From the NCBI GenBank assembly GCA_037974665.1, contig CM075780.1, positions 6,127,268 to 6,191,267 of the forward strand: a stretch of 64,000 nucleotides of DNA. The letters are read 5' to 3'. The DNA comes from Ehretia macrophylla. Lineage: Eukaryota; Streptophyta; Magnoliopsida; Boraginales; Ehretiaceae. Shown piece after piece: positions 1 to 64,000 of the stretch. The notes beneath the pieces were generated by a model. The model had not been told where the DNA came from and made no database searches. It was given only the letters and a program-made list of their open reading frames with translations. The position numbers and the translations under genes were made by a program. Numbering within the stretch: the first letter of the stretch is position 1; each line of letters opens with the position of its first letter.

Positions 1-52
1 AACTCTGAGTTTGCCTCGGTTGCTGACTCTGACCAACTGAAACAGTCTGCCT

Positions 53-820
53 CTAATACCCCTGACTTTGTGTCTGATGTGGTCGTTTACTGGGCTGGCT
101 CGGCTCTTTAGACAGATCTGCTTTCCGTTTCTCATATCTGGCAGCTATCTTGACTGCTGTGGCATAAGTGGAATAATCCTGGGTAGACAGATTCAAAGAA
201 ATATCGGGCCTTAGCCTTATAACAAACCTCTGAATCCTCTTACTCTCCGGCTGTACTAAGGCTGGCACAAAACGAGACAAGCGGGTGAAAGTAGCGTCAT
301 ACTGATCAACTAACATGTTGCCCTGTTTCAGATTAATAAACTCTTGCTCCCGTCTCTCAATAGCTGTCTCTGTAATGAATTTCTCCCGAAACTCCCTGAC
401 AAACTCATCCCAAGTCCGGGGTGTTGCCTCAGCCTCCCATCTGGATTTCATGGTATACCACCATTGCTCGGCATCTCCCTCGAATAGAAACTCAGCGCAA
501 GCAACCCTTCTCGCATCAGAGTACTTTAGGCCAGTAAGAATTTTCTTCACTTTATTCAACCATTGCTCAGCCAACATATCATTGGGCTCTCCGAAGAAAC
601 TAGACGGACCCCAATGCAAAAATTTCTCAAGGTAGTTACCACTACCGCCCTCTGCTCCACCTTGACCCTGACCTGGATTACCTGCGGGTACATATCCTCC
701 CTGCCTCTGCAATACTTGTGCAATCTGACCTATTGTAGCAGTCAACTGTGCATTAATAGTCTGTTGATCTACTTCTTCTTCCCCAACATTTTGATTTCGG
801 GTTTGACGGCGAGGCCCCAT
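53..820 (-). pseudogene. gag: Ty3 gag (fragment A)
   Basis: Capsid/nucleocapsid precursor of a Ty3 retrotransposon, as a reading frame of about 255 codons starting MGPRRQTRNQN at 820. A Gln/Gly-rich N-terminal stretch is followed by the retrotransposon gag domain, with the hallmark AEQWWYTMKSRWE and the block TFTRLSRFVPALV, which is typical of plant Tekay/Del gag. In the family this protein packages element RNA in the cytoplasm. It lies directly downstream of its leader and primer site. The similarity continues past 53 toward the window edge, so this is part of a fossil element and not a host gene. Confidence 0.8.
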
Positions 821-1144
821 CTCGTATAACTAGAATGCAAAGTATTATGATAGGCAAATATGTAATCCACAAATAAGTCACATAAAATAAGTTCAAATAA
901 GTTCACATAAAGCCACATGCAAGGTCATACAAACACTTTACATACAAAAGGTACAAATAAAACACTTAATCATACTTTTCATTGTAAACCTTTCACATTA
1001 TTTTTTCATGCTAGCATGCCCTTTTTTAATTCAATCTTTCACTTATTTAGTCAAAAGAAACACTTATTCACGCAATTACACTTTCACATAATAGACCGCT
1101 ACCCCACAGATTGAGAAACCTATCCCGGCTCATGCATTCTATAA

Positions 1145-1156
1145 GCTCTGATACCA
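1145..1156 (-). other. Primer-binding site (initiator tRNA-Met)
   Basis: The plus strand reads GCTCTGATACCA, which on the minus strand is TGGTATCAGAGC, the plant initiator tRNA-Met primer site. It lies six bases from the LTR terminus and fixes both the orientation and the LTR boundary. Confidence 0.88.
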
Positions 1157-1162
1157 CATAAA

Positions 1163-3280
1163 TGTCACGCCCCAACGCAACCCCACACTGAAGGTTAAGT
1201 CCGGACCTGACAAATGGACAGAGTCTCCTCTGTACTGTGGACATTCTGGAAACCTGCAAACATTCAATAAAACCACAAATACAACTAGAACTTCAATTCC
1301 AACTAAATCCCAACTTCAAGGCCATCCGAGCCGTAAGCAATACAAAGCAATTTAAATACATACAAGCATGCAATCAACAATTCTAGAATCTTTATCTCAT
1401 AACCACTTATCATACCACTTAATGTTATCATTTAAACATACTTAGGAATTAAAGTCAACCGTTCAACCCTTGCATTCACACCCAAGCATGCAACAAAACT
1501 AAAAGAAAGAATTTTAGTTATTACATGCCATAGATACATATCTCATACTACATTCAACTTACAACTGAACAATTATATATACATGAGCACATAGTCTCCA
1601 AAATAGGATATAAAGTAATACAAGCAAAGTCTTCACATAAACAACAAGAAACACAGCCACCTCAAGCATAAAGCACACAGCAACTAAGGCAAATACTCTG
1701 CCTGCACCTCCTGTTCCTCACTCGATCAATGTGCCGGCATAACCCCAAACACACTAGTGGGTATACTCCGGATGTACCCCGAATAATCCTACGACCCAAT
1801 ACCCCCTGAAAATCTCCGGACCAGGCGAGTGAGGGATTAGAGCATAGAGATCGAATATCCACTAGCAAGCCCGCCGCCGCCCAGCCGATATCCAATACAA
1901 CCGCCCATGACACTGTGGTTGCGCAACCACTATGCAATGCAATTTAACCAATGATGATCCAATAATAGAATAAAACAATAACACATAGGAGGGACAACAA
2001 AGTAGGTTGCCCTCGAAAATAGTTCAACTATAAGCATTAGCATACAAACGACTAAACGAGTACAAATGGGTTATTAACATATTTCACACAGCGCTTACCA
2101 AGAGTTCATGAATATCTTAAAAAAAACACATTTAAACACTTAATAAGCAATTACAAGGCCTTAGAAGTGCAAAACAACTTATTTCCTACTTTTCCCCCTT
2201 TGTAACTTAAGCCATTTGTCTTTCAAATGCAAGTTAATGTTCTAGTTTAGTGAGCGGGCTATTCCATACTTCTAATTACCCCTTATGGCACCCTTAAGAC
2301 CCTTCAAACTACCTAATTACCCGCGTTTAGCACAAAAAGCCCAATTGTCCCTTTATGAGTTTGTACTACGCGTACCCTAACCGGAACCCAACCGAGGTTT
2401 AACAAAGCATATCTAGCACCTATATAGCTTAAGAATACTAAATGTGATAGCGAATCAACCTGGATTCGCATTATACCTGAAACCCCATTCTAAAAGTCAC
2501 TAAATTCGCATTTTTACCAAGTGCCGAGTAATTAGACCTCATGGTGTTACTAATCTATCTTTATTAACATCTAAGACACCTAATAGAAGCAATGAATCAA
2601 GCTATAAGGCACAATTTTACAAAACCCTAAAAAATATCACTATTCACTAACCTAAAATCAAACTATCGAATTTAACCATTTATAAAGTGAACAATTGCAT
2701 AAACATAGTCTCTACCACATGTAGATAACATATATAACAAGTTTCAATTAATTCATGAGCCAAAATCAACAAATAGAGAAATGACATAAACTTTGAAATT
2801 CAGAAAGAATGCAAAAATCCCTCACAAATGGTATGTAGAAGCTTGTAGGAGGCTTGCAAACACTCAAAGTCACTTACCCATTGCTTGCAAGGGCCTAAAT
2901 CCATGGTTTGATGAGCAAAATCTTCACCTTTCTCTTCTTTGGGGCTGTCGGGTTTGGAGGGCAGATTTTGGGGCTTTTTCTTTTGTTTTTTATGTTATAA
3001 TGTATGTATATATGTAGTAATGTGGATATATAATATGTTTATGTGTGTGAAATGCTAACTTAAAATGGCCAACATCACTTAAAATAAGTCCAATAACGTA
3101 ATGAAATGCTAGCTAGCTCAAAATAATGTTAGACTACGTAACGAATGTTCCTAACACATTTTGCTCAAACACACATTTTTCTCATTCATAAAATAATTAA
3201 TATGACCTAGGAAAAATACTAATTCAAAGAAAATAGGTAATTGAAAAATGTAATGAATAGTAACAAGGAAAGTAACAAGT
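1163..3280 (-). repeat. 5' LTR of fragment A
   Basis: The terminus on the plus strand is TGTCACGCCCC, so in element sense the LTR ends GGGGCGTGACA. It contains the shared LTR motif AACAAAGTAGGTTGCCCTCG near 1992-2014, a GGATGTACCCC block near 1770, and a TATA-rich tract near 2990-3040. It belongs to the same broad family as the LTRs at 4537-6967 and 28863-31297. The outer boundary near 3280 is approximate. Confidence 0.7.
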
Positions 3281-3289
3281 AACACATAG

Positions 3290-4160
3290 TTAAAATGCAC
3301 AAACAGTGAATGCAACAGTTAATAGAAGTATGGCAATGTTCTCGAGCATCACACCCTGACTCTGTGATACAAACTGCCTCTTGTTAGGCTGACTAGAACC
3401 CGCTATTAACTTTGCCTTACGTTTTTCAAACCTTGAAGCTGCCTGCACTGCATCTGTATAAGTGGCAAATGAATGAATAGACAAGTTCAGATTGATGTCC
3501 CCTCTCGAACCCCAAATAAACCTCTAAATCATTCGCCTCTTGGGTCGTACCAAATCAGGCATATAATGTGACAACCTGTCAAATGTGGCCTCGTACTGGG
3601 CGACTGTCATATTACCCTGTTTCAAGGTCACAAATTCTTCCTCTCGCCTCACTCTGGTTACCTCGAAAATGTATTTATCTCTGAACTCTCTCATGAAGTC
3701 AGCCTATGTATGCTGTACATCCTCAACATCCCATATCCGCTACACAGTCCTCCACCACTGTTCAGCGTCATCATCTAGTAGGAATATAGCAAAGGAGATC
3801 AGTCTCTCATCATTGTACTCTAAAACATTGAAAATTTTATCAACCCTGTTAATCCACCTCTCGGCCTCCTCGTCCTCCGGCTCACCGAGGAATCTCGTCG
3901 GCCCATGTTTTAAAAACTTTTCAAGCTGAGTACTACTAATGTTACCCCCAGTTGTTCTACTACCCTCTGCTTGATCTCAGCCACGACCAGGATTACCTGC
4001 AAGTTGATTACCTCCCTGCCTCTGTTCCTCAATATACTAAATAATCCTGTTGATTGTTGTAGCCATGCTGGCTATAACCTGTTCATTAGTCGGTTGCTGA
4101 CCCAAGTCTTCCTGATCAACATTTTGTGCTCTGGTTTGTTGACGAGGCCTCTTAGTTGAA
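3290..4160 (-). pseudogene. gag: Ty3 gag remnant (fragment B)
   Basis: Decayed gag of a Tekay/Del-type chromovirus. Recognisable pieces on the minus strand include the LEKFLKHGPTRFLGEPEDEE block, an AEQWWRTV hallmark and a C-terminal KRKAKLIAGSSQPNKRQ tail. The domain order matches fragment A and the gag at 18004-19190. It has multiple breaks and no usable reading frame. It is assigned as a fossil gag by motif order and by its position next to a primer site and LTR. Confidence 0.75.
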
Positions 4161-4518
4161 ACTAGAATACATAAGTATTATGACAGATACACAGACAGTT
4201 CATAGATATATCACATAAGAGCAAGTTCATACAGGTTCATTCAAGTTCACACTAAGTCATACAAGTTCATACAAGGCACCTTGTTCACGAAAGTTACATA
4301 TAAAGCACTTAATATGCTATACACTTTAAACTTTTCATATACACACAGTATCATGCAATAGACACTTCATATTCTCATTTTCAAGCTAGCATGTTTCTCA
4401 CTTAGGCAATCATACACTTAGACAATTAAGCAATCACACAATCACACAATTTCACTTTTCACATAAAGACCTCTACCCCACAGACTGAGAAACCTATCTC
4501 GGCTCATGCATTCTATAA

Positions 4519-4530
4519 GCTCTTATATCA
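4519..4530 (-). other. Degenerate primer-binding site
   Basis: GCTCTTATATCA on the plus strand corresponds to the initiator tRNA-Met primer site with a few changes. It lies six bases from the LTR terminus, the same spacing as in fragment A. Confidence 0.65.
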
Positions 4531-4536
4531 CCTAAA

Positions 4537-6967
4537 TGTCACGCCCCTAACCTAACCCTATACTAAAGGGTAAGTCCGAACCCGACAAACGAACTGAGTT
4601 TCCTCTGTATCATGGCTAACCGGTCACCTGCACATAGAAGAAACAGCTATAAAACAATATACCAACGTTCACAACATGGCTTTCCAAGTCTATAAGGCCA
4701 TCCGAGCCTTTCTACTATAACAAAATATAGCATACATGCATGCATTTTCTATTAACTATTGAAACACTATGTTTATAACCTCGATTATCATACTACTCTA
4801 ATCTTATCTATTTAACTTTCGTATATTTTAAGTCCACCAACCAACTTTTATTAAACCATACAAGCAAGCGAGCTAACTAAGCAATAAAGTAAAGCTTTAA
4901 AGTTATTACATGCCAACATTTAACTACTTTATCATACAAGACACCAAACTTTAATTTACAATCTTCCAAGACTAACATCAATACAAACAAGACCATAAGG
5001 TATCAAAATAGAACATATACAACAACAACACATTTTTCCATATCCAGCATTCAAGCAAGCCAACCTCAACAAGCAATCACTCAGGGCAACTGACCAATCT
5101 GAATTTCCTCCTCTCCTTCTACAGTTAATAGCTGGGGGTCAACCTCAGCTTTTGCTGAAACATGTTAAAAAGAGGAATGAACAAACACAGTTGCTCAGTG
5201 AGGGATGAGGTTTAGTTAACCAGGTGTGTTTTCAAAAATCCTTTCGTGCAATGAAATAGTTAAACACAAGAAATAGCAACTATATAGTAAAGAAGCAATT
5301 AAACAATTTAATACCACACAATTAAAAGGATACAATCTCAATAACCCCAAACACTCCAAAGTCTTGATCCCGATCACGAACCTTGATCCATGAACTCAAT
5401 CAATGTGCCGATATAATCCCAAACACTCCAGTGGGTGTACTCCAGATGTACCCAGAAATCATATGACCTAACACCCCCTGGAGATCTCTGGACTAGGCAA
5501 GCGAGGGATTAGAGCACATAGATTGAATATCCACTGGCAAGCCTATTGCCACCCAGTAGATACCCAATATATCCGCCCTGACGATATTGTTGTGCAACCA
5601 CGATGCAATGCACTCAAGATAATAATGACAATATAATTCCATAACCACATAAACGAGGGATAACAAAGTAGGTTGCCCTCGCATATAATTTCAATCAATA
5701 AGCAATATAACAATGTACACAAAATATAGTTATATTCCAACAATGTAGTCAATCCACTCAATTCACGAACTTCTCTAAAAGAATACACAAGCTATACAAT
5801 TGCATTTAAACTCTCAAATGACCAACTACAAGCCAATTGTTAACATTTTCTCAACTTTTTATAAACTAATCCCCTTTGTCCCAATTCAAGCTCATACAAA
5901 ATGAAACCCAAGCAAACCACAATCCAACCATTCTAACTTCCTAATGACACTTTATGACCCCCTTATAAGCTATGAAAACTCATTTTTAACCACTTCTTCC
6001 ACGAAAGCCCCAAAAGCCTCGTGGTCACTTTGAACTACAACTACCCAAACCACCCCTCAAATCAATGCCATAATTACAATTTAAGCACTATCTAACATTA
6101 TAAACACTAGCCATAGTATTCAATCATGCCCGAACAACCAAACCCCAAATGATCCCTTTTGTATCTAAGCCAATTTAGTAAGTTCATTCAAGTTTTATTC
6201 GTTCTAAGCACTAACCTAGGTTCAATAGCACCTATGGCATCATTAGATAGCATAGATCAAGCTTAAATTCAACAATTAACACAAACCCTAGAAAAATACT
6301 ATTTATTATCTTCTTTAATTAACCCTTTGTAAGAATTCAATAACTAAGCCTTTAAACTACACAAATCAAGTCTCCATAGCAAGTAAACACTATATTATAC
6401 CATATTCAAGCATTATATAAGCAATTAACAACAAATCTAAGAATTTAAAGACAAGATATAAATTTTGAAAACATGATTAAATGCAAATCCATCAACAAAT
6501 AAGGCATATATATGCAAGAACTAGGCTTGTAGGAGCTTGAATCCACTTGAAACTAGCTTAGATGACCACACAATGGAGGATGCAAGATGATTTTTTTCTT
6601 CTTCTTTGGCCTAGGAGCCGTCGGGTTTACAAGGAGACAAGGAGGGAATTTTTGCAATTGTTTGCCAGCTAATATGTTGTATATGTAATGTATAATATGT
6701 ATATATTATGTATGTGTAGGTTATTTGGGCTCATTTAAATGCAAGACTAGTAATTCAAGGCCTAAAAGTCTATTTAAAAACTAACTAGCCTAAATTCATT
6801 ATTTTTACTATTTACTCAGTATGAAAAACATTTTCCTAACGCACTCACCTGACATGCAATGCATAAAGTAATAATGAACGTATGCCACATAAGTTAATGA
6901 ACATAGGAAAAATGTAGAATCACGAAAATAAAATAATAAAAATTTAACTCCGGGCTCGGGTGTCACA
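4537..6967 (-). repeat. 5' LTR of fragment B (2431 bp)
   Basis: Both ends are visible: TGTCACGCCCC at the left and GGGCTCGGGTGTCACA at the right, giving TG...CA termini. Internally it has the ATAACAAAGTAGGTTGCCC motif (5659-5680), a CTCAGTGAGGG hairpin region (5178-5201), the palindromic GTTGTGCAACCAC (about 5588), and a TATA-rich tract (about 6665-6720) where transcription in element sense would begin. Its length nearly equals that of the solo LTR at 28863-31297 (2435 bp). Confidence 0.82.
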
Positions 6968-7076
6968 TGAGTGTTAGAGAGGGAATCGCGGGAGCCCCTT
7001 CTTGATTCTTTTGTTTTACAGGATTTTGTCCAAGCCAGGAAGCAGTTTGGGGCAAACAGATTTCACCTTAATAGTT

Positions 7077-7093
7077 TGGCACCGTTTGTGGGA
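7077..7093 (+). other. Primer-site-like TGGCACCGTTTGTGGGA
   Basis: It resembles the TGGCGCCGT primer-type sequence that follows the 5' LTR of plant Tat and Athila elements, usually ascribed to tRNA-Asp. It stands about 30 bases before the gag start at 7125, which fits a primer site. The LTR end just upstream was not delimited. Confidence 0.5.
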
Positions 7094-7124
7094 AACCTTC
7101 CAAAAATCCCACTAAGATACCACA

Positions 7125-7324
7125 ATGGTTCATACACGCAGTCATGCTAATGCCGGGGTGAACCAGAACCCTCCAGAGAAGCATCAAGTTCACGGCGTGG
7201 CAGATCTCCCGGTGACAGCAGTTCTGCTTAACACGGCACCCCCTGGGGTGGCCGCTATTCCAGCACCTCCAGTATTTGTTCTAGGAAATATGTCTTCTTT
7301 ATCCCAACAGGTTGATCTACACAC
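7125..7324 (+). pseudogene. gag: Tat-type gag, N-terminal piece
   Basis: The reading frame opens with MVHTRSHANAGVNQNPPEK, a typical start for Tat-type gag-pol polyproteins, followed by a Pro/Ala-rich stretch. After about 66 codons the sequence turns into LTR material of another element. The Tat gag resumes at 9205. Confidence 0.65.
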
Positions 7325-9204
7325 CTATTCACCAAACACGTACTCTGCCCCAATCACCGGATGTACCCCGGAAGTACATCAATCCTATGACCCAGACCCT
7401 ATGGAACGCTCCATCCATGCGAGAAAGGGATTAGAACCCTAGTAGCTGTGTCATCGCCTGACAAGCTCGATGCCACCTAATGCAACACAAACTATTGTAT
7501 ATGGTTTAAAGGTTGCAACCCTTCACGACACTTCACATTAGTGCATTCATGTAAGAAGATAAATACATAACACGTACTCGCATGCGCATCATACCTCATT
7601 CATGCATACAATTACAAGTATTAAGACAAATAAAGGTAATCAACAAAGTAAGTTGATTCTCGAAACATTCACATTTATCATGCATTCAACAAGTACTTTA
7701 AACTCAAAGAAATCAAATAATGCAATGACAACACATGTATTCAATAGCTAGCTTTCACATATATATATGCCTTCTTACTAAACCAACGCTTGCTCCTAAA
7801 CTTTAACTATCAACATAGATAATAAAATATACCCTAATACATTCTTTAACTAGCTTTTAATTTTCTAGTATCTAACCAAGGCATTTAACAACAAGGCTAC
7901 TTCAAATGTTCACTAGACAATTCGTAACCATTGACTAACCACAATCATACTTCAATCAACACATACAAACACACAAACACGACCAACACCCACACACGGT
8001 CCTTTTGGTACACCCAGACACAAATTATAATTTAAACTCACTTTAACTAGTTTAAGCCCTAATCTAGTCTTAAGAGCAATTATGGCACAAGATTCAAGCA
8101 TTAAACTAAGTATATAAGCCATAAACTACAAACACCCCTTTAAGTTCAATCGGTTCTAACTAAATTCTAATAATATTCTAGCAAGTTTAAGCATTAATCT
8201 AGTGCCTACAATATCTATGGCACATGATATAAGCAATAGATCAAGCATTTATATCGTAAATCCACAACTTATATAAATGTTACTATTCATCATCTTTTTC
8301 AATACACCTTGTACAAACTCTTGCTAAACACATGAAATAGCTTTAAAAGTCTACTCTACTAGTTAATAGAAGAACAAATATTGCAAGATTAAACAAAATA
8401 ACCAACATTTATGCCATAGGAATTATTTTCCATAATAAACATATAAGCTTAATATGCAATTTTAATGAAAACCCTTACCTCTAGAAACTTATTTATGCAA
8501 GATTATAGCTTGAATTGGCTTGGAAAACACTTGCAGAAGCTCCGGGATCAATCCCTAGGAAAATTCTTCTTCTTCCTTATTTTTTTGCGTTGGCCACTTT
8601 TGGCCCTTTTTTTCCCTTCTTTTGCTTGCTTTGTATGCTAAGTGTATATGTGTATGTAGTAGTATATATGTATATAATATATGTATATGGGTTTGGGTTA
8701 AAGGGTTTGGGCTAAAGGGTTTGGGCTAAAGGGTTTGGGTTTGGGTTTGGTTTAAAAAAATGCAAGAAAAGCTTATTTGGCCCAAAAATGAATTCTAGTT
8801 AACACTATTGACACAAGACACAAAACATTTTATAACTCACGCACCCGATATGCTACGCATATAATTTCAATGGACGTATGCTAGATATAGGTCACGTAAT
8901 ATGGAAAAAATGCAAAAACAGAAAAAATAAAATAGTGAATTTTTTAGTCCGGGCTCAAGTTAATTTAAAATACTATCAATGCAATTTTCATTAAAATTCT
9001 TTATGAAAATAATATGAATGTACATTTACCATTTTTTAAAATAAATAAATTCACAATTTTGCTAATAAGAATTGCTTAAGCACGCAATGGAACATAAAAA
9101 GCAAATAAGCACATATTATGACAAGTAATCATTTAAGCAAATAAATGCACAAAATATATGCAAATATATATGACATATTCATTCTCTCGGGCTTGGGTGT
9201 CACA
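7325..9204 (-). repeat. LTR fragment inserted in the Tat gag
   Basis: Minus-strand LTR piece of the same broad family as 4537-6967. It starts inside the LTR with the CCGGATGTACCCCGG block, followed by AAGGTTGCAACCCTT (about 7508). It ends with the family terminus GGGCTTGGGTGTCACA. The region around 8570-8690 holds the CT-rich and TATA-rich promoter-side tracts. No gene is seen in it. The open frames in this stretch are LTR noise. Confidence 0.7.
8685..8752. repeat. GGGTTTGGGCTAAA minisatellite
   Basis: Four to five tandem copies of a 14-bp unit, GGGTTTGGGCTAAA, with small variants, in the promoter-side part of the LTR fragment. G-runs of three recur every seven to eight bases. Confidence 0.85.
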
Positions 9205-10265
9205 CCTAGCCCCCTGTGCTTTCAGTGGACACAATGGGCTCGGGAGGCCCGGTGGAAAGGCTGAAGCTAGACAGGACGCATACCCCAAATACATGGGGAG
9301 TAGGAGGTCTCTCGCAGTGAAGGAGGGTAGCATCAAGCCTTGGTGGGACAAGGGAAACATTATCCCTTTTCCAAAAAAGTTATACGAGATCCCATGTCGT
9401 ATGGATACAAGCTCCTGAGTCTATAGACTTACGACGGGATTGGAGATCCAAAAGACCACCTTATAATCTTCGAGCATCATATGACGTTCCAAGATGTTCC
9501 AAGACGTCCCATACGCCATCAAGTGTCAAGCTTTCCCAATAACGTTTATGGGATCTACACAAAAGTGGTTCGCTAGCCTGGCGGAAGGCTCAATCCATAA
9601 TTTTGACCAGCTCGCTGGCTTGTTCCTTGCTCGATTTGTTAGCAACAAAAATCCCCGAAGGCTCATCGCGTCTCTACCTTCCATAAAGCAGTAGAGTGGT
9701 GAGACTTTGTGGGACTACACTCAGCGATTCAACCAGGTAGCCTTGGAGGTACCAGACCTCGACCAGTCAGTAGCTATGGTTGCATACATACAAGGCTTGC
9801 ACATCAGGCCCTTATAGGCCTCCTTAGGTAAGAAGATGCCTCGAGATTTGGAGGAGCTCATGGCTCAAGCCTCCAAGTATATCAGCTCTGAAAAGGTCAT
9901 TATTTAAGAAGGTAGAAGAGAAAGGAGGCTCGGCTAAGGGAAAAGCCCAAGAGGGAAACAAACAGAAGGGAGCCCCGAAGGGTCGAACTAAGGACAATGC
10001 AGTAACAACTAGAGCAGGTTTAAGCGAAGTTATACCCCATTAAACGCCCCTAGGACAGAGATTTTGCATGAAATCCAAACCCACCAGGAGTTCTATTGGT
10101 CAGCTAGGATGACGTGCAATCCAGACAAAAAGGCAAAGGATAAATATTGCAAGTACCATAGGGACCACGACCATGACACAGAAGTTTGCAAGCAACTTAA
10201 AGCGGAGATAGAGGTTCTGGTAAGAAAAAAATTGTTGAATAGGTTCGTGGCGGGGAATTAGGAGC
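9205..10265 (+). pseudogene. gag: Tat-type gag, main piece with zinc-knuckle-like region
   Basis: Continuation of the Tat gag. The retrotransposon gag domain is recognisable near 9494-9694 (GSTQKWFASLAEGSIHNFDQ). Near 10100-10215 is a Cys/His segment, KYCKYHRDHDHDTEVCKQLK, the Tat equivalent of the nucleocapsid knuckle. It is a broken fossil, identified by these two motifs and by the protease that follows. Confidence 0.75.
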
Positions 10266-10480
10266 TTCGGCATGATAGAGAACGGAGTCCTAGGCATGAC
10301 AGGGAGCATAGTCCCCGATGTGAAAGGGAACGCAGCCCCAAGCGCGGGAGAGAACACGAGAATCAGCACCTGGGGGTGGTTTTCACTATCGCTAGGGAAG
10401 CCAATAGAGCTGCAAGGAGGTCATATGCCAGATCTATGGGGGAAGAGCCCTGGTATAAAAATTCAAGAGTAGAAGAATAG

Positions 10481-10822
10481 TTGACGTTCACAACAAATGA
10501 TCTCAATGGGGTAATATACCCACACGATGATCCATTGCTAGTAGAAGCTTTCATTTTCAACCACACTGTCAAGCATCTGATGGTTGACACTGGCAGCTCC
10601 ACAAAAGTATTATTCTTGAAAGATTTTGACAAATTGGGCATAGGGCGAGATAGGCTCCGTCCCCTAAATGGCTCATTGTCTCGATTCACAAGGGAAGCCT
10701 TCCACTTAGAGGGAGTTATCAACCTGCCCATAACCTTAGAGGATGGGGAGCGGAAAGTAACAATAATGGTGGATCTTATTGTCCTTGATTGTGAGTCAGC
10801 CTACAATGGGATCCTTGGATGA
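10481..10822 (+). pseudogene. Tat-type aspartic protease
   Basis: Retropepsin-like domain of the Tat polyprotein. The catalytic block HLMVDTGSSTKVLFLKDFDK is present, followed about 60 residues on by the hydrophobic strand KVTIMVDLIVLD and the ending AYNGILG that typically closes plant Ty3 protease domains. In the family it cuts the gag-pol polyprotein. It lies between the gag knuckle and the RT. Confidence 0.8.
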
Positions 10823-10959
10823 GTAGCCTTGATGACGTTCCAGGTAGTCGCTTCTCCTCTACACCAAGCACTAAAGTTCCTAACTCCCTTAGGCATGGCT
10901 ACCGTCAAGGGGATCAATTGGCTGCTCGCTACTGTTATGCTGCTTCTCTCAAGATAAAG

Positions 10960-11876
10960 GGCTCAAAGGTTGAGCAGATCGATGCGTCAGAAATTGAGAG
11001 AGAAAAGAAGAAGAAGGCTAACCCTGCTGAGGAGTTGGATGAGGTAGAAATTTCAGAGGGGCGGCGGATCAAGATAGGCCACGACCTTCCTCCAGACCTG
11101 CGAAAATATATAATTGATTTCCTTTCTCAGAATATTTATGTATTTGCTTGGAGTACAATTGACATGACATGTATAGATTCGTCGGTGATGGTCCATAAGT
11201 TGAATGTAGACCTAACATGCTGACCCATCTGCCAAAAGAAAATGAATTTTGGGGAGGAAATGAATAAGAACATTCGAGAAGAGATTTGGAAGTTGCTGGA
11301 AGTGGGGCATATAAGAAGTGTGCAATACCCGAAATGGTTTGCCAACGTGGTGTTGGTAGCCAAAAGCCCCGGCAAGTGGTACTTGTGTGTTGATTATATG
11401 GATCTCAATGCAGCCCGCCCTAAGGACTGTTACCCGCTATCCAGGATAGACAAGATGGTGGACGCCACCTCTGGATGCGAGCTCCTCACATTTATGGATG
11501 CGTTCAAGGGCTACAATCAGATTATGATGGCCCCAAAAGATGAAGAAAAAATAGCCTTTATCATAGAGATGGGGACCTAATACTATAGGGTGATGCCCTT
11601 TGGGCCTAAAAACACCAAAGTTACATACCAGTGCATAGTGAACAAGGTGTTTGACCACCATATCGAAAAAAATATCGAGATCAACATGGACGATATGATG
11701 ACTAAAAGAAAAAGTTCACACTCACATGTGGCTGACCTGGAAGAGGCCTTTGCCACCATGAAGCAGTTCGAGATCAGGGCAAGAAAATTTTCGGGTTCAT
11801 AGTCACCAGTCGTGACATAGAGGCGAATCCAGATAAGATCCAAGCCATACTGGATTTGAACCCTCCCAAGAGTGTT
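10960..11876 (+). pseudogene. Tat-type reverse transcriptase
   Basis: Fingers/palm of a Ty3 RT. Recognisable motifs are KWYLCVDYMDLNAARPKDCY (RT motif 1-2 region), LTFMDAFKGYNQIMMAPKDE, the MPFGPKNTKVTYQ block and an NMDDMM active-site region. The sequence order matches Tat-type pol. It is broken and is interrupted downstream by an LTR at 11877-13601. Confidence 0.82.
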
Positions 11877-13601
11877 ACGGGTGTGTTCTAGGATGCTAGA
11901 TTAATGTTTGAATGTAGGTGTTACTCTTGAAGTGGAGTTGGTTAAGTGAGGAGACCATTTAGAAGACAAGTCATGAGCCTTGAGTATTGTTGAGGTTTTG
12001 TTGTTGCTAGTTGTGCCCTAATGTGTTTTGGATGGAATTGAATCTATATGTAGGTTATAGTATGCTTGTGTGATGTTGGAAATATGGTAGAAGAATGAGG
12101 ATTAGGGTGTGTGCAAAAGAGTTGCAAGGATGGTGGCAAAAATGGATTGAGTTTGTAGTTGAAGATGAATTTGGTAGAGAAATCATGTCTATCCGGGGGT
12201 GATACCTGGTCGTATTATCACGATTGGGTAACATGACAAGACAAATGTCAGTAACTTCCGGACATGATACCCGGTCGTGATCAACACGATTGGACTACCC
12301 GTTTTTTAGATTGACAAATTTGCGCAACAATTTTTCGAGGACCATATCTTGGTCAATTCAACTCCGAATTAAGTTTTGTTTGATTCTAGAACTTTCTATT
12401 TTCGATAAAATTCACGTCTATACCAATATCAGATTATTTAGAGTTTGGGAAAGTAGGGTACTTAACTATTTAAGTTAGGCTAGGGTAGAAGCGTTGAAGT
12501 TGCTATATGTTGTGTTCCAATATTGAAGGCAACCTATCCCGTTGAACTCTGCTTGCATGTTTATGTGTTATATGAACTCTATTTGGAACATGATTACACT
12601 ATTATGTCTTTGATTATTGTTACTAACCGGTGGCAACCTACTTTGTTGTCTCCGAGCTTGTTTTACATTTGAAATCCACTATTGCTCAGTGAATTCTCCT
12701 TGGAGAGATGGAATGTGAATAAATGATACGGATAAGTTAATAAACCCCTCGGTAGAAGTTTTGGGCTGCGTGGTCAGCGTTGCTTTCCAGGATGGACTTG
12801 GGCTACTGTGGTTTGGGTTGTCTTCGGAGTGCCCATTCTTAATTGGTGTGATGAAGATGATTTGATAAGAAAGCTCGAGACTGGCCATCTCCAACAAAGT
12901 TCGTGATATTGTATCCTTTTACTACATGGTTCCTACTCTTGATAGGTCCCTCGAGGTCATCGGAGAGTAGAGTTGCTTGATTAAGATTGTGACTAACCCG
13001 TATTTATTACCCTTGATATTTTGGTTATATGAAGTATATGCATAGCACGGTTTTATAAAGATGATTTCGAAATGATAAAATGTTTGTGAAAACCCTTCCC
13101 TTTTCATCCTCACTGAGCTATATGTAGGATTAGCTCACCCCTCTTTCAACCATTTCAGGTGAGGCCGAGGCCGAGCCGACTGTATAGGCAGAGGGCGATG
13201 AGGCTCTATGTGACGAGACTGACTTCTGTCTCTGTTGATCTTCATGCTTGTGTTGGAGATATAGCTTGTTAATAGATACTAATGATGTACTATTGAACAA
13301 CTTATGATACGTAATATTCTTTTGGATTCTTAACTACATACTAAGTTTGATTACCATTCTTTTGAGGCCTAGAGGTCTGTATTTGGCCACGTATGAAGTA
13401 CAAATAGGGATGCTAGGTCTTGTAATTAAGCAATAGGTTGATGTGGCCTTTTAATGTCAAATGCCTTGAGCAAACTTTTAAAGTTACTCGTAGGTTGAAA
13501 ATGCATGTTAAGTTGTTAATTGATGATTTTACAAGTGTTAAGCAATTGACACGTCGCGCTCCGATCTTAACCTCTGTGGGCTTTGGTCTCGGGGCGTGAC
13601 A
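11877..13601 (+). repeat. LTR (solo or partial) inserted in Tat pol
   Basis: Plus-strand LTR ending CTCGGGGCGTGACA at 13601. It carries GGCAACCTACTTTGTTGTC (about 12632-12650), a perfect hairpin TGAGCTA(13114-13120)/TAGCTCA(13131-13137) and ATTTCAGGTGAGG (13152-13164). A pair of inverted CCGGTCGTGATCAACACG-like segments lies near 12200-12300. The left boundary is approximate and no target duplication is evident. Confidence 0.7.
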
Positions 13602-14010
13602 GCAGAGGGCAGAAGTCTCAGGGCATTTGTTGAAATGGGTTGTAGAGCTTAGGAAGTACGACATCATTTATCAGCCATGCACGGCCATTAAAGCCCAGGC
13701 CTTGGCGGACTTTGTGGTGGAATGCATAAGGGATCAGGTTGAAGAAAATTATGCCCCATGGAAGGTGCAAGTTGATGGGATTTCAGGAAGACAAGGGAGT
13801 GGGGCTGGCATTGTAGTTATCAGCCTCGATAGGGAAGAGAGCTAGTATTCACTCAAGTTTTAGTTCTTAGCCTCCAACAACAAAGCTGAGTACGAGGCGC
13901 TAATTGTGGGTCTTAAGACAGTTATCTCATTTGGAGCCAGGAGGGTAGATGTCCCCACAAACTCACAATTGGTGGCAAATTAGGTAAAAGGAGAATATGA
14001 GGCCAAGAAT
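13602..14010 (+). pseudogene. Tat-type RNase H region
   Basis: Fossil RNase H segment. It shows the connection motif RKYDIIYQPCTAIKAQALAD, then WKVQVDGISGRQGSGAGIV, which matches the first catalytic strand region of the second RNase H domain carried by Tat elements. A NNKAEYEALIVGLKT-like block follows near 13880. It is broken and identified by motif order. Confidence 0.75.
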
Positions 14011-15420
14011 GTGACGATGATGGCCTATCTTAATAAGGTCAAGGGACTGATCCAAGGTCTGAAGCAGTCCCATATTTGTCAGATCCCTCGAATTGAAAAT
14101 GAAAAAGTAGATTCCCTCATGAGGTTGGCCGTGAGTTCTTCTGGATTGACAAATATAAAATTAAGTGAGGTGGATATTCCATCCATACAGTACCCATCCT
14201 TGGAGGTTGCAGCCGTGGTTGTACGAGAAGAGTTGATGCAGCCGATTAAGGCGTATTTGGAGCAGGGTAATGTCCTATATGACAGGGGTGAAACCCTGAA
14301 GGTGGAGCGCCAGGCCTCGAAATTCGTCATGCTGGGGAGGCAGTTATACAAGCAGGTTTATGCCTGGCCCTTATTAAAATATTGTCGATCGAATAGAGGG
14401 CAATTTTGTGCTCCGTGAGATACATGAGGGAGTTTGTGGAAACCACTTGAGGGGCAAGGCTTTAGCCCGAAAGACCCTTCGACAAGGATATTATTGGCCT
14501 ACCTTACAAAAAGATACACTGGAAATGGTAAGAAAATTTGACACCTGCCAGAGGTTTATAAGGATACCTCTGCAGTCGGTGACGGATTTGACTTATATGG
14601 TTATCCCCTGGCCCTTGGCACAGTGGGGCCTGGACATTCTGGGACCCTGCCTGTGAGCAAAGGCCAAAGGAAATATGTGTTTGTTGTAGTCGACTACTTC
14701 ACAAAGTGGGTGGAGGTAGAGACAGTTCCAAGAATCTCTAAAGGAGCAGCCTAGAATTTTTTATGGAAATCAGTGGTATGCCGTTTCGGTGTACCCCGAG
14801 CCTTGGTCACTGACCACAACAAATAATTTGATTCTAACTATTTTTGTAACAAATGCGAAGAGTTGGGAATTAAGCTAAAATTTGCTTATGTAGCACATCC
14901 CCAAGCTAATGGACAAGTTGAAGTGACTAACCGAGCAATTTTGTAGGGCATCAAAACCAAGCTGGGGAAAACAAAGGGCCTGTGGATGGACATACTACCA
15001 GAAAGCTCAAAGGACAACTCCAAGCTCTGCAATAAGGGAGACCCTATTTTCACTGACGTTTGGTACAGAGGCAGTGCTCCCAGTGGAGATTAGTGCTCCA
15101 AGTAGCCACATCCAGCTTTATGAAGGGGAAATAAATGATCAGGGGCTCCGAGAGGACCTTGATCTAATTGAGGAATTCAGACAAAAAGCACAAATAAAAA
15201 TGTTGGAGGGAAAGAGAGCCATGGCCAGATCGTTTGCCAAGAAATTTCAACCCAAGAACATCTAAGACCCAAGGAAAGTTGGAACCAAACTAAGAAAGCT
15301 CGTATTTGGCAGCGAAAGAGGTTAGACCTAGAGTCTTCAAGCTAGAAGAACTCGGTGGAAGGGAGCTAGGTAATGCATGGAATATTGAGCACCTTAGGAA
15401 ATATTTCATGTAACGTTCCT
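14011..15420 (+). pseudogene. Tat-type integrase
   Basis: The end of RNase H (NEKVDSLMRLA near 14095) leads into the integrase. The zinc-binding region is near 14410-14560 (EIHEGVCGNHLRGKALARKT, YYWPTLQKD). The catalytic core is near 14620-15000, with WGLDILGP, YVFVVVDYFTKWVEVE, a core HPQANGQVEVTNRAI and a weak C-terminal part. In the family the enzyme inserts element DNA into chromosomes. It is a fossil with many breaks. Confidence 0.82.
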
Positions 15421-15664
15421 AGAACCATAGTAGTGAATAAATGGCACTTGATAGTATTCTATGTAATACTTTCTTGCAATAGATAATAAAAGCTCTTCTT
15501 TCCCTTCCAAAGTTTGATTTTACTTGTGTATTTCGGTTAAGAAGGTTTTTCTGAATAGTTCAACTTCGGGGGGGCTTATGAGCTCCACACCCAAAGTCAC
15601 AGCACCACTTAAGGAGAACAATCACTATATACCTAACAGGGCTGTATTCAAAATAAGCCAAGAG
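15421..15664. other. Tat 3' spacer, no gene seen
   Basis: Non-coding sequence after the Tat integrase, interrupted at 15664 by element C and resumed at 27674. It contains a G-run (GGGGGGG near 15570) of the kind common in Tat 3' spacers. Confidence 0.5.
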
Positions 15665-17752
15665 TGTGAGACCTTGAATTTGTCTTTATTTACAATTAAA
15701 TGTTTTCACCTGTTTAAGTGCTATTAGAATTAATATATATGTATATATATATATGTGCTACTAAATAATCTTAGATTAAATGTGCATTTAAAAGACATTT
15801 GAAAAACAAATAATATGACTTTTCATCTTCTTTTGCAAAATTATGCATTGTGCATCAATTGTATATAATTAAGTGCTTATATATATATTTGTTGTCCCTA
15901 AAAATAGTCCTAATAAATATATAGTATAAGTTAGATAATATACATAAGGCTAGTTTAGGAATAATTCAACAAAAAAAAAAAAATTGCCAACTTTGACTTT
16001 GTTGTCCTCTTTGACTTTGCTATACAAATCAATATACATATATAATATGCTAAAACAAAACACAAAACTCACTCAATTGTCACACACATTTCCGTGAGCT
16101 CCTTGGGGAAGAAGAGAAGTTTTTTTTCTAGGTTTTCAAAGCAAATTTTCAAAGAAAAACCTCAAAACAAAGCCAAATATTTTCATTCCAAGCTTTATTT
16201 TGCTTGTTGGGCTTGCATTCTACCTATTCCTAGCTTCTCTTTGCATCAAAGGTGAGGGAAAAACTAGATCTTATTTTCAAAGTTCATGTCAAATTTTTAA
16301 TATTGCATATTTAGCTAAATTTTCTTAAGATTGTTGTTAGTTAGGTGTTGTAGACCAACTTAGTGTAATTATAGCCAATTTAAAAGTTTGAATGTTGTAT
16401 TTTTATTTTTCATGTTTTATTTTGATAATTTGGCTATTATTTTGTATAATTGTTGTTGTAGTTGTTGTTTTTAAGTTGTAGTTGCTTGTATAGACTTATT
16501 AAATATTGAGTAGTAATGTTGTAATGCCAAAATGTTGAATTGAATGTTGGATTAGAAGTTCAAAATTTCAGCCTTGTTTGCATTGCCATTTTGGACTTGT
16601 TGGGCTTGTTTTAGATGGCTTTTGGATGGTTTTTGAGGGGGCTTAGGTACTTGCTTGTGTGTTTAGGTGGTATGAGAAGGTTCGGGTGTTGTTTGATTGC
16701 TAGATTGTAAGTTATGTTGTTTAGAAACTTAAGTGTGTTGGTAGTTTTATAAATGTTGAGTTGTTGAAGTGTTGTTTAGTTGGTTGTTGATTGTTGCAGT
16801 ACCGGGAGACAACCTACTTTGTTGTTCTCTCAGAATATTAAGTGTTAAGTGATATATGTTATGAGTTGTGATAGGGTTGTGTCACCTTGGGCGGTATCGG
16901 GCTTGCAGGGTTGCATTGACACAACTATCATGTGCTATCCCCTATCCCGTGTGGTTGAAGCATGACCATGGGGTGTGGGTCAAGTTTGGGTACTTCCGGA
17001 ATGTATCAGTGGGAGAAACAAGAAGTCGGTTGAGTTCGTGATGGCATAAAGAGCTACATCAACTAGTTTTATTGTATCGTTATTGCTTGGTTACTTGTAT
17101 TGCTATATTTGTATTGTTGTTGATGTTTGTGGAGTATTCTTTATTCTTAGGGTGCTTTCCAAAGAGTTGATGTAAAAGTGTTTCAAAACCTCCTATTGAA
17201 CCCTCGCTGAGCTTTGTTATATATAAGCTCACCCTCTTCGCTGACCTTTCAGGTAATCTTGAGCAGGACCCAAGGTATGTACCTCTAGAAGTTGAGAATG
17301 AGCCTTATGTTGATGAGTCCTATCTGCCAAAGTCACGTCCATGAGTCTTTGCTGGAGTTCTTCATGTGTTGTCTTGAATTTATAACATGTTGTATTGTAT
17401 AAGTTTCAAAGTTTGTATTGTATAACTATACTTCAAGTTAATGGAACATATAATGCTAGGCCTAGTAGTCTTTCTTTTGATCATGAATTGAATTCTAGAC
17501 TAGTTTAATGCCTATTTTGCGTATGTATAATATGTTTTGAAGTATAGTGTTGAGACAGAGGCATTGTATATTGTTGTTTTAATGTTGGTTGGTTGGTTTA
17601 TGAGACATTGTTGGTTGTGTTGTGTGTTGTTGGATGTGGAGTGTTTGAAGTGAACCGGTGTATGGTTATGTTGTCCATATCACATATGTTATCATGCCAA
17701 AATTCTGCTGCGTCCTGACTGATCATAAGTGGGGTCATGTTAGGGCATGACA
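15665..17752 (+). repeat. 5' LTR of element C (2088 bp)
   Basis: Starts TGTGAGACC and ends GGGCATGACA. It holds a TATA box (16039-16045), an AAAG/GTGAGGG donor-like site (16252), ACAACCTACTTTGTTGTTC (about 16809-16827), the inverted repeat GATAGGGTTGTGTCA / TGACACAACTATC (about 16870-16930), a perfect stem TGAGCTT/AAGCTCA (17208-17231) and CTTTCAG (17246-17252). All of these recur in the 3' LTR. Confidence 0.92.
16039..16045 (+). promoter_or_regulatory. TATA box of the element C 5' LTR
   Basis: TATATAA in an AT-rich stretch, about 210 bases before the conserved AAAGGTGAGGG. Other LTRs in the window have a TATA-rich tract at the corresponding place, which supports this as the U3 promoter of the fossil LTR. 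Confidence 0.55.
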
Positions 17753-17757
17753 GTTTG

Positions 17758-17769
17758 TAGTATCAGACC
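17758..17769 (+). other. Primer-binding site of element C
   Basis: GTAGTATCAGAC, a slightly changed copy of the initiator tRNA-Met primer site TGGTATCAGAGC, five bases after the 5' LTR end. Confidence 0.8.
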
Positions 17770-18003
17770 ATGATTAGCTTGTAATCCTGGTTATTCTCGG
17801 TATGTGGGTAGTGGTATTTGCATGAATACATGTACTAAGTGAAAAGTGAAATATATATTAATGTGTTTGTGTGATTAACTTACTTATGTGATTAACTTTC
17901 TATGTGATCTACATGCCTTACATGAACCTTGTTCCCTATATGTTATTAACTACTTATATCCTATCTACGTGTTATAACATGTGGCTAACTCTTTGATAGT
18001 AAG

Positions 18004-19190
18004 ATGGCTGGCCATCGAAGTACTCATAATAGACCTTAGGGAGGAAATGATGAGTAAGGGAACCAGGCACAGGACCGAGATCCAAGGTTGGATAGGATAG
18101 CTGTGACTATGGACCGTATGACTGAGGTTCTAGCCAGGCAGACTCAAATTTTAGCGGGTCTGGCTGCACAGGTTCAGAATGTTCAAGCACAAGTGCAAAA
18201 TGTTCAGGGTAATATCGACCGTGGGCATAATGCAGGAGGTGGTTATCATGGGGTAGTTGCTAAGGGTATTCTTGGGGTACAGTCCACTGAGATTTCTAGG
18301 AGAGCCTAATGACGAGAGGCTCGAGGCTTGGTTGACTAGGATAGAAAAGATTTATGATGCTCTTGACTATCCTGATAATAGGAAGGTATCTTTTGCTGTG
18401 TGCCTTCTTGATAATGAGGCTGAGCAATGGTGGTGCACAGTAAGGTCTAGATGGGAGGCTCAAGGAACTCCTTACCTTTGGGCTAACTTTCTTAGGGAGT
18501 TTCGATCCAACTATATCTCGAAGATTGCACACGAACGCAGGAAAGAGGAATTTACGTCCGTTGTTCAGGGTAACTCTACTGTGGCTCAATATGAGGCCAA
18601 CTTCACAAGGCTATCCCATTATTCACCGGATTTTGTGCAAGACCAGGAAATGAGGACCTGGAGGTTCATTTGGGGGTTGAGGCCAGAGCTTCAGGATTCT
18701 ATGGCTTTATTAGAGTTTGATGAGTATCCTGCAACTTTTAATGCAACTTTCAGATAAGAGAAGAAGAAGTTGGATCAGGTCAGTTCAGTCAGCCAAACAA
18801 GAGATCGTTTCAGCAGCAGGGTCAGCAAAGTTTTTATAGGGCTTAAGGGCAGCAGAGTTCTTACCAACCTCAGGGCCAGCAGAGTTCATATAGACCCTAG
18901 ACTCAGCAGGGATCTTATCAGCCTCAGGCACATCAGAGGTCGACACAGTCCCAGGGTCAGTATAGGCCGTATGTTATGAGGCCTCAGCAGACTGGTACAG
19001 CTGCTTCTTCAGCTTCTGTTTCTTTGGGAGGCAGTGTTACTACCCCAGCTCAGCACTGTACTTATTGTAAATATAAAGGCCATCTGGAGGCTGTTTGTCA
19101 AATGAAGGCTGGGACGTGTTTGGGTTGCGACAACAACCAACATAGGGTGAGAGACTGCCCTAAGTGGTAGAGGTTTGAGGACCAGCCAGC
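18004..19190 (+). pseudogene. gag: Element C gag with zinc knuckle
   Basis: Gag of a Tekay/Del chromovirus. The start MAGHRSTHNRP at 18004 is followed by a repeat-rich heptad-like region (ILAGLAAQVQNVQAQVQNVQ, about 18150-18210). The gag core follows (AEQWWCTVRSRWEAQGTPY near 18420; QYEANFTRLSHYSPDFV near 18590), then a Gln/Gly/Ser-rich linker and a CCHC knuckle CLGCDNNQHRVRDCP near 19120-19165. In life the protein forms the particle shell and binds element RNA. It is a fossil with several breaks. Confidence 0.85.
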
Positions 19191-19289
19191 GGCCCAAGGC
19201 TTTTAGGGTAGACCTGAGGGCAGTGCACCCCAACAACAGCGAGTACAGGCTAGGGCCTATGCAGTAGACATAAAGGAGTTGCGAGAGGC

Positions 19290-21840
19290 AGCAACGGTAG
19301 TGGAAGGTAACTTTTCTTATTCTCAATCAATTAGTTAAAGTATTGATTGATTCTGGTGCTACCCATTCTTTCATTACATCTACTTGTTGCAACGTGTAAA
19401 TGTACATTACGAATTTGTAGTCATGCCCTTTGGACTAACTAATGCACTGACAATATTCATGGATCTTATGAAAAGAGTTTTTCAGTCGTATTTGGACCAG
19501 TTTGTGGTAATCTTCATTGACGATATCTTAGTATATTCTAAGACTGAATCGGAGCATGAGCAACATCTACAACTTGTCCTACAGACACTACAAGAGCATC
19601 AGTTGTTTGCAAAGTTCAATAAGTGTGAATTATGGCTGCAAAATATATCTTTTTTGGGCCATGTGATTACACAGAAAGGTATCTCAGTAGATCCCACTAA
19701 GATTGAAATGGTGATGTCTTGGAAAAGCCCGAAGAACATGACGAAGGTTCGTAGCTTCCTTGGTTTGGCGGGTTATTACTGCAAGTTCATGAAGGACTTC
19801 TCTAAGATTGCAGGGCCACTTTCTAAGTTAACTCAGAAAAGAATAAGCTTTACATGGGATGAGAAGTGTGAGAATGGGTTTCAAGAGTTGAAAAATAGGT
19901 TGACTACCGCTCTGATAGTTGTATTGCCAGAAGGAATGGGTAATCTTGTCATCTATAGTGACGCGTCCAAGGAGGGCTTGGGTTGTGTACTTGTGCAAAA
20001 TGGTCAGGTTATCGCCTATGCTTCTAGAAAGTTAAAATAATATGAGGTGAACTATCCGACTCATGATCTAGAGTTGGCAGCTATCATGTTTGCGTTAAAA
20101 AAGTGGCATCACTATCTGTGGGGCAGTAAGTTTGAAATTTTCACTGATCATAAAGTTTGAAGTACTTGTTCTCACAAAAGGAGTTGAATATGTGGCAGCG
20201 GAGATTGATGGAGCTTCTAGATGATTATAATTGTTCTGTCAATTATTTGGCTAGGAAGGCGAATGTTATGGCGGATGCTCTTAGCCGAAAGGCAAGCATT
20301 GCAAGTTTAGCAATCAAAGAGTGGGAGATGCTTGAGGAAACTAGTTACTGGAAACCAGAGTTGACTCAAGTTGGAGTTATGTGTGCACATTTGTAGATTC
20401 AACCCTTATTGCTGTCTCAGATTAGAGAAGCTCAACAACTTGATGCGAAGCTTCAGAAAATCAATGATCGGATCAAAGGTGATTAGTGTGACTTCAAACT
20501 ACATGAGAATGGTATTCTACGATTTTGGAACAGAGTATGTGCTCCCGATGAACCGGGTTTGAGGAGAGAAATTTTGGAGGAAGCCCACAATTCAAAGTAC
20601 ACCATTCATCCCGGTGGAAACAAGATGTATCGGGATTTGAAACAACATTATTGGTGGAACAACATGAAGAGGGAGGTTGCCCAGTTTGTGTCCAGATGTT
20701 TGACTTGTTAGCGGGTGAAAGCTGAGCATCAACGACCCGCAGGGTTACTTCAGCCATTGGCAATACCAGAGTGGAAATGGGAACATGTTACAATGGACTT
20801 CGTCACTGATTTGCCTAGATCACCGAGAGGGTGTGAAGCGGTTTGGGTTGTCGTAGACCATTTGACTAAGACAACTCATTTTATTCCAATGAGGAAGGAG
20901 GATAAACTTGAGAAGTTGGCAATCTTTATTTGGCTAACATTGTTAAATTTCATGGGATTCTAGCAAGTATTGTGTCTGATCGAGACCCTCAGTTTACTTC
21001 TCGATTTTGGGAGCGTCTTTAGGAAACTTTGGGTACTAAGTTGAATTTCAGCACATCGTATCATTCTCATACCGATGGTCAGTCGAAGAGAACTATTCAT
21101 ATTCTGGAGGATATGCTTAGAGCTTATGTTTTGGACTTCGGGAAGAGCTGAGAGAAACATCTACCATTAGCCGAGTTTGCCAACTATTGGGATAGCACCT
21201 TATGCAGCTTTTTACGGGTGTATATGCCGATCACCTTTGTACTGGGATGAAGTAGGGGAGATGAAGGTTGTGGATCCAACTATGATGCCAGAACTTCTAG
21301 AGAAGATTGAGAATGTTCAGTTAATCAGGTAGAGAATGCTAACAACTCAGAGCAGATATAAGAGTTATGCTGTTAAACACCGATGGGATTTGGAGTTCGC
21401 AGTTGGGGATCGAGTCTTCTTGAAATTGTCTCCTCGTAAGGGCTTTGCTCGTCATGGTAAATGTGGTAAACTGAGTCCGAGATTTGCAGGGCCGTTTGAG
21501 ATTACTGGTAGAGTAGGCAAGTTGGCATATCAGTTGGCTTTATTGTAGAATTTCTCCAATGTTCATGATGTCTTCAACATATCTACATTGAGGAAGTATT
21601 ATTCAGATCTTTCTCATATTCTAGAACCAGAGCTGTTGCAGCTTCGTGGGAATCTAACTTATAAGGTACGACCAATTTGTATTCTAGATTAGATGGATCA
21701 GGAATTGAGATCAAAGAAGATTCCTATGGTTAAAGTGTTGTGGAATCATCATGGTATAAAGGAAGCTACTTGGGAAATAAGGGATCAGATTCATCAGCAA
21801 TACCCAAATTTGTTCCAAGAAGCAAGTAAGAATTTCGAGG
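19290..21840 (+). pseudogene. pol: Element C pol: protease, RT, RNase H, integrase, chromodomain
   Basis: A protease remnant [11 protein letters not shown] lies near 19340. RT has [12 protein letters not shown], the active site [10 protein letters not shown] near 19515 and [16 protein letters not shown]. RNase H has [15 protein letters not shown] near 19950. Integrase shows a zinc-region HPGGNKMYRDLKQHYWW and a core WEHVTMDFVTDLPRS near 20780. The C-terminal part has VGDRVFLKLSPRKG near 21400 and a chromodomain PMVKVLWNHHGIKEATWE near 21725. The chromodomain and domain order place it in the Tekay/Del clade, in which it steers integration to heterochromatin. It is broken in several places and not functional. 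Confidence 0.9.
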
Positions 21841-21851
21841 GTGAAATTTCT

Positions 21852-21866
21852 TTAAAGGTGGGAGAA
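21852..21866 (+). other. Polypurine tract of element C
   Basis: AAAGGTGGGAGAA stands directly before the 3' LTR start (TGTGAGACC at 21867), as expected for the plus-strand primer. Confidence 0.8.
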
Positions 21867-24800
21867 TGTGAGACCTCAAATTTGCCCTTATTTGCAATTA
21901 CATGTTTTCACCTGTTTAAATGCTATTAGAATTAATATATATGTATATATATGTGCTACTAAACGATTGTAGATTAAATGTCCATTTAAAAGACATTTGA
22001 AAAACAAATAATATGACTTTTCATCTTATTTTACAAAATTATGTATTGTGCATCAATTGTATGCAATTAAGTGCTTATATATATTTATTGTCCCAAAAAA
22101 TAGTCCTACGTAATATATAGTATAAGTTAGTTTAAGCATAATTCAACTAAAATAACAAAAATTGCCAACTTTGACTTTGTTGTCCTCTTTGACTTTGCTA
22201 TATAAATCAATATACATACATAATATGCTAAAACAAAACACAAAACCCATGCAATTCTCACACACATTGTCAAGCTCCTTAGGGAAGAAGATAAGTTTTT
22301 TTCTAGGTTTTCAAAGCAAATTTTAAAAGAAAAACCTCAAAACAAAGCCCAATCCTTTCATTCCAAGCATGATTTTGCTTGTTGGGCTTGCATTCAACCT
22401 ATTCCTACCTTCTCTTTGCATCAAAGGTGAGGGAAAAACTATATCTTATTTTCAAAGTTCATGTCAAATTTTTAATATTGCATATTTATTTGTTGTTTAG
22501 CTAAATTTTCTTAAGATTGTTGTTAGTTAGGTGTTGTAGACCAACTTAGAGTAATTATAGCCAATTTAAACAGTTGAATGTTGTATTTTTATTTTTCATG
22601 TTTTATTTTGATAATTTGGCTATTATTTTGTATAATTGTTGTTGTAGTAGTTGTTTTTAAGTTGTAGTAGCTTGTACAAACTTGCTAAATATTGAGTACT
22701 AATGTTGTAATGCCAAAATGTTGAATTGAATGTTGGATTAGAAGTCCAAAATTTCAGCCTTGTGAGCATTGCCATTTTGGTCTTGTTAGGCTTGTTTTAG
22801 ATGACTTTTGGATGGTTTCCAAGGGGGCTTAAGTACTTGCTTGTGTGGTTAGGTGGTAGGAGAAGGTTCAGGGGTTGTTTGATTGCTAGATTGTAAGTTA
22901 TGTTGTTTAGAAGTTAAGGTTACGTTTCTCTGAATTAACTAAGTGTTGTCTTTAAGTGTTTGGTGTTGTTTGTATGGTTGATACTTAGGTTGGTGTTAAG
23001 TAGGCTCGGGTTTGAATGTGTGTTGAAGTGTGTGTTAAGTTTGGGTGGCCTAGTTTGTCATCTAACTTAAGTGTCTTGGTTGTTTTGTAAATGTTGAGTT
23101 GTTGAAGTGTTGTTTAGTTGGTTGTTGATTGTTGATGTGCCGTGAGACAACCTACTTTGTTGTTCTTTCGGAATATTAAGTGTTAAATGATATCTGTTGC
23201 GAGTCATGATAGGGTTGTGTCACCACGGGCGGTATCGGGCTTGCCGGATTGCATTGGCACAACTATCGTGTGCTATCCCCTATCCCTTGTGGTCGGAGCA
23301 TGACCATGGGGTATGGGTCTAGTTTGGGAACTTCGAGAATATATCAGTAGGAGAAACAAGAAGTCGGTTGAGTTCATGATGGCGTAAGGAGCTACTGTCA
23401 CGCCCCAACCCGGCCTATAAAGGTTAGACTAGGGTGTGATCTAAACATTCAAGTCCTTTCACGTACTTAATCGTTCAAGGACGTTTAGCACTTAACGTTT
23501 TATCCTAGACTCCAAAATTTTTCGGAAAACCGGCAGCATAACGGCTGTAATTGGGCTCTTTGGTTTGACCTAGTTCTCTAAACGCCTCAAAATTTACCAT
23601 CTCAATTTCATTTCCAACTAAGATTACTATTTTACCATCAATTGAATTGCCTATTGGTTATTTCGACATCCCATTGATTTATAACCTAGCACGATACTAT
23701 GTCTCGTTTGTTTATTTATCCTCGTTATGAAAGTACCTGTTGATCTTAGCTTAATAGCGAATACCTGTTAAGATTGGATAAGTTCATTTACGTAATCCTT
23801 AACTAGAGCATCATAACCTATGATAGATACTAGCGGATAATAAAAGCAAAACGATCATAGTAGTGTCATGTCTAGCATCAGTCTACTTAATAGAAGTACA
23901 AACCAAAATTAGACCCCAAATTACAACGAGGGTATTTTACATCACAACATTGAGCAACATAAAGGAAATAGTCTTCAAGTAACATAAAGTTCACAAGTAG
24001 CCACATTCAAGCAAAGCGAACAATGATAGGCAATCACTCCAGGGGTTCATCATTAGGCACACCGTCCTCTGGTACCTGTACCTGTTCTTCTTCACCTGTG
24101 ATGAAAAAGAGGGTGAGTCCTTATGAACTCAGCGAGGGGGGAAACGAGAAATACGTTTTGAAACTCATTTTTCGGTTCAATTATGAAAACTCTTTTGAAA
24201 ACATGTCACGTATTACAAATAAAATGGTATGGAAATATATGAAACAAATCGAGTAACAGATACATTTACCGATCATTTCAGGGATACAGTGAGCAGTTGC
24301 TCTCAATTTCAATTTCGATACAATTGTTGCGGCCGACTTTAATAATCCACTTATCGCTCCCAATTGGGTGTACTCCGGATGTACTCCGAAACCTACGACC
24401 CAACTCTCCAAGGGTGAAATGCCAAGCGAGATAGGGAATTGGACCATGGTAGTCACGGTAACATCGGCAAGCCCGATGCCGTCCAGCGTGCGTGAAACAC
24501 TACCATGCCACACTGAAAGGTTGCAACCTCGTATGCAATGCACATTTACAACATTTAACATATCACATTAGGAGGATAACAAAGTAGGTCGCCTTCGAGC
24601 AGTTATAAGATCGCACGTTGTCAAGTAATCAAACGAGGCACGGTAAGACAAGTAATTTCACTTGAAAGGCATATAGAGCCATATGAACATTAAACAGGCA
24701 GCCATGTAACACATGCAAGTCGAGCCATATAACTCATTTCGATGTCCACGTAAGCAAGTGATACGATTATTCAACATGCAACAACACCTACGTGGGTTCA

Positions 24801-27673
24801 GATGCAAGAAAAGCCTATTTGACAACATGCAATGATCAAAATTACATTTAATCTTATAAGACATTTACAGGCAGCCCACTAAGCATATAACTTCCACACA
24901 ATATCCAAATGATCAACACTTAGCAAGACTACCTAGTTATTAGGGTTTCCATATCGTGCATATTTGTGCAATTTGAGACTCAAACCAACTCAAAGTCAAT
25001 CTCAAGCCATGCATCATTTAATTCAACATCTTCAAACATTCAAAACAGTCCACACAACATCCCGAAGCTACAATCCTAAGTAGTTAATTCAACAAGAGAA
25101 GCCACAACAATTTTTCTAAGCATAACACTAAGTGAAACCCTTACTGCAATAGGCTGTTTTCTCACAATCAATAGGATAAGAAAAAAATCTCCAAATTCAA
25201 TGAATAAGATGTCAAATTAAAGCTTAATGAGTTAACTAAAATCAGAAACAAACCTTGCATCGATTGGAGTTCGGAATCATTAGTTATAGCCGAAACAGTA
25301 AGACAGCACAAAACTGTCCAGATTTGCACACGTTTCAGAAATTGACGTTTTTTAGATCCTTAGAGTCAGTTTTAGCCTTAGTCCATTTCTGACAAATTTG
25401 TCCAGAACTGAAAAATATAGCATCACACCAAATTTCATGAATTTTGGACAACATTTACTAAGTCAAATATGGTTTGTTCCACAAGGTCAGTGCATCTGCC
25501 AAAACCTGCTTCATTTTTCCAGATTTCCAGATTTGGACACATTTTAAAGATTGGCTATTTTTAGGACCTTAGAGTAAAAATTAGCTTCAGCCTATTTCTG
25601 GGAAAAATGTTCAAAACTGTCCAAAATAGTCACCTACCAATTTTCAATCATTTTAAACATCATTTTCCTAGCTAAAATTACCTCGAAACAGACTGGTCAG
25701 AGAGATGTCAACAATCCGACTTCACCTAGCATCAATTTCAAGCCAAGATCTTGCCATGCATGGTTGTTTAAGCTTATGAACGACCATATAACTCAAGTAC
25801 AGAAGCAAATACACATATTTATGAGCATGCATGTGGATTTTTTGAAGAGTTTTCAAAAGGTTTTAGCCCTCACCTTAGCAATCAACCACAAAGATGCACA
25901 AAAGCCTTGTTGAAGCTCAAATCTCTTCTTCTTCTTGCTTAGCCGAAATCCCAACTAGCTTTTCTCTATTTTTCCTAGATTAGTAACCAAGCTCTTAGTA
26001 CATGCATGTAGTTAGGACTTGAGGAAAAGAAATGGATGCCAAGAAGCTTACCTAGGCCGAATAGAAGTCTTCAATGTACATGCATGTGTGATTTTCGAAC
26101 TCTAGCTAGCTTGCTCGACTTTCTTTGATGGTTGCTTGACTTGTTCAACTAAGGTGTGATTAAGATAAGCTATGGAGGTAGGGAACTCAGCCAAGGCCGA
26201 GAATGAGAGAGGAGAATGAGAGGGAGAGAGAGAAGAATGAAAGAGAAATGAAGAAATGACCAAACATGTCAAGAATAAAGTCTTTTGCATTCATCCAAGC
26301 ATGTGGTCGGCCTTGGGCTAATAAATTCTGATTTTTTGTGTCTTCAAGATGGAATTTTGAAATGTTAGCATGGGCATGGTCATTTGGTCGAGCAAGGTGA
26401 AGAGATTGAGGGGAATTTGAGCAATTTTTTAAGCATTTGTGTCATAGAATGTCATAATGTGTCTAAGAATTAAGTTGAATTGAATAAGCATGCATAAACA
26501 CCACCTAGTGGTCGGCCAAGGCTACTAAAAATGCTGAATTTTGTCAACTTTTGATCATTATTTAATTGTGTCTTGAAAGTGCAAAAAGAATAAGGAATAA
26601 AGAATGAAGAATGTTTAGTGTTTGGTGAATTTTTGTCTTCTAGTGAGTTGAATTAGGATTATAATATTGATAGTGGATTTTGTAGGATTGTTTTATAGTC
26701 TAGTGCTTTGTGTAAGATGCTATCTTGATTAGCGTGAAGGCACGCTTTCTTAGATCTAGGGCACGCACTACGAGGTAGGATATGAACTACGAGACGAACG
26801 CACGTTTTTCAAGTAAATGCATGCAACCCTAAATGAATGCACGTAATTCAATGCATGGCACATAAAATGAACACAATTCTTAAACCTAGGTCAAGGCACG
26901 CAAATCTAGATTAGGACACACAAAACGAGGTATCGCACGCAAATCGGGGTCGGGCCTCACAGCTACATCAACTAGTGTTATCGTATCCTTATTGCTTGGT
27001 TACTTATATTGCTATATTTGTATTGTTGTTGATGTTTGTGGAGTATTCTTTGTTCTTAGGGTGCTTTCCAAAGGGTTGACATAAAAGTGTTTCAAAACCT
27101 TCTATTGAACCCTCGCTGAGCTTTGTTATATATAAGCTCACCCTCTTTGTCGACCTTTCAGGTGAACTTGAGTAGGACCCAGGGTATGTTTCTCAGGAAG
27201 CTAAGAATGAGCCTTATGTTGATGAGTCCTATGTGCCAAAGTCACGTCCATGTGTCTTTGCTGGAGTTCTTCATGTGTTGTCTTGAATTTATAACATGTT
27301 GTATTGTATAAGTTTCAAAGTTTGCATTGTATAACTATACTTCAAGTTAATGGAACATATAACGCTAGGCCTAGTAGTCTTTCTTTTGATTATGAATAGG
27401 TCGCTAGACTAGTTTAATGTCTATTTTGCATATGTATAATATGGTTTGATGTATGTTGTTGAGACGGAGGCATTGTATATTGTTGTTTTAATGTTGGTTG
27501 GTTGGTTTATGAGATGTTATTGGTTTTGTTGTGTGTTGTTGGAGTTGTTGTTGGATGTGGAGTGTTTGAAGTGAACTGGTGTATGGTTCTGTTGTTCATA
27601 TTACAGATGTTATAATGCCAAAATTCTGCCGCGTCCTGACTGATCATAAGTGGGGTCGTGTTGGGGCGTGACA
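21867..27673 (+). repeat. 3' LTR of element C, interrupted by a solo LTR
   Basis: Matches the 5' LTR over its length, from TGTGAGACC to GGGGCGTGACA. It is split between 23395 and 26961 by a solo LTR. Without that insert it is about 2.2 kb. It repeats the donor-like site (22437), the CAACCTACTTTGTTG motif (23150-23164), the stem TGAGCTT/AAGCTCA (27117-27140) and CTTTCAGG (27155-27162). Confidence 0.9.
23396..26960 (-). repeat. Solo LTR (3565 bp) inside the element C 3' LTR
   Basis: Minus-strand LTR with termini TGTCACGCCCC and GGGCCTCACA, flanked by the perfect 5-bp duplication GCTAC (23391-23395 and 26961-26965). The interrupted LTR reads straight across, so this is a clean solo LTR left after LTR-LTR recombination. 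It contains the shared module in the usual order: donor-like AAG/GTGAGGG (25873), AAAGTAGGTCGCC (24581-24593), AGGTTGCAACCT (24518-24529), GGTGTACTCCGGATGTACTCC-like block (24366-24386) and TCACAGGTGAA. It is longer than other LTRs here. No coding region is seen. Confidence 0.93.
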
Positions 27674-28029
27674 AAGGGCTCTGTACCCAATAAAGCAACT
27701 CTTAGAGGAGCCACGAGTTTTGCACATATAGCGTATAAAAAGCAGAGCCATAATAAAGCTGAGATGCGAGCCCTGGGCATAAATTGTCTGCACTAGTCAA
27801 AGGACACAAGTCAAACTTAAATAATAGTTTGCACGCAAAAGAAACAATAAGACACAAGTGAGCTCCGAATTGAAAGTTCCATTAAAGAAGTGGGGGAATT
27901 GTACAAGAAAGGGGACTAATCCCATGATTACAAATTTCAAAAGGTAAAGACAAATAATATTAATCTCAAAAGTCTAATCAAGCCTGGGCCCCGCAGTCTG
28001 CACCGGTTACTCCTACTGGGTTGAGGTCA
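27674..28029. other. Tat 3' spacer, continued
   Basis: Non-coding continuation of the Tat spacer after element C. No gene seen. The coding similarity of the antisense ORF begins on the minus strand near 28030. Confidence 0.5.
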
Positions 28030-28862
28030 ATCTCCAGATCAAGAGGGCCTTCGCCCAGGAGGTCTGACAAATCTATCTCGATGCCCTCATTTGGAAAGTG
28101 AGCTCTGACGTCTTCCAAGAGGGCAGCTTCAGCATCGTACTCAGCTTGGCAATGGCAGGACGAAACAGTCCTCCGAGGAAGGCCTTGAAAGTTTCACTTT
28201 CCTTGTAAGCCGCAATGACAACCTTCCTTTTGCGTCCAACATCCTTCACCAACTGGTCATACCTGGCTTGGGCATCAGCAACTTGTTTCTGAGCAGCAAC
28301 GGTGTGAGTAGATGCTTCCTCCAAGTATTTTTTAGGCTTCTCATAGGCCTGGGTTGCCTAGTCTTGTTCAATAAGGACTTGGCGGCATGTCTCCTGAGCC
28401 TCCGATAATTGTAACCTGAGCGCCACAATGACGATGTCACTAGAAAGGTCTTGGTAGAGGCCTGCCTCTTGGATAACAGTGCTCTGCTTGTCAATGAAGG
28501 CTTCCATCTTATTGATAGTGCCCAGGTCATTGTCGAAGGCCTTGGCACAAGCCATGTGATGTTCCCCGAGGCATTTCTTATCGGCATCAGCCCTCTTCGC
28601 AGCCTTGATCACCGCTTGAGATAAGCTGATCTCGAATCTGTCGTAAGCCACCAGGGTTTTGTGTAACATCCCATGAAGGTGGTTCAAGTCCAACCAACTC
28701 TGAAAATAACAGGAGGAAACCAAAACATTAGTAAAATGGAATAGGCGACAAAGGAAAAATAAGAATAGTAAGACAGGTTACCTCGTAAATGGCCTTGTAG
28801 ACCTCTTGGTCAACCCTAGTAGCAGTAAGATGTCTGGCTTGAACGTGTGTGGAGCCACCCTC
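28030..28862 (-). pseudogene. Tat antisense ORF, C-terminal coiled-coil part
   Basis: Minus-strand reading frames rich in Ala, Glu, Lys and Gln (for example VAAQKQVADAQARYDQLVKD and KAAKRADADKKCLGEHHM). They fit the long coiled-coil tail of the 'putative gypsy type transposon' protein encoded antisense in Tat elements. The N-terminal part lies at 31298-32910, beyond a solo LTR inserted into the gene. Its function is not established in the family. Broken fossil. Confidence 0.65.
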
Positions 28863-31297
28863 TGTCACGCCCCGACCCAACCCCACACTAAAGGTCAAGT
28901 CTAGACCCGACAAATGGACAGAGTCTCCTCTGTACCGCAGACTTTCCACATTCTTGCACTCAGAAGAAATGAACCACAACACAATATAATATTCATATGA
29001 CATCTTTTCTCAAGTTCATAAGTCCAAATATGCATTTTATCTTTAGCAAGCTAACATACTTTCATGCCATCATATCCATTAACTTCTAATATGCTAAGGC
29101 CATTAACAAGATTATCATACCACTCTAATAACTTCTACTTATCTAACATAGTTTTAAGACATATTACAAGCCATTCAACCAACTTTAACTTTAATATAGG
29201 CCATTACAATCACTGAATACATACAAGGCACTAAGGCCTCAAAATAGATACAAGTCCCAACACACATATCACATAAACATCCACCTCGGTCTACAAGCAG
29301 TCAAGCTAGCACTCAAATCACGGAAACTCAGTAGTCTCCTCTTTCTCTACCACAACAACCAAAGGGACCTCAGGATCTCACTCTGCAGCACCTCAAATGT
29401 GGTAGAAAATGGTGAGAAAATACTATGCTGAGGAGGGAGGGATAAACGGGGAGCTTTTCGAAAACCTTTTTCGTGCAAGGCATATAAGACATGTAAATAG
29501 CACTTCATTAACATTATAAGCTACGTGGAAAAGTAACACTAACATGATAAGCATTAAAGCATTTAAAATACTAAATAAATACTTTAAAAAGGATATCGCT
29601 AACCCGATATAACGCTCCGTCCATGCGGGCTCACTTCACCTCCGCTACACTTTTCTTCTACTAGTCTCTTCACTTGCTGGCTTTACTTATCACTCTGCTA
29701 GGTGTACTTCGGATGTACCCCGATTCCTATGACCCACATCTATGGAACGATCCGTCCATGCGACTAGGGAATAGTCCACAACAGGTTAACATCCATTGTA
29801 AGCCCTTTGCCATCCAGTGAATGATTATCACATCCGGGCCAACACTTAAGGTTGCAACCTTCGCTACGCTGAATACTTGTTAGCACTGTTAGTTCGCTTG
29901 AGAGAATTTATAGCACTTAACACGTTGTCGCGTTGAAGCACTTTATCATTAGAATATAATAAATGCACATAAGTGAGAAGTGACAAAAGAGGCCACTCTC
30001 ATTCACATATCACTCACATGCTCTATAATCTATAAACATGAGTTACAAGGCTTTAAACTACATAACATGCCATGATAACACTCTTTAGTTCACATAATTT
30101 GCATTCTTTCTCAAATAATCCACTTAACATGCACGGGGTTCTAAAGCTCTTAGATTCATTAGCCACATTCACTACGCTAGAATTACTAAGCTAACGCAAG
30201 TAGAACACTTAAAACACTTAACTTGCACAATTTCAAACTTCTAACAAAACATGACGTTTTTACCCAACATTAACATATGGCATTTCTTGCATGCTCGGGA
30301 ACGGGGAGGGTCAAAAGGACCTTGACAAGGGACTACTGCGCAACAAGGCCCAATGGGCCGAACTCTACATGCAATCGGCCCAATGGCCTTTACACACACA
30401 CACACACCTTGCATTCAAACCATGTTCTAACCATATTTAGCATGCAATTAGCTTGTTAAACTCATATAGGCCTTCAATTAAACACTAGAACATACATTAA
30501 GCACTAAAACAACATTATTGAACTAAAATATTATTCATTGTCTTCAACCTTGCAACCATATTCAAATCTATAGCTACACATATGTATAAAGCTCAAACAT
30601 CTACTCTACAACATCTCAAACGACTATATATTGCATTAGAAGCTTTAAAACCATCATATAACAACATTTTCATAAGTTTAATACAACAATAAATCAAAAA
30701 AATATGCCACAAATATGCATCGCTCACGTTGTAGAAGCTTAGATACACTAGGAATTAAGATAAAACATCTTGCAAGCACTTGGATTGAGCTGAAATCACA
30801 AACCCTAGCTTATTTTTCCCTTTTTTCTTTTCCTTTGACCCGACGGGTTTTCTTGTTCTTTTCCTATTTTTTTTTGTTCTTTTCTTTGCTATTGTATTAT
30901 GTGTATGTATATGTAATATGTATATGTATGTATATATTATGGGTTGGGCTGATAAGACTAAGTGTGGGCTAGTCCAATAAAGTATAAAAACTAACAAAAA
31001 CATTAATGGTCCAAGATAACTTATATGTACTATTCACTCGAGGACACTAACTGTTTTCTATCTTGCGCTCTGAGCATGCAATGCACATAATTCAAAAGAA
31101 TGAATGCATTAAATGTAATGTATAATAAGAAAAAAATATAAAATTCAGAAAATAAAATAATTAAAAATTCAGCTCGGGTACATATTAAACATAAAATTCC
31201 AACAAATGCAAGCAAGATAAATGGCAAATAAGACAAATATGCAAATAGAATAATTAAATGAATTAAATTAAAAGTATCTTTGGGCTCGGGTATTACA
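28863..31297 (-). repeat. Solo LTR (2435 bp) in the Tat antisense ORF
   Basis: Ends TGTCACGCCCCG at the left and GGGCTCGGGTATTACA at the right. The flanks CCCTC / CCTTG match only partly as a target duplication. It contains AAGGTTGCAACCTT (29848-29861), a CTTCGGATGTACCCCG block (29707-29722), a TATA-rich tract (about 30900-30945) and two CTCGGGT copies near the terminus. It is closely related to the fragment A LTR. No gene in it. Confidence 0.82.
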
Positions 31298-32910
31298 CCT
31301 TGCCTGTCAACAACTTCAATCTCATCGTCGAAGCCGTAAGAGGGCCAAGGGGGGACGGACCCGCCACGCTTCCATAAGTGAGAGGTGTTCACACAATAAG
31401 CCTCAGTGAGAGGACAACACTGCTCCTCCCGTAATACCTTGACAAGTTGGGCATGAGCCAAAGCCCTGACCTCAAGAGGAGATGGAAGTGGAGAAGGTAA
31501 ATGCCTATGGGGCCTATTAGGAGTTGTTTCAGACATACCCACAAGAACAGCCTCCCCAACTTGCAGGGGCTCTGCTGCAGGGAGCTTAGTCTCCCTAGAT
31601 AGAGTTGAGCTCTTGAGGGCAGGATCTGGGGTTCCCTTAGCGGGGGCAGGACTCTTTATAATAGGGGTTAGGGGCTCCTTAAGGATTTGTACCTCCTCGT
31701 CACTGGTAGAGGATTCCAGCTTCTGCTTCTTCGAAGGCCCTTGACCGAAGGCCTTGACCAAGTGCCTCTGGGTCATGTGTTCGCCCCTAGCGGAAGTGAT
31801 GAGCTCCAAAATCTTCATGTTTGGATAAAAAAAGCAGAAAGCCATGAGTTTCAGAAATAAAACAAAGGGAAGTAAGGTAGGCATAAGAGGAAAAACCTAA
31901 CCTTGAGTGTCGAATGGCGTGTTGGATGATAGAGGGACGGTCGTCTCAAGGTTTTTGGCAGCTAGGGGAAAGACAATCAAGGCGCTACCTCTAACCCTGG
32001 GGCTATGGCTCTCGGAATGCGAAATTGGAGGGGCGACAACTCTAGTCTTTGAGGGTCATGGGAACAAGCAACTAGCGGCTATTTTCTCAGGAGTAAGAAA
32101 GACTCTGATCTAACTGGAATGGCTCTCTTAAGTTCCTCAATAACTGATTTCTCGGTCTCATTAAGGGTGGGATGATCCTTGGCTAACTCAGGGGGGACAA
32201 CCCAGATGCTGCGGACCTCTTACCTTGTGGGTGATTTCACGAAGAAGAATTTGTTGCTCCAGTTCTTGGAATTGTTAGGAATCTCGGCAACAAAAGGATT
32301 ATGGCGAGCAGAGAAATAGTGCCAGCCTGAAGCTTTGTCTGTAGTTTTGAGTGAGTGATAAAAAAAAGAGATTAGAGGTGGGCGTATAACCCAACTTCTT
32401 CAAAAAAATGTAGAAACCTACCATCAGTCTCCAGTTGTTGGGGGTGACCTGGGAAAGACTGATTTGGTGATGGTTGAAAATTTCCATTAAGTAAGAAGGG
32501 AGGGGTAGGAGGCCTATAAGGAGTTGCTCATAATAGAAGGTAACCTTCTCTTTGCCAGGTCTGTAGGCAGATGCCGGCGTGTCATTGTTAGGGATATGGA
32601 CCTCGAAATTGTGTGGGATAAATCCGATATCCTTAAGGTAGGTGATGGACCTCTCATGGGTAGTGCAGAGCTTATGTTCAGCACCAAAGACCAAAAGATC
32701 GCTGATTCTGGCAGGCCCTAGTGGCGGGTTTCTTAGAACTCTTTTTGGGACCTCTAGTAGGAAGAGGACTCTGGGAAATCGGTGTGGCAGTGATGGGCTC
32801 AAAATTTCTTGTAGCATGTCGTATGTCCTGATGTGGGGAGTTGAGGTGCGAATTACGAAAATAACCCACGCAATGTTATGGGGAGTTGAAGCACGAATTA
32901 CGAGAGACAA
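31298..32910 (-). pseudogene. Tat antisense ORF, N-terminal part (putative gypsy type transposon domain)
   Basis: Minus-strand coding region of about 200 residues in its best part (32299-32910). The PF04195-like signature is visible: a proline-rich lead, SYLMEIFNHHQISLSQVTPN, then NWRLMVGFYIFLKKLGYTP. A hydrophilic Ser/Pro/Lys-rich linker follows (31300-31780, SKKQKLESSTSDEEVQ). Such antisense genes between integrase and the 3' LTR are characteristic of the Tat clade, and their role is unknown. It is split by the solo LTR at 28863-31297. Broken fossil. Confidence 0.72.
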
Positions 32911-33202
32911 GTCTATGAAAAAGTAGCGACGTTATGATGGCACGAGCAGGCAGTTATAACGGTTAGTAACTGCTGAACAAGATGAAGAGCCCCACCATTA
33001 CAGCAATCCCTAGGCCTTCGACGTAACTCAGAGGATTGGGAGGCAACTAAGAGGGGTGGGGCTCCAGCCCTAGCCCAGACAATTGGCAACAACCCCGTCT
33101 TTATCTAAGCCCCAGACTTGTTGGGAGCAGCAGGGCAGGTATGCGCATGGGAAACATCATCCTGATAGGGATAAGTACAATGCAAGGAACCCAGATAAGG
33201 AT
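32911..33202. other. Distal Tat sequence, no gene seen
   Basis: Non-coding stretch between the start of the antisense ORF and the next LTR. It is probably the outer part of the Tat spacer. No 3' LTR of the Tat element could be recognised. Confidence 0.4.
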
Positions 33203-35259
33203 TGTTGCACCCTGACCCCGATCTATCGCTAGGCTAAGGCCGAAATGCGGCGTTCATAACCAATAAAACCTGTCAATTGAAAGTTTAACAAAATGTACAA
33301 TCATTTATAACCCATAAAAGTTCAAAAGTCCACCAAATACATCGACCTTAGAGGTTAACCACAACATGTTCAAGCATAAGGACTAGCCAACAATCAGGTA
33401 TCTAGGTCTCAAAAGAATACAAGTATTTAACTACATGATAGTCGTTCGAAAGATTAAGTTAATACATCAAGTATTCTTTAAATTACATCAACCAACAGAA
33501 ATCACATAAGGCAGAAATCCTCGATGTCACACCAAGGAGTTTTTCCAGCATCTTGAGGGGCCTGCTCCGACTCTACCTCACCTGAAATGTTGAAAGAGGG
33601 TGAGCTGCAACTAGCTCAATGAGGGATAAAGGGGAAGAGAGTTTTCACAAAGGTTTTATCTTTTCGTAAATAGTTGATAAAACATGCCATGCACACAAGA
33701 ACGCACAGATGATCATAACAAAAGCGAGCAAGAACAATCGTGTAACCTTTCTCTTCCAAGATATCATTAGATCCCGGCAAGAAGGTTCTCCTGAGGGATC
33801 AATGGGTCCTAGCAAGAGAAGGAATCAATATCTTGGTAGCCGGGATATACCGGCAAACCCGTCGCTGCCTGGAGGTCCCGTCACTACCCCAATCAATAAT
33901 GGTTGCAACCTAGCTGTGCATATATATAATTCAAATGCATTTGCATTGTTACATAAGCATGTGAGTTTCATGGACATGTAATGCACTTATAAGTAGCATG
34001 TACAAACATTTATGGGTGCACTTGTACAGAACATAACCAATAAGGTTAGACAAGTAAAGCCTTAACATGCATGCACGTAGCATACTGCAACTGATAACAA
34101 CGAAAAGAATCTATTTGAGGAGTCCGGTCATGTACCCGATCGTGTTGATCATGACCGTCAGAGAGCATGCTAAAAATACGGTAGTGTATCTGGTCTTGAT
34201 CAACACGACCGGGTACACGACCTCCCCCTACGATGCCAAAACAGAAAATTTGCCATTATGCTCCTAACATGTTTTCTAGCTTCCAACTCTTTTCCAAGCT
34301 TCTACTAACCTCAAAAGGGGTTGCCAAACATCGTATACAAGTCCAACAATCATGCAATAACACTCTTGAAACATCAACTAGCATACAAAACAACTAAGAA
34401 TCCATATTAGCTCAAGGACACCTACAACTACCTCTAAGAACCACAATGCTTGGTTCTTCTTCCTACTCCTTGCACACAGGTTATAACCTATCTAATACAA
34501 GCAAGAACATCTTCTTGCTCATTAACAACTCCTCAAGGTCATCCAAAACTAGCTAGGCAATACCCTACATCAACAACCCATTCAATATAAACAATACACC
34601 CAACACTTCGCTTATGCATAACTAGCAAGAGGAACAACATATATATACAACAAATGATCTTGGATGAGCTTTAACAAAGTCTTTTATAAGAATCCCTCAC
34701 CTCAGATCTTGAATGGGAAGCAAGAAATGAGGTTAGCAATGCTTGTAGGTGCAAGAAAATAGCTTGAAAATGGTGAAGAATGCAAGAGATTAGCTTGAAG
34801 TTTCCCCTTCTTTCTCATTCTTCCTCTTCTCTTCTTTTTCTTCCCTTTCTTTCTTCTTCCTTGGTAAAAAATATGAGTGTGTGTGTGTAGTGTATGTGGT
34901 GTGTGTTATGTGTGTTTTTGCCTAGACAAGAATAATGTTAAGATATTTTGCAATTTTAGCCTAAGGACAAGAGTGCCCCTCAACTAGCTTGTGTATTACT
35001 AGTTTCTCATTCTAGTTGTTTCTTGACTAGTTAGTTGCTATTTCTAGGTTAATAAGACTTAATTAATTCCTACAATATCTAAGACACTTAAATGTATGTA
35101 TTTAAACATAAATCCACATTAAATGATTAAATGCACGTAATTCAAGAAAATGCACATAATCAATATAAAAGCACATAAAATAAGGTAAATGCATATACAA
35201 TGATTTAATTATGTATGATATGATCTATATGCATATGAGGTCTTGTGCTGGGCCTTACA
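33203..35259 (-). repeat. 3' LTR of element D (2057 bp)
   Basis: Runs from TGTTGCACCCTGACCCC to GCTGGGCCTTACA. It contains ACATTTCAGGTGAGG in minus sense (33587-33601), a stem TGAGCT(33601-33606)/AGCTCA(33613-33618), GGTTGCAACC (33901-33910), a pair of inverted CCGGTCGTGTTGATC segments (34125-34225), a donor-like GAG/GTGAGGG (34700) and a (TG)n promoter-side tract (34873-34915). Confidence 0.78.
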
Positions 35260-35272
35260 TCCTCCCCTCCTT
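35260..35272 (-). other. Polypurine tract of element D
   Basis: TCCTCCCCTCCTT on the plus strand is AAGGAGGGGAGGA on the minus strand, next to the LTR terminus. The following AATTGCGCCCTC is also found beside the polypurine tract of element E (45060-45080), a shared family feature. Confidence 0.82.
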
Positions 35273-35709
35273 AAAAGAATTGCGCCCTCGTAATTTTTTT
35301 ATTACCTTGCAAACAAAGACGTGTATTATTGCGCCATCTGGTAACGTCTTTCCCAAGTTGCTCCCTCTATCCCATGGTTATTCCAAAGCACCTTTACCAT
35401 GGGAATACTCTTGTTGCGCAACTCCTGGTCTTGTTCATCTAGGATCCGCACGGGTTTCTCCTTGTATGACAAATTCTCCCGTAGTTGCAAAGGTTCCGAT
35501 TCTAGAATGTGAAAAGGGTCAGGATGATACTTTCTCAACATGGAACACATTGTGGATGTTGGAGAGATTCAAGGGTAGATCCAATCGATAGGCCAACTTG
35601 GTGACTTTATCCACAACTTCAAATTGTCCAATATACATTGGGCTTAACTTCCCACCTTTTCCATGTCTAATCAATCCTCTTCGAGGCGATACTTTAAGAA
35701 CACTCGATT
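35273..35709 (-). pseudogene. pol: Element D pol end (chromodomain)
   Basis: Minus-strand remnant of the pol C-terminus. It shows LRKYHPDPFHILESEPLQLR and PMVKVLWNNHGIEGATWERR, the integrase tail and chromodomain of Tekay/Del chromoviruses. The matching part in element C is at 21560-21800. It is followed directly by the polypurine tract and LTR. A fossil fragment. Confidence 0.82.
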
Positions 35710-37849
35710 TGTCACGCCCTAACCCCGACCCATCGCTAGGCTAAGGCCGAAACATGACGTGTCAATACTTAATCCTTGCAAGATAGGAAAATAGCAACCT
35801 AAATAGTCAAAATATGCCACAATAAGTCCCAAAAAGACTTTTAAAATTCTCTCAAATCATCGGCCTTAAAGGATTTCAGCAACCTTATATATATTACAAG
35901 ACTTGAGTTCATCTACCTAACATTCCAAACCTAGATCTAGTAAGTAAAATATTCATCTTAGCTAAGCAACAGGTTACCAAAAGAATATTACAACATAATA
36001 AATTAGTTAATTACAATACATCTCTTTAAAACAAGAAGTACATCTTCACAGGCAAGCACGTAGCTCTCATAGAGTAGAAATCCAACTCATTATAGCCACA
36101 AAGCTTGCAACCACATGGGAGCTTGCTCGGGCTAATCTTCACCTGAAATTGTTGCAAGATGGGTGAGCTTAATTGGCACCAAAGCTTAGTGAGGAAGAAA
36201 TAGGGAAGGTTTTCACAAAAGTTTTATCTTTTCATAAACGATTTGATAAACATGCCATGCACATAAGAATGCACCTGTAAGTAAGCAAGATATAACTTGA
36301 ATGTGAGATAAGAATATGAACAAGTATACTCATCAAAAGGATACTGTGATTGCTGATGATGACGGCTTCTGCCTCGAATCAAGTAATGATAACCTGACAC
36401 CACAACTGAGGATCAAGTCCTCAAAGAAAACCCAACACCAACTCCATCAACAATTGAGGGTTCCGGATTACTCCTCTCAAAGGTAAAGAATAGGTCCATG
36501 GTGGTCGTGGGTATAACCGGCAAGCCCGATGCAGCTTGGGGCCATCGATCACACCAAGGCCTTTAGAAGGTTGCAACCTTGATAAATATATATATGTAAT
36601 ATCCAACTCTCCGAGGGACATCACCAAGAGAGAGAGGGACTAGGATAGCAACAAAGTAGGTTGCCTCCGTCACAACAGTATTATCAAGATATAGCAAGTA
36701 AGCATGTAAACCTTCTGCATGAGTAATTAATTAACCAATGGTGTAGCAAGAAAGACTATAATACTCATGCATATATGTCATTTATAATGCCTAAAATAAT
36801 GCCAAATATGAAAGGATAGCAAAAGGCTACTCGTAACGACAAGAAAATGCAAAAACGGGCAAGAATAAAAAAGGCTTTTGTACTAGCTCATCTTAAATTG
36901 TTAAGTTTCCTACTTTCCCAGACTCTAAATAATCTGGTTTTGGTATATAATTAAAACTTACTGAGTGTAGATAGTTCTAGAATCAAACGAAACTCAATTC
37001 GGAGTTGAATTGACCGAGATATGGTCTTTAGAAAAATGTTGTGCAAAGCTGAAAAATATCCGGTCGAGTAAATCTGGACGAGGCACTCATCCGTATCCGG
37101 TCAATCAAATCCATGGCAGTGAGCATCCGGATGACTGATCCGGTTGACTAGATTTGGATCCGGTCGACTGAATCCTGATGCAAAACACGCGAATTGACTT
37201 GTTTCTTGCTCCAAACTCATGCTTTTAAGCTCAAATCAAGTATACAACTCTATCAAGTCATAAACATCATTATTCAACAACTTTTCTAACTCCTAAAAAC
37301 ACAAAAATCAAGTAGAACTCAAGTACAACACCATCTTTTACCAACACTCAACTTAGCATAAATGTTCAAGACTCAACTTTTTCTTTCTCTCTTTGCAACC
37401 AAATTAAACCTACTTTACACATATAATACTTCATATAACTCATACAAAATTCTTCAAGATCATCAAAAGCTATAAAAGACAAGTCCAATCCAAAGATAAC
37501 ACTAACACAACCTTTAAAACCCTAGTTTGAACATACCAAGCTCAAATTCACTAAGCAAGTTTATAACTATCATCAATATACTCAGTATACATATATACAC
37601 ATAATCATGAACCATGTAACCTTTGCAAAACATTTTGAAAACATCCCTCACCTTGATTGCAACAATGGATGCTAGAGAGAGCTTGAAGATGAAAAGGCCA
37701 AACCAACCTGCACGCAGAAGAACCATCATACAAGAACGATCATATATATACATAATTTAGTCCATTTCTAGTTCGTTAGGTGGTTCCAGTTTCTTCTTTT
37801 GGCAAAATAGTCTATAAGTGTTCTAACTTAGATTGCCACCAACTAAAAC
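35710..37849 (-). repeat. Second LTR of element D, partial
   Basis: Starts TGTCACGCCCTAACCCC and is clearly the same family as 33203-35259. It contains AATTTCAGGTGAA in minus sense (about 36143), a near-perfect stem (36164-36188), AAGGTTGCAACCTT (36567-36580), AACAAAGTAGGTTGCC (36650-36665), a cluster of CCGGTCGA-like motifs (37065-37180) and a donor-like AAG/GTGAGGG (37651). The far terminus is not seen, because the CACTA element begins at 37853. Confidence 0.72.
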
Positions 37850-37852
37850 ATT
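37850..37852. repeat. CACTA-1 target duplication ATT (left)
   Basis: ATT directly before CACTAC, matched by ATT at 57158-57160 directly after GTAGTG. Three-base duplications are the rule for CACTA transposons. Confidence 0.85.
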
Positions 37853-37868
37853 CACTACAAAAAACAAG
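37853..37868 (+). repeat. CACTA-1 left terminal inverted repeat
   Basis: CACTACAAAAAACAAG, the counterpart of CTTGTTTTTTTGTAGTG at 57141-57157 with one extra A in the right copy. Confidence 0.92.
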
Positions 37869-38410
37869 CTATTTTGTGACGACCATTAATCGTCACAATT
37901 TCGTCACAAACAAGTAAATGTGACGAAATTGTGACGAGATGTCTGTTGTCGCCAAACATGTCGTCGCAAAATCGTTTTTCGTCACATTTTTGTGGCCTTG
38001 TGACTAATTTATGACGACATGCAGAGCTGGACGTGTTCGTCACAAATTCATGGAAAATGCAACTAATATGCCACGATATGTAGTTGAAGCCATTTCGTGG
38101 CAAATATTTTGTGACAAACTCATGCCAAATTATTTGTCGTATTTTCGTGGCTGAAGTTGACGCAAAAGCGTGGCAGATGATCGTTGATGTTTTATGGCTA
38201 ATTTTTTCGTCACAAAGTCGTGGCTAATGTTTTCGTCACAGATTTGTGGCTAATTTTATCATCATAGATTCGTGGCTTATTTTTTCGTCACAAATTCGTG
38301 GCTAATTTTTTCGTCACAAACTCGTCCCAAATTTTTTTTCGTCACAAATTCGTCCCAAATTTCCCAAATTGTTTTTTGGTTCCTTTTGTCACAAATTTGT
38401 GGCAATTTTC
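37869..38410. repeat. CACTA-1 left subterminal repeat array
   Basis: More than fifteen degenerate copies of a short unit of the type TTCGTCACAAATTCGTGGC in both orientations. In the En/Spm system such subterminal motifs are bound by TNPA. A comparable array with GTCACAA/TTGTGAC units lies at the other end (56700-57140). Confidence 0.88.
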
Positions 38411-39136
38411 AAATCTTTTATTCTAATGCTATTTGTAACATCTTGTTTGTCCTGATAAATTACAAAACAACATCCACAATCGAATCTCAAGCAATTTCTA
38501 AAAACAACCCCATAATTAACTCTCAAATAGTTACACAACCTACACATCCATTCAAAAGAAACACAATTTCACATCAAAGTGGATAAGTATACATAATAAC
38601 CATCATTCAACAAAGTTACCTTATTCAAATATACATTCAAAATGAAATACCAAATTTATATCTATCACAATATCATACAGCGTGTTTTGTCCTGCTATGA
38701 TAAGCTCTAAAAGAGAATTGATATGCAAAAAGTTTTCAACATCCTCCATTGTGGTACACCATCATTGCATCGAAGACAGTCCATATCTAAGCCTACTATT
38801 CTCACCATCTTCAGACAATTCATGACTTATATCTACAAACAAGAAAAATAACCAAACCTAAAGTTTAATACTCAACCAAAACAACTCAATACATAAAAAT
38901 GAAAAACGAAAACAAATTATAATTTTCAGTTGTTATGATATTAAGCCAAAAGTGCACCAAATTGGCCTAAATTTTTGCAATGGAAGAAAGATCATAACAT
39001 AATCGAAAGTATAAACAAGCATAAGAAAAAGTGAAAATGATCAATATATTTGTTTAAAACGTAAGAATTACATAATATACTTGAACCCACTTACTTTTTA
39101 AGGTTCCTAATAGAATATAAAAGTCATACTGTGACC
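38411..39136. other. Non-coding stretch inside CACTA-1
   Basis: AT-rich sequence between the left subterminal array and the end of the TNPA-like gene. No convincing gene is seen. It probably holds the 3' untranslated region of the minus-strand genes. Confidence 0.5.
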
Positions 39137-39149
39137 CTATGGATTCTAT

Positions 39150-40888
39150 TGGGCATCACCATCTTGTTGTTCTGAGGGAGTTTGAGATTGATCCTGATGT
39201 GGTTGAGGTGGAAGGGGCAACAATTGGGTTAACTGAGCGATTTGTTGCTAAAGCCTTTGAAATTGCTCATTTGACTGTTCAGTCAGTTCAGCCCTTACTT
39301 TTGATGTTGCCCTATTGACAACTGCCTGCAAGTCTTGTTGTGTGATTCGATTAGCAGAAATCGGGACATCGTGCACGGACCCTCCTATGGCTTGTGATCC
39401 TAAACCATACAATCGTCCTTCTCTAGCTGAACCGCCTACCACCTGGTAAAATAGTGCATCATGGTCGATAGGCGGTGCAGTCGGATCTCCTTGTGATGCT
39501 GCTATAGCCTGCTCGACCAATTCTTGGTACTTGGCCTACAATTAATACGTAATTATTGTTATTTTGCTTTAATGTTAATTATTAATTATATGGAATAAGT
39601 TCAAATAAATATTTGACATACCATGGTTTCTTCAGCCCTGGGGTCAGAGTATGGACCTTCGGCGCCTTTCCCATGAACTTTCTCAAACACATCTGCCATC
39701 GTTACTGATTCCTCCGATTCTATTTCCTATAATAGCATTCGTCAAATAACAATTACTAAGTTAAATATTTAACTATCATATAGTACTACATTTTAAATAA
39801 TTAGTTTAACACTTACCAATCTTCTTTTGACCTCGTGAAACGGGATACAACCAGCATAATGTGGAGACGACCTACTCTTTCTGTTCTTTTTGTTTGTCTC
39901 AGACCTCTTCCTCCATATATCTGTGTTCCAGTGCTCACATAGTCTCTCCCATACGCTATTGATCAACCAACTAGGCTTAATATCTTTCTTTTTTTTTGTT
40001 TCACGACCCTTATAGAAGAGGCCCCGTAACCGAGCATTGATGTTTTTAAAAAATAACCGGCGGATGACTGGTTCATCATAGGGGTACCACTTGTACAATC
40101 TCTATAGCCATATATTAAGTATTAGTAATATAACTTACATATATTGACATAGTATATGTAACTAAAAAATATATATAGAATTAATTTCATATCCTTAAGT
40201 AGTACCTGAAAAGCGATGGACCATCTCTCTTTAACATCAACTGGGATCACACCCACTCTCGTCCAAGGCTCGTTGAACCTGACAGATAATATATTGGTGA
40301 TCTCTCGTGCTGCCCGAGCAGGTATCCATCTGCAATTAATAAACGATAAAGTATACTAACAATTGTAACAGAAAAACAAATAAAGAAAATAATGTACATA
40401 TTATATAAAAATATAGCTAAAGTTCTCATACCCGCCTGCATATATCGTCATGTGTGTGCACTTATCAATTTGCCACATAGTGTACGCCTCCAAATATAGG
40501 AATCCATACTGTTGCCAAACCTCTAAATGTATTCCCACAGCCCATTGTTGGGTAGCATTTGAAGAATCTGGGTGGTCAGTAGGTGGTGTGGAACCTGCCA
40601 TAGGCAAGTTATCAGAGTTGACGTGCAAATCATCCAAGTGTTGTGGCAAGCCAGTGGATGAAATAGATGTTAGAGATTGATAATCTGTGGGTAAAGTGGT
40701 CGGTCTGCCAGTCTGTGAGATCAACCCCTCACTACTCGGTATTGAAGTGGATGAAGTAGATGTTCACCCAGCATCGGAGATGAGTGGGATGCACGTGCAC
40801 CACCTGCACGTGGAATAGAACGCTGCAACATCCCAAGCGGTACATATCGTCTAGCTGTACCTTTACTTTTATCTTTACCTGAAGACAT
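39150..40888 (-). CDS. TNPA-like protein of CACTA-1 (Ptta/En/Spm, five exons)
   Basis: Second gene of the CACTA element, downstream of TNPD. In En/Spm the TNPA-type protein binds the subterminal repeats and assists excision. Five exons fit with GT-AG introns: 40432-40888, 40206-40329, 39817-40101, 39622-39726 and 39150-39535. The chosen start is MSSGKDKSKGTARR at 40888. Exon 2 has PWTRVGVIPVDVKERWSIAF. Exon 3 shows the family signature NTDIWRKRSETNKKNRKSRS followed by HYAGCIPFHEVKRRL. Exon 4 is acidic (ESEESVTMADVFEKVHGKG). Exon 5 has GRLYGLGSQA and a Gln/Pro-rich tail. Oddities: the reading frame shifts by one within exon 1 near 40725-40790, and a TAG at 39248-39250 stands in the Gln-rich tail, with another stop at about 39150. 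Otherwise it is well preserved. The splice sites are inferred by eye. Confidence 0.75.
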
Positions 40889-41024
40889 GTCTGTTTTGGA
40901 CAAAAACCAAATACCATTAAACAATGTAGATCTACAATGCAATTTGAATACATTCCAGTCATATTTTTCACAAATTAGTATAAATACATTGAACTAATCC
41001 ATTAAATGTAATTAACACTAATCA

Positions 41025-42422
41025 TTATCTGTCTTCATCTTCATGTTCATCTTCATCGTCGTCTTCGTCTTCGTCTTCATTTCCATCTCTATCTCCATCT
41101 CCATCGCCATCTTCATCTTCACCTTCAACTTGTTCTTGTTGATATTGTAACTCATTCAATTCCTCTTGCAATGCCTCAATATTTTCAACTGATTCATGAA
41201 CACGTTGAAGCAACTCTCCATCATCCGGTAGTACTACAGGCACATCCATTACATCTGACTGAAAAGGTATTTCGTCTTCTATTTCATACTCTTTTGGGGG
41301 CACATTCTAGTAATTTCTCGGTCTCATTTTGCATACAACCCACCAGTCCGCACAATCTCTCTTAGCACCAGGGTATTTGCAGTAATACACTTGATGTGCT
41401 TGTTCTGCTAACACAAATGGCTCATATTTTGGAAATCTCCTTTTCACATTGACCTCGACAATTCGATACTTAGGATGTTCCTTAACACCTCTGCCCTTTT
41501 GCATATCATACCATTTGCACATAAAAAGAACAACTCTTATATGTTTCTATGTTGGATTATGGTACTCCAATTCAACAATGTCATTCAACATTCCATAATA
41601 GTCACCATACTCGGTAGTACCATCATATGTCCCTTTGACGAACACTCTACTATTCATTGTCGATTTGGAAGACCCGTATTCTAGGGTGTCAAATCGGTAT
41701 CCATTAACCAAGTAGCTTAACCACGTGCGCACTCTCCTAGTTGGCCACATAAAAAGATAGTTTACCTGATCATCGACACCATTAGTAGAGATGAACTGCA
41801 AAACACAAAATTTACCACAAGTTAAAGAGTTGAGTGCTACTTCAGTGCAAATAACCATTAATTGGATGTGTACTTACATGGTCATATAACCATTTTGGAA
41901 AAAGATTGTCAATCTTATTTTGAAGTTGTGTTGCCGTTAATGGTGGATAATTTCGGGAAAGATATTCCTCAAACATCCTGAGAACAATATATGGGGCTCA
42001 TATTAGAGATGTATTGGTGTATAAAATATGTACAAAATGTCATCAGTTTACCTAATATAAGGGTGAACCTCTTGGTGTGCCGCATATAACTCTTGATCAT
42101 CCAACATTTGGTACTTTTCTTTACCCATTGGACGACCCGGGTAAGTAAATATAGATAAGCATCCATCAAGGTAGTCCACATCGTTATATTGGTCATTTCG
42201 ACCAACATTTCTTGTTTTAGTTCCCACATGAGATTCGAAATAATAGGAACAAAAGGTCGCTGTTTCGAGAGAAAGATAGGCTTCACATATAGATCCCTCA
42301 ACCCTTGCTTTATTCTTTACTCTGCTCTTCAAACGATGTAAGAACTTGCATGAGTATTAGTCTTCACACATAAGTACTGTTTAATGCAAGTGTTGGCATA
42401 CAAATTTGGAAAAAAGATGGAT
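41025..42422 (-). pseudogene. TNPD transposase of CACTA-1, C-terminal part (DUF4216)
   Basis: C-terminal portion of the TNP2/TNPD transposase. It is separated from its N-terminal part (49320-51557) by LTR element E. Reading leftward: KNKARVEGSICEAYL, the end of the DUF4218-type region; an intron 41978-42051; FEEYLSRNYPPLTATQLQNK; an intron 41796-41877; then DUF4216, with LVNGYRFDTLEYGSSKSTMN, VFVKGTYDGTTEYGDYYG and EPFVLAEQAHQVYYCKYP. The tail is strongly acidic (about 41030-41125, mostly Asp and Glu) and ends at 41025. Both introns keep GT-AG ends. In-frame stops occur near 41305 and 41550, so it is a decayed gene. Confidence 0.85.
42418..42422. repeat. Target duplication of element E (left), TGGAT
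   Basis: TGGAT before the LTR start. The right flank (49320-49324) reads TTGAT, four of five bases matching. Confidence 0.65.
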
Positions 42423-45049
42423 TGTGACACCCCGATCTCTCTCGAGACTGGGAGTTCTATCAATCAATCTAATCACAACCCAATTCCAAACCTGGGCAAA
42501 ATATTTAGGGAAAGACGGACGGAGTCTCCCCTGTTTCTAGGCAAAATGTAAAACCTGTAATAGCATATAAGTGGACCAGTACCGTGTCCAACCACACAAA
42601 TACCTCAAGGCCATCCGACCCTTGTTTCTCAACAACTAAACACAGCAAGTATACATATTTCCAAGTACCCAAACTATTCTAACTCTTTTCCTTTAGACAA
42701 TTACATACATGCAATAAAGTTAACCATACTAACTGAATACATAAACTAGCTTTTCATTCTACCTCAATTACCTAGTTAAATTTAAATTACATTCCTTTTA
42801 ACAATAAATACATACAACACATGAACATACATCTTTGCATCTTTGACAACTCAAACCACATAGCACGCAAGACAACTCTTCGAGCACGATCTTTCACGTA
42901 ATCACGAACTTTCTAGCTAACATGGCATTTCCTGAAATGTGGCGGTGAGGAGTGAGTAAACACAACACGTATACTCAGTGAGGGCGAGACAGATATCGAG
43001 GTGGAGAGAAAGAAAGTCGTGCAATGCAAATAAGGCAGTTAAGCAATATATCTGACAAGTAAGCATTCAATATAAACAATCAATACAATAAGCAAATAAT
43101 AAAAGCATTAACACAACCATTCAAAGCTATACCACACTCTGAAGGCTATGGTTCACTCATACGAGCAATGTACCATTCGATTCGATTGCACGTGCATTAC
43201 ATCAATCTCGAGCTTGATGTTGACAACGATGACAATAAGTGCGCAACCACCTTATAACTTCAGTTTGGAATACCCCGAAAGTATCCAATCAATTCTACGA
43301 CCCAAATCTCCCTGGGAGGCAACCCAAGCGAGAATGGGAATAGGACACGGAGCTAGAGAAACCAACACTGGCAGCCTGAGACTACCCAGAGAGGCCCATC
43401 ACTCACGCGTCTGACACTTATGCAATGCAATACGAGATACAAGCAATAAACGAGCAATAACACGAAAGTACAGATTAGTGGCGATAAACGAGATAACAAG
43501 CATTTACAATCAATAATAGCAATCAACTAACTTTTCAAGCATGATTATCATTAATACTAACAATAACATCAATCAAACAGGTAATGGCAGTTCAAACACG
43601 AAAATGACAAATATCACTATTCAATCTCTAACTTCCAAAGGCAATTACGGGCAAATGAGCTACAGGATTAGGAAACCGATTTCACTACGTTCACTCAGGC
43701 ACTACAAGGCACGTTTCTATGTCACTAAACCTCAGTTTCTCACCCGAGGCCCGAAAGTCCACCTACTGCGTTTGAACTACAACTATACTAACTGGTTGCT
43801 CAATCAACGCCACAACAGTGCCAAAAGTGCTTCCATGCCCTCAATAGCAAAACCCCCAACTCAATTCGAGCACGGTCAACTTTTGGTCAAACGGCCCCTT
43901 TTCGTTTCATTGTCTAATTTCCAATTTTATCAAAGGCCGGTCCATTTTTATTGCACATTTTATCTTTCTATCACTAATGGCACCTATCCAAATCAAGCAA
44001 TCGTAATTCAGATCAAAATCCGAAATTCTAGGGTTTACTATTCATAATTCACTATTCATTATTCTTCCCCAATTTCAAATACGCAATTTCAGCCGTAAAA
44101 ATCTCTAAATAACTATCAAACAATGCTCTACGAACTCAAAGGAAGCTATATCAAGCAATTACAGGCATTATAACACATTATATATCAACCCTAAAAATTT
44201 GAAACAAAATTCAAATTCAAATATAAATGCACAAAAGCGTGAAAACCCTCACAGATATTGAAGACCAAGACCTGCAAGGACCCGAGCCACGACCCCCGAG
44301 CAATTCCACGCACGATTGTAGAAGAAAAATGCAAAACACATTTTTTTTCTTTTTCCCTCAAACTTTCGGTCATGGAAAGGACTTATAAGGCATTTTGAGA
44401 TTTGTTTTTTTGATCATTTTGTTGATTTTTGGCTATTTAAAAGAATTGACAAAGCTCAAGGGCAAAATGGTCATTTTACAAAGTCAAGCTTAAGTTAAAA
44501 TTGGCCAAATAAGCTTATTTTGACATCATTTAATCTAATTCAAGTTAAAACAATGCAATTTTAATGAAAACCAATTAAATCTAGCTAAATTAAGTTAAAA
44601 ACATTTTTCACTAAGTCCGATGAATATTTCTCTAACTCTCATTTTCGAAATACTACGATCGAACGGTCAATAAACGATCGCTAATCAAATGATGAACACT
44701 AATAGAAAACTATAATTTTTGAAAAGTAGAATAGTAGAATAGATTAAAATTCACTCCGGCTCGGAGTTACTTTTCTCATTTATTTGAAAACCGAGTGATT
44801 TTAATGCAAGACAATTAAAACCAATTATTAAAATAATCAAAACAATCAAAATAATCAATATTCATTTAAAAATAATTGTTTTAACTATTTCTAGAATATT
44901 TTAAAGAATTATGAAGTTAATGCTAAGATACAAATAAAAAAGTTATTATAAACACGTAATCAAATGCAATTAAACACTAACATTTAAGATGCCACTTAAT
45001 TAAATACAATTAAATGCCATTAAATGCATGCCGGGTTCGGGTTATCACA
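42423..45049 (-). repeat. 3' LTR of element E
   Basis: From TGTGACACCCCGATC to GGGTTCGGGTTATCACA. It contains CATTTCAGG in minus sense (about 42932) and a stem TGAGTA(42953-42958)/TACTCA(42972-42977). An open frame of 168 codons at 43541-44047 is matched by 160 codons in the other LTR, but that follows from LTR identity. Confidence 0.9.
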
Positions 45050-46130
45050 TCCTTCCCCCCTTAAAACAATTGCGCCCTCTCAATTCTTCTTCTGATAGAA
45101 CTCAACATCATTTGAAACCCAACTTTGACTAATCTTCATCGGTTGCTGAGCAAGATAGTGAATAAGAATGCTCGTAGGGAAACCCGAATAGAAATCCCAA
45201 CCAAGAATGCCGAGAAAATACCAACTAAAGATTAAACTAGGGATACTGTAGATAATATCAATACCACATATTAATGGCAATAAGAATACCAAAGGAATAC
45301 CCTATTTACGAATCTCCAATAGAAGTCTAACAAGTTCCAAATAAGAAAGTTAAAAGATAGCCAGAGTAGTTGCACCTCATGCAGTGCTGATTAGCGTAAG
45401 TAGACCCAGTTGAAAGTTCTGTAAAAGAATATAGAGAAGAATACCAAAGGCCAATCTCTAAATGAAATCCTCCAATCACTGAGTCCCTACAGCAACATCT
45501 TAGTAAACAGCAAGTATAGATTTCCCCTGACTGGAAAGGCCGAAGGAGAAGCCGTAAACAATACAAGATAATAAGTCCAAGCAGAATTCCAAGTGTAGGA
45601 TCTTCCAATAAATGCCAATAAGAAAAATACTAGTAGAATGCCCAATAAGAATTCCAAAGAATACTGTAAGTAATATTACACAATAAGTCCGATAGGAATT
45701 CCAATTACCAAACCAACTGAGGGATGCCAACGAAAATACCTGAACAATGCTCCAGTAAGAAAGTACCAAGAATTGCCCAAATAAATAAGTACTAGATAAA
45801 TGGCCACTAAGAATTCTATAAAATGCCGTTGAAGAATTGCCAATAAGGGATGCCGGTAACACACCAATAAAGACCGAGACACATATGCCATAGATAATTC
45901 CATGCAGTAAGTCCGATTGAAACCCCAATAGCAAAGTCTACCAAGAAGTGCCAACAGAACTTCCAAAGAATACCCAATAAGAAAACCAAAGAATGCTCCA
46001 AAGAACAACCAAATAGAACCCCAAAAGAAAGCTACTTTTTTATGATTGCCAACCACAAAGAAGTGTCTTAGAAGTATGCCAATAACCGAGCTCCAAAGAC
46101 AATCACCAACTCCCAAATAAAGGCTAGTCA
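45050..46130 (-). repeat. Degenerate minisatellite in the element E interior
   Basis: About 1.1 kb made of imperfect copies of a short unit read on the minus strand as roughly GGAATTCTTATTGG, spaced mostly 20-30 bases apart. The stretch creates long hydrophobic open frames (for example 45500-45934 and 45676-46131) that are a by-product of the repeat and not likely genes. Confidence 0.72.
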
Positions 46131-46691
46131 AATGCTACTCATTCCCGTCAATCCACCTAACTTGGAGGGCCTGCTACTAACCACTTCTCTTCAGGGAAGG
46201 AAGAAGTCTTCTTACCATTTCCACGGGACATGTATGAATGCCAAGATATCACATTTATACACATGCCTTAAACTATTATGCAAGCAAGTTTACAAAAGAG
46301 TTTATAAAACAGTTTATTCAACAAAGTCACTCAAGCACGACAATCAAGTCAAGCACAACATAATCAATTCAAATCACGGCATAACCAATTCAAGACATTT
46401 CAATACATACATTACAAGCAATACTTCAAGCAAATAACAAGGCACGAGGTCGAGTCGATTCACGATGCCAATTCGATACACGAGTAGTCACTTCACTTCA
46501 CGTAACACACATTTAGGACATAACACATAACTATATCACATAGGTGCACACATTCAAGTCAAGACACACAATCTCATATACAAGCATACACTTTCAAGAC
46601 ACACTCCTAACAAGCACACATTCAAGGATCACTACCCACCAGACCGAGGACCCCGTCTTGGCTTATGAGCTAAACAAGCTCTGATACCACC
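46131..46691 (-). other. Element E leader with primer site
   Basis: Leader region between the minisatellite and the 5' LTR. The primer-site complement GCTCTGATACCA is at 46678-46689. A short minus-strand start MSRGNGKKTSS near 46210 may be all that is left of a gag N-terminus. Confidence 0.6.
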
Positions 46692-49319
46692 TATGACACC
46701 CCGATCCCTTTAGAGACCGGGAGTTCTATTAATCAATCTAATCGCAACCCAATTCCAAACCCGGGCAAAATTTTTAGGGAATGATGGACGGAGTCTCCCC
46801 TGTTTCTAGGCAAATTGTAAAACCTGTAATAGCATATAAGTGGACCAGTACCATGTCTAACCATACAAACACCTGAAGGCCATCCGAGCCTTGTTTCTCA
46901 ACAACTAAACACAGCAAGTATACATATTTCCAAGTACCCAAACTATTCTAACTCTTTTCCTTTAGACAATTACATACATGCAATAAAGTTAACCATACTA
47001 ACTGAATACATAAACTAGCTTTTCATTCTACCTCAATTACCTAGTTAAATTTAAATTACATTCCTTTTAACAATAAATACATACAACACATGAACATACA
47101 TCTTTGCATCTTTGACAACTCAAACCACATAGCACGCAAAACAACTCTTCGAGCACGATCTTTCACATAATCACGAACTTTCTAGCTAACATGGCATTTC
47201 CTGAAATGTGGTGGTGAGGAGTGAGTATACACAACACGAATACTCAGTGAGGGCGAGACAAATATCGAGGTGGAGAGAAAGAAAGTCGTGCAATGCAAAT
47301 AAGGCAGTTAAGCAATATATCTGACAAGTAAGCATTCAATATAAACAATCAATACAATAAGCAATTAATAAAAGCATTAACACAACCATTCAAAGATATA
47401 CCACACTCTGAAGGCTATGGTTCACTCATACGAGCAATGTACCATTCGATTCGATTGCACGAGCATTACATCAATCTCAAGCTTGATGTTGACAACGATG
47501 ACAATAAGTGCGCAACCACCTTATAACTTCAGTTTGGAATACCCCGAAAGTATCCAATCAATTCTACGACCCAAATCTCCCTGGGAGGCAACCCAAGCGA
47601 GAATGGGAATAGGACATGGAGCTAAAGCAACCAACACTGGCAGCCCGAGACTGCCCAGAGAGGCCCATCACTCACGCGTCTGACACTTATGCAATGCAAT
47701 ATGAGATACAAGCAATAAACGAGCAATAACACGAAAGTACAAATTAGTGGTAATAAATGAGATAACAAGGATTTACAATCAATAATAGCAATCAACTAAC
47801 TTTTCAAGCATGATTATCATTAATACTAACAATAACATCAATCAAACAGGTAATGGCAGTTCAAACACGAAAATGACAAATATCACTATTCAATCTCTAA
47901 CTTCGAAAGGCAATTACGGGCAAACAAGCTACATGATTAGGAAACCGATTTCACTACGTTCACTTAGGCATTATAAGGCACATTTCTATGTCACTAAACA
48001 TCACTTTCTCACCCGAGGCCCGAAAGTCCACCTACTGCGTTTAAACTATAACTATACTAACCGATCGCTCAATCAACGCCACAACAGCGCCAAAAGTGTG
48101 TCCATGCCCTCAATAGCAAAACCCCCAACTCAATTCGAGCACGATCAACTTTTGGTCAAACGGCCCCTTTTCGTTTCATTGTCTAATTTCCAATTTTATC
48201 AAAGGCTGGTCCATTTTTATTGCACATTTTATCTTTCTATCACTAATGGCACCTATCCAAATCAAGCAATCGTAATTCATATCAAAATATGAAATTCTAG
48301 GGTCTACTATTCATAATTCACTATTCATTATTCTTCCCCAATTTCAAATACGCAATTTTAGCCGTAAAAATCTCTAAATAACTATCAAACAATGCTCTAC
48401 GAACTCAAAGGAAGCTATATCAAGCAATTATAGGCATTATAACACATTATATATCAAATCTAAAAATTTGAAACAAAATTCAAATTTGAATATAAATACA
48501 CAAAAGCATGAAAACCCTCACAGAGATTGAAAACCAAGACCCGCAAGGACCCGAGCCATGACCCCCGAGCAATTCCACGCACGATTGTAGAAGAAAAATG
48601 CAAAACAAATTTTTTTTCTTTTTCCCTCAAACTTTCGGCCATGGGAAGGACTTATAGGGCATTTTGAGATTTGTTTTTTTGATCATGTTGTTGATTTTTG
48701 GCTATTTAAAAGAATTGACAAAGCTCAAGGGCAAAATGGTCATTTTACAAAGTCAAGCTTAAGTTAAAATTGGCCAAATAAGCTTATTTTGATGCCATTT
48801 AATCTAATTCAAGTTTAAAAAAATGCAATTTTAATGAAAACCAATTAAATCTAGCTAAATTAAGTTTAAAACATTTTTCACTAAGTCCGAGGAATATTTC
48901 TCTAACTCTCATTTTTGAAATACTACGATCGAACGGTCAATAAACGATCGCTAATCAAATGATGAACACTAATAGAAAACTATAATTTTTGAAAAGTAGA
49001 ATAGTAGAATAGATTAAAATTCACTCCGGCTCGGAGTTACTTTTCTCATTTATTTGAAAACCGAGTGATTTTAATGCAAGACAATTAAAACCAATTATTA
49101 AAATAATCAAAACAATCAAAATAATCAATATTCATTTAAAAATAATTGTTTTAACTATTTCTAGAATATTTTAAAGAATTATGAAGTTAATGCTAAGATA
49201 CAAATAAACAAGTTATTATAAACACGTAATCAAATGCAATTAAACACTAACATTTAAGATGACACTTAATTAAATACAATTAAATGCCATTAAATGCATG
49301 CCGGGTTCGGGTTATCACA
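46692..49319 (-). repeat. 5' LTR of element E
   Basis: Nearly identical to 42423-45049. It shows a perfect stem TGAGTAT(47222-47228)/ATACTCA(47240-47246), where the other copy has the shorter TGAGTA/TACTCA. It ends GGGTTATCACA at 49319. Confidence 0.9.
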
Positions 49320-51557
49320 TTGATTACCTTTCGAAAGGATACATCCACCAATATTGTACAAGACCACCGCATATTGCTTCATATACCAAGTGCTCTGGCA
49401 AATGCTCCATCGAATCGAAGAAGGCAGGGGGTAAGATCTTTTCCAGGTTGTTAAGAGTCACGACAATATTTTTTTGCATTCTTTCTAGATCTTCTCTATG
49501 AAGAGATGTACAACATATGTCTTTGAAGAACAAACTTAGTTTCGTAAAAGCTTCCCAAACATTTTTAGGAAATACCTCACGTAAAGCTATAGGGAACAAT
49601 CTTTCCATGAAGACATGACAATCATGACTCTTCATATGTGATAACTTCAGATCTTTCATGTCAACACATCTTGATAAATTGGATGCATATCCATCAGGGA
49701 GTTGTAAGTCCTTAACCCAATCTAGAATTTCTTTTCTCTCGACCACAGACAATGTATAGACACCCATATTCAGTTTGTAACCACCATCCGCTTTGCTCTG
49801 AACACATAATTCAGTACAGTCACAAAAGTTCTAAGCATCCATTCTCGCTTTAAGATTATCTTTTGTCTTACCCTTGACGTTCATCATAGTGTTGAAAACA
49901 TTATCAAAGACATTCTTCTCAATATGCATCACATCCAAATTATGACGCACAAGATGTGAACGCCAATAGGGCAAGTCCCAAAAAATGCTTCTTTTAGTCC
50001 AATTATGCCAATCCCCAAAGCCAGGTATCTTGTTTCTTGGCAATTTGTTTCTTGGCAATTCATATGTTGTAGGGAAGTCTTTTACACATTCCCAAATTTC
50101 TTCACCATATAATATGGGAGGATGACTAGAACTTTATATTCTACCCTTAATAAAATTCTTCTTGACTCGTCGTAACGTACTATTCGGTGGTAAGAACTGA
50201 CGATGACAATCAAAGAAGCAATTTTTTCTTCCTGCAGTCAATTGAAAAGCCTTTGAATATTTCATGCAATATGGACACGACAACCTCCCGTGTGTACTTC
50301 AACCAGATAACATACCATATGCTAGAAATTCATTTATTGTCCACAATAAAGCCGCCCTCAATTGAAAATTAGTTTTCGTGGAAATATCATAACAAGGTGC
50401 CCCTACTTCCCATAAATCTTTCAATTCTTTGATTAGGGGCTCTAAGTATATATCAATATTCTTACCAGGACTTTTCAGCCCTGGAATGAGAACAGTCAAG
50501 AACATGATAGGGTTCTTCATGCACATCCATGGTGGTAAATTGTATGGTGTTATAATCACTGGCCAACAAGATTAAGGTTTAGAATTTGAGTTGTATGGAT
50601 TAAACCCATCTAAGCATAGCCCAAGATGAACATTTCTTGGCTCGGCGGCAAAATTAGGATAAACTCTATCAAAATGTTTCCATGCCTCAGCGTCAAACGG
50701 GTGACATATCTTTCCATCTTCGACTTGGTATTTCTTATGCCACTGCATATGTTCAGCTGTAACGTTTGACGTGTATAACCTTTGCAACCTTTACCCGATC
50801 TTGATGTCTTGTAACGTGGCTCACGACAACGGGGACACGAGTCCAGGTCACTTCTATCCTTGTAAAACAATATACATCCATTTTTGCAGACGTCTATCTT
50901 TTCATATCCCAATCCTAAAGGCCTTATTTCCTATTTGAAGTTGTAAAATTTTTCAAGTAAATTATGAGTCTTTGGCAACGCTTCCCTCATTGTCTCGATC
51001 ATTCTATTGAAGCATTGTTCACTCATATTTTCTTCACACTTAATATTCATGAAACGCGACACAGCAGACAAATGAGTTAGAGTCACACAACAATCCCACA
51101 ATGGTTCATCAGCAGCCTTCAAGAGATTAAAAAAATGTGATGCTTCTGTATTAGGTGGTTCACGAAATTGGTCGCGATCCATAACGAACTCTGGACCAAC
51201 AACATCAAATACCATTGTCCTATAAGTATTTCGTTCGTCAAACCCAGGGTAATTATAATTATGAGTAACATTCTACTGAGATGTATTACCACAATTATGA
51301 ATCTACTCCCCATGTGAAGTCCATTCATAATAATTCGATATAAAACCCCGTTGATAAATATGAACCTTTACTTCGTTAGGATCTAAAAAATTTCGATTTT
51401 TGCATTTTGCACATGGACATCTTATCTTATCACCGTCCATGAAATGTTGTTGACTACTTGCAAATGCAACAAATTCACGTACACCTCTAATAAACGTATT
51501 ACTAAGCTGCCCATCGAGTTCCGAACGGTGATTCATCCATTCACGATTGGAATCCAT
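49320..51557 (-). pseudogene. TNPD transposase of CACTA-1, N-terminal and catalytic part
   Basis: The TNP2/TNPD transposase cuts and joins CACTA ends. From the start MDSNREWMNHRSELDG at 51557 it shows the transposase-associated domain with a Cys motif (KIRCPCAKCKNRNF) and YQRGFISNYYEWTSHGE. The Transposase_21 region follows: NGCILFYKDRSDLDSCPRC (about 50870), NVHLGLCLDGFNPY (about 50620), PYNLPPWMCMKNPIMFLTVL (about 50530) and HNLDVMHIEKNVFDNVFNTM (about 49920). DUF4218 has LPPAFFDSMEHLPEHLVYEA, ending WWMYPFER at the element E junction. Stops near 51303, 51270, 50930 and 50570, frame changes near 50780 and decayed sequence around 50060-50300 show it is dead. The downstream half is at 41025-42422. 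Confidence 0.9.
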
Positions 51558-52899
51558 TTGGTTAAGTACTGTATTATAGCAAATACTTAGAATATGGATT
51601 GCATAGTTAGAATATGAATTGCACTAATTTTGAAAAGAAAAAATTAAAGGGCCCTATTATAGTTGTTGGGCCTAATTAAATTTGTAATGCCAAATTTAAA
51701 AAGATAAATAAATTAAGTAACCCATAATTAAATTATTTAAATGATATTTATCAAAATAATTCATAAGATAAACTAACCTACCAAAGACGGGACACACAAA
51801 AATAACAAGTATAATTAACTCATGATGAAACAAGCTGATCGTGCAAGAAAGTAATAGTAGTATGGATGTAACTTAGCCAAATAAATTTAGAAGAAGAAAA
51901 AAAAAATCATATACGAGATTAGGCCCGTGGTGGAGCAAATTCTAACCACTATATTTCAAATCAAAATGTTAATTGTTTGGAAGTGAAAATAGAAAAATAT
52001 CCATGCCAGAGCTATGGAGATGCTTATTTAACATCTTTCCTAGATCATTTGAGGATCAATCCAAAAGTTGGAAAAAGCAAAGTTGAGACATCTTGTTGAG
52101 AGAAGACTTAGAAGTCAACACCTAGATCTAGATGCTTGCACCAAGAAAAAGAAAAGGAAAAAAAAAGCAAAATATTCCAAGATAAAGCTTTTTACAACAA
52201 ATAATAAACCATGATGCAAAATGTTCCAATATTGCTTATGAATCTTCTCTTGCTTTAGAGGCAGTCAATAGCTTCAATAGATTGTTTCCTTTTAAAGGCA
52301 AAGAGGAAAAAAAGAGAAAGAAGATGAAAAAGATGAAAAATTATAAAAATAGTAGTCAAGAATTAAGTAGAATAACCTATTATAATAAAAGATTTTAAAT
52401 TTAAATAACGTTTTCGATCTCTATTATATTAAAAGAAAAAAAAACCAACTAGCATAAATGCTAGCTAATTTGCAAGAAATCATACTAGTTGACTATTTAA
52501 GTATTTAGGACTATTTGGTATTGTATTAAAGTGTCAAAGGCAAAAGAGCTGCATTATTTAACAGCTTCTCTTCTTTTCTGATCCATGCTTTGCTGGAAGG
52601 ATAACACTATACAAAAGATAAAAGCATTTATAAAGTTGGAAACTATAAAAATATGTGGATGAAATTGAAAGGTTGTTTAAAATTTTCACTTATGGTTGAG
52701 ATCTTTCTATCTCAAAAATGGATCTACTTTGAGGGGAGTTGTGGAAGTCATTACCATTTCAATTATTTCTTCTCGAATATCTTAAAATTTTAGATAAGAT
52801 AATACTTTACGTTGTATACTAAAAACGTAATTATATTAGTACGTAGTTTCACGACATATTTTTTGAAGTTTTTTAATGTAAATGACGTTCACAACCTTT
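51558..52899. other. Upstream region of the CACTA-1 transposase
   Basis: AT-rich sequence with A/G-rich tracts (for example 52150-52175 and 52310-52340). No gene recognised. It would contain the TNPD promoter on the minus strand, and part may be captured host sequence contiguous with the fragment at 52900. Confidence 0.45.
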
Positions 52900-53165
52900 G
52901 TAAATCTTCATTAGTGATTGAGAAAGGCAAAGGGCTAGAAGAAGGTAAACAGAAGACTCCTAGGAAAGCTGAAGCTAATACAACAAGTACACCGAAAATT
53001 GATGAAGGAACTCAAGTCCATTATAAATGAAAGAGAAAAATGCAGAGAACGATGATGGTCACAAGGAAAAGAAGCCAAGGATGGTTTGGACTAAAGAAAT
53101 GCATCAGAAATTTGTAAGAGCTATTGAAATTAAATATTATGGAAGTAAGACAATTTTTTCATAAT
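52900..53165 (+). pseudogene. Captured type-B response regulator (ARR) GARP-domain fragment
   Basis: Short plus-strand coding remnant, opposite to the CACTA genes. The peptide KKPRMVWTKEMHQKFVRAIE (about 53068-53127) matches the start of the GARP (Myb-like) DNA-binding domain of type-B ARRs, the transcription factors of the cytokinin pathway. In those proteins the preceding segment is acidic and Lys-rich, and here it is NDDGHKEKKP with KQKTPRKAEANTTSTPK further upstream in another frame. The domain stops after its first helix, and the rest (second and third helix, SHLQKYR) is absent. This is too short to act as a protein. It is best read as a host gene piece carried by the transposon. Confidence 0.62.
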
Positions 53166-54010
53166 GTAATTTGTTTTCGCATTTTTTCTTCATGTATTTT
53201 TAACGTTGGATTTCCTTCCTAATGTTTTTTTTTCTCTTATCTATGAGCAATCATTCTATGTAGAGTAGACAAGCTATCCACTGCTGCCCTGTTTTATATC
53301 AGGTGGCTACTTAAGCAATATAAAGGATGTACTACTATCTTTTTCTGCTGCAGTGATGCCACAAATAAATAAATGTAGTAGTATACTTTTTCGTTTTTGT
53401 TAATATTAGACTTTACAAGTTCTTCAACTAATATAAGATGCTATTAGAAGTAATATAAGTTATCAATAAGAGTCTAAGACACAAAGTGACAATGTTAAAC
53501 AAGACCTAATAAATTTATATGAAGGACAATTACGTAGAATCTGTCAGATTATTCAATCCAAATTCTAAAGTAACTGTAACAGTAAGCAATGAGTCACCTC
53601 TATGGTGGGAGCACTTGTCTCTTTGGTGCCTGTTTTAGGAACTTCACCAACACCGTCCTTCAAAGCTCTTATTTCATCAAGTCGATTTTTCAGTTTGGAA
53701 ACCTCAGTATTAATTCTGTCATCCAAAAAACAATAAGGTCACCTTTTGATTAATCTTCTGCAAATAGTCTGTTAAATCACTAGCATAGAAGGTTCTGACT
53801 GGATCAGATGAGGTCCAAAAAATTAACCCAAAATCATATTTCATAATTCCTCAGGATTTGTTCCGAGATCAATTATGGACTCCATTTGCTTTATAAGAAT
53901 CAGTAGGTTTTGGAGATACAAATACCACAAGCAAATGATAAAATCAAAATCAAAAGAATGGTACTACCGGATCATTCTTTTATTGTTCATGAAATCAATT
54001 GTCTAGAAGA
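53166..54010 (-). other. Possible further captured gene piece
   Basis: Between the ARR fragment and the TRIM array. On the minus strand, exon-like runs such as FYASDLTDYLQKINQKVTLL (about 53760-53820) and DRINTEVSKLKNRLDEIRAL (about 53665-53720) look like normal protein with coiled-coil character and are joined by non-coding sequence. The parent gene was not recognised, so this remains tentative. The remainder of the stretch holds nothing clear. Confidence 0.3.
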
Positions 54011-54907
54011 ATATATGTAATATCCCACAGCGGACGCGGAGGTCTTTGGGTTGCTTGATATAAGGGGTAACATCCTTGTATCGTATACGCGCGTTTTCCT
54101 AGCAGTGGTTGGGAGGCGACAAAACCGTGAGGGGTATGGGCCCCAAAGCGAACAATACGTGCATAGTGCATTTTTGGGCCTACTCGCCTCGGCCTCGGTG
54201 CTCGCTTGGGCCGTAAGTCCAGGGAGTATCCTGCAGGCATAGGAATGTTGGTTAGGGGAATTACAAATGTGGTATCAGAGCCGACGCGTTCGTATGGCCA
54301 GCGAGGACGTTGGGTCCCCAAGGGGGGAGGGGCGGGTGTAATATCCCACATCGGACGCGGAGGTTTTAGGTTGCTTGATATAAGGGGTAACATCCTTGTA
54401 TCGTGTACGCGCATTTTCCTGGCAGTGACTGGGAGGTGACAAAACCGTGAGGGGTATGGGCCCCAAAGCGGACAATACGTACATAGTGCGTTTCCGGGCG
54501 CACTCGCCTCGGCCTCGGTGCTCGCTTGGGCCCTAAGTCCAAGGAGTATCCTGCAGGCATGGGAGTGTTGGTTCTGGGCGTTACAAAGGTGGTATCATAG
54601 CCGACGCGTTCGTATGGCCAGCGAGGACGCTAGGTCCCCAAGGGGGGGTAGGTGTAATATCTCACATCGGACGCGGAGGTCTTTGGGCTACTTGATATAA
54701 GGGGTAACATCCTTGTATCGTGTACGCGCGTTTTCTTGGCAGTGGCTGGGAGGCGAAAAAACTGTGAGGGGTATAGGCCCCAAAGCGAACAATACGTGCA
54801 TAGTGCATTTTCGGGCCCACTCGCCTCGACCTCAGTGCTCGCTTGGGCCCTAAGTCCAGGAAGTATCCTGCAGGCGTAGAAGTATTGGTTCGGGGTGTTA
54901 CAATATA
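54011..54907. mobile_element. TRIM mini-retrotransposon, triple-LTR array
   Basis: Three direct LTRs (54016-54265, 54337-54585, 54653-54902; 249-250 bp) separated by two tiny internal regions (71 and 67 bp). LTR termini are TGTAATATCCCAC and TTACA. Each internal piece opens with GTGGTATCA(G/T)AGCCGACG, an initiator-Met primer site, and closes with a purine run AAGGGGGGAGGGGCGGG. The whole array is flanked by a perfect duplication ATATA (54011-54015 and 54903-54907). It is GC-rich, unlike its surroundings. No coding region; such elements move only with proteins from others. Confidence 0.92.
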
Positions 54908-55511
54908 ATTTTCCACTTATACACCAGATCATAGCCAAAGTTTGCAGTATTTAAATCTTCAATCTTAATAATTACAAAGACTTCTATGACGGGTCATCAA
55001 AGACTTCAATGAATCACTACCATGCAAATTTAATTAATGTGATAACTGAGGTTGCAAAATGCTTCCATCGCTTTTACTTTCTTAAGCTCATGCATCGGAA
55101 ATGGATAACATCACAAAGCAAACATGCCAACTCAAAAAGTTTATAAAACACATCTGCATACAACCAACAAAGAAAAGATTGGTTAGTGTTGAATGATTAG
55201 ACAACTGATCCAAGCATCAGTGTTGATCTGTAAAACGTTTTCCCTAGGAGAAAAGGAATGCTTTTAGATGGCTAACTTATGTAGAATATATTCATGATAT
55301 ATTAATGATTCCACAACATCATAAAATTTTCAAAATTTATATATGAAATTGAAACACCAAATATAAAAAATGCAAGGTGTATCTGTTTGTGTCATCTTAA
55401 TTTCTAAACATTAGCTTGGAATTCCAATTAGCTCACTTAACCTTCAAGAGAACTTCTAAACATTATTAAGCGGCCATTGTACACCACTACATCGAAGCAA
55501 CACAATAAACC
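54908..55511. other. Non-coding CACTA-1 or captured upstream sequence
   Basis: No gene seen. Because the GEM-like fragment at 55512 begins at its own ATG, part of this stretch may be the captured gene's 5' flank. Confidence 0.4.
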
Positions 55512-56035
55512 ATGAAGAACCTCAACTACAAGCATGTTAATGGAATTCCAATTAGCTCTGCAGCATACTTATTTGAAAGGGTACCCAAAAGACTTTTATC
55601 TCATCAACACTATCATGCTCCACCTTTTGCTTCAGATGAAAATGCAGGTGGAAGAGATCCAATGATCAGTAGGATGAACAAAATCGAAGAACATGGTAAG
55701 TTCACGTTCAAGACAAAAAAATTGGCCACAACTTTCAATCAGATTTACATTGTAGAATGTTAACTTATGATACGATGTTATGAAACTATCAATCTCCTTA
55801 CGTATTAATTTTCAATATGCAGTTAGATTAGAGCCAAAGTTAACAGAAACTGTGAAAGGAAAGCTCAACCTTAGGGCACGAATCCTTCAAGCAGGTGGAG
55901 TGGAAAAAATGGTCAAGAAGGATTTCAGCTTTACAGAAGAGAAGAAATATTTATAGGCTTCTCAATGCTATTTGTTAACAATGGCTGGTCCAATAGCAGG
56001 CCTTGTCTTCATTTCTACTGCAGCGACAAATCCAT
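55512..56035 (+). pseudogene. Captured GEM-like (GRAM domain) gene fragment, two exons
   Basis: Plus-strand piece of a plant GEM-like/ABA-responsive protein gene. Exon 1 (55512-55695) starts MKNLNYKHVNGIPISSAAY, the usual family N-terminus, and has ERVPKRLL and a RMNKIEEH block. A GT-AG intron lies at 55696-55822 (127 bp, phase 1). Exon 2 (from 55823) continues VRLEPKLTETVKGKLNLRAR and ILQAGGVEKMVKKDFSF, the start of the GRAM domain, then ASQCYLLTMAGPIAGLVFIS. A TAG at 55954-55956 and loss of similarity after about 56030 show it is a non-functional partial copy. GRAM domains bind lipids or proteins, and family members act in ABA and cell-fate signalling. Keeping the intron means DNA-level capture, not retroposition. 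Confidence 0.85.
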
Positions 56036-56700
56036 TAAAATCCTCTCCCCATCTGGAAAATTTACCCATCTTTAAAAATCCAAAAACATGACAGGGGCAA
56101 CAATATTTAAGTAGTAGGGTGCCAAAATGAAGTTAAGTGGATGTTTTTAGCACCTTCCAAAATCAGCATTGACTTTCAACTCCGTGATGGCTCCTTCTGC
56201 AAATTGAAGCAATTCTTCCTGTTTCACTTGTTATATTTTAGGATGTTCAGCCAAATATGAATGAAATCTCCAAATACACTAAAAGAAGTAGAAAAGGTGT
56301 CCCAACCCTAGCTACTAATGCAATTGTGTAGAGTCTTAATTTGAGGTGAATGCAAGGTCACAGCCGTAAAACACAACTCAAAGAGGAATATCAGGCCACG
56401 ATTCAAGAAGATAATAGAAGGAAACAAGTGACAAACTGAATAACGTGACCTTTGCTGCCATATACTTCAACAAGAAAATACAAAGGGTTACCTTTTAAAA
56501 CTTCCAAATGGGGTATTACGAGGTGGCGGTGGCACGAGGTACTGCGATGTACCGAAGGTGCAAGGTGGTGGTGGTGGTGGTGGTGGTGGTGGTACGAAGT
56601 AGCAGCGGAGTGTGTATGTGGGTGAATGGTTGGTGAAAAGCGTATGGGTGAAAAATGGGCTATTTAATTGGCCCCTTTTTTAACAATGTAATTTTTTATT
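56036..56700. other. Non-coding CACTA-1 stretch with a GGT microsatellite
   Basis: No gene recognised. It includes a (GGT)n run of about 10 units at 56563-56592 inside a G-rich stretch (56520-56620). Confidence 0.5.
56563..56592. repeat. (GGT)n microsatellite
   Basis: About ten consecutive GGT units, preceded by looser GGTGGCGGTGGC-type repeats. Confidence 0.9.
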
Positions 56701-57140
56701 AAATACTAAAGTCGTCACAATTTCATCAAAAAAACATGTTCATCTTATTTTCGTCACAAATTTTGCATCAATAATTTTTTATTCGCACTGCTAAATTGCC
56801 TTTGTCACAAAATCATAGCTGATTGCCACAAACATGCGACGAAAAATCTAATATGTATAAAAGGTCACAGATTTGTCACCATAGTTGAGTCAACTTTGCA
56901 ATGTTATCACAAAAACATAGTACTTTATCACGACTTTGAGGCCATTTTTATTTCTTGGGCTATAGTTGTTGCTCTCGTGGCTAAATTGTCGCAGTTTGTG
57001 ACGAATTTGCGACAAATTATACTGCCCGTCACAATTTCGTCCCAATTTTCACACAATCAGGGCGTCAAAACATTTCGTAACAATTCCGTCCCATTTTTGC
57101 GACGACTTTAATTTTGTCACAAAATTTTGTTGCAAAACGA
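56701..57140. repeat. CACTA-1 right subterminal repeat array
   Basis: Many GTCACAA, TTGTGAC and GCGACGA-type units, similar to the array at 37869-38410, as expected for protein binding sites near a CACTA end. Confidence 0.85.
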
Positions 57141-57157
57141 CTTGTTTTTTTGTAGTG
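57141..57157 (-). repeat. CACTA-1 right terminal inverted repeat
   Basis: CTTGTTTTTTTGTAGTG, the inverse of the left end at 37853-37868, followed by the duplication ATT (57158-57160). Confidence 0.92.
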
Positions 57158-57160
57158 ATT

Positions 57161-57623
57161 AACTAAAATATTACATGATGCTATTCCAGGTGAGCCTTCA
57201 CTTAGTTACATTCTTTACAACCAAAATATACACAAGGCATGCTGGCCTCAAAAGAATACATAAGCATTCACATATTTGTATAAGAACATCCACCTAAAGC
57301 CAATGCAATCACTCAGGGAGACACTCGAGCCTCCTCCTCGACAGTCTCTGAAGGAACCGAACCTGCCTCACTTGAAAATATTAGATAAAAAGGGAAGTGA
57401 GCAAACATTGTTTCTCAGTGAGGGAAGGGTATAGTAATCCAGGGAGTTTTTGAAACCATTTCGTGCCATGCATCAAGCAACTATAAAGATAATTAACACT
57501 ACGAGACAGATAAGCAGATAAACAACTAAACAAGGCACTTCAAAAAGTATACGATAGTACAAGTAGATAAAGATAACCACAAAAATTCAATAAAAAAACA
57601 AGTAATATTCAAGTATATGAACC
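57161..57623 (-). repeat. LTR fragment of the 4537/28863 family
   Basis: Resembles 29213-29560 and 5040-5320 in order: a GGCATGCTGGCCTCAAAA block, AACATCCACCT, CAATCACTCAGGG, then a stem region TGAGCAAAC(57398-57406)/GTTTCTCA(57410-57417) with CAGTGAGGG. Neither terminus is present. It differs from the LTR on the other side of CACTA-1, so the junction is composite. Confidence 0.6.
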
Positions 57624-57639
57624 AATCACTACAAGAAAA

Positions 57640-58445
57640 ACTGCCATTAGCGACGAAAACTTTACGATGATAAAATTTTGTCACCAATAGAGACGATAGT
57701 GCGACGACTTGAGACATGAGTAAATTGGTGCAATCTTTGAGATGAATTTGCTATGAGTTAGCGATGTAAATGAAATTTTGTTGCTAATACGTTTCAAATA
57801 GCAACACGTTAGTGACGAAATTTGAGAAAAAAATCGTCACTAATTTGTTTCAAATAGAGATAAATTAATGACAAAAGATTTCAAATGAACATGCGCCGCT
57901 AATTTCGTCGCTAATACATATGAAATAGTAACGAGTTAGCGACAAAGTTTTAGAAAAAAATATTTGTCGAAATGTTGTCCCTAAATAGAGACAATTTAGT
58001 GACAATTGATACAAAATAACATGCGTCAATAATTTAGTTGCTAATAAGTAACAAATAACAACAAATTTAATGATGACGTTTTAGAAATTAATATTCGCCA
58101 AAATGTCGTCCCTAATTGGTTTCAAATAGAGACAATTTTAGCGACAAAAAATTTTAAAATAACATCCATCTGAATTTCGTTGCTAATATGTATCAAATAG
58201 CAACAAAATTAGGGACAAAGTTTGAAAAACAAATATTTGTCAAAAGTTCATCGCTAATTGGTTTCAAATAGAGACAACTTTGTGACAAAAGGGTTTAAAT
58301 TAACATGCGTCGCTAATTTCATTTCTAATACGTCTCAAATAGCAACGAGTTAGCTATGAAGATTTAGAAAAAAAATATTCATCAAAATTTCATCCCTAAT
58401 TGGTTTGAAATAGAGACAACTTAGTGACAAAAAGATGAATCTTTT
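57640..58445. repeat. CACTA-2 subterminal repeat array
   Basis: Eight or so degenerate copies of a unit of about 100 bp built on CGTCGCTAATTTGTTTCAAA, ATAGAGACAA and TTAGCGACAAA. The unit differs from that of CACTA-1, so the two elements would respond to different binding proteins. Confidence 0.8.
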
Positions 58446-60119
58446 CATGAAATTTGAAATTCGTCATTTCATAATAAAATACCATTTTAGATTGGCGAGT
58501 TTTTAATAATTATAATTTACATTAACCAAATATGAAGACTACATTTAAGAAGTAAATTATATACAATGACTTTATGGCAACATGAAAATTCAAATAAACA
58601 AATTTTAAAATGGTCAAAATTAAATTTGTGAATAATAAAGAAGTGATTTATAATAAATAATCTAAAAAGTTGGACTCCGCTAGTTGGGTTCCTTCGTCGT
58701 CAAAATAAATAAATAATTAAAATAGAGTTACCAAAAGAATTAAGAATTTAAGATGTAATACAAAAATGTTAAAGTTGTTTAATTCATTAGTGGACTTATA
58801 ATACATAAATTTTGGGATGTAATACACAAATTTTTATTTAATTCAATAATTCAGTTGCTTTGAAACTCATTTATCTTATTAAAGTTCTAGTGAAGAAAAA
58901 GCTATTCAGAAAATCATTACTAGAGTTGGAAGTAAGGAGTAGAGACACTTTGTTTAGGCTAACAATAATCAAGAGTCAAAATTTGCCTTACTAAAAGCCT
59001 AAAATGAATTTGACCCCCAATAAAGTAATTGTAAATAATTAACGATCTTATGTCTTCATTGATAGGTTGGAACCTTCTTGTTTATAATTAGTTTGATTTT
59101 TTGACTCTAATTATATCCTTTATGAATTTAGAGTCTAATGAAATCTTTCTATTTGCTTAATTAACTAAAACAAAAGAAAAGTTCAAACTTTTACAAACAA
59201 ACTTGTCATTTAGTTTCTATCAATTATTCTAATGTTTAGAATATCTTTTTGGTGTCACATATACTATTAAATTCAAAAATTAAATTTCCTTTAATGCAAT
59301 AATCTTGTTTAAATGTCACTAATGTGTTAGTGTTTTCCAGTTTAAGCTTAACATTTGCAAGTGATGCAGCTTAAGATTTACAAGTGATGTATAGCTCAAG
59401 ATGTAAACATATGTACAAAAGTATTAGCACAAGCATTTTCAAGATGTTTTTCTCTATTTTTGAATTTCTCGTATTCTCAAAAAGATATGTTTTTTTGTTT
59501 TCACGTTCTCACATTCTCAAAATTATGTAAACTGCTGCAACCGCTAGTTAACGGATCGGTCCACACCATTGGCCGGTTGTATCACCCAACAAAGGTGAAA
59601 CAACCAGTCGACTTTGACAGTTGACCCCATAGGCCAGCAACATCGACCGGTAACTTCTGCCTTTGTCGGGTGAGGCATTGAGGTTGAGACAATCAAAGTC
59701 TCATTACACATTTCCATTTAGCACAATTTATAGCATACAAAGAGATTCATATATCAGTTGAATAGATTCACATTGACATTATTAGAATGAGTAGCATGAC
59801 AGTGGGAGGTCATCAAAATAGCATCTCAAGGTATTTTCGACATTTGTATCAATCAAGAGATATTATTTTTCTTGAGTTAGTGCATTAGTGAATAACTGAG
59901 CATATAGCAGTATTAGTACGAGTACAGGTCATGATGTAATCTCATAAAAGATACAAAAGTAAGCAATTATGGACTAATTAACCATGCGACATAACAAATA
60001 AAAAGTCATCACCAATTCAATTGTCATATTTTGCAAAGTAAGAAACTGGGATCCATGAATTTTTGAAAGCTTAATTAATCAACAATTTAAAAACAGGATT
60101 GGCACAGGCAAAAGGTCTA
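58446..60119. other. AT-rich stretch, no gene seen
   Basis: Mostly AT-rich and non-coding. A GC-richer patch at 59535-59700 has several CCGGT/ACCGG motifs (CATCGACCGGTAAC, GGCCGGTTG), mirrored by a similar patch at 61715-61880 on the other side of the neighbouring gene. Confidence 0.5.
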
Positions 60120-60652
60120 GGCAGTTGTGTCTTCATCAGAACTATCCTCATTTTGCTCAAGACTTCTTTGATCATGTTCCCATGTGCTTGGCATCGGAGG
60201 AGGATCATATCATTTCTCAGTAATCCAATGATTTTACGAATCCACCCATGAACTGATGTCTAACACTTGTTGTTTAAGAGACTTTAATTCCTTACAAAAG
60301 ATGTATTTGACTCTCCTTTCCATTTGGGTCATCCGATCTTCAAAGCAATCTTCAAGGGCAAAGATTAGGATATTCATGTCAAATGGTGACTGGGTGTTTA
60401 TTTGAGGAACACTGTTACTTGACCCAGCACCTTTTCTTCATTCCCTCTCAACCGCATCGGTTCTTAAAGATTCTCTTAGGGTTGCTCGAACATCTCTTTC
60501 TTCATTGTTTCCTTCATCATCAGAATCGACATCCATCCGATCATATTCATTGTCTGTGTTAGGTTCTTCCTCAACAACTTTTTTTTTCTTTTTCCTTTGA
60601 CAATTTTGCTTTATTTTTTTACTGGTTCTCCATTTGTAGCAATTTGTTGAGC

Positions 60653-61501
60653 TTAAGATAATTTCTCAACTTCACTGAGCTTATATATTTTACCTTCATA
60701 GATAAATAAGCCCATGCATTTCATAGCCGCCTTATTAAACCTCCAACTAGGAAAAAATCTACCAACAGTAGGCAGTGGAACTTCATAATCCTTAAATATC
60801 CGAGTTAGCACCATTCCATATGCTAGACTCATGATTCTGGTCCTAATGTGCCACATGTGAGATAGCATCATATATGGAAGATGAATTTTCTTTCTTGCAT
60901 TGATCATATATATAGTATAGGCGTCACAGTACTGTACTTGACCATCATTAGCACCTCTAGGCATAATTAAGTTAGTGACAATGTGCAACAATAGCCTATT
61001 TCGACCAGTCATATCATGATCATAAGGGGTATAAGCATCATCATCGTCCAGAGATTTATCAATCCCTTCCTATATCATCGACATCATAGCATCATTATCA
61101 TTTATATGCATCTCTGGCCATCCTTTAGCATTATAGTACTTCTGGCCAGTTAGAGGAAGATCAAACAAATTTGCTAAATAGGCTTCAGTTAAACAAATTT
61201 CTATTCCTCTAACAGTTGAAATCAAACTGTGATTAGGACATTCTTTAAGCAAGCAATAGAATTCTCTAACTAACTCATTATGCATGGGACATTCTAGATG
61301 TATGAAAGTTTTACAGCCTTGAAATTCAAAGCATTCAATAATATCAGTACCTTCAAAAGATGAATCCACAATTGGTTTGCCAGCAATGACACTGCACTTT
61401 TTGAATTTATCGTGTATTCTTTGAGTAGAAGTCGTCTCTCTTGAATATGACTATGCTTGATTCTACGTGGATGCTGAACCTCTGCCCTTTGTGCGAGCCA
61501 T
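60653..61501 (-). pseudogene. 'Putative plant transposon protein' gene
   Basis: Minus-strand coding remnant with likely start MARTKGRGSAST at 61501. Recognisable parts are FEFQGCKTFIHLECPMHNEL, GIEICLTEAYLANLFDLPLT and then RLLLHIVTNLIMPRGAND, QYCDAYTIYMINARKKIHLP and IMSLAYGMVLTRIFKDYEVP. This is the pattern of the large plant family named 'putative plant transposon protein', whose function is unknown. Weak coding character continues to about 60120 with a Lys/Glu-rich tail. It has several breaks. Whether it belongs to CACTA-2 or to another element is unclear. Confidence 0.68.
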
Positions 61502-61714
61502 GTCCAAAGTATTTAAAAAATCAGTGAAAACTAGGTTTTTGATGTGCGAGAAATGTGTTTATGGAGTTACAAATAAGTTCAATCGGTAAAATTTGATGTT
61601 TGGCAAGAGGGATTTTCAGAGTTTGAGAGAGGTTTTTGGAAAAAAAAGTGTTTGAAAATAAATAAAACTGGCCAAAGCAGTAGTTTTAAGTAAAAACCTG
61701 TCGTGACTTTCTAG

Positions 61715-61885
61715 CTTCATGTCGATGTAGTCGACTGGTTATATTGTCCGGTTCCATCGACCGGTGCCTTATGTTGGGGACGGTCGACATTAACGGTCGA
61801 TGGGATCGACCGGCTGGGTTGGCCGGTTAAATATTTTTTTGCCGGTAGATGGTGTCGGCTAACCCAATTGTTCGGATTGGTTGGT
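61715..61885. repeat. CCGGTCGA-type motif cluster
   Basis: GC-rich patch with repeated inverted motifs GTCGACTGG, ATCGACCGG, GGTCGA and TTGGCCGGTTAAA, in the promoter-side flank of the minus-strand gene at 60653-61501. Confidence 0.6.
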
Positions 61886-62067
61886 CAACTCTAATGCATG
61901 CTTGTATGTTTTATAGTTAAAAATGATAGTACAAATAAGAATTAACAATTATATATTTTCACTATATCAGTAGCGAATAGGAAATACATGCTTGTATGTT
62001 TTATAGTTAAATAAATAAAATTTTAATGTTTACCTTTTAATTTCAAAATACTTCTCTACTAATTTTA

Positions 62068-62146
62068 ATTCTCTTAATTTATACTTTTGTAAATTAATAT
62101 TGAGTGGTGACTCTTAATTTATACTTCGTAAATTAATATTGAGTGG
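62068..62146. repeat. Short tandem duplication (about 42 bp)
   Basis: CTCTTAATTTATACTT...AAATTAATATTGAGTGG occurs twice in a row. A 25-bp direct repeat beginning CATGCTTGTATGTTTTATAG also occurs at about 61897 and 61986. Confidence 0.75.
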
Positions 62147-62151
62147 CAAGT

Positions 62152-62310
62152 TTTAGGGTTTAGGGTTTAGGGGCTAGGGGTTAGGGGTTAGGGTTTAAGT
62201 TTAACGTTTAGGGCTTAGGGTTTAAGGGTAGGGTTTAAGTTTTTATTTATTTATTATTTTTAAAAAAAAAATTTAAATTTTTTTTGCCTTAGGGTTTAAG
62301 TTTAGGGTTT
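62152..62310. repeat. Degenerate interstitial telomere-like repeats
   Basis: Runs of TTTAGGG with variants TTAGGGG, TTTAAGGG and CTTAGGG at 62152-62245 and 62287-62310, split by a T/A-rich stretch. The plant-type telomere motif is evident but irregular. Confidence 0.8.
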
Positions 62311-62311
62311 A

Positions 62312-64000
62312 TGTGGTACCACGAACCCGACACGTATTTAATAGTATTTAATTGCATTTAAAGTTCATATGAATTGCATCTTATTGACCTTTCACATTCT
62401 TTGACCAAACTAATTGACTTTTCATCTACATTGACAAGATAGGACAAGGTGAGAATTTTTGAAATGTTTAATGAAGGGCAAACTTGGGATTAGAAAAAAA
62501 ATGCAAGGTTAAGTTAGTCAAATTTTGGGTCAAATTTGGAATTAAATCTGAACCAATTGGGGAATATTCAGGTGGAAAACTATACATGGTTGGAAAGCTC
62601 TACGAGTTTAGTTTCTAGGGCTTCAAACCGTTCGTGAATTGGAGTTTTCTAGAAAGAGTTATAGTCGTTTTCGTAAGGTGTCGCAGAGCTGTTTTGCCTA
62701 TGCGGGTTTGACCGAACCTCTGACCTTTTGACCTTCTATTTAAGTTATTTTCATCAAAACAAAGCCAAAAAATGTTTTTTTCATCTTCTCCACCAGTCAA
62801 GAGCTTCAACCAACATGAATAGTAAACCATTTCATATTTTAGCTAATATTTGGAGTTAGGGGTGGAACCAAGATGCAAGACCAACAATTTTGAGTTCATG
62901 GCGAGTTCTATCATCTTTTTATCGGTGATTTTAGCTTTATTTTGCGGAAAAATGTGAGGGCATTTTCTAACCCATTCTTCAAAAGTAATTATTTGTGTTA
63001 GATATTGCTAAATCAATGCTTAATACTTGTTATTTAGATGCTAGAAAATATATTTCTTGTTTTATAGCTTGTGTAGAGCTGATTTTAGTTGAAGTTGATC
63101 CTTTGCTAGATGTGAATATAAATGTAAACAAGGTGTTTGTTTAATGTTCTAAGGGAAGTATATGGATATGTTACATGCTAGATTAATGCCCAGAGATAGC
63201 TCAAATGCAATAAAACTTCAAGAGAATTCAAGTATACAAAATGTGAATTTCAGAAAGTGCACTGCCCCTGTTTTTCGGAGGATTTTTGACATAATAAACG
63301 AGCTCAAAAATTAACAAATATATAATTGCAGCTAGATTAGGTAGTTTTGAGCAAATGTTGATTTCTGGTTCTAAGGCTAATTCTAACATTTTGACCTTCC
63401 GATTTAAGCATTTCCGAAATGTTTCCTGAAATCGCTGGTGCAGGGTAGTTTAGAGTAGTTGAACGGAAAAGGCCATAACTCATGGAATTTAACTCGGAAT
63501 TAGGCACCGTTTGATTCTAAAGTTATTTACACTCGAAGAGATACGTTTTAAAGTAAAAATTGGTTAGTTTGGAGGTGAATATAATAGGTAACCTAATTGA
63601 TTAATTTAATCATCTGTTAGAGAAATTGAAAAATGTATTAGTGGGATTATTATTTAATATTGTTAATTGGGATAACTAAATGGTGAAATTGTTAATTCTT
63701 GCTAATGTCTATTGTTGTTAAGTGATATTTAATCATGTGGAATTGTTAGTTCTTGCATATTAATTGCTATTTCTTGTGGTATATTGATTATGTAAGTTAG
63801 GGCAAATATTATAAATGTTGTGTTTGATGTAAAATCTTGTCATAAATGATGTTTATGTAGCTAGTAGAACACTCTTTGAGGGTTATTGCTCTTGTTTAAC
63901 TAATGATTAGTGGTGTCATATTAAAGAATGTTAAAGAGCACTATTCACACAAGTCCTTTAAATTATGACCCAATGCTTGATTTAATAGTTGGTACGGGTT
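62312..64000 (+). repeat. LTR running off the window end, element E-related
   Basis: Starts TGTGGTACCACGAACCCGAC, then TATTTAATTGCATTTAA, which parallels the element E LTR read on its own strand (TGTGATAACCCGAACCCG...). A donor-like AATGTGAGGGC is at about 62952, at the place expected from other LTRs. No coding region seen. Confidence 0.68.

Follow-up and report, generated by a model that had tools for sequence, protein, structure and literature searches.

The LTRs of many families of plant retrotransposons carry a short hairpin that keeps its pairing while the letters of its stem change, and which is almost certainly a selected RNA structure. A branch-site motif occupies the 3' arm of the stem, a TTTCAG acceptor-like site follows it and a minor-class (U12-type) donor motif stands upstream, in a recurring order and spacing; these three features were missed by the sequence-only reading that had first pointed to the hairpin. 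It is proposed, with about an even chance of being right, that the whole is a structured splicing-control module in LTR RNA which pairs signals of different classes and keeps the RNA unspliced.

The hairpin and the elements that carry it

The window analysed here is a stretch of 64,000 nucleotides (C17:6127268-6191267) from a 1.58-Gb plant nuclear genome. Of 38 solved sequences listed, 1rlc, from tobacco, comes nearest to a plastid-like rbcL found in this genome, so that the host may be an asterid. Nine hairpins had been claimed in it, and all nine are present in element sense when both strands are printed and re-read, three on the forward strand (13114, 17208 and 27117) and six on the reverse; a covariance model built from 36 copies recognised a tenth that was absent from the earlier list. 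Up to a cut-off of E = 1 the model recognises these ten places in the window and no others, with E values from 1.3e-10 to 5.3e-05; since at least five and up to nine of its 36 training rows are window copies, those matches hold by construction, and 27111-27163 and 42930-42983 stood outside the training set as such. The forward-strand modules lie at 13108..13160 (stem TGAGCTA/TAGCTCA at 13114-13137, branch-site-like CTCAC at 13134-13138, TTTCAG at 13153-13158; 69.6 bits), 17202..17254 (stem TGAGCTT/AAGCTCA at 17208-17231, CTCAC at 17228-17232, TTTCAG at 17247-17252; 54.6 bits) and 27111..27163 (stem at 27117-27140, CTCAC at 27137-27141, TTTCAG at 27156-27161; 56.0 bits). Those on the reverse strand lie at 5154..5203, the added copy (stem TGAGCAA/TTGTTCA at 5178-5197, TTTCAG at 5155-5160; 45.6 bits), 24094..24137 (stem TGAGTTC/GGACTCA at 24114-24131, TCACAG at 24096-24101; 38.1 bits), 33580..33624 (stem TGAGCT/AGCTCA at 33601-33618, TTTCAG at 33582-33587; 47.2 bits), 36141..36194 (stem at 36164-36188 with one A.C mismatch, TAAG against CTCA, and TTTCAG at 36143-36148; 58.3 bits), 42930..42983 (stem TGAGTA/TACTCA at 42953-42977, TTTCAG at 42932-42937; 49.1 bits), 47199..47252 (stem TGAGTAT/ATACTCA at 47222-47246, TTTCAG at 47201-47206; 50.8 bits) and 57370..57423 (stem at 57398-57417, one position mismatched, and an acceptor that has decayed to TTTCAA at 57372-57377; 48.4 bits). 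The stems are as they had been described, and the one at 24114-24131, which had been called near-perfect, pairs at 7 of 7 positions with one U.G. Among the real motif copies listed, the TTTCAG-type site said to follow the opening motif does so, beginning 35-47 nt after the motif's start.

The LTR that holds the 17208 hairpin spans 15661..17752 (+), as delimited by self-comparison against 21863-27673, where the second LTR is interrupted, and the hairpin stands about 550 nt short of its 3' end. The same distance from the 3' end is found in the reverse-strand LTR 46694..49320, which is paired with 42425-45050 at 96.6% identity by self-comparison. In one family, the five LTR-bearing pairs tested show 97.3-99.2% identity, and the hairpin lies about 740 nt from a PBS-like TGGTATCAGAGC. 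A domain search detected Retrotrans_gag and RVT_1 in the window and RT_RNaseH, Integrase_H2C2, rve and SH3_Tf2-1 in copy L066, so that between the two all four kinds of domain, gag, RT, RNase H and integrase, are represented in Ty3 type; the chromodomain PF00385 is weak in L066, at 16.4 and 19.8 bits against a cut-off of 25.1. Judged by this predicted domain content, the hairpin-bearing elements are probably chromovirus-type Ty3/gypsy elements; membership of the Tekay clade was also considered, on grounds of resemblance. Other repeats in the window include a 320-bp tandem unit at 54016-54903 (2.8 copies, starting with TGTAATATCCCACATCGG) that resembles a short terminal-repeat element, related TCGTCACAAATTCG-like tandem repeats far apart at 38195-38362 and 57774-58433, and degenerate telomere-like TTTAGGG and GGGTTTGGGTTAAA arrays at 62152-62242 and 8689-8756, within chromosome arm sequence.

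Covariation of the stem

A total of 65 distinct sequences were aligned by MAFFT without structure, 13 of them from a pattern fixing part of the 3' arm and 20 chosen by eye among matches to a pattern that leaves the stem itself free. Standard pairing holds in 437 of 455 cells at pairs 1-7, pair 8 is poor (18/62) and pair 9 middling (35/53); over all nine pairs, 490 of 570 cells (86.0%) are standard, against 78.8% in the best of 1000 shuffles and 27.5-41.5% in slid registers. When whole 3' regions were permuted, the mean was 345 of 390 cells and the maximum 357, while 380 were observed. The bases of the stem change together, as the sequence-only reading maintained, with pairs 5, 6 and 7 altered on both sides in 11, 23 and 31 of the 65 sequences, respectively. 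A set of 36 copies that leaves out the 13, and so is free of 3'-arm selection but was chosen for distinct stems, holds its six basal pairs in 96.8% of cells and has a covariation of 0.370 against 0.195 when shuffled, a value reached by none of 500 shuffles. In these 36 copies the number of pairs with both-sided changes (2 vs 1.9) and the number of further pair types (6 vs 5.7) are no higher than in shuffles.

The copies are related and the shuffles ignore kinship, so that these comparisons overstate independence; this is also what speaks for the pairing being shared ancestry without function. That explanation is nevertheless highly improbable, because double changes occur at three adjacent pairs in several combinations, slid registers of the 36-copy set give at most 0.085, and the covariation is seen in LTRs that are otherwise hard to align between groups. 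The minimum-energy fold contains the hairpin in eight of the ten window copies, one of these lacking its two basal pairs, and single-sequence stability is unremarkable (z-scores from -1.44 to +0.90 in the ten window copies); the evidence for the hairpin is its covariation, not its stability.

The strand on which the pairing acts can be read from the cells that depart from Watson-Crick pairing: in the sense strand there are 29 G.U against 9 A.C, which favours sense RNA over DNA. The same imbalance weighs against a reading of the stem as palindromic DNA to which proteins would bind in the LTR promoter, the pyrimidine tract being a plant Y patch and CA the transcription start. Inverted repeats do also bind dimeric proteins, and some loops hold TATATAA about 34 nt before TTTCAG; however, this loop TATA is family-specific, loop length differs widely between families, and the invariant letters are those of the branch site and the acceptor, all of which makes the palindrome very unlikely. 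The sequence-only reading had staked its claim of a selected RNA structure on covariation in a larger alignment, and with copies from elsewhere in the genome the hairpin passed: covariation exceeds every shuffle and every slide, and the wobble pairs favour the element-sense strand.

A second hairpin lies about 280-720 nt upstream of the first in 20 of 45 copies. Its loop, CTACTTT, hardly varies while its stem does, and its arms pair in 113 of 120 cells, whereas none of 5000 arm shuffles gave more than 110. In the window it lies at 12627..12656 and 16803..16832 on the forward strand, both with the loop CTACTTT and paired arms, and at 24569-24598, 36641-36670 and 5653-5682 on the reverse. The block ACCTACTTTGTTGT, taken up as a coding candidate (TYFVV), proved to be this second hairpin instead. 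A consensus fold of the wider region had little covariation support (terms 0.8 and 0.3). The first hairpin's loop was also tried as a TATA box or transcription start and rejected, TATA-like motifs having no common position in 45 copies. Two 8-mers contained in the self-complementary GGTTGCAACC, namely GTTGCAAC and TTGCAACC, are each present in 15 of 45 copies, at 60-450 nt before the first hairpin.

Splice-site-like sequences around the hairpin

CTCAC, or a sequence close to it, forms the 3' arm of the first hairpin's stem. In 52 sequences gathered with no 3'-arm selection this arm conforms to yUnAy, with U and A in 52/52 each and the two pyrimidines in 50/52 and 51/52, while n varies; where the 3' letter is fixed, its 5' partner varies by wobble (pair 3 is A.U or G.U). 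Beyond the 5' anchor, the invariant positions of alignment A1 are a paired T, a stem G, the T and A of the branch site and one G near the acceptor. The branch A stands 18-27 nt before the G of the AG (median 22, n = 51), and the tract between branch A and AG is 84% pyrimidine. An exact TTTCAGGT serves as the acceptor-like site of 31 of 45 copies, other acceptors before GT being TTACAG, TTGCAG, TCACAG and TGTAG. A U2-type 3' splice site has yUnAy 18-40 nt before its AG, and here that spacing, the pyrimidine tract and the YAG are found together, suggesting that the hairpin probably sits on a 3' splice region of the major class, made up of branch site, tract and YAG|GT.

The 5' splice sites of the minor class (U12-type) have the consensus RTATCCTTT. 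In the 430 nt 5' of the hairpin, the two commonest 8-mers of 45 copies are TATCCTTT (22) and GTATCCTT (20). RTATCCTT is present in 25 of the 45 copies and inexact in the other 20; its 105 anagrams, itself included, average 1.3 with 6 as the next highest, and its reverse complement occurs in 0/45, which fixes its orientation. One family has it exact in 27/27 copies. Most copies hold a single exact motif (400-600 nt scanned), and the distance to the hairpin is about 100-380 nt depending on family, one group having about 290-380. A motif scan of the window placed GTATCCTT at 12911..12918 (+), 26983..26990 (+), 36337..36344 (-) and 5326..5333 (-), a one-change form GTATCCCT at 24280..24287 (-) and a degenerate form GTATCGTT at 17074..17081 (+); none was found within 600 nt upstream of the copy at 33580..33624 (-). 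From its match, orientation and recurrence, we consider it likely that the upstream motif is truly U12-type. There are single copies in which a motif has decayed and the hairpin is still recognised, namely the acceptor at 57372-57377 (-) and the donor at 17074-17081 (+).

Across the genome, CTCRCTGAGCT N4-16 AGCTCA has 5162 matches against 2 for the reversed pattern, and a pattern whose fixed letters all lie outside the stem has 2180 against 4 for its control; the 100 of these 2180 that were listed show many different stems with pairing kept. The pattern CTCRCTGAG N20-50 CAGGT has 33903 matches, some copies being counted repeatedly, against 106 for its control. With the donor motif added, RTATCCTT N98-128 CTCRCTGAG N20-50 CAGGT has 2895 matches against 6 for the anagram RTCTACTT, and the version with N158-188 has 16690 against 1 reversed. 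Because repeat families multiply anything, such counts prove only that the module is common, and because copy number is silent on RNA the pairing was tested separately as above. Forward and reverse counts are unequal, 13590 and 20313 for CTCRCTGAG N20-50 CAGGT and 6274 and 10416 for the RTATCCTT pattern with N158-188, which is probably a counting effect in view of nested double matches on the minus strand among the rows listed. No known RNA family reached its gathering score in the window, one module pattern had 0 matches in viral contigs, and one searched for in bacterial and archaeal genomes matched two related Salinivibrio contigs, taken as chance. Neither the module nor a covarying branch-site hairpin in plant LTRs appeared in the literature searched, which covered few subscription journals, and among the literature matches listed for CTCACTGAG no title concerned LTR retrotransposons. 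Even if it had no function, the module would be a sensitive marker for LTRs too diverged for alignment.

Possible function and comparison with known systems

A minor-class donor joined to a major-class acceptor should splice badly. In LTR transcripts running through the module, the U11/U12 and U2 machineries would dock on such a pair, which would splice poorly or not at all; with the branch adenosine paired inside the hairpin, use of the acceptor would be lowered further and the LTR RNA would stay unspliced as genomic RNA. The acceptor may also contribute to defining the last exon, ahead of the poly(A) site.

A genuine minor-class intron, slowly removed so that spliced and unspliced pools coexist, with the hairpin shortening the donor-acceptor path or tuning the branch step, would account for the donor motif and the YAG acceptor, and a branch-like motif does lie 7-12 nt from the AG (one also at 16) in 46 of 61 sequences. 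This motif differs from the U12 branch site, whose consensus is TTCCTTRAC. The consensus itself is no better matched than in shuffled sequence, with a best match of 5.84 of 9 against 5.76 and scores of at least 7 in 16.4% against 16.5% (n = 61), and together with the pyrimidine-rich tract, a feature that U12-type introns lack, this keeps the module from being classed as a U12-type intron. The slower removal of minor-class introns, stated in a review, would agree with such an intron. The invariant major-class branch site, the failure to find spliced copies in the two families searched and the unconserved coding continuity across the putative intron, with stops near the donor and fixed stops in young copies, all argue against it, and we regard it as unlikely.

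A second possibility is a major-class intron that begins at an upstream AAG|GTGAG and has the hairpin in its 3' splice region, the U12-type motif having another role. The branch site, tract and acceptor are all major-class, and AAG|GTGAG is present in 7 of the 25 copies with at least 981 nt upstream, following TATA-like sequence in W17203 and L040; in the window, a U2-type donor-like AAG|GTGAGGG, recognised as a motif only, lies at 16249..16258 (+), about 200 nt after TATA-like TATATAAT (16039-16046). However, the donor is confined to those 7 of 25 copies, the conserved RTATCCTTT is left unexplained, and the matching spliced junction occurs 0 times among genomic copies with up to 3 mismatches (one family), so that this intron is quite unlikely.

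The minor-class spliced junction was likewise found 0 times in genomic copies of two families with up to 3 mismatches, while the intact acceptor of the second family, serving as positive control, was found 1463 times. That these searches gave no spliced DNA copies is consistent with reverse transcription of unspliced RNA, equally with a site that is never used, and also with splicing in RNAs that are not reverse-transcribed. A protein encoded by spliced LTR RNA was considered and rejected: stop positions in the candidate frame are overall no better than in the other two, upstream frames hold fixed stops in young copies, in several families stops stand beside the donor, and the spacing between the donor and a conserved block 5' of it changes out of frame (by eye). 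An acidic frame of one phase, about 100 nt after the acceptor in L026 and its relatives, looks coding in some families, where changes seem mostly synonymous by eye and the frame ends at stops shared within a family; neither a start codon nor an open upstream frame was found for it.

The splicing-control module is the preferred reading. In a bolder form, which we hold to be doubtful, it would be an ancient covarying device in which a minor-class donor and a hairpin-held major-class branch site let neither spliceosome finish, thus guarding genomic RNA; transcribed copies could then titrate the minor spliceosome, the thousands of potentially U11-binding sequences far outnumbering the host's minor-class introns.

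Inefficient splicing is well known from retroviruses, and plant LTR retrotransposons with spliced RNAs include BARE, a Ty1/copia element. The closest analogy may be the NRS of Rous sarcoma virus (RSV), a decoy 5' splice site in which U1 and U11 sites overlap and which promotes polyadenylation as well (PMC1475878, PMC9143442, PMC8329584). Both systems place a U11 consensus and a major-class 3' splice site in retroelement RNA, and the NRS keeps genomic RNA unspliced; retention of this kind by the LTR module has, by analogy, an even chance at best. In RSV, U1 is the inhibitory partner and is antagonised by U11 (PMC1475878, PMC9143442, PMC8329584), so that the parallel is a loose one, of principle. 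The NRS is also situated within gag, at a great distance from its 3' splice sites, and combines an inhibiting overlapping U1-type site with a purine-rich enhancer, whereas the candidate module described here has its motif in the LTR near the acceptor and a covarying hairpin on the branch site. The USSE (U11 snRNP-binding splicing enhancer) is similar in that a U12-type 5' splice site sequence is not used as a donor and acts on a major-class 3' splice site (PMC8329584); it is a tandem repeat downstream of the 3' splice site it activates, whereas the present module has one motif, upstream.

Among plant LTR retrotransposons, Ogre has an intron that is spliced from part of its transcripts, which lies between the GAG-PROT and RT coding regions rather than in the LTR (PMC6317226). 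BARE has spliced and unspliced RNA pools with different fates, and differs in making a subgenomic Gag RNA; its abstract mentions neither a hairpin nor a minor-class motif (PMC3735527). The same abstract raises for plants the open question of how LTR retrotransposons apportion their RNA to translation, to the genomic pool and to spliced products (PMC3735527). A covarying branch-site hairpin behind a U12-type donor motif would give the elements a cis-acting switch, and would be an unusual case of a mobile element employing signals of the minor spliceosome. Its scale can be gauged against another species: the two spacing windows alone give 2895 and 16690 module matches, some double-counted, compared with the 269 U12-type introns that one database gives for Arabidopsis (PMC7367187).
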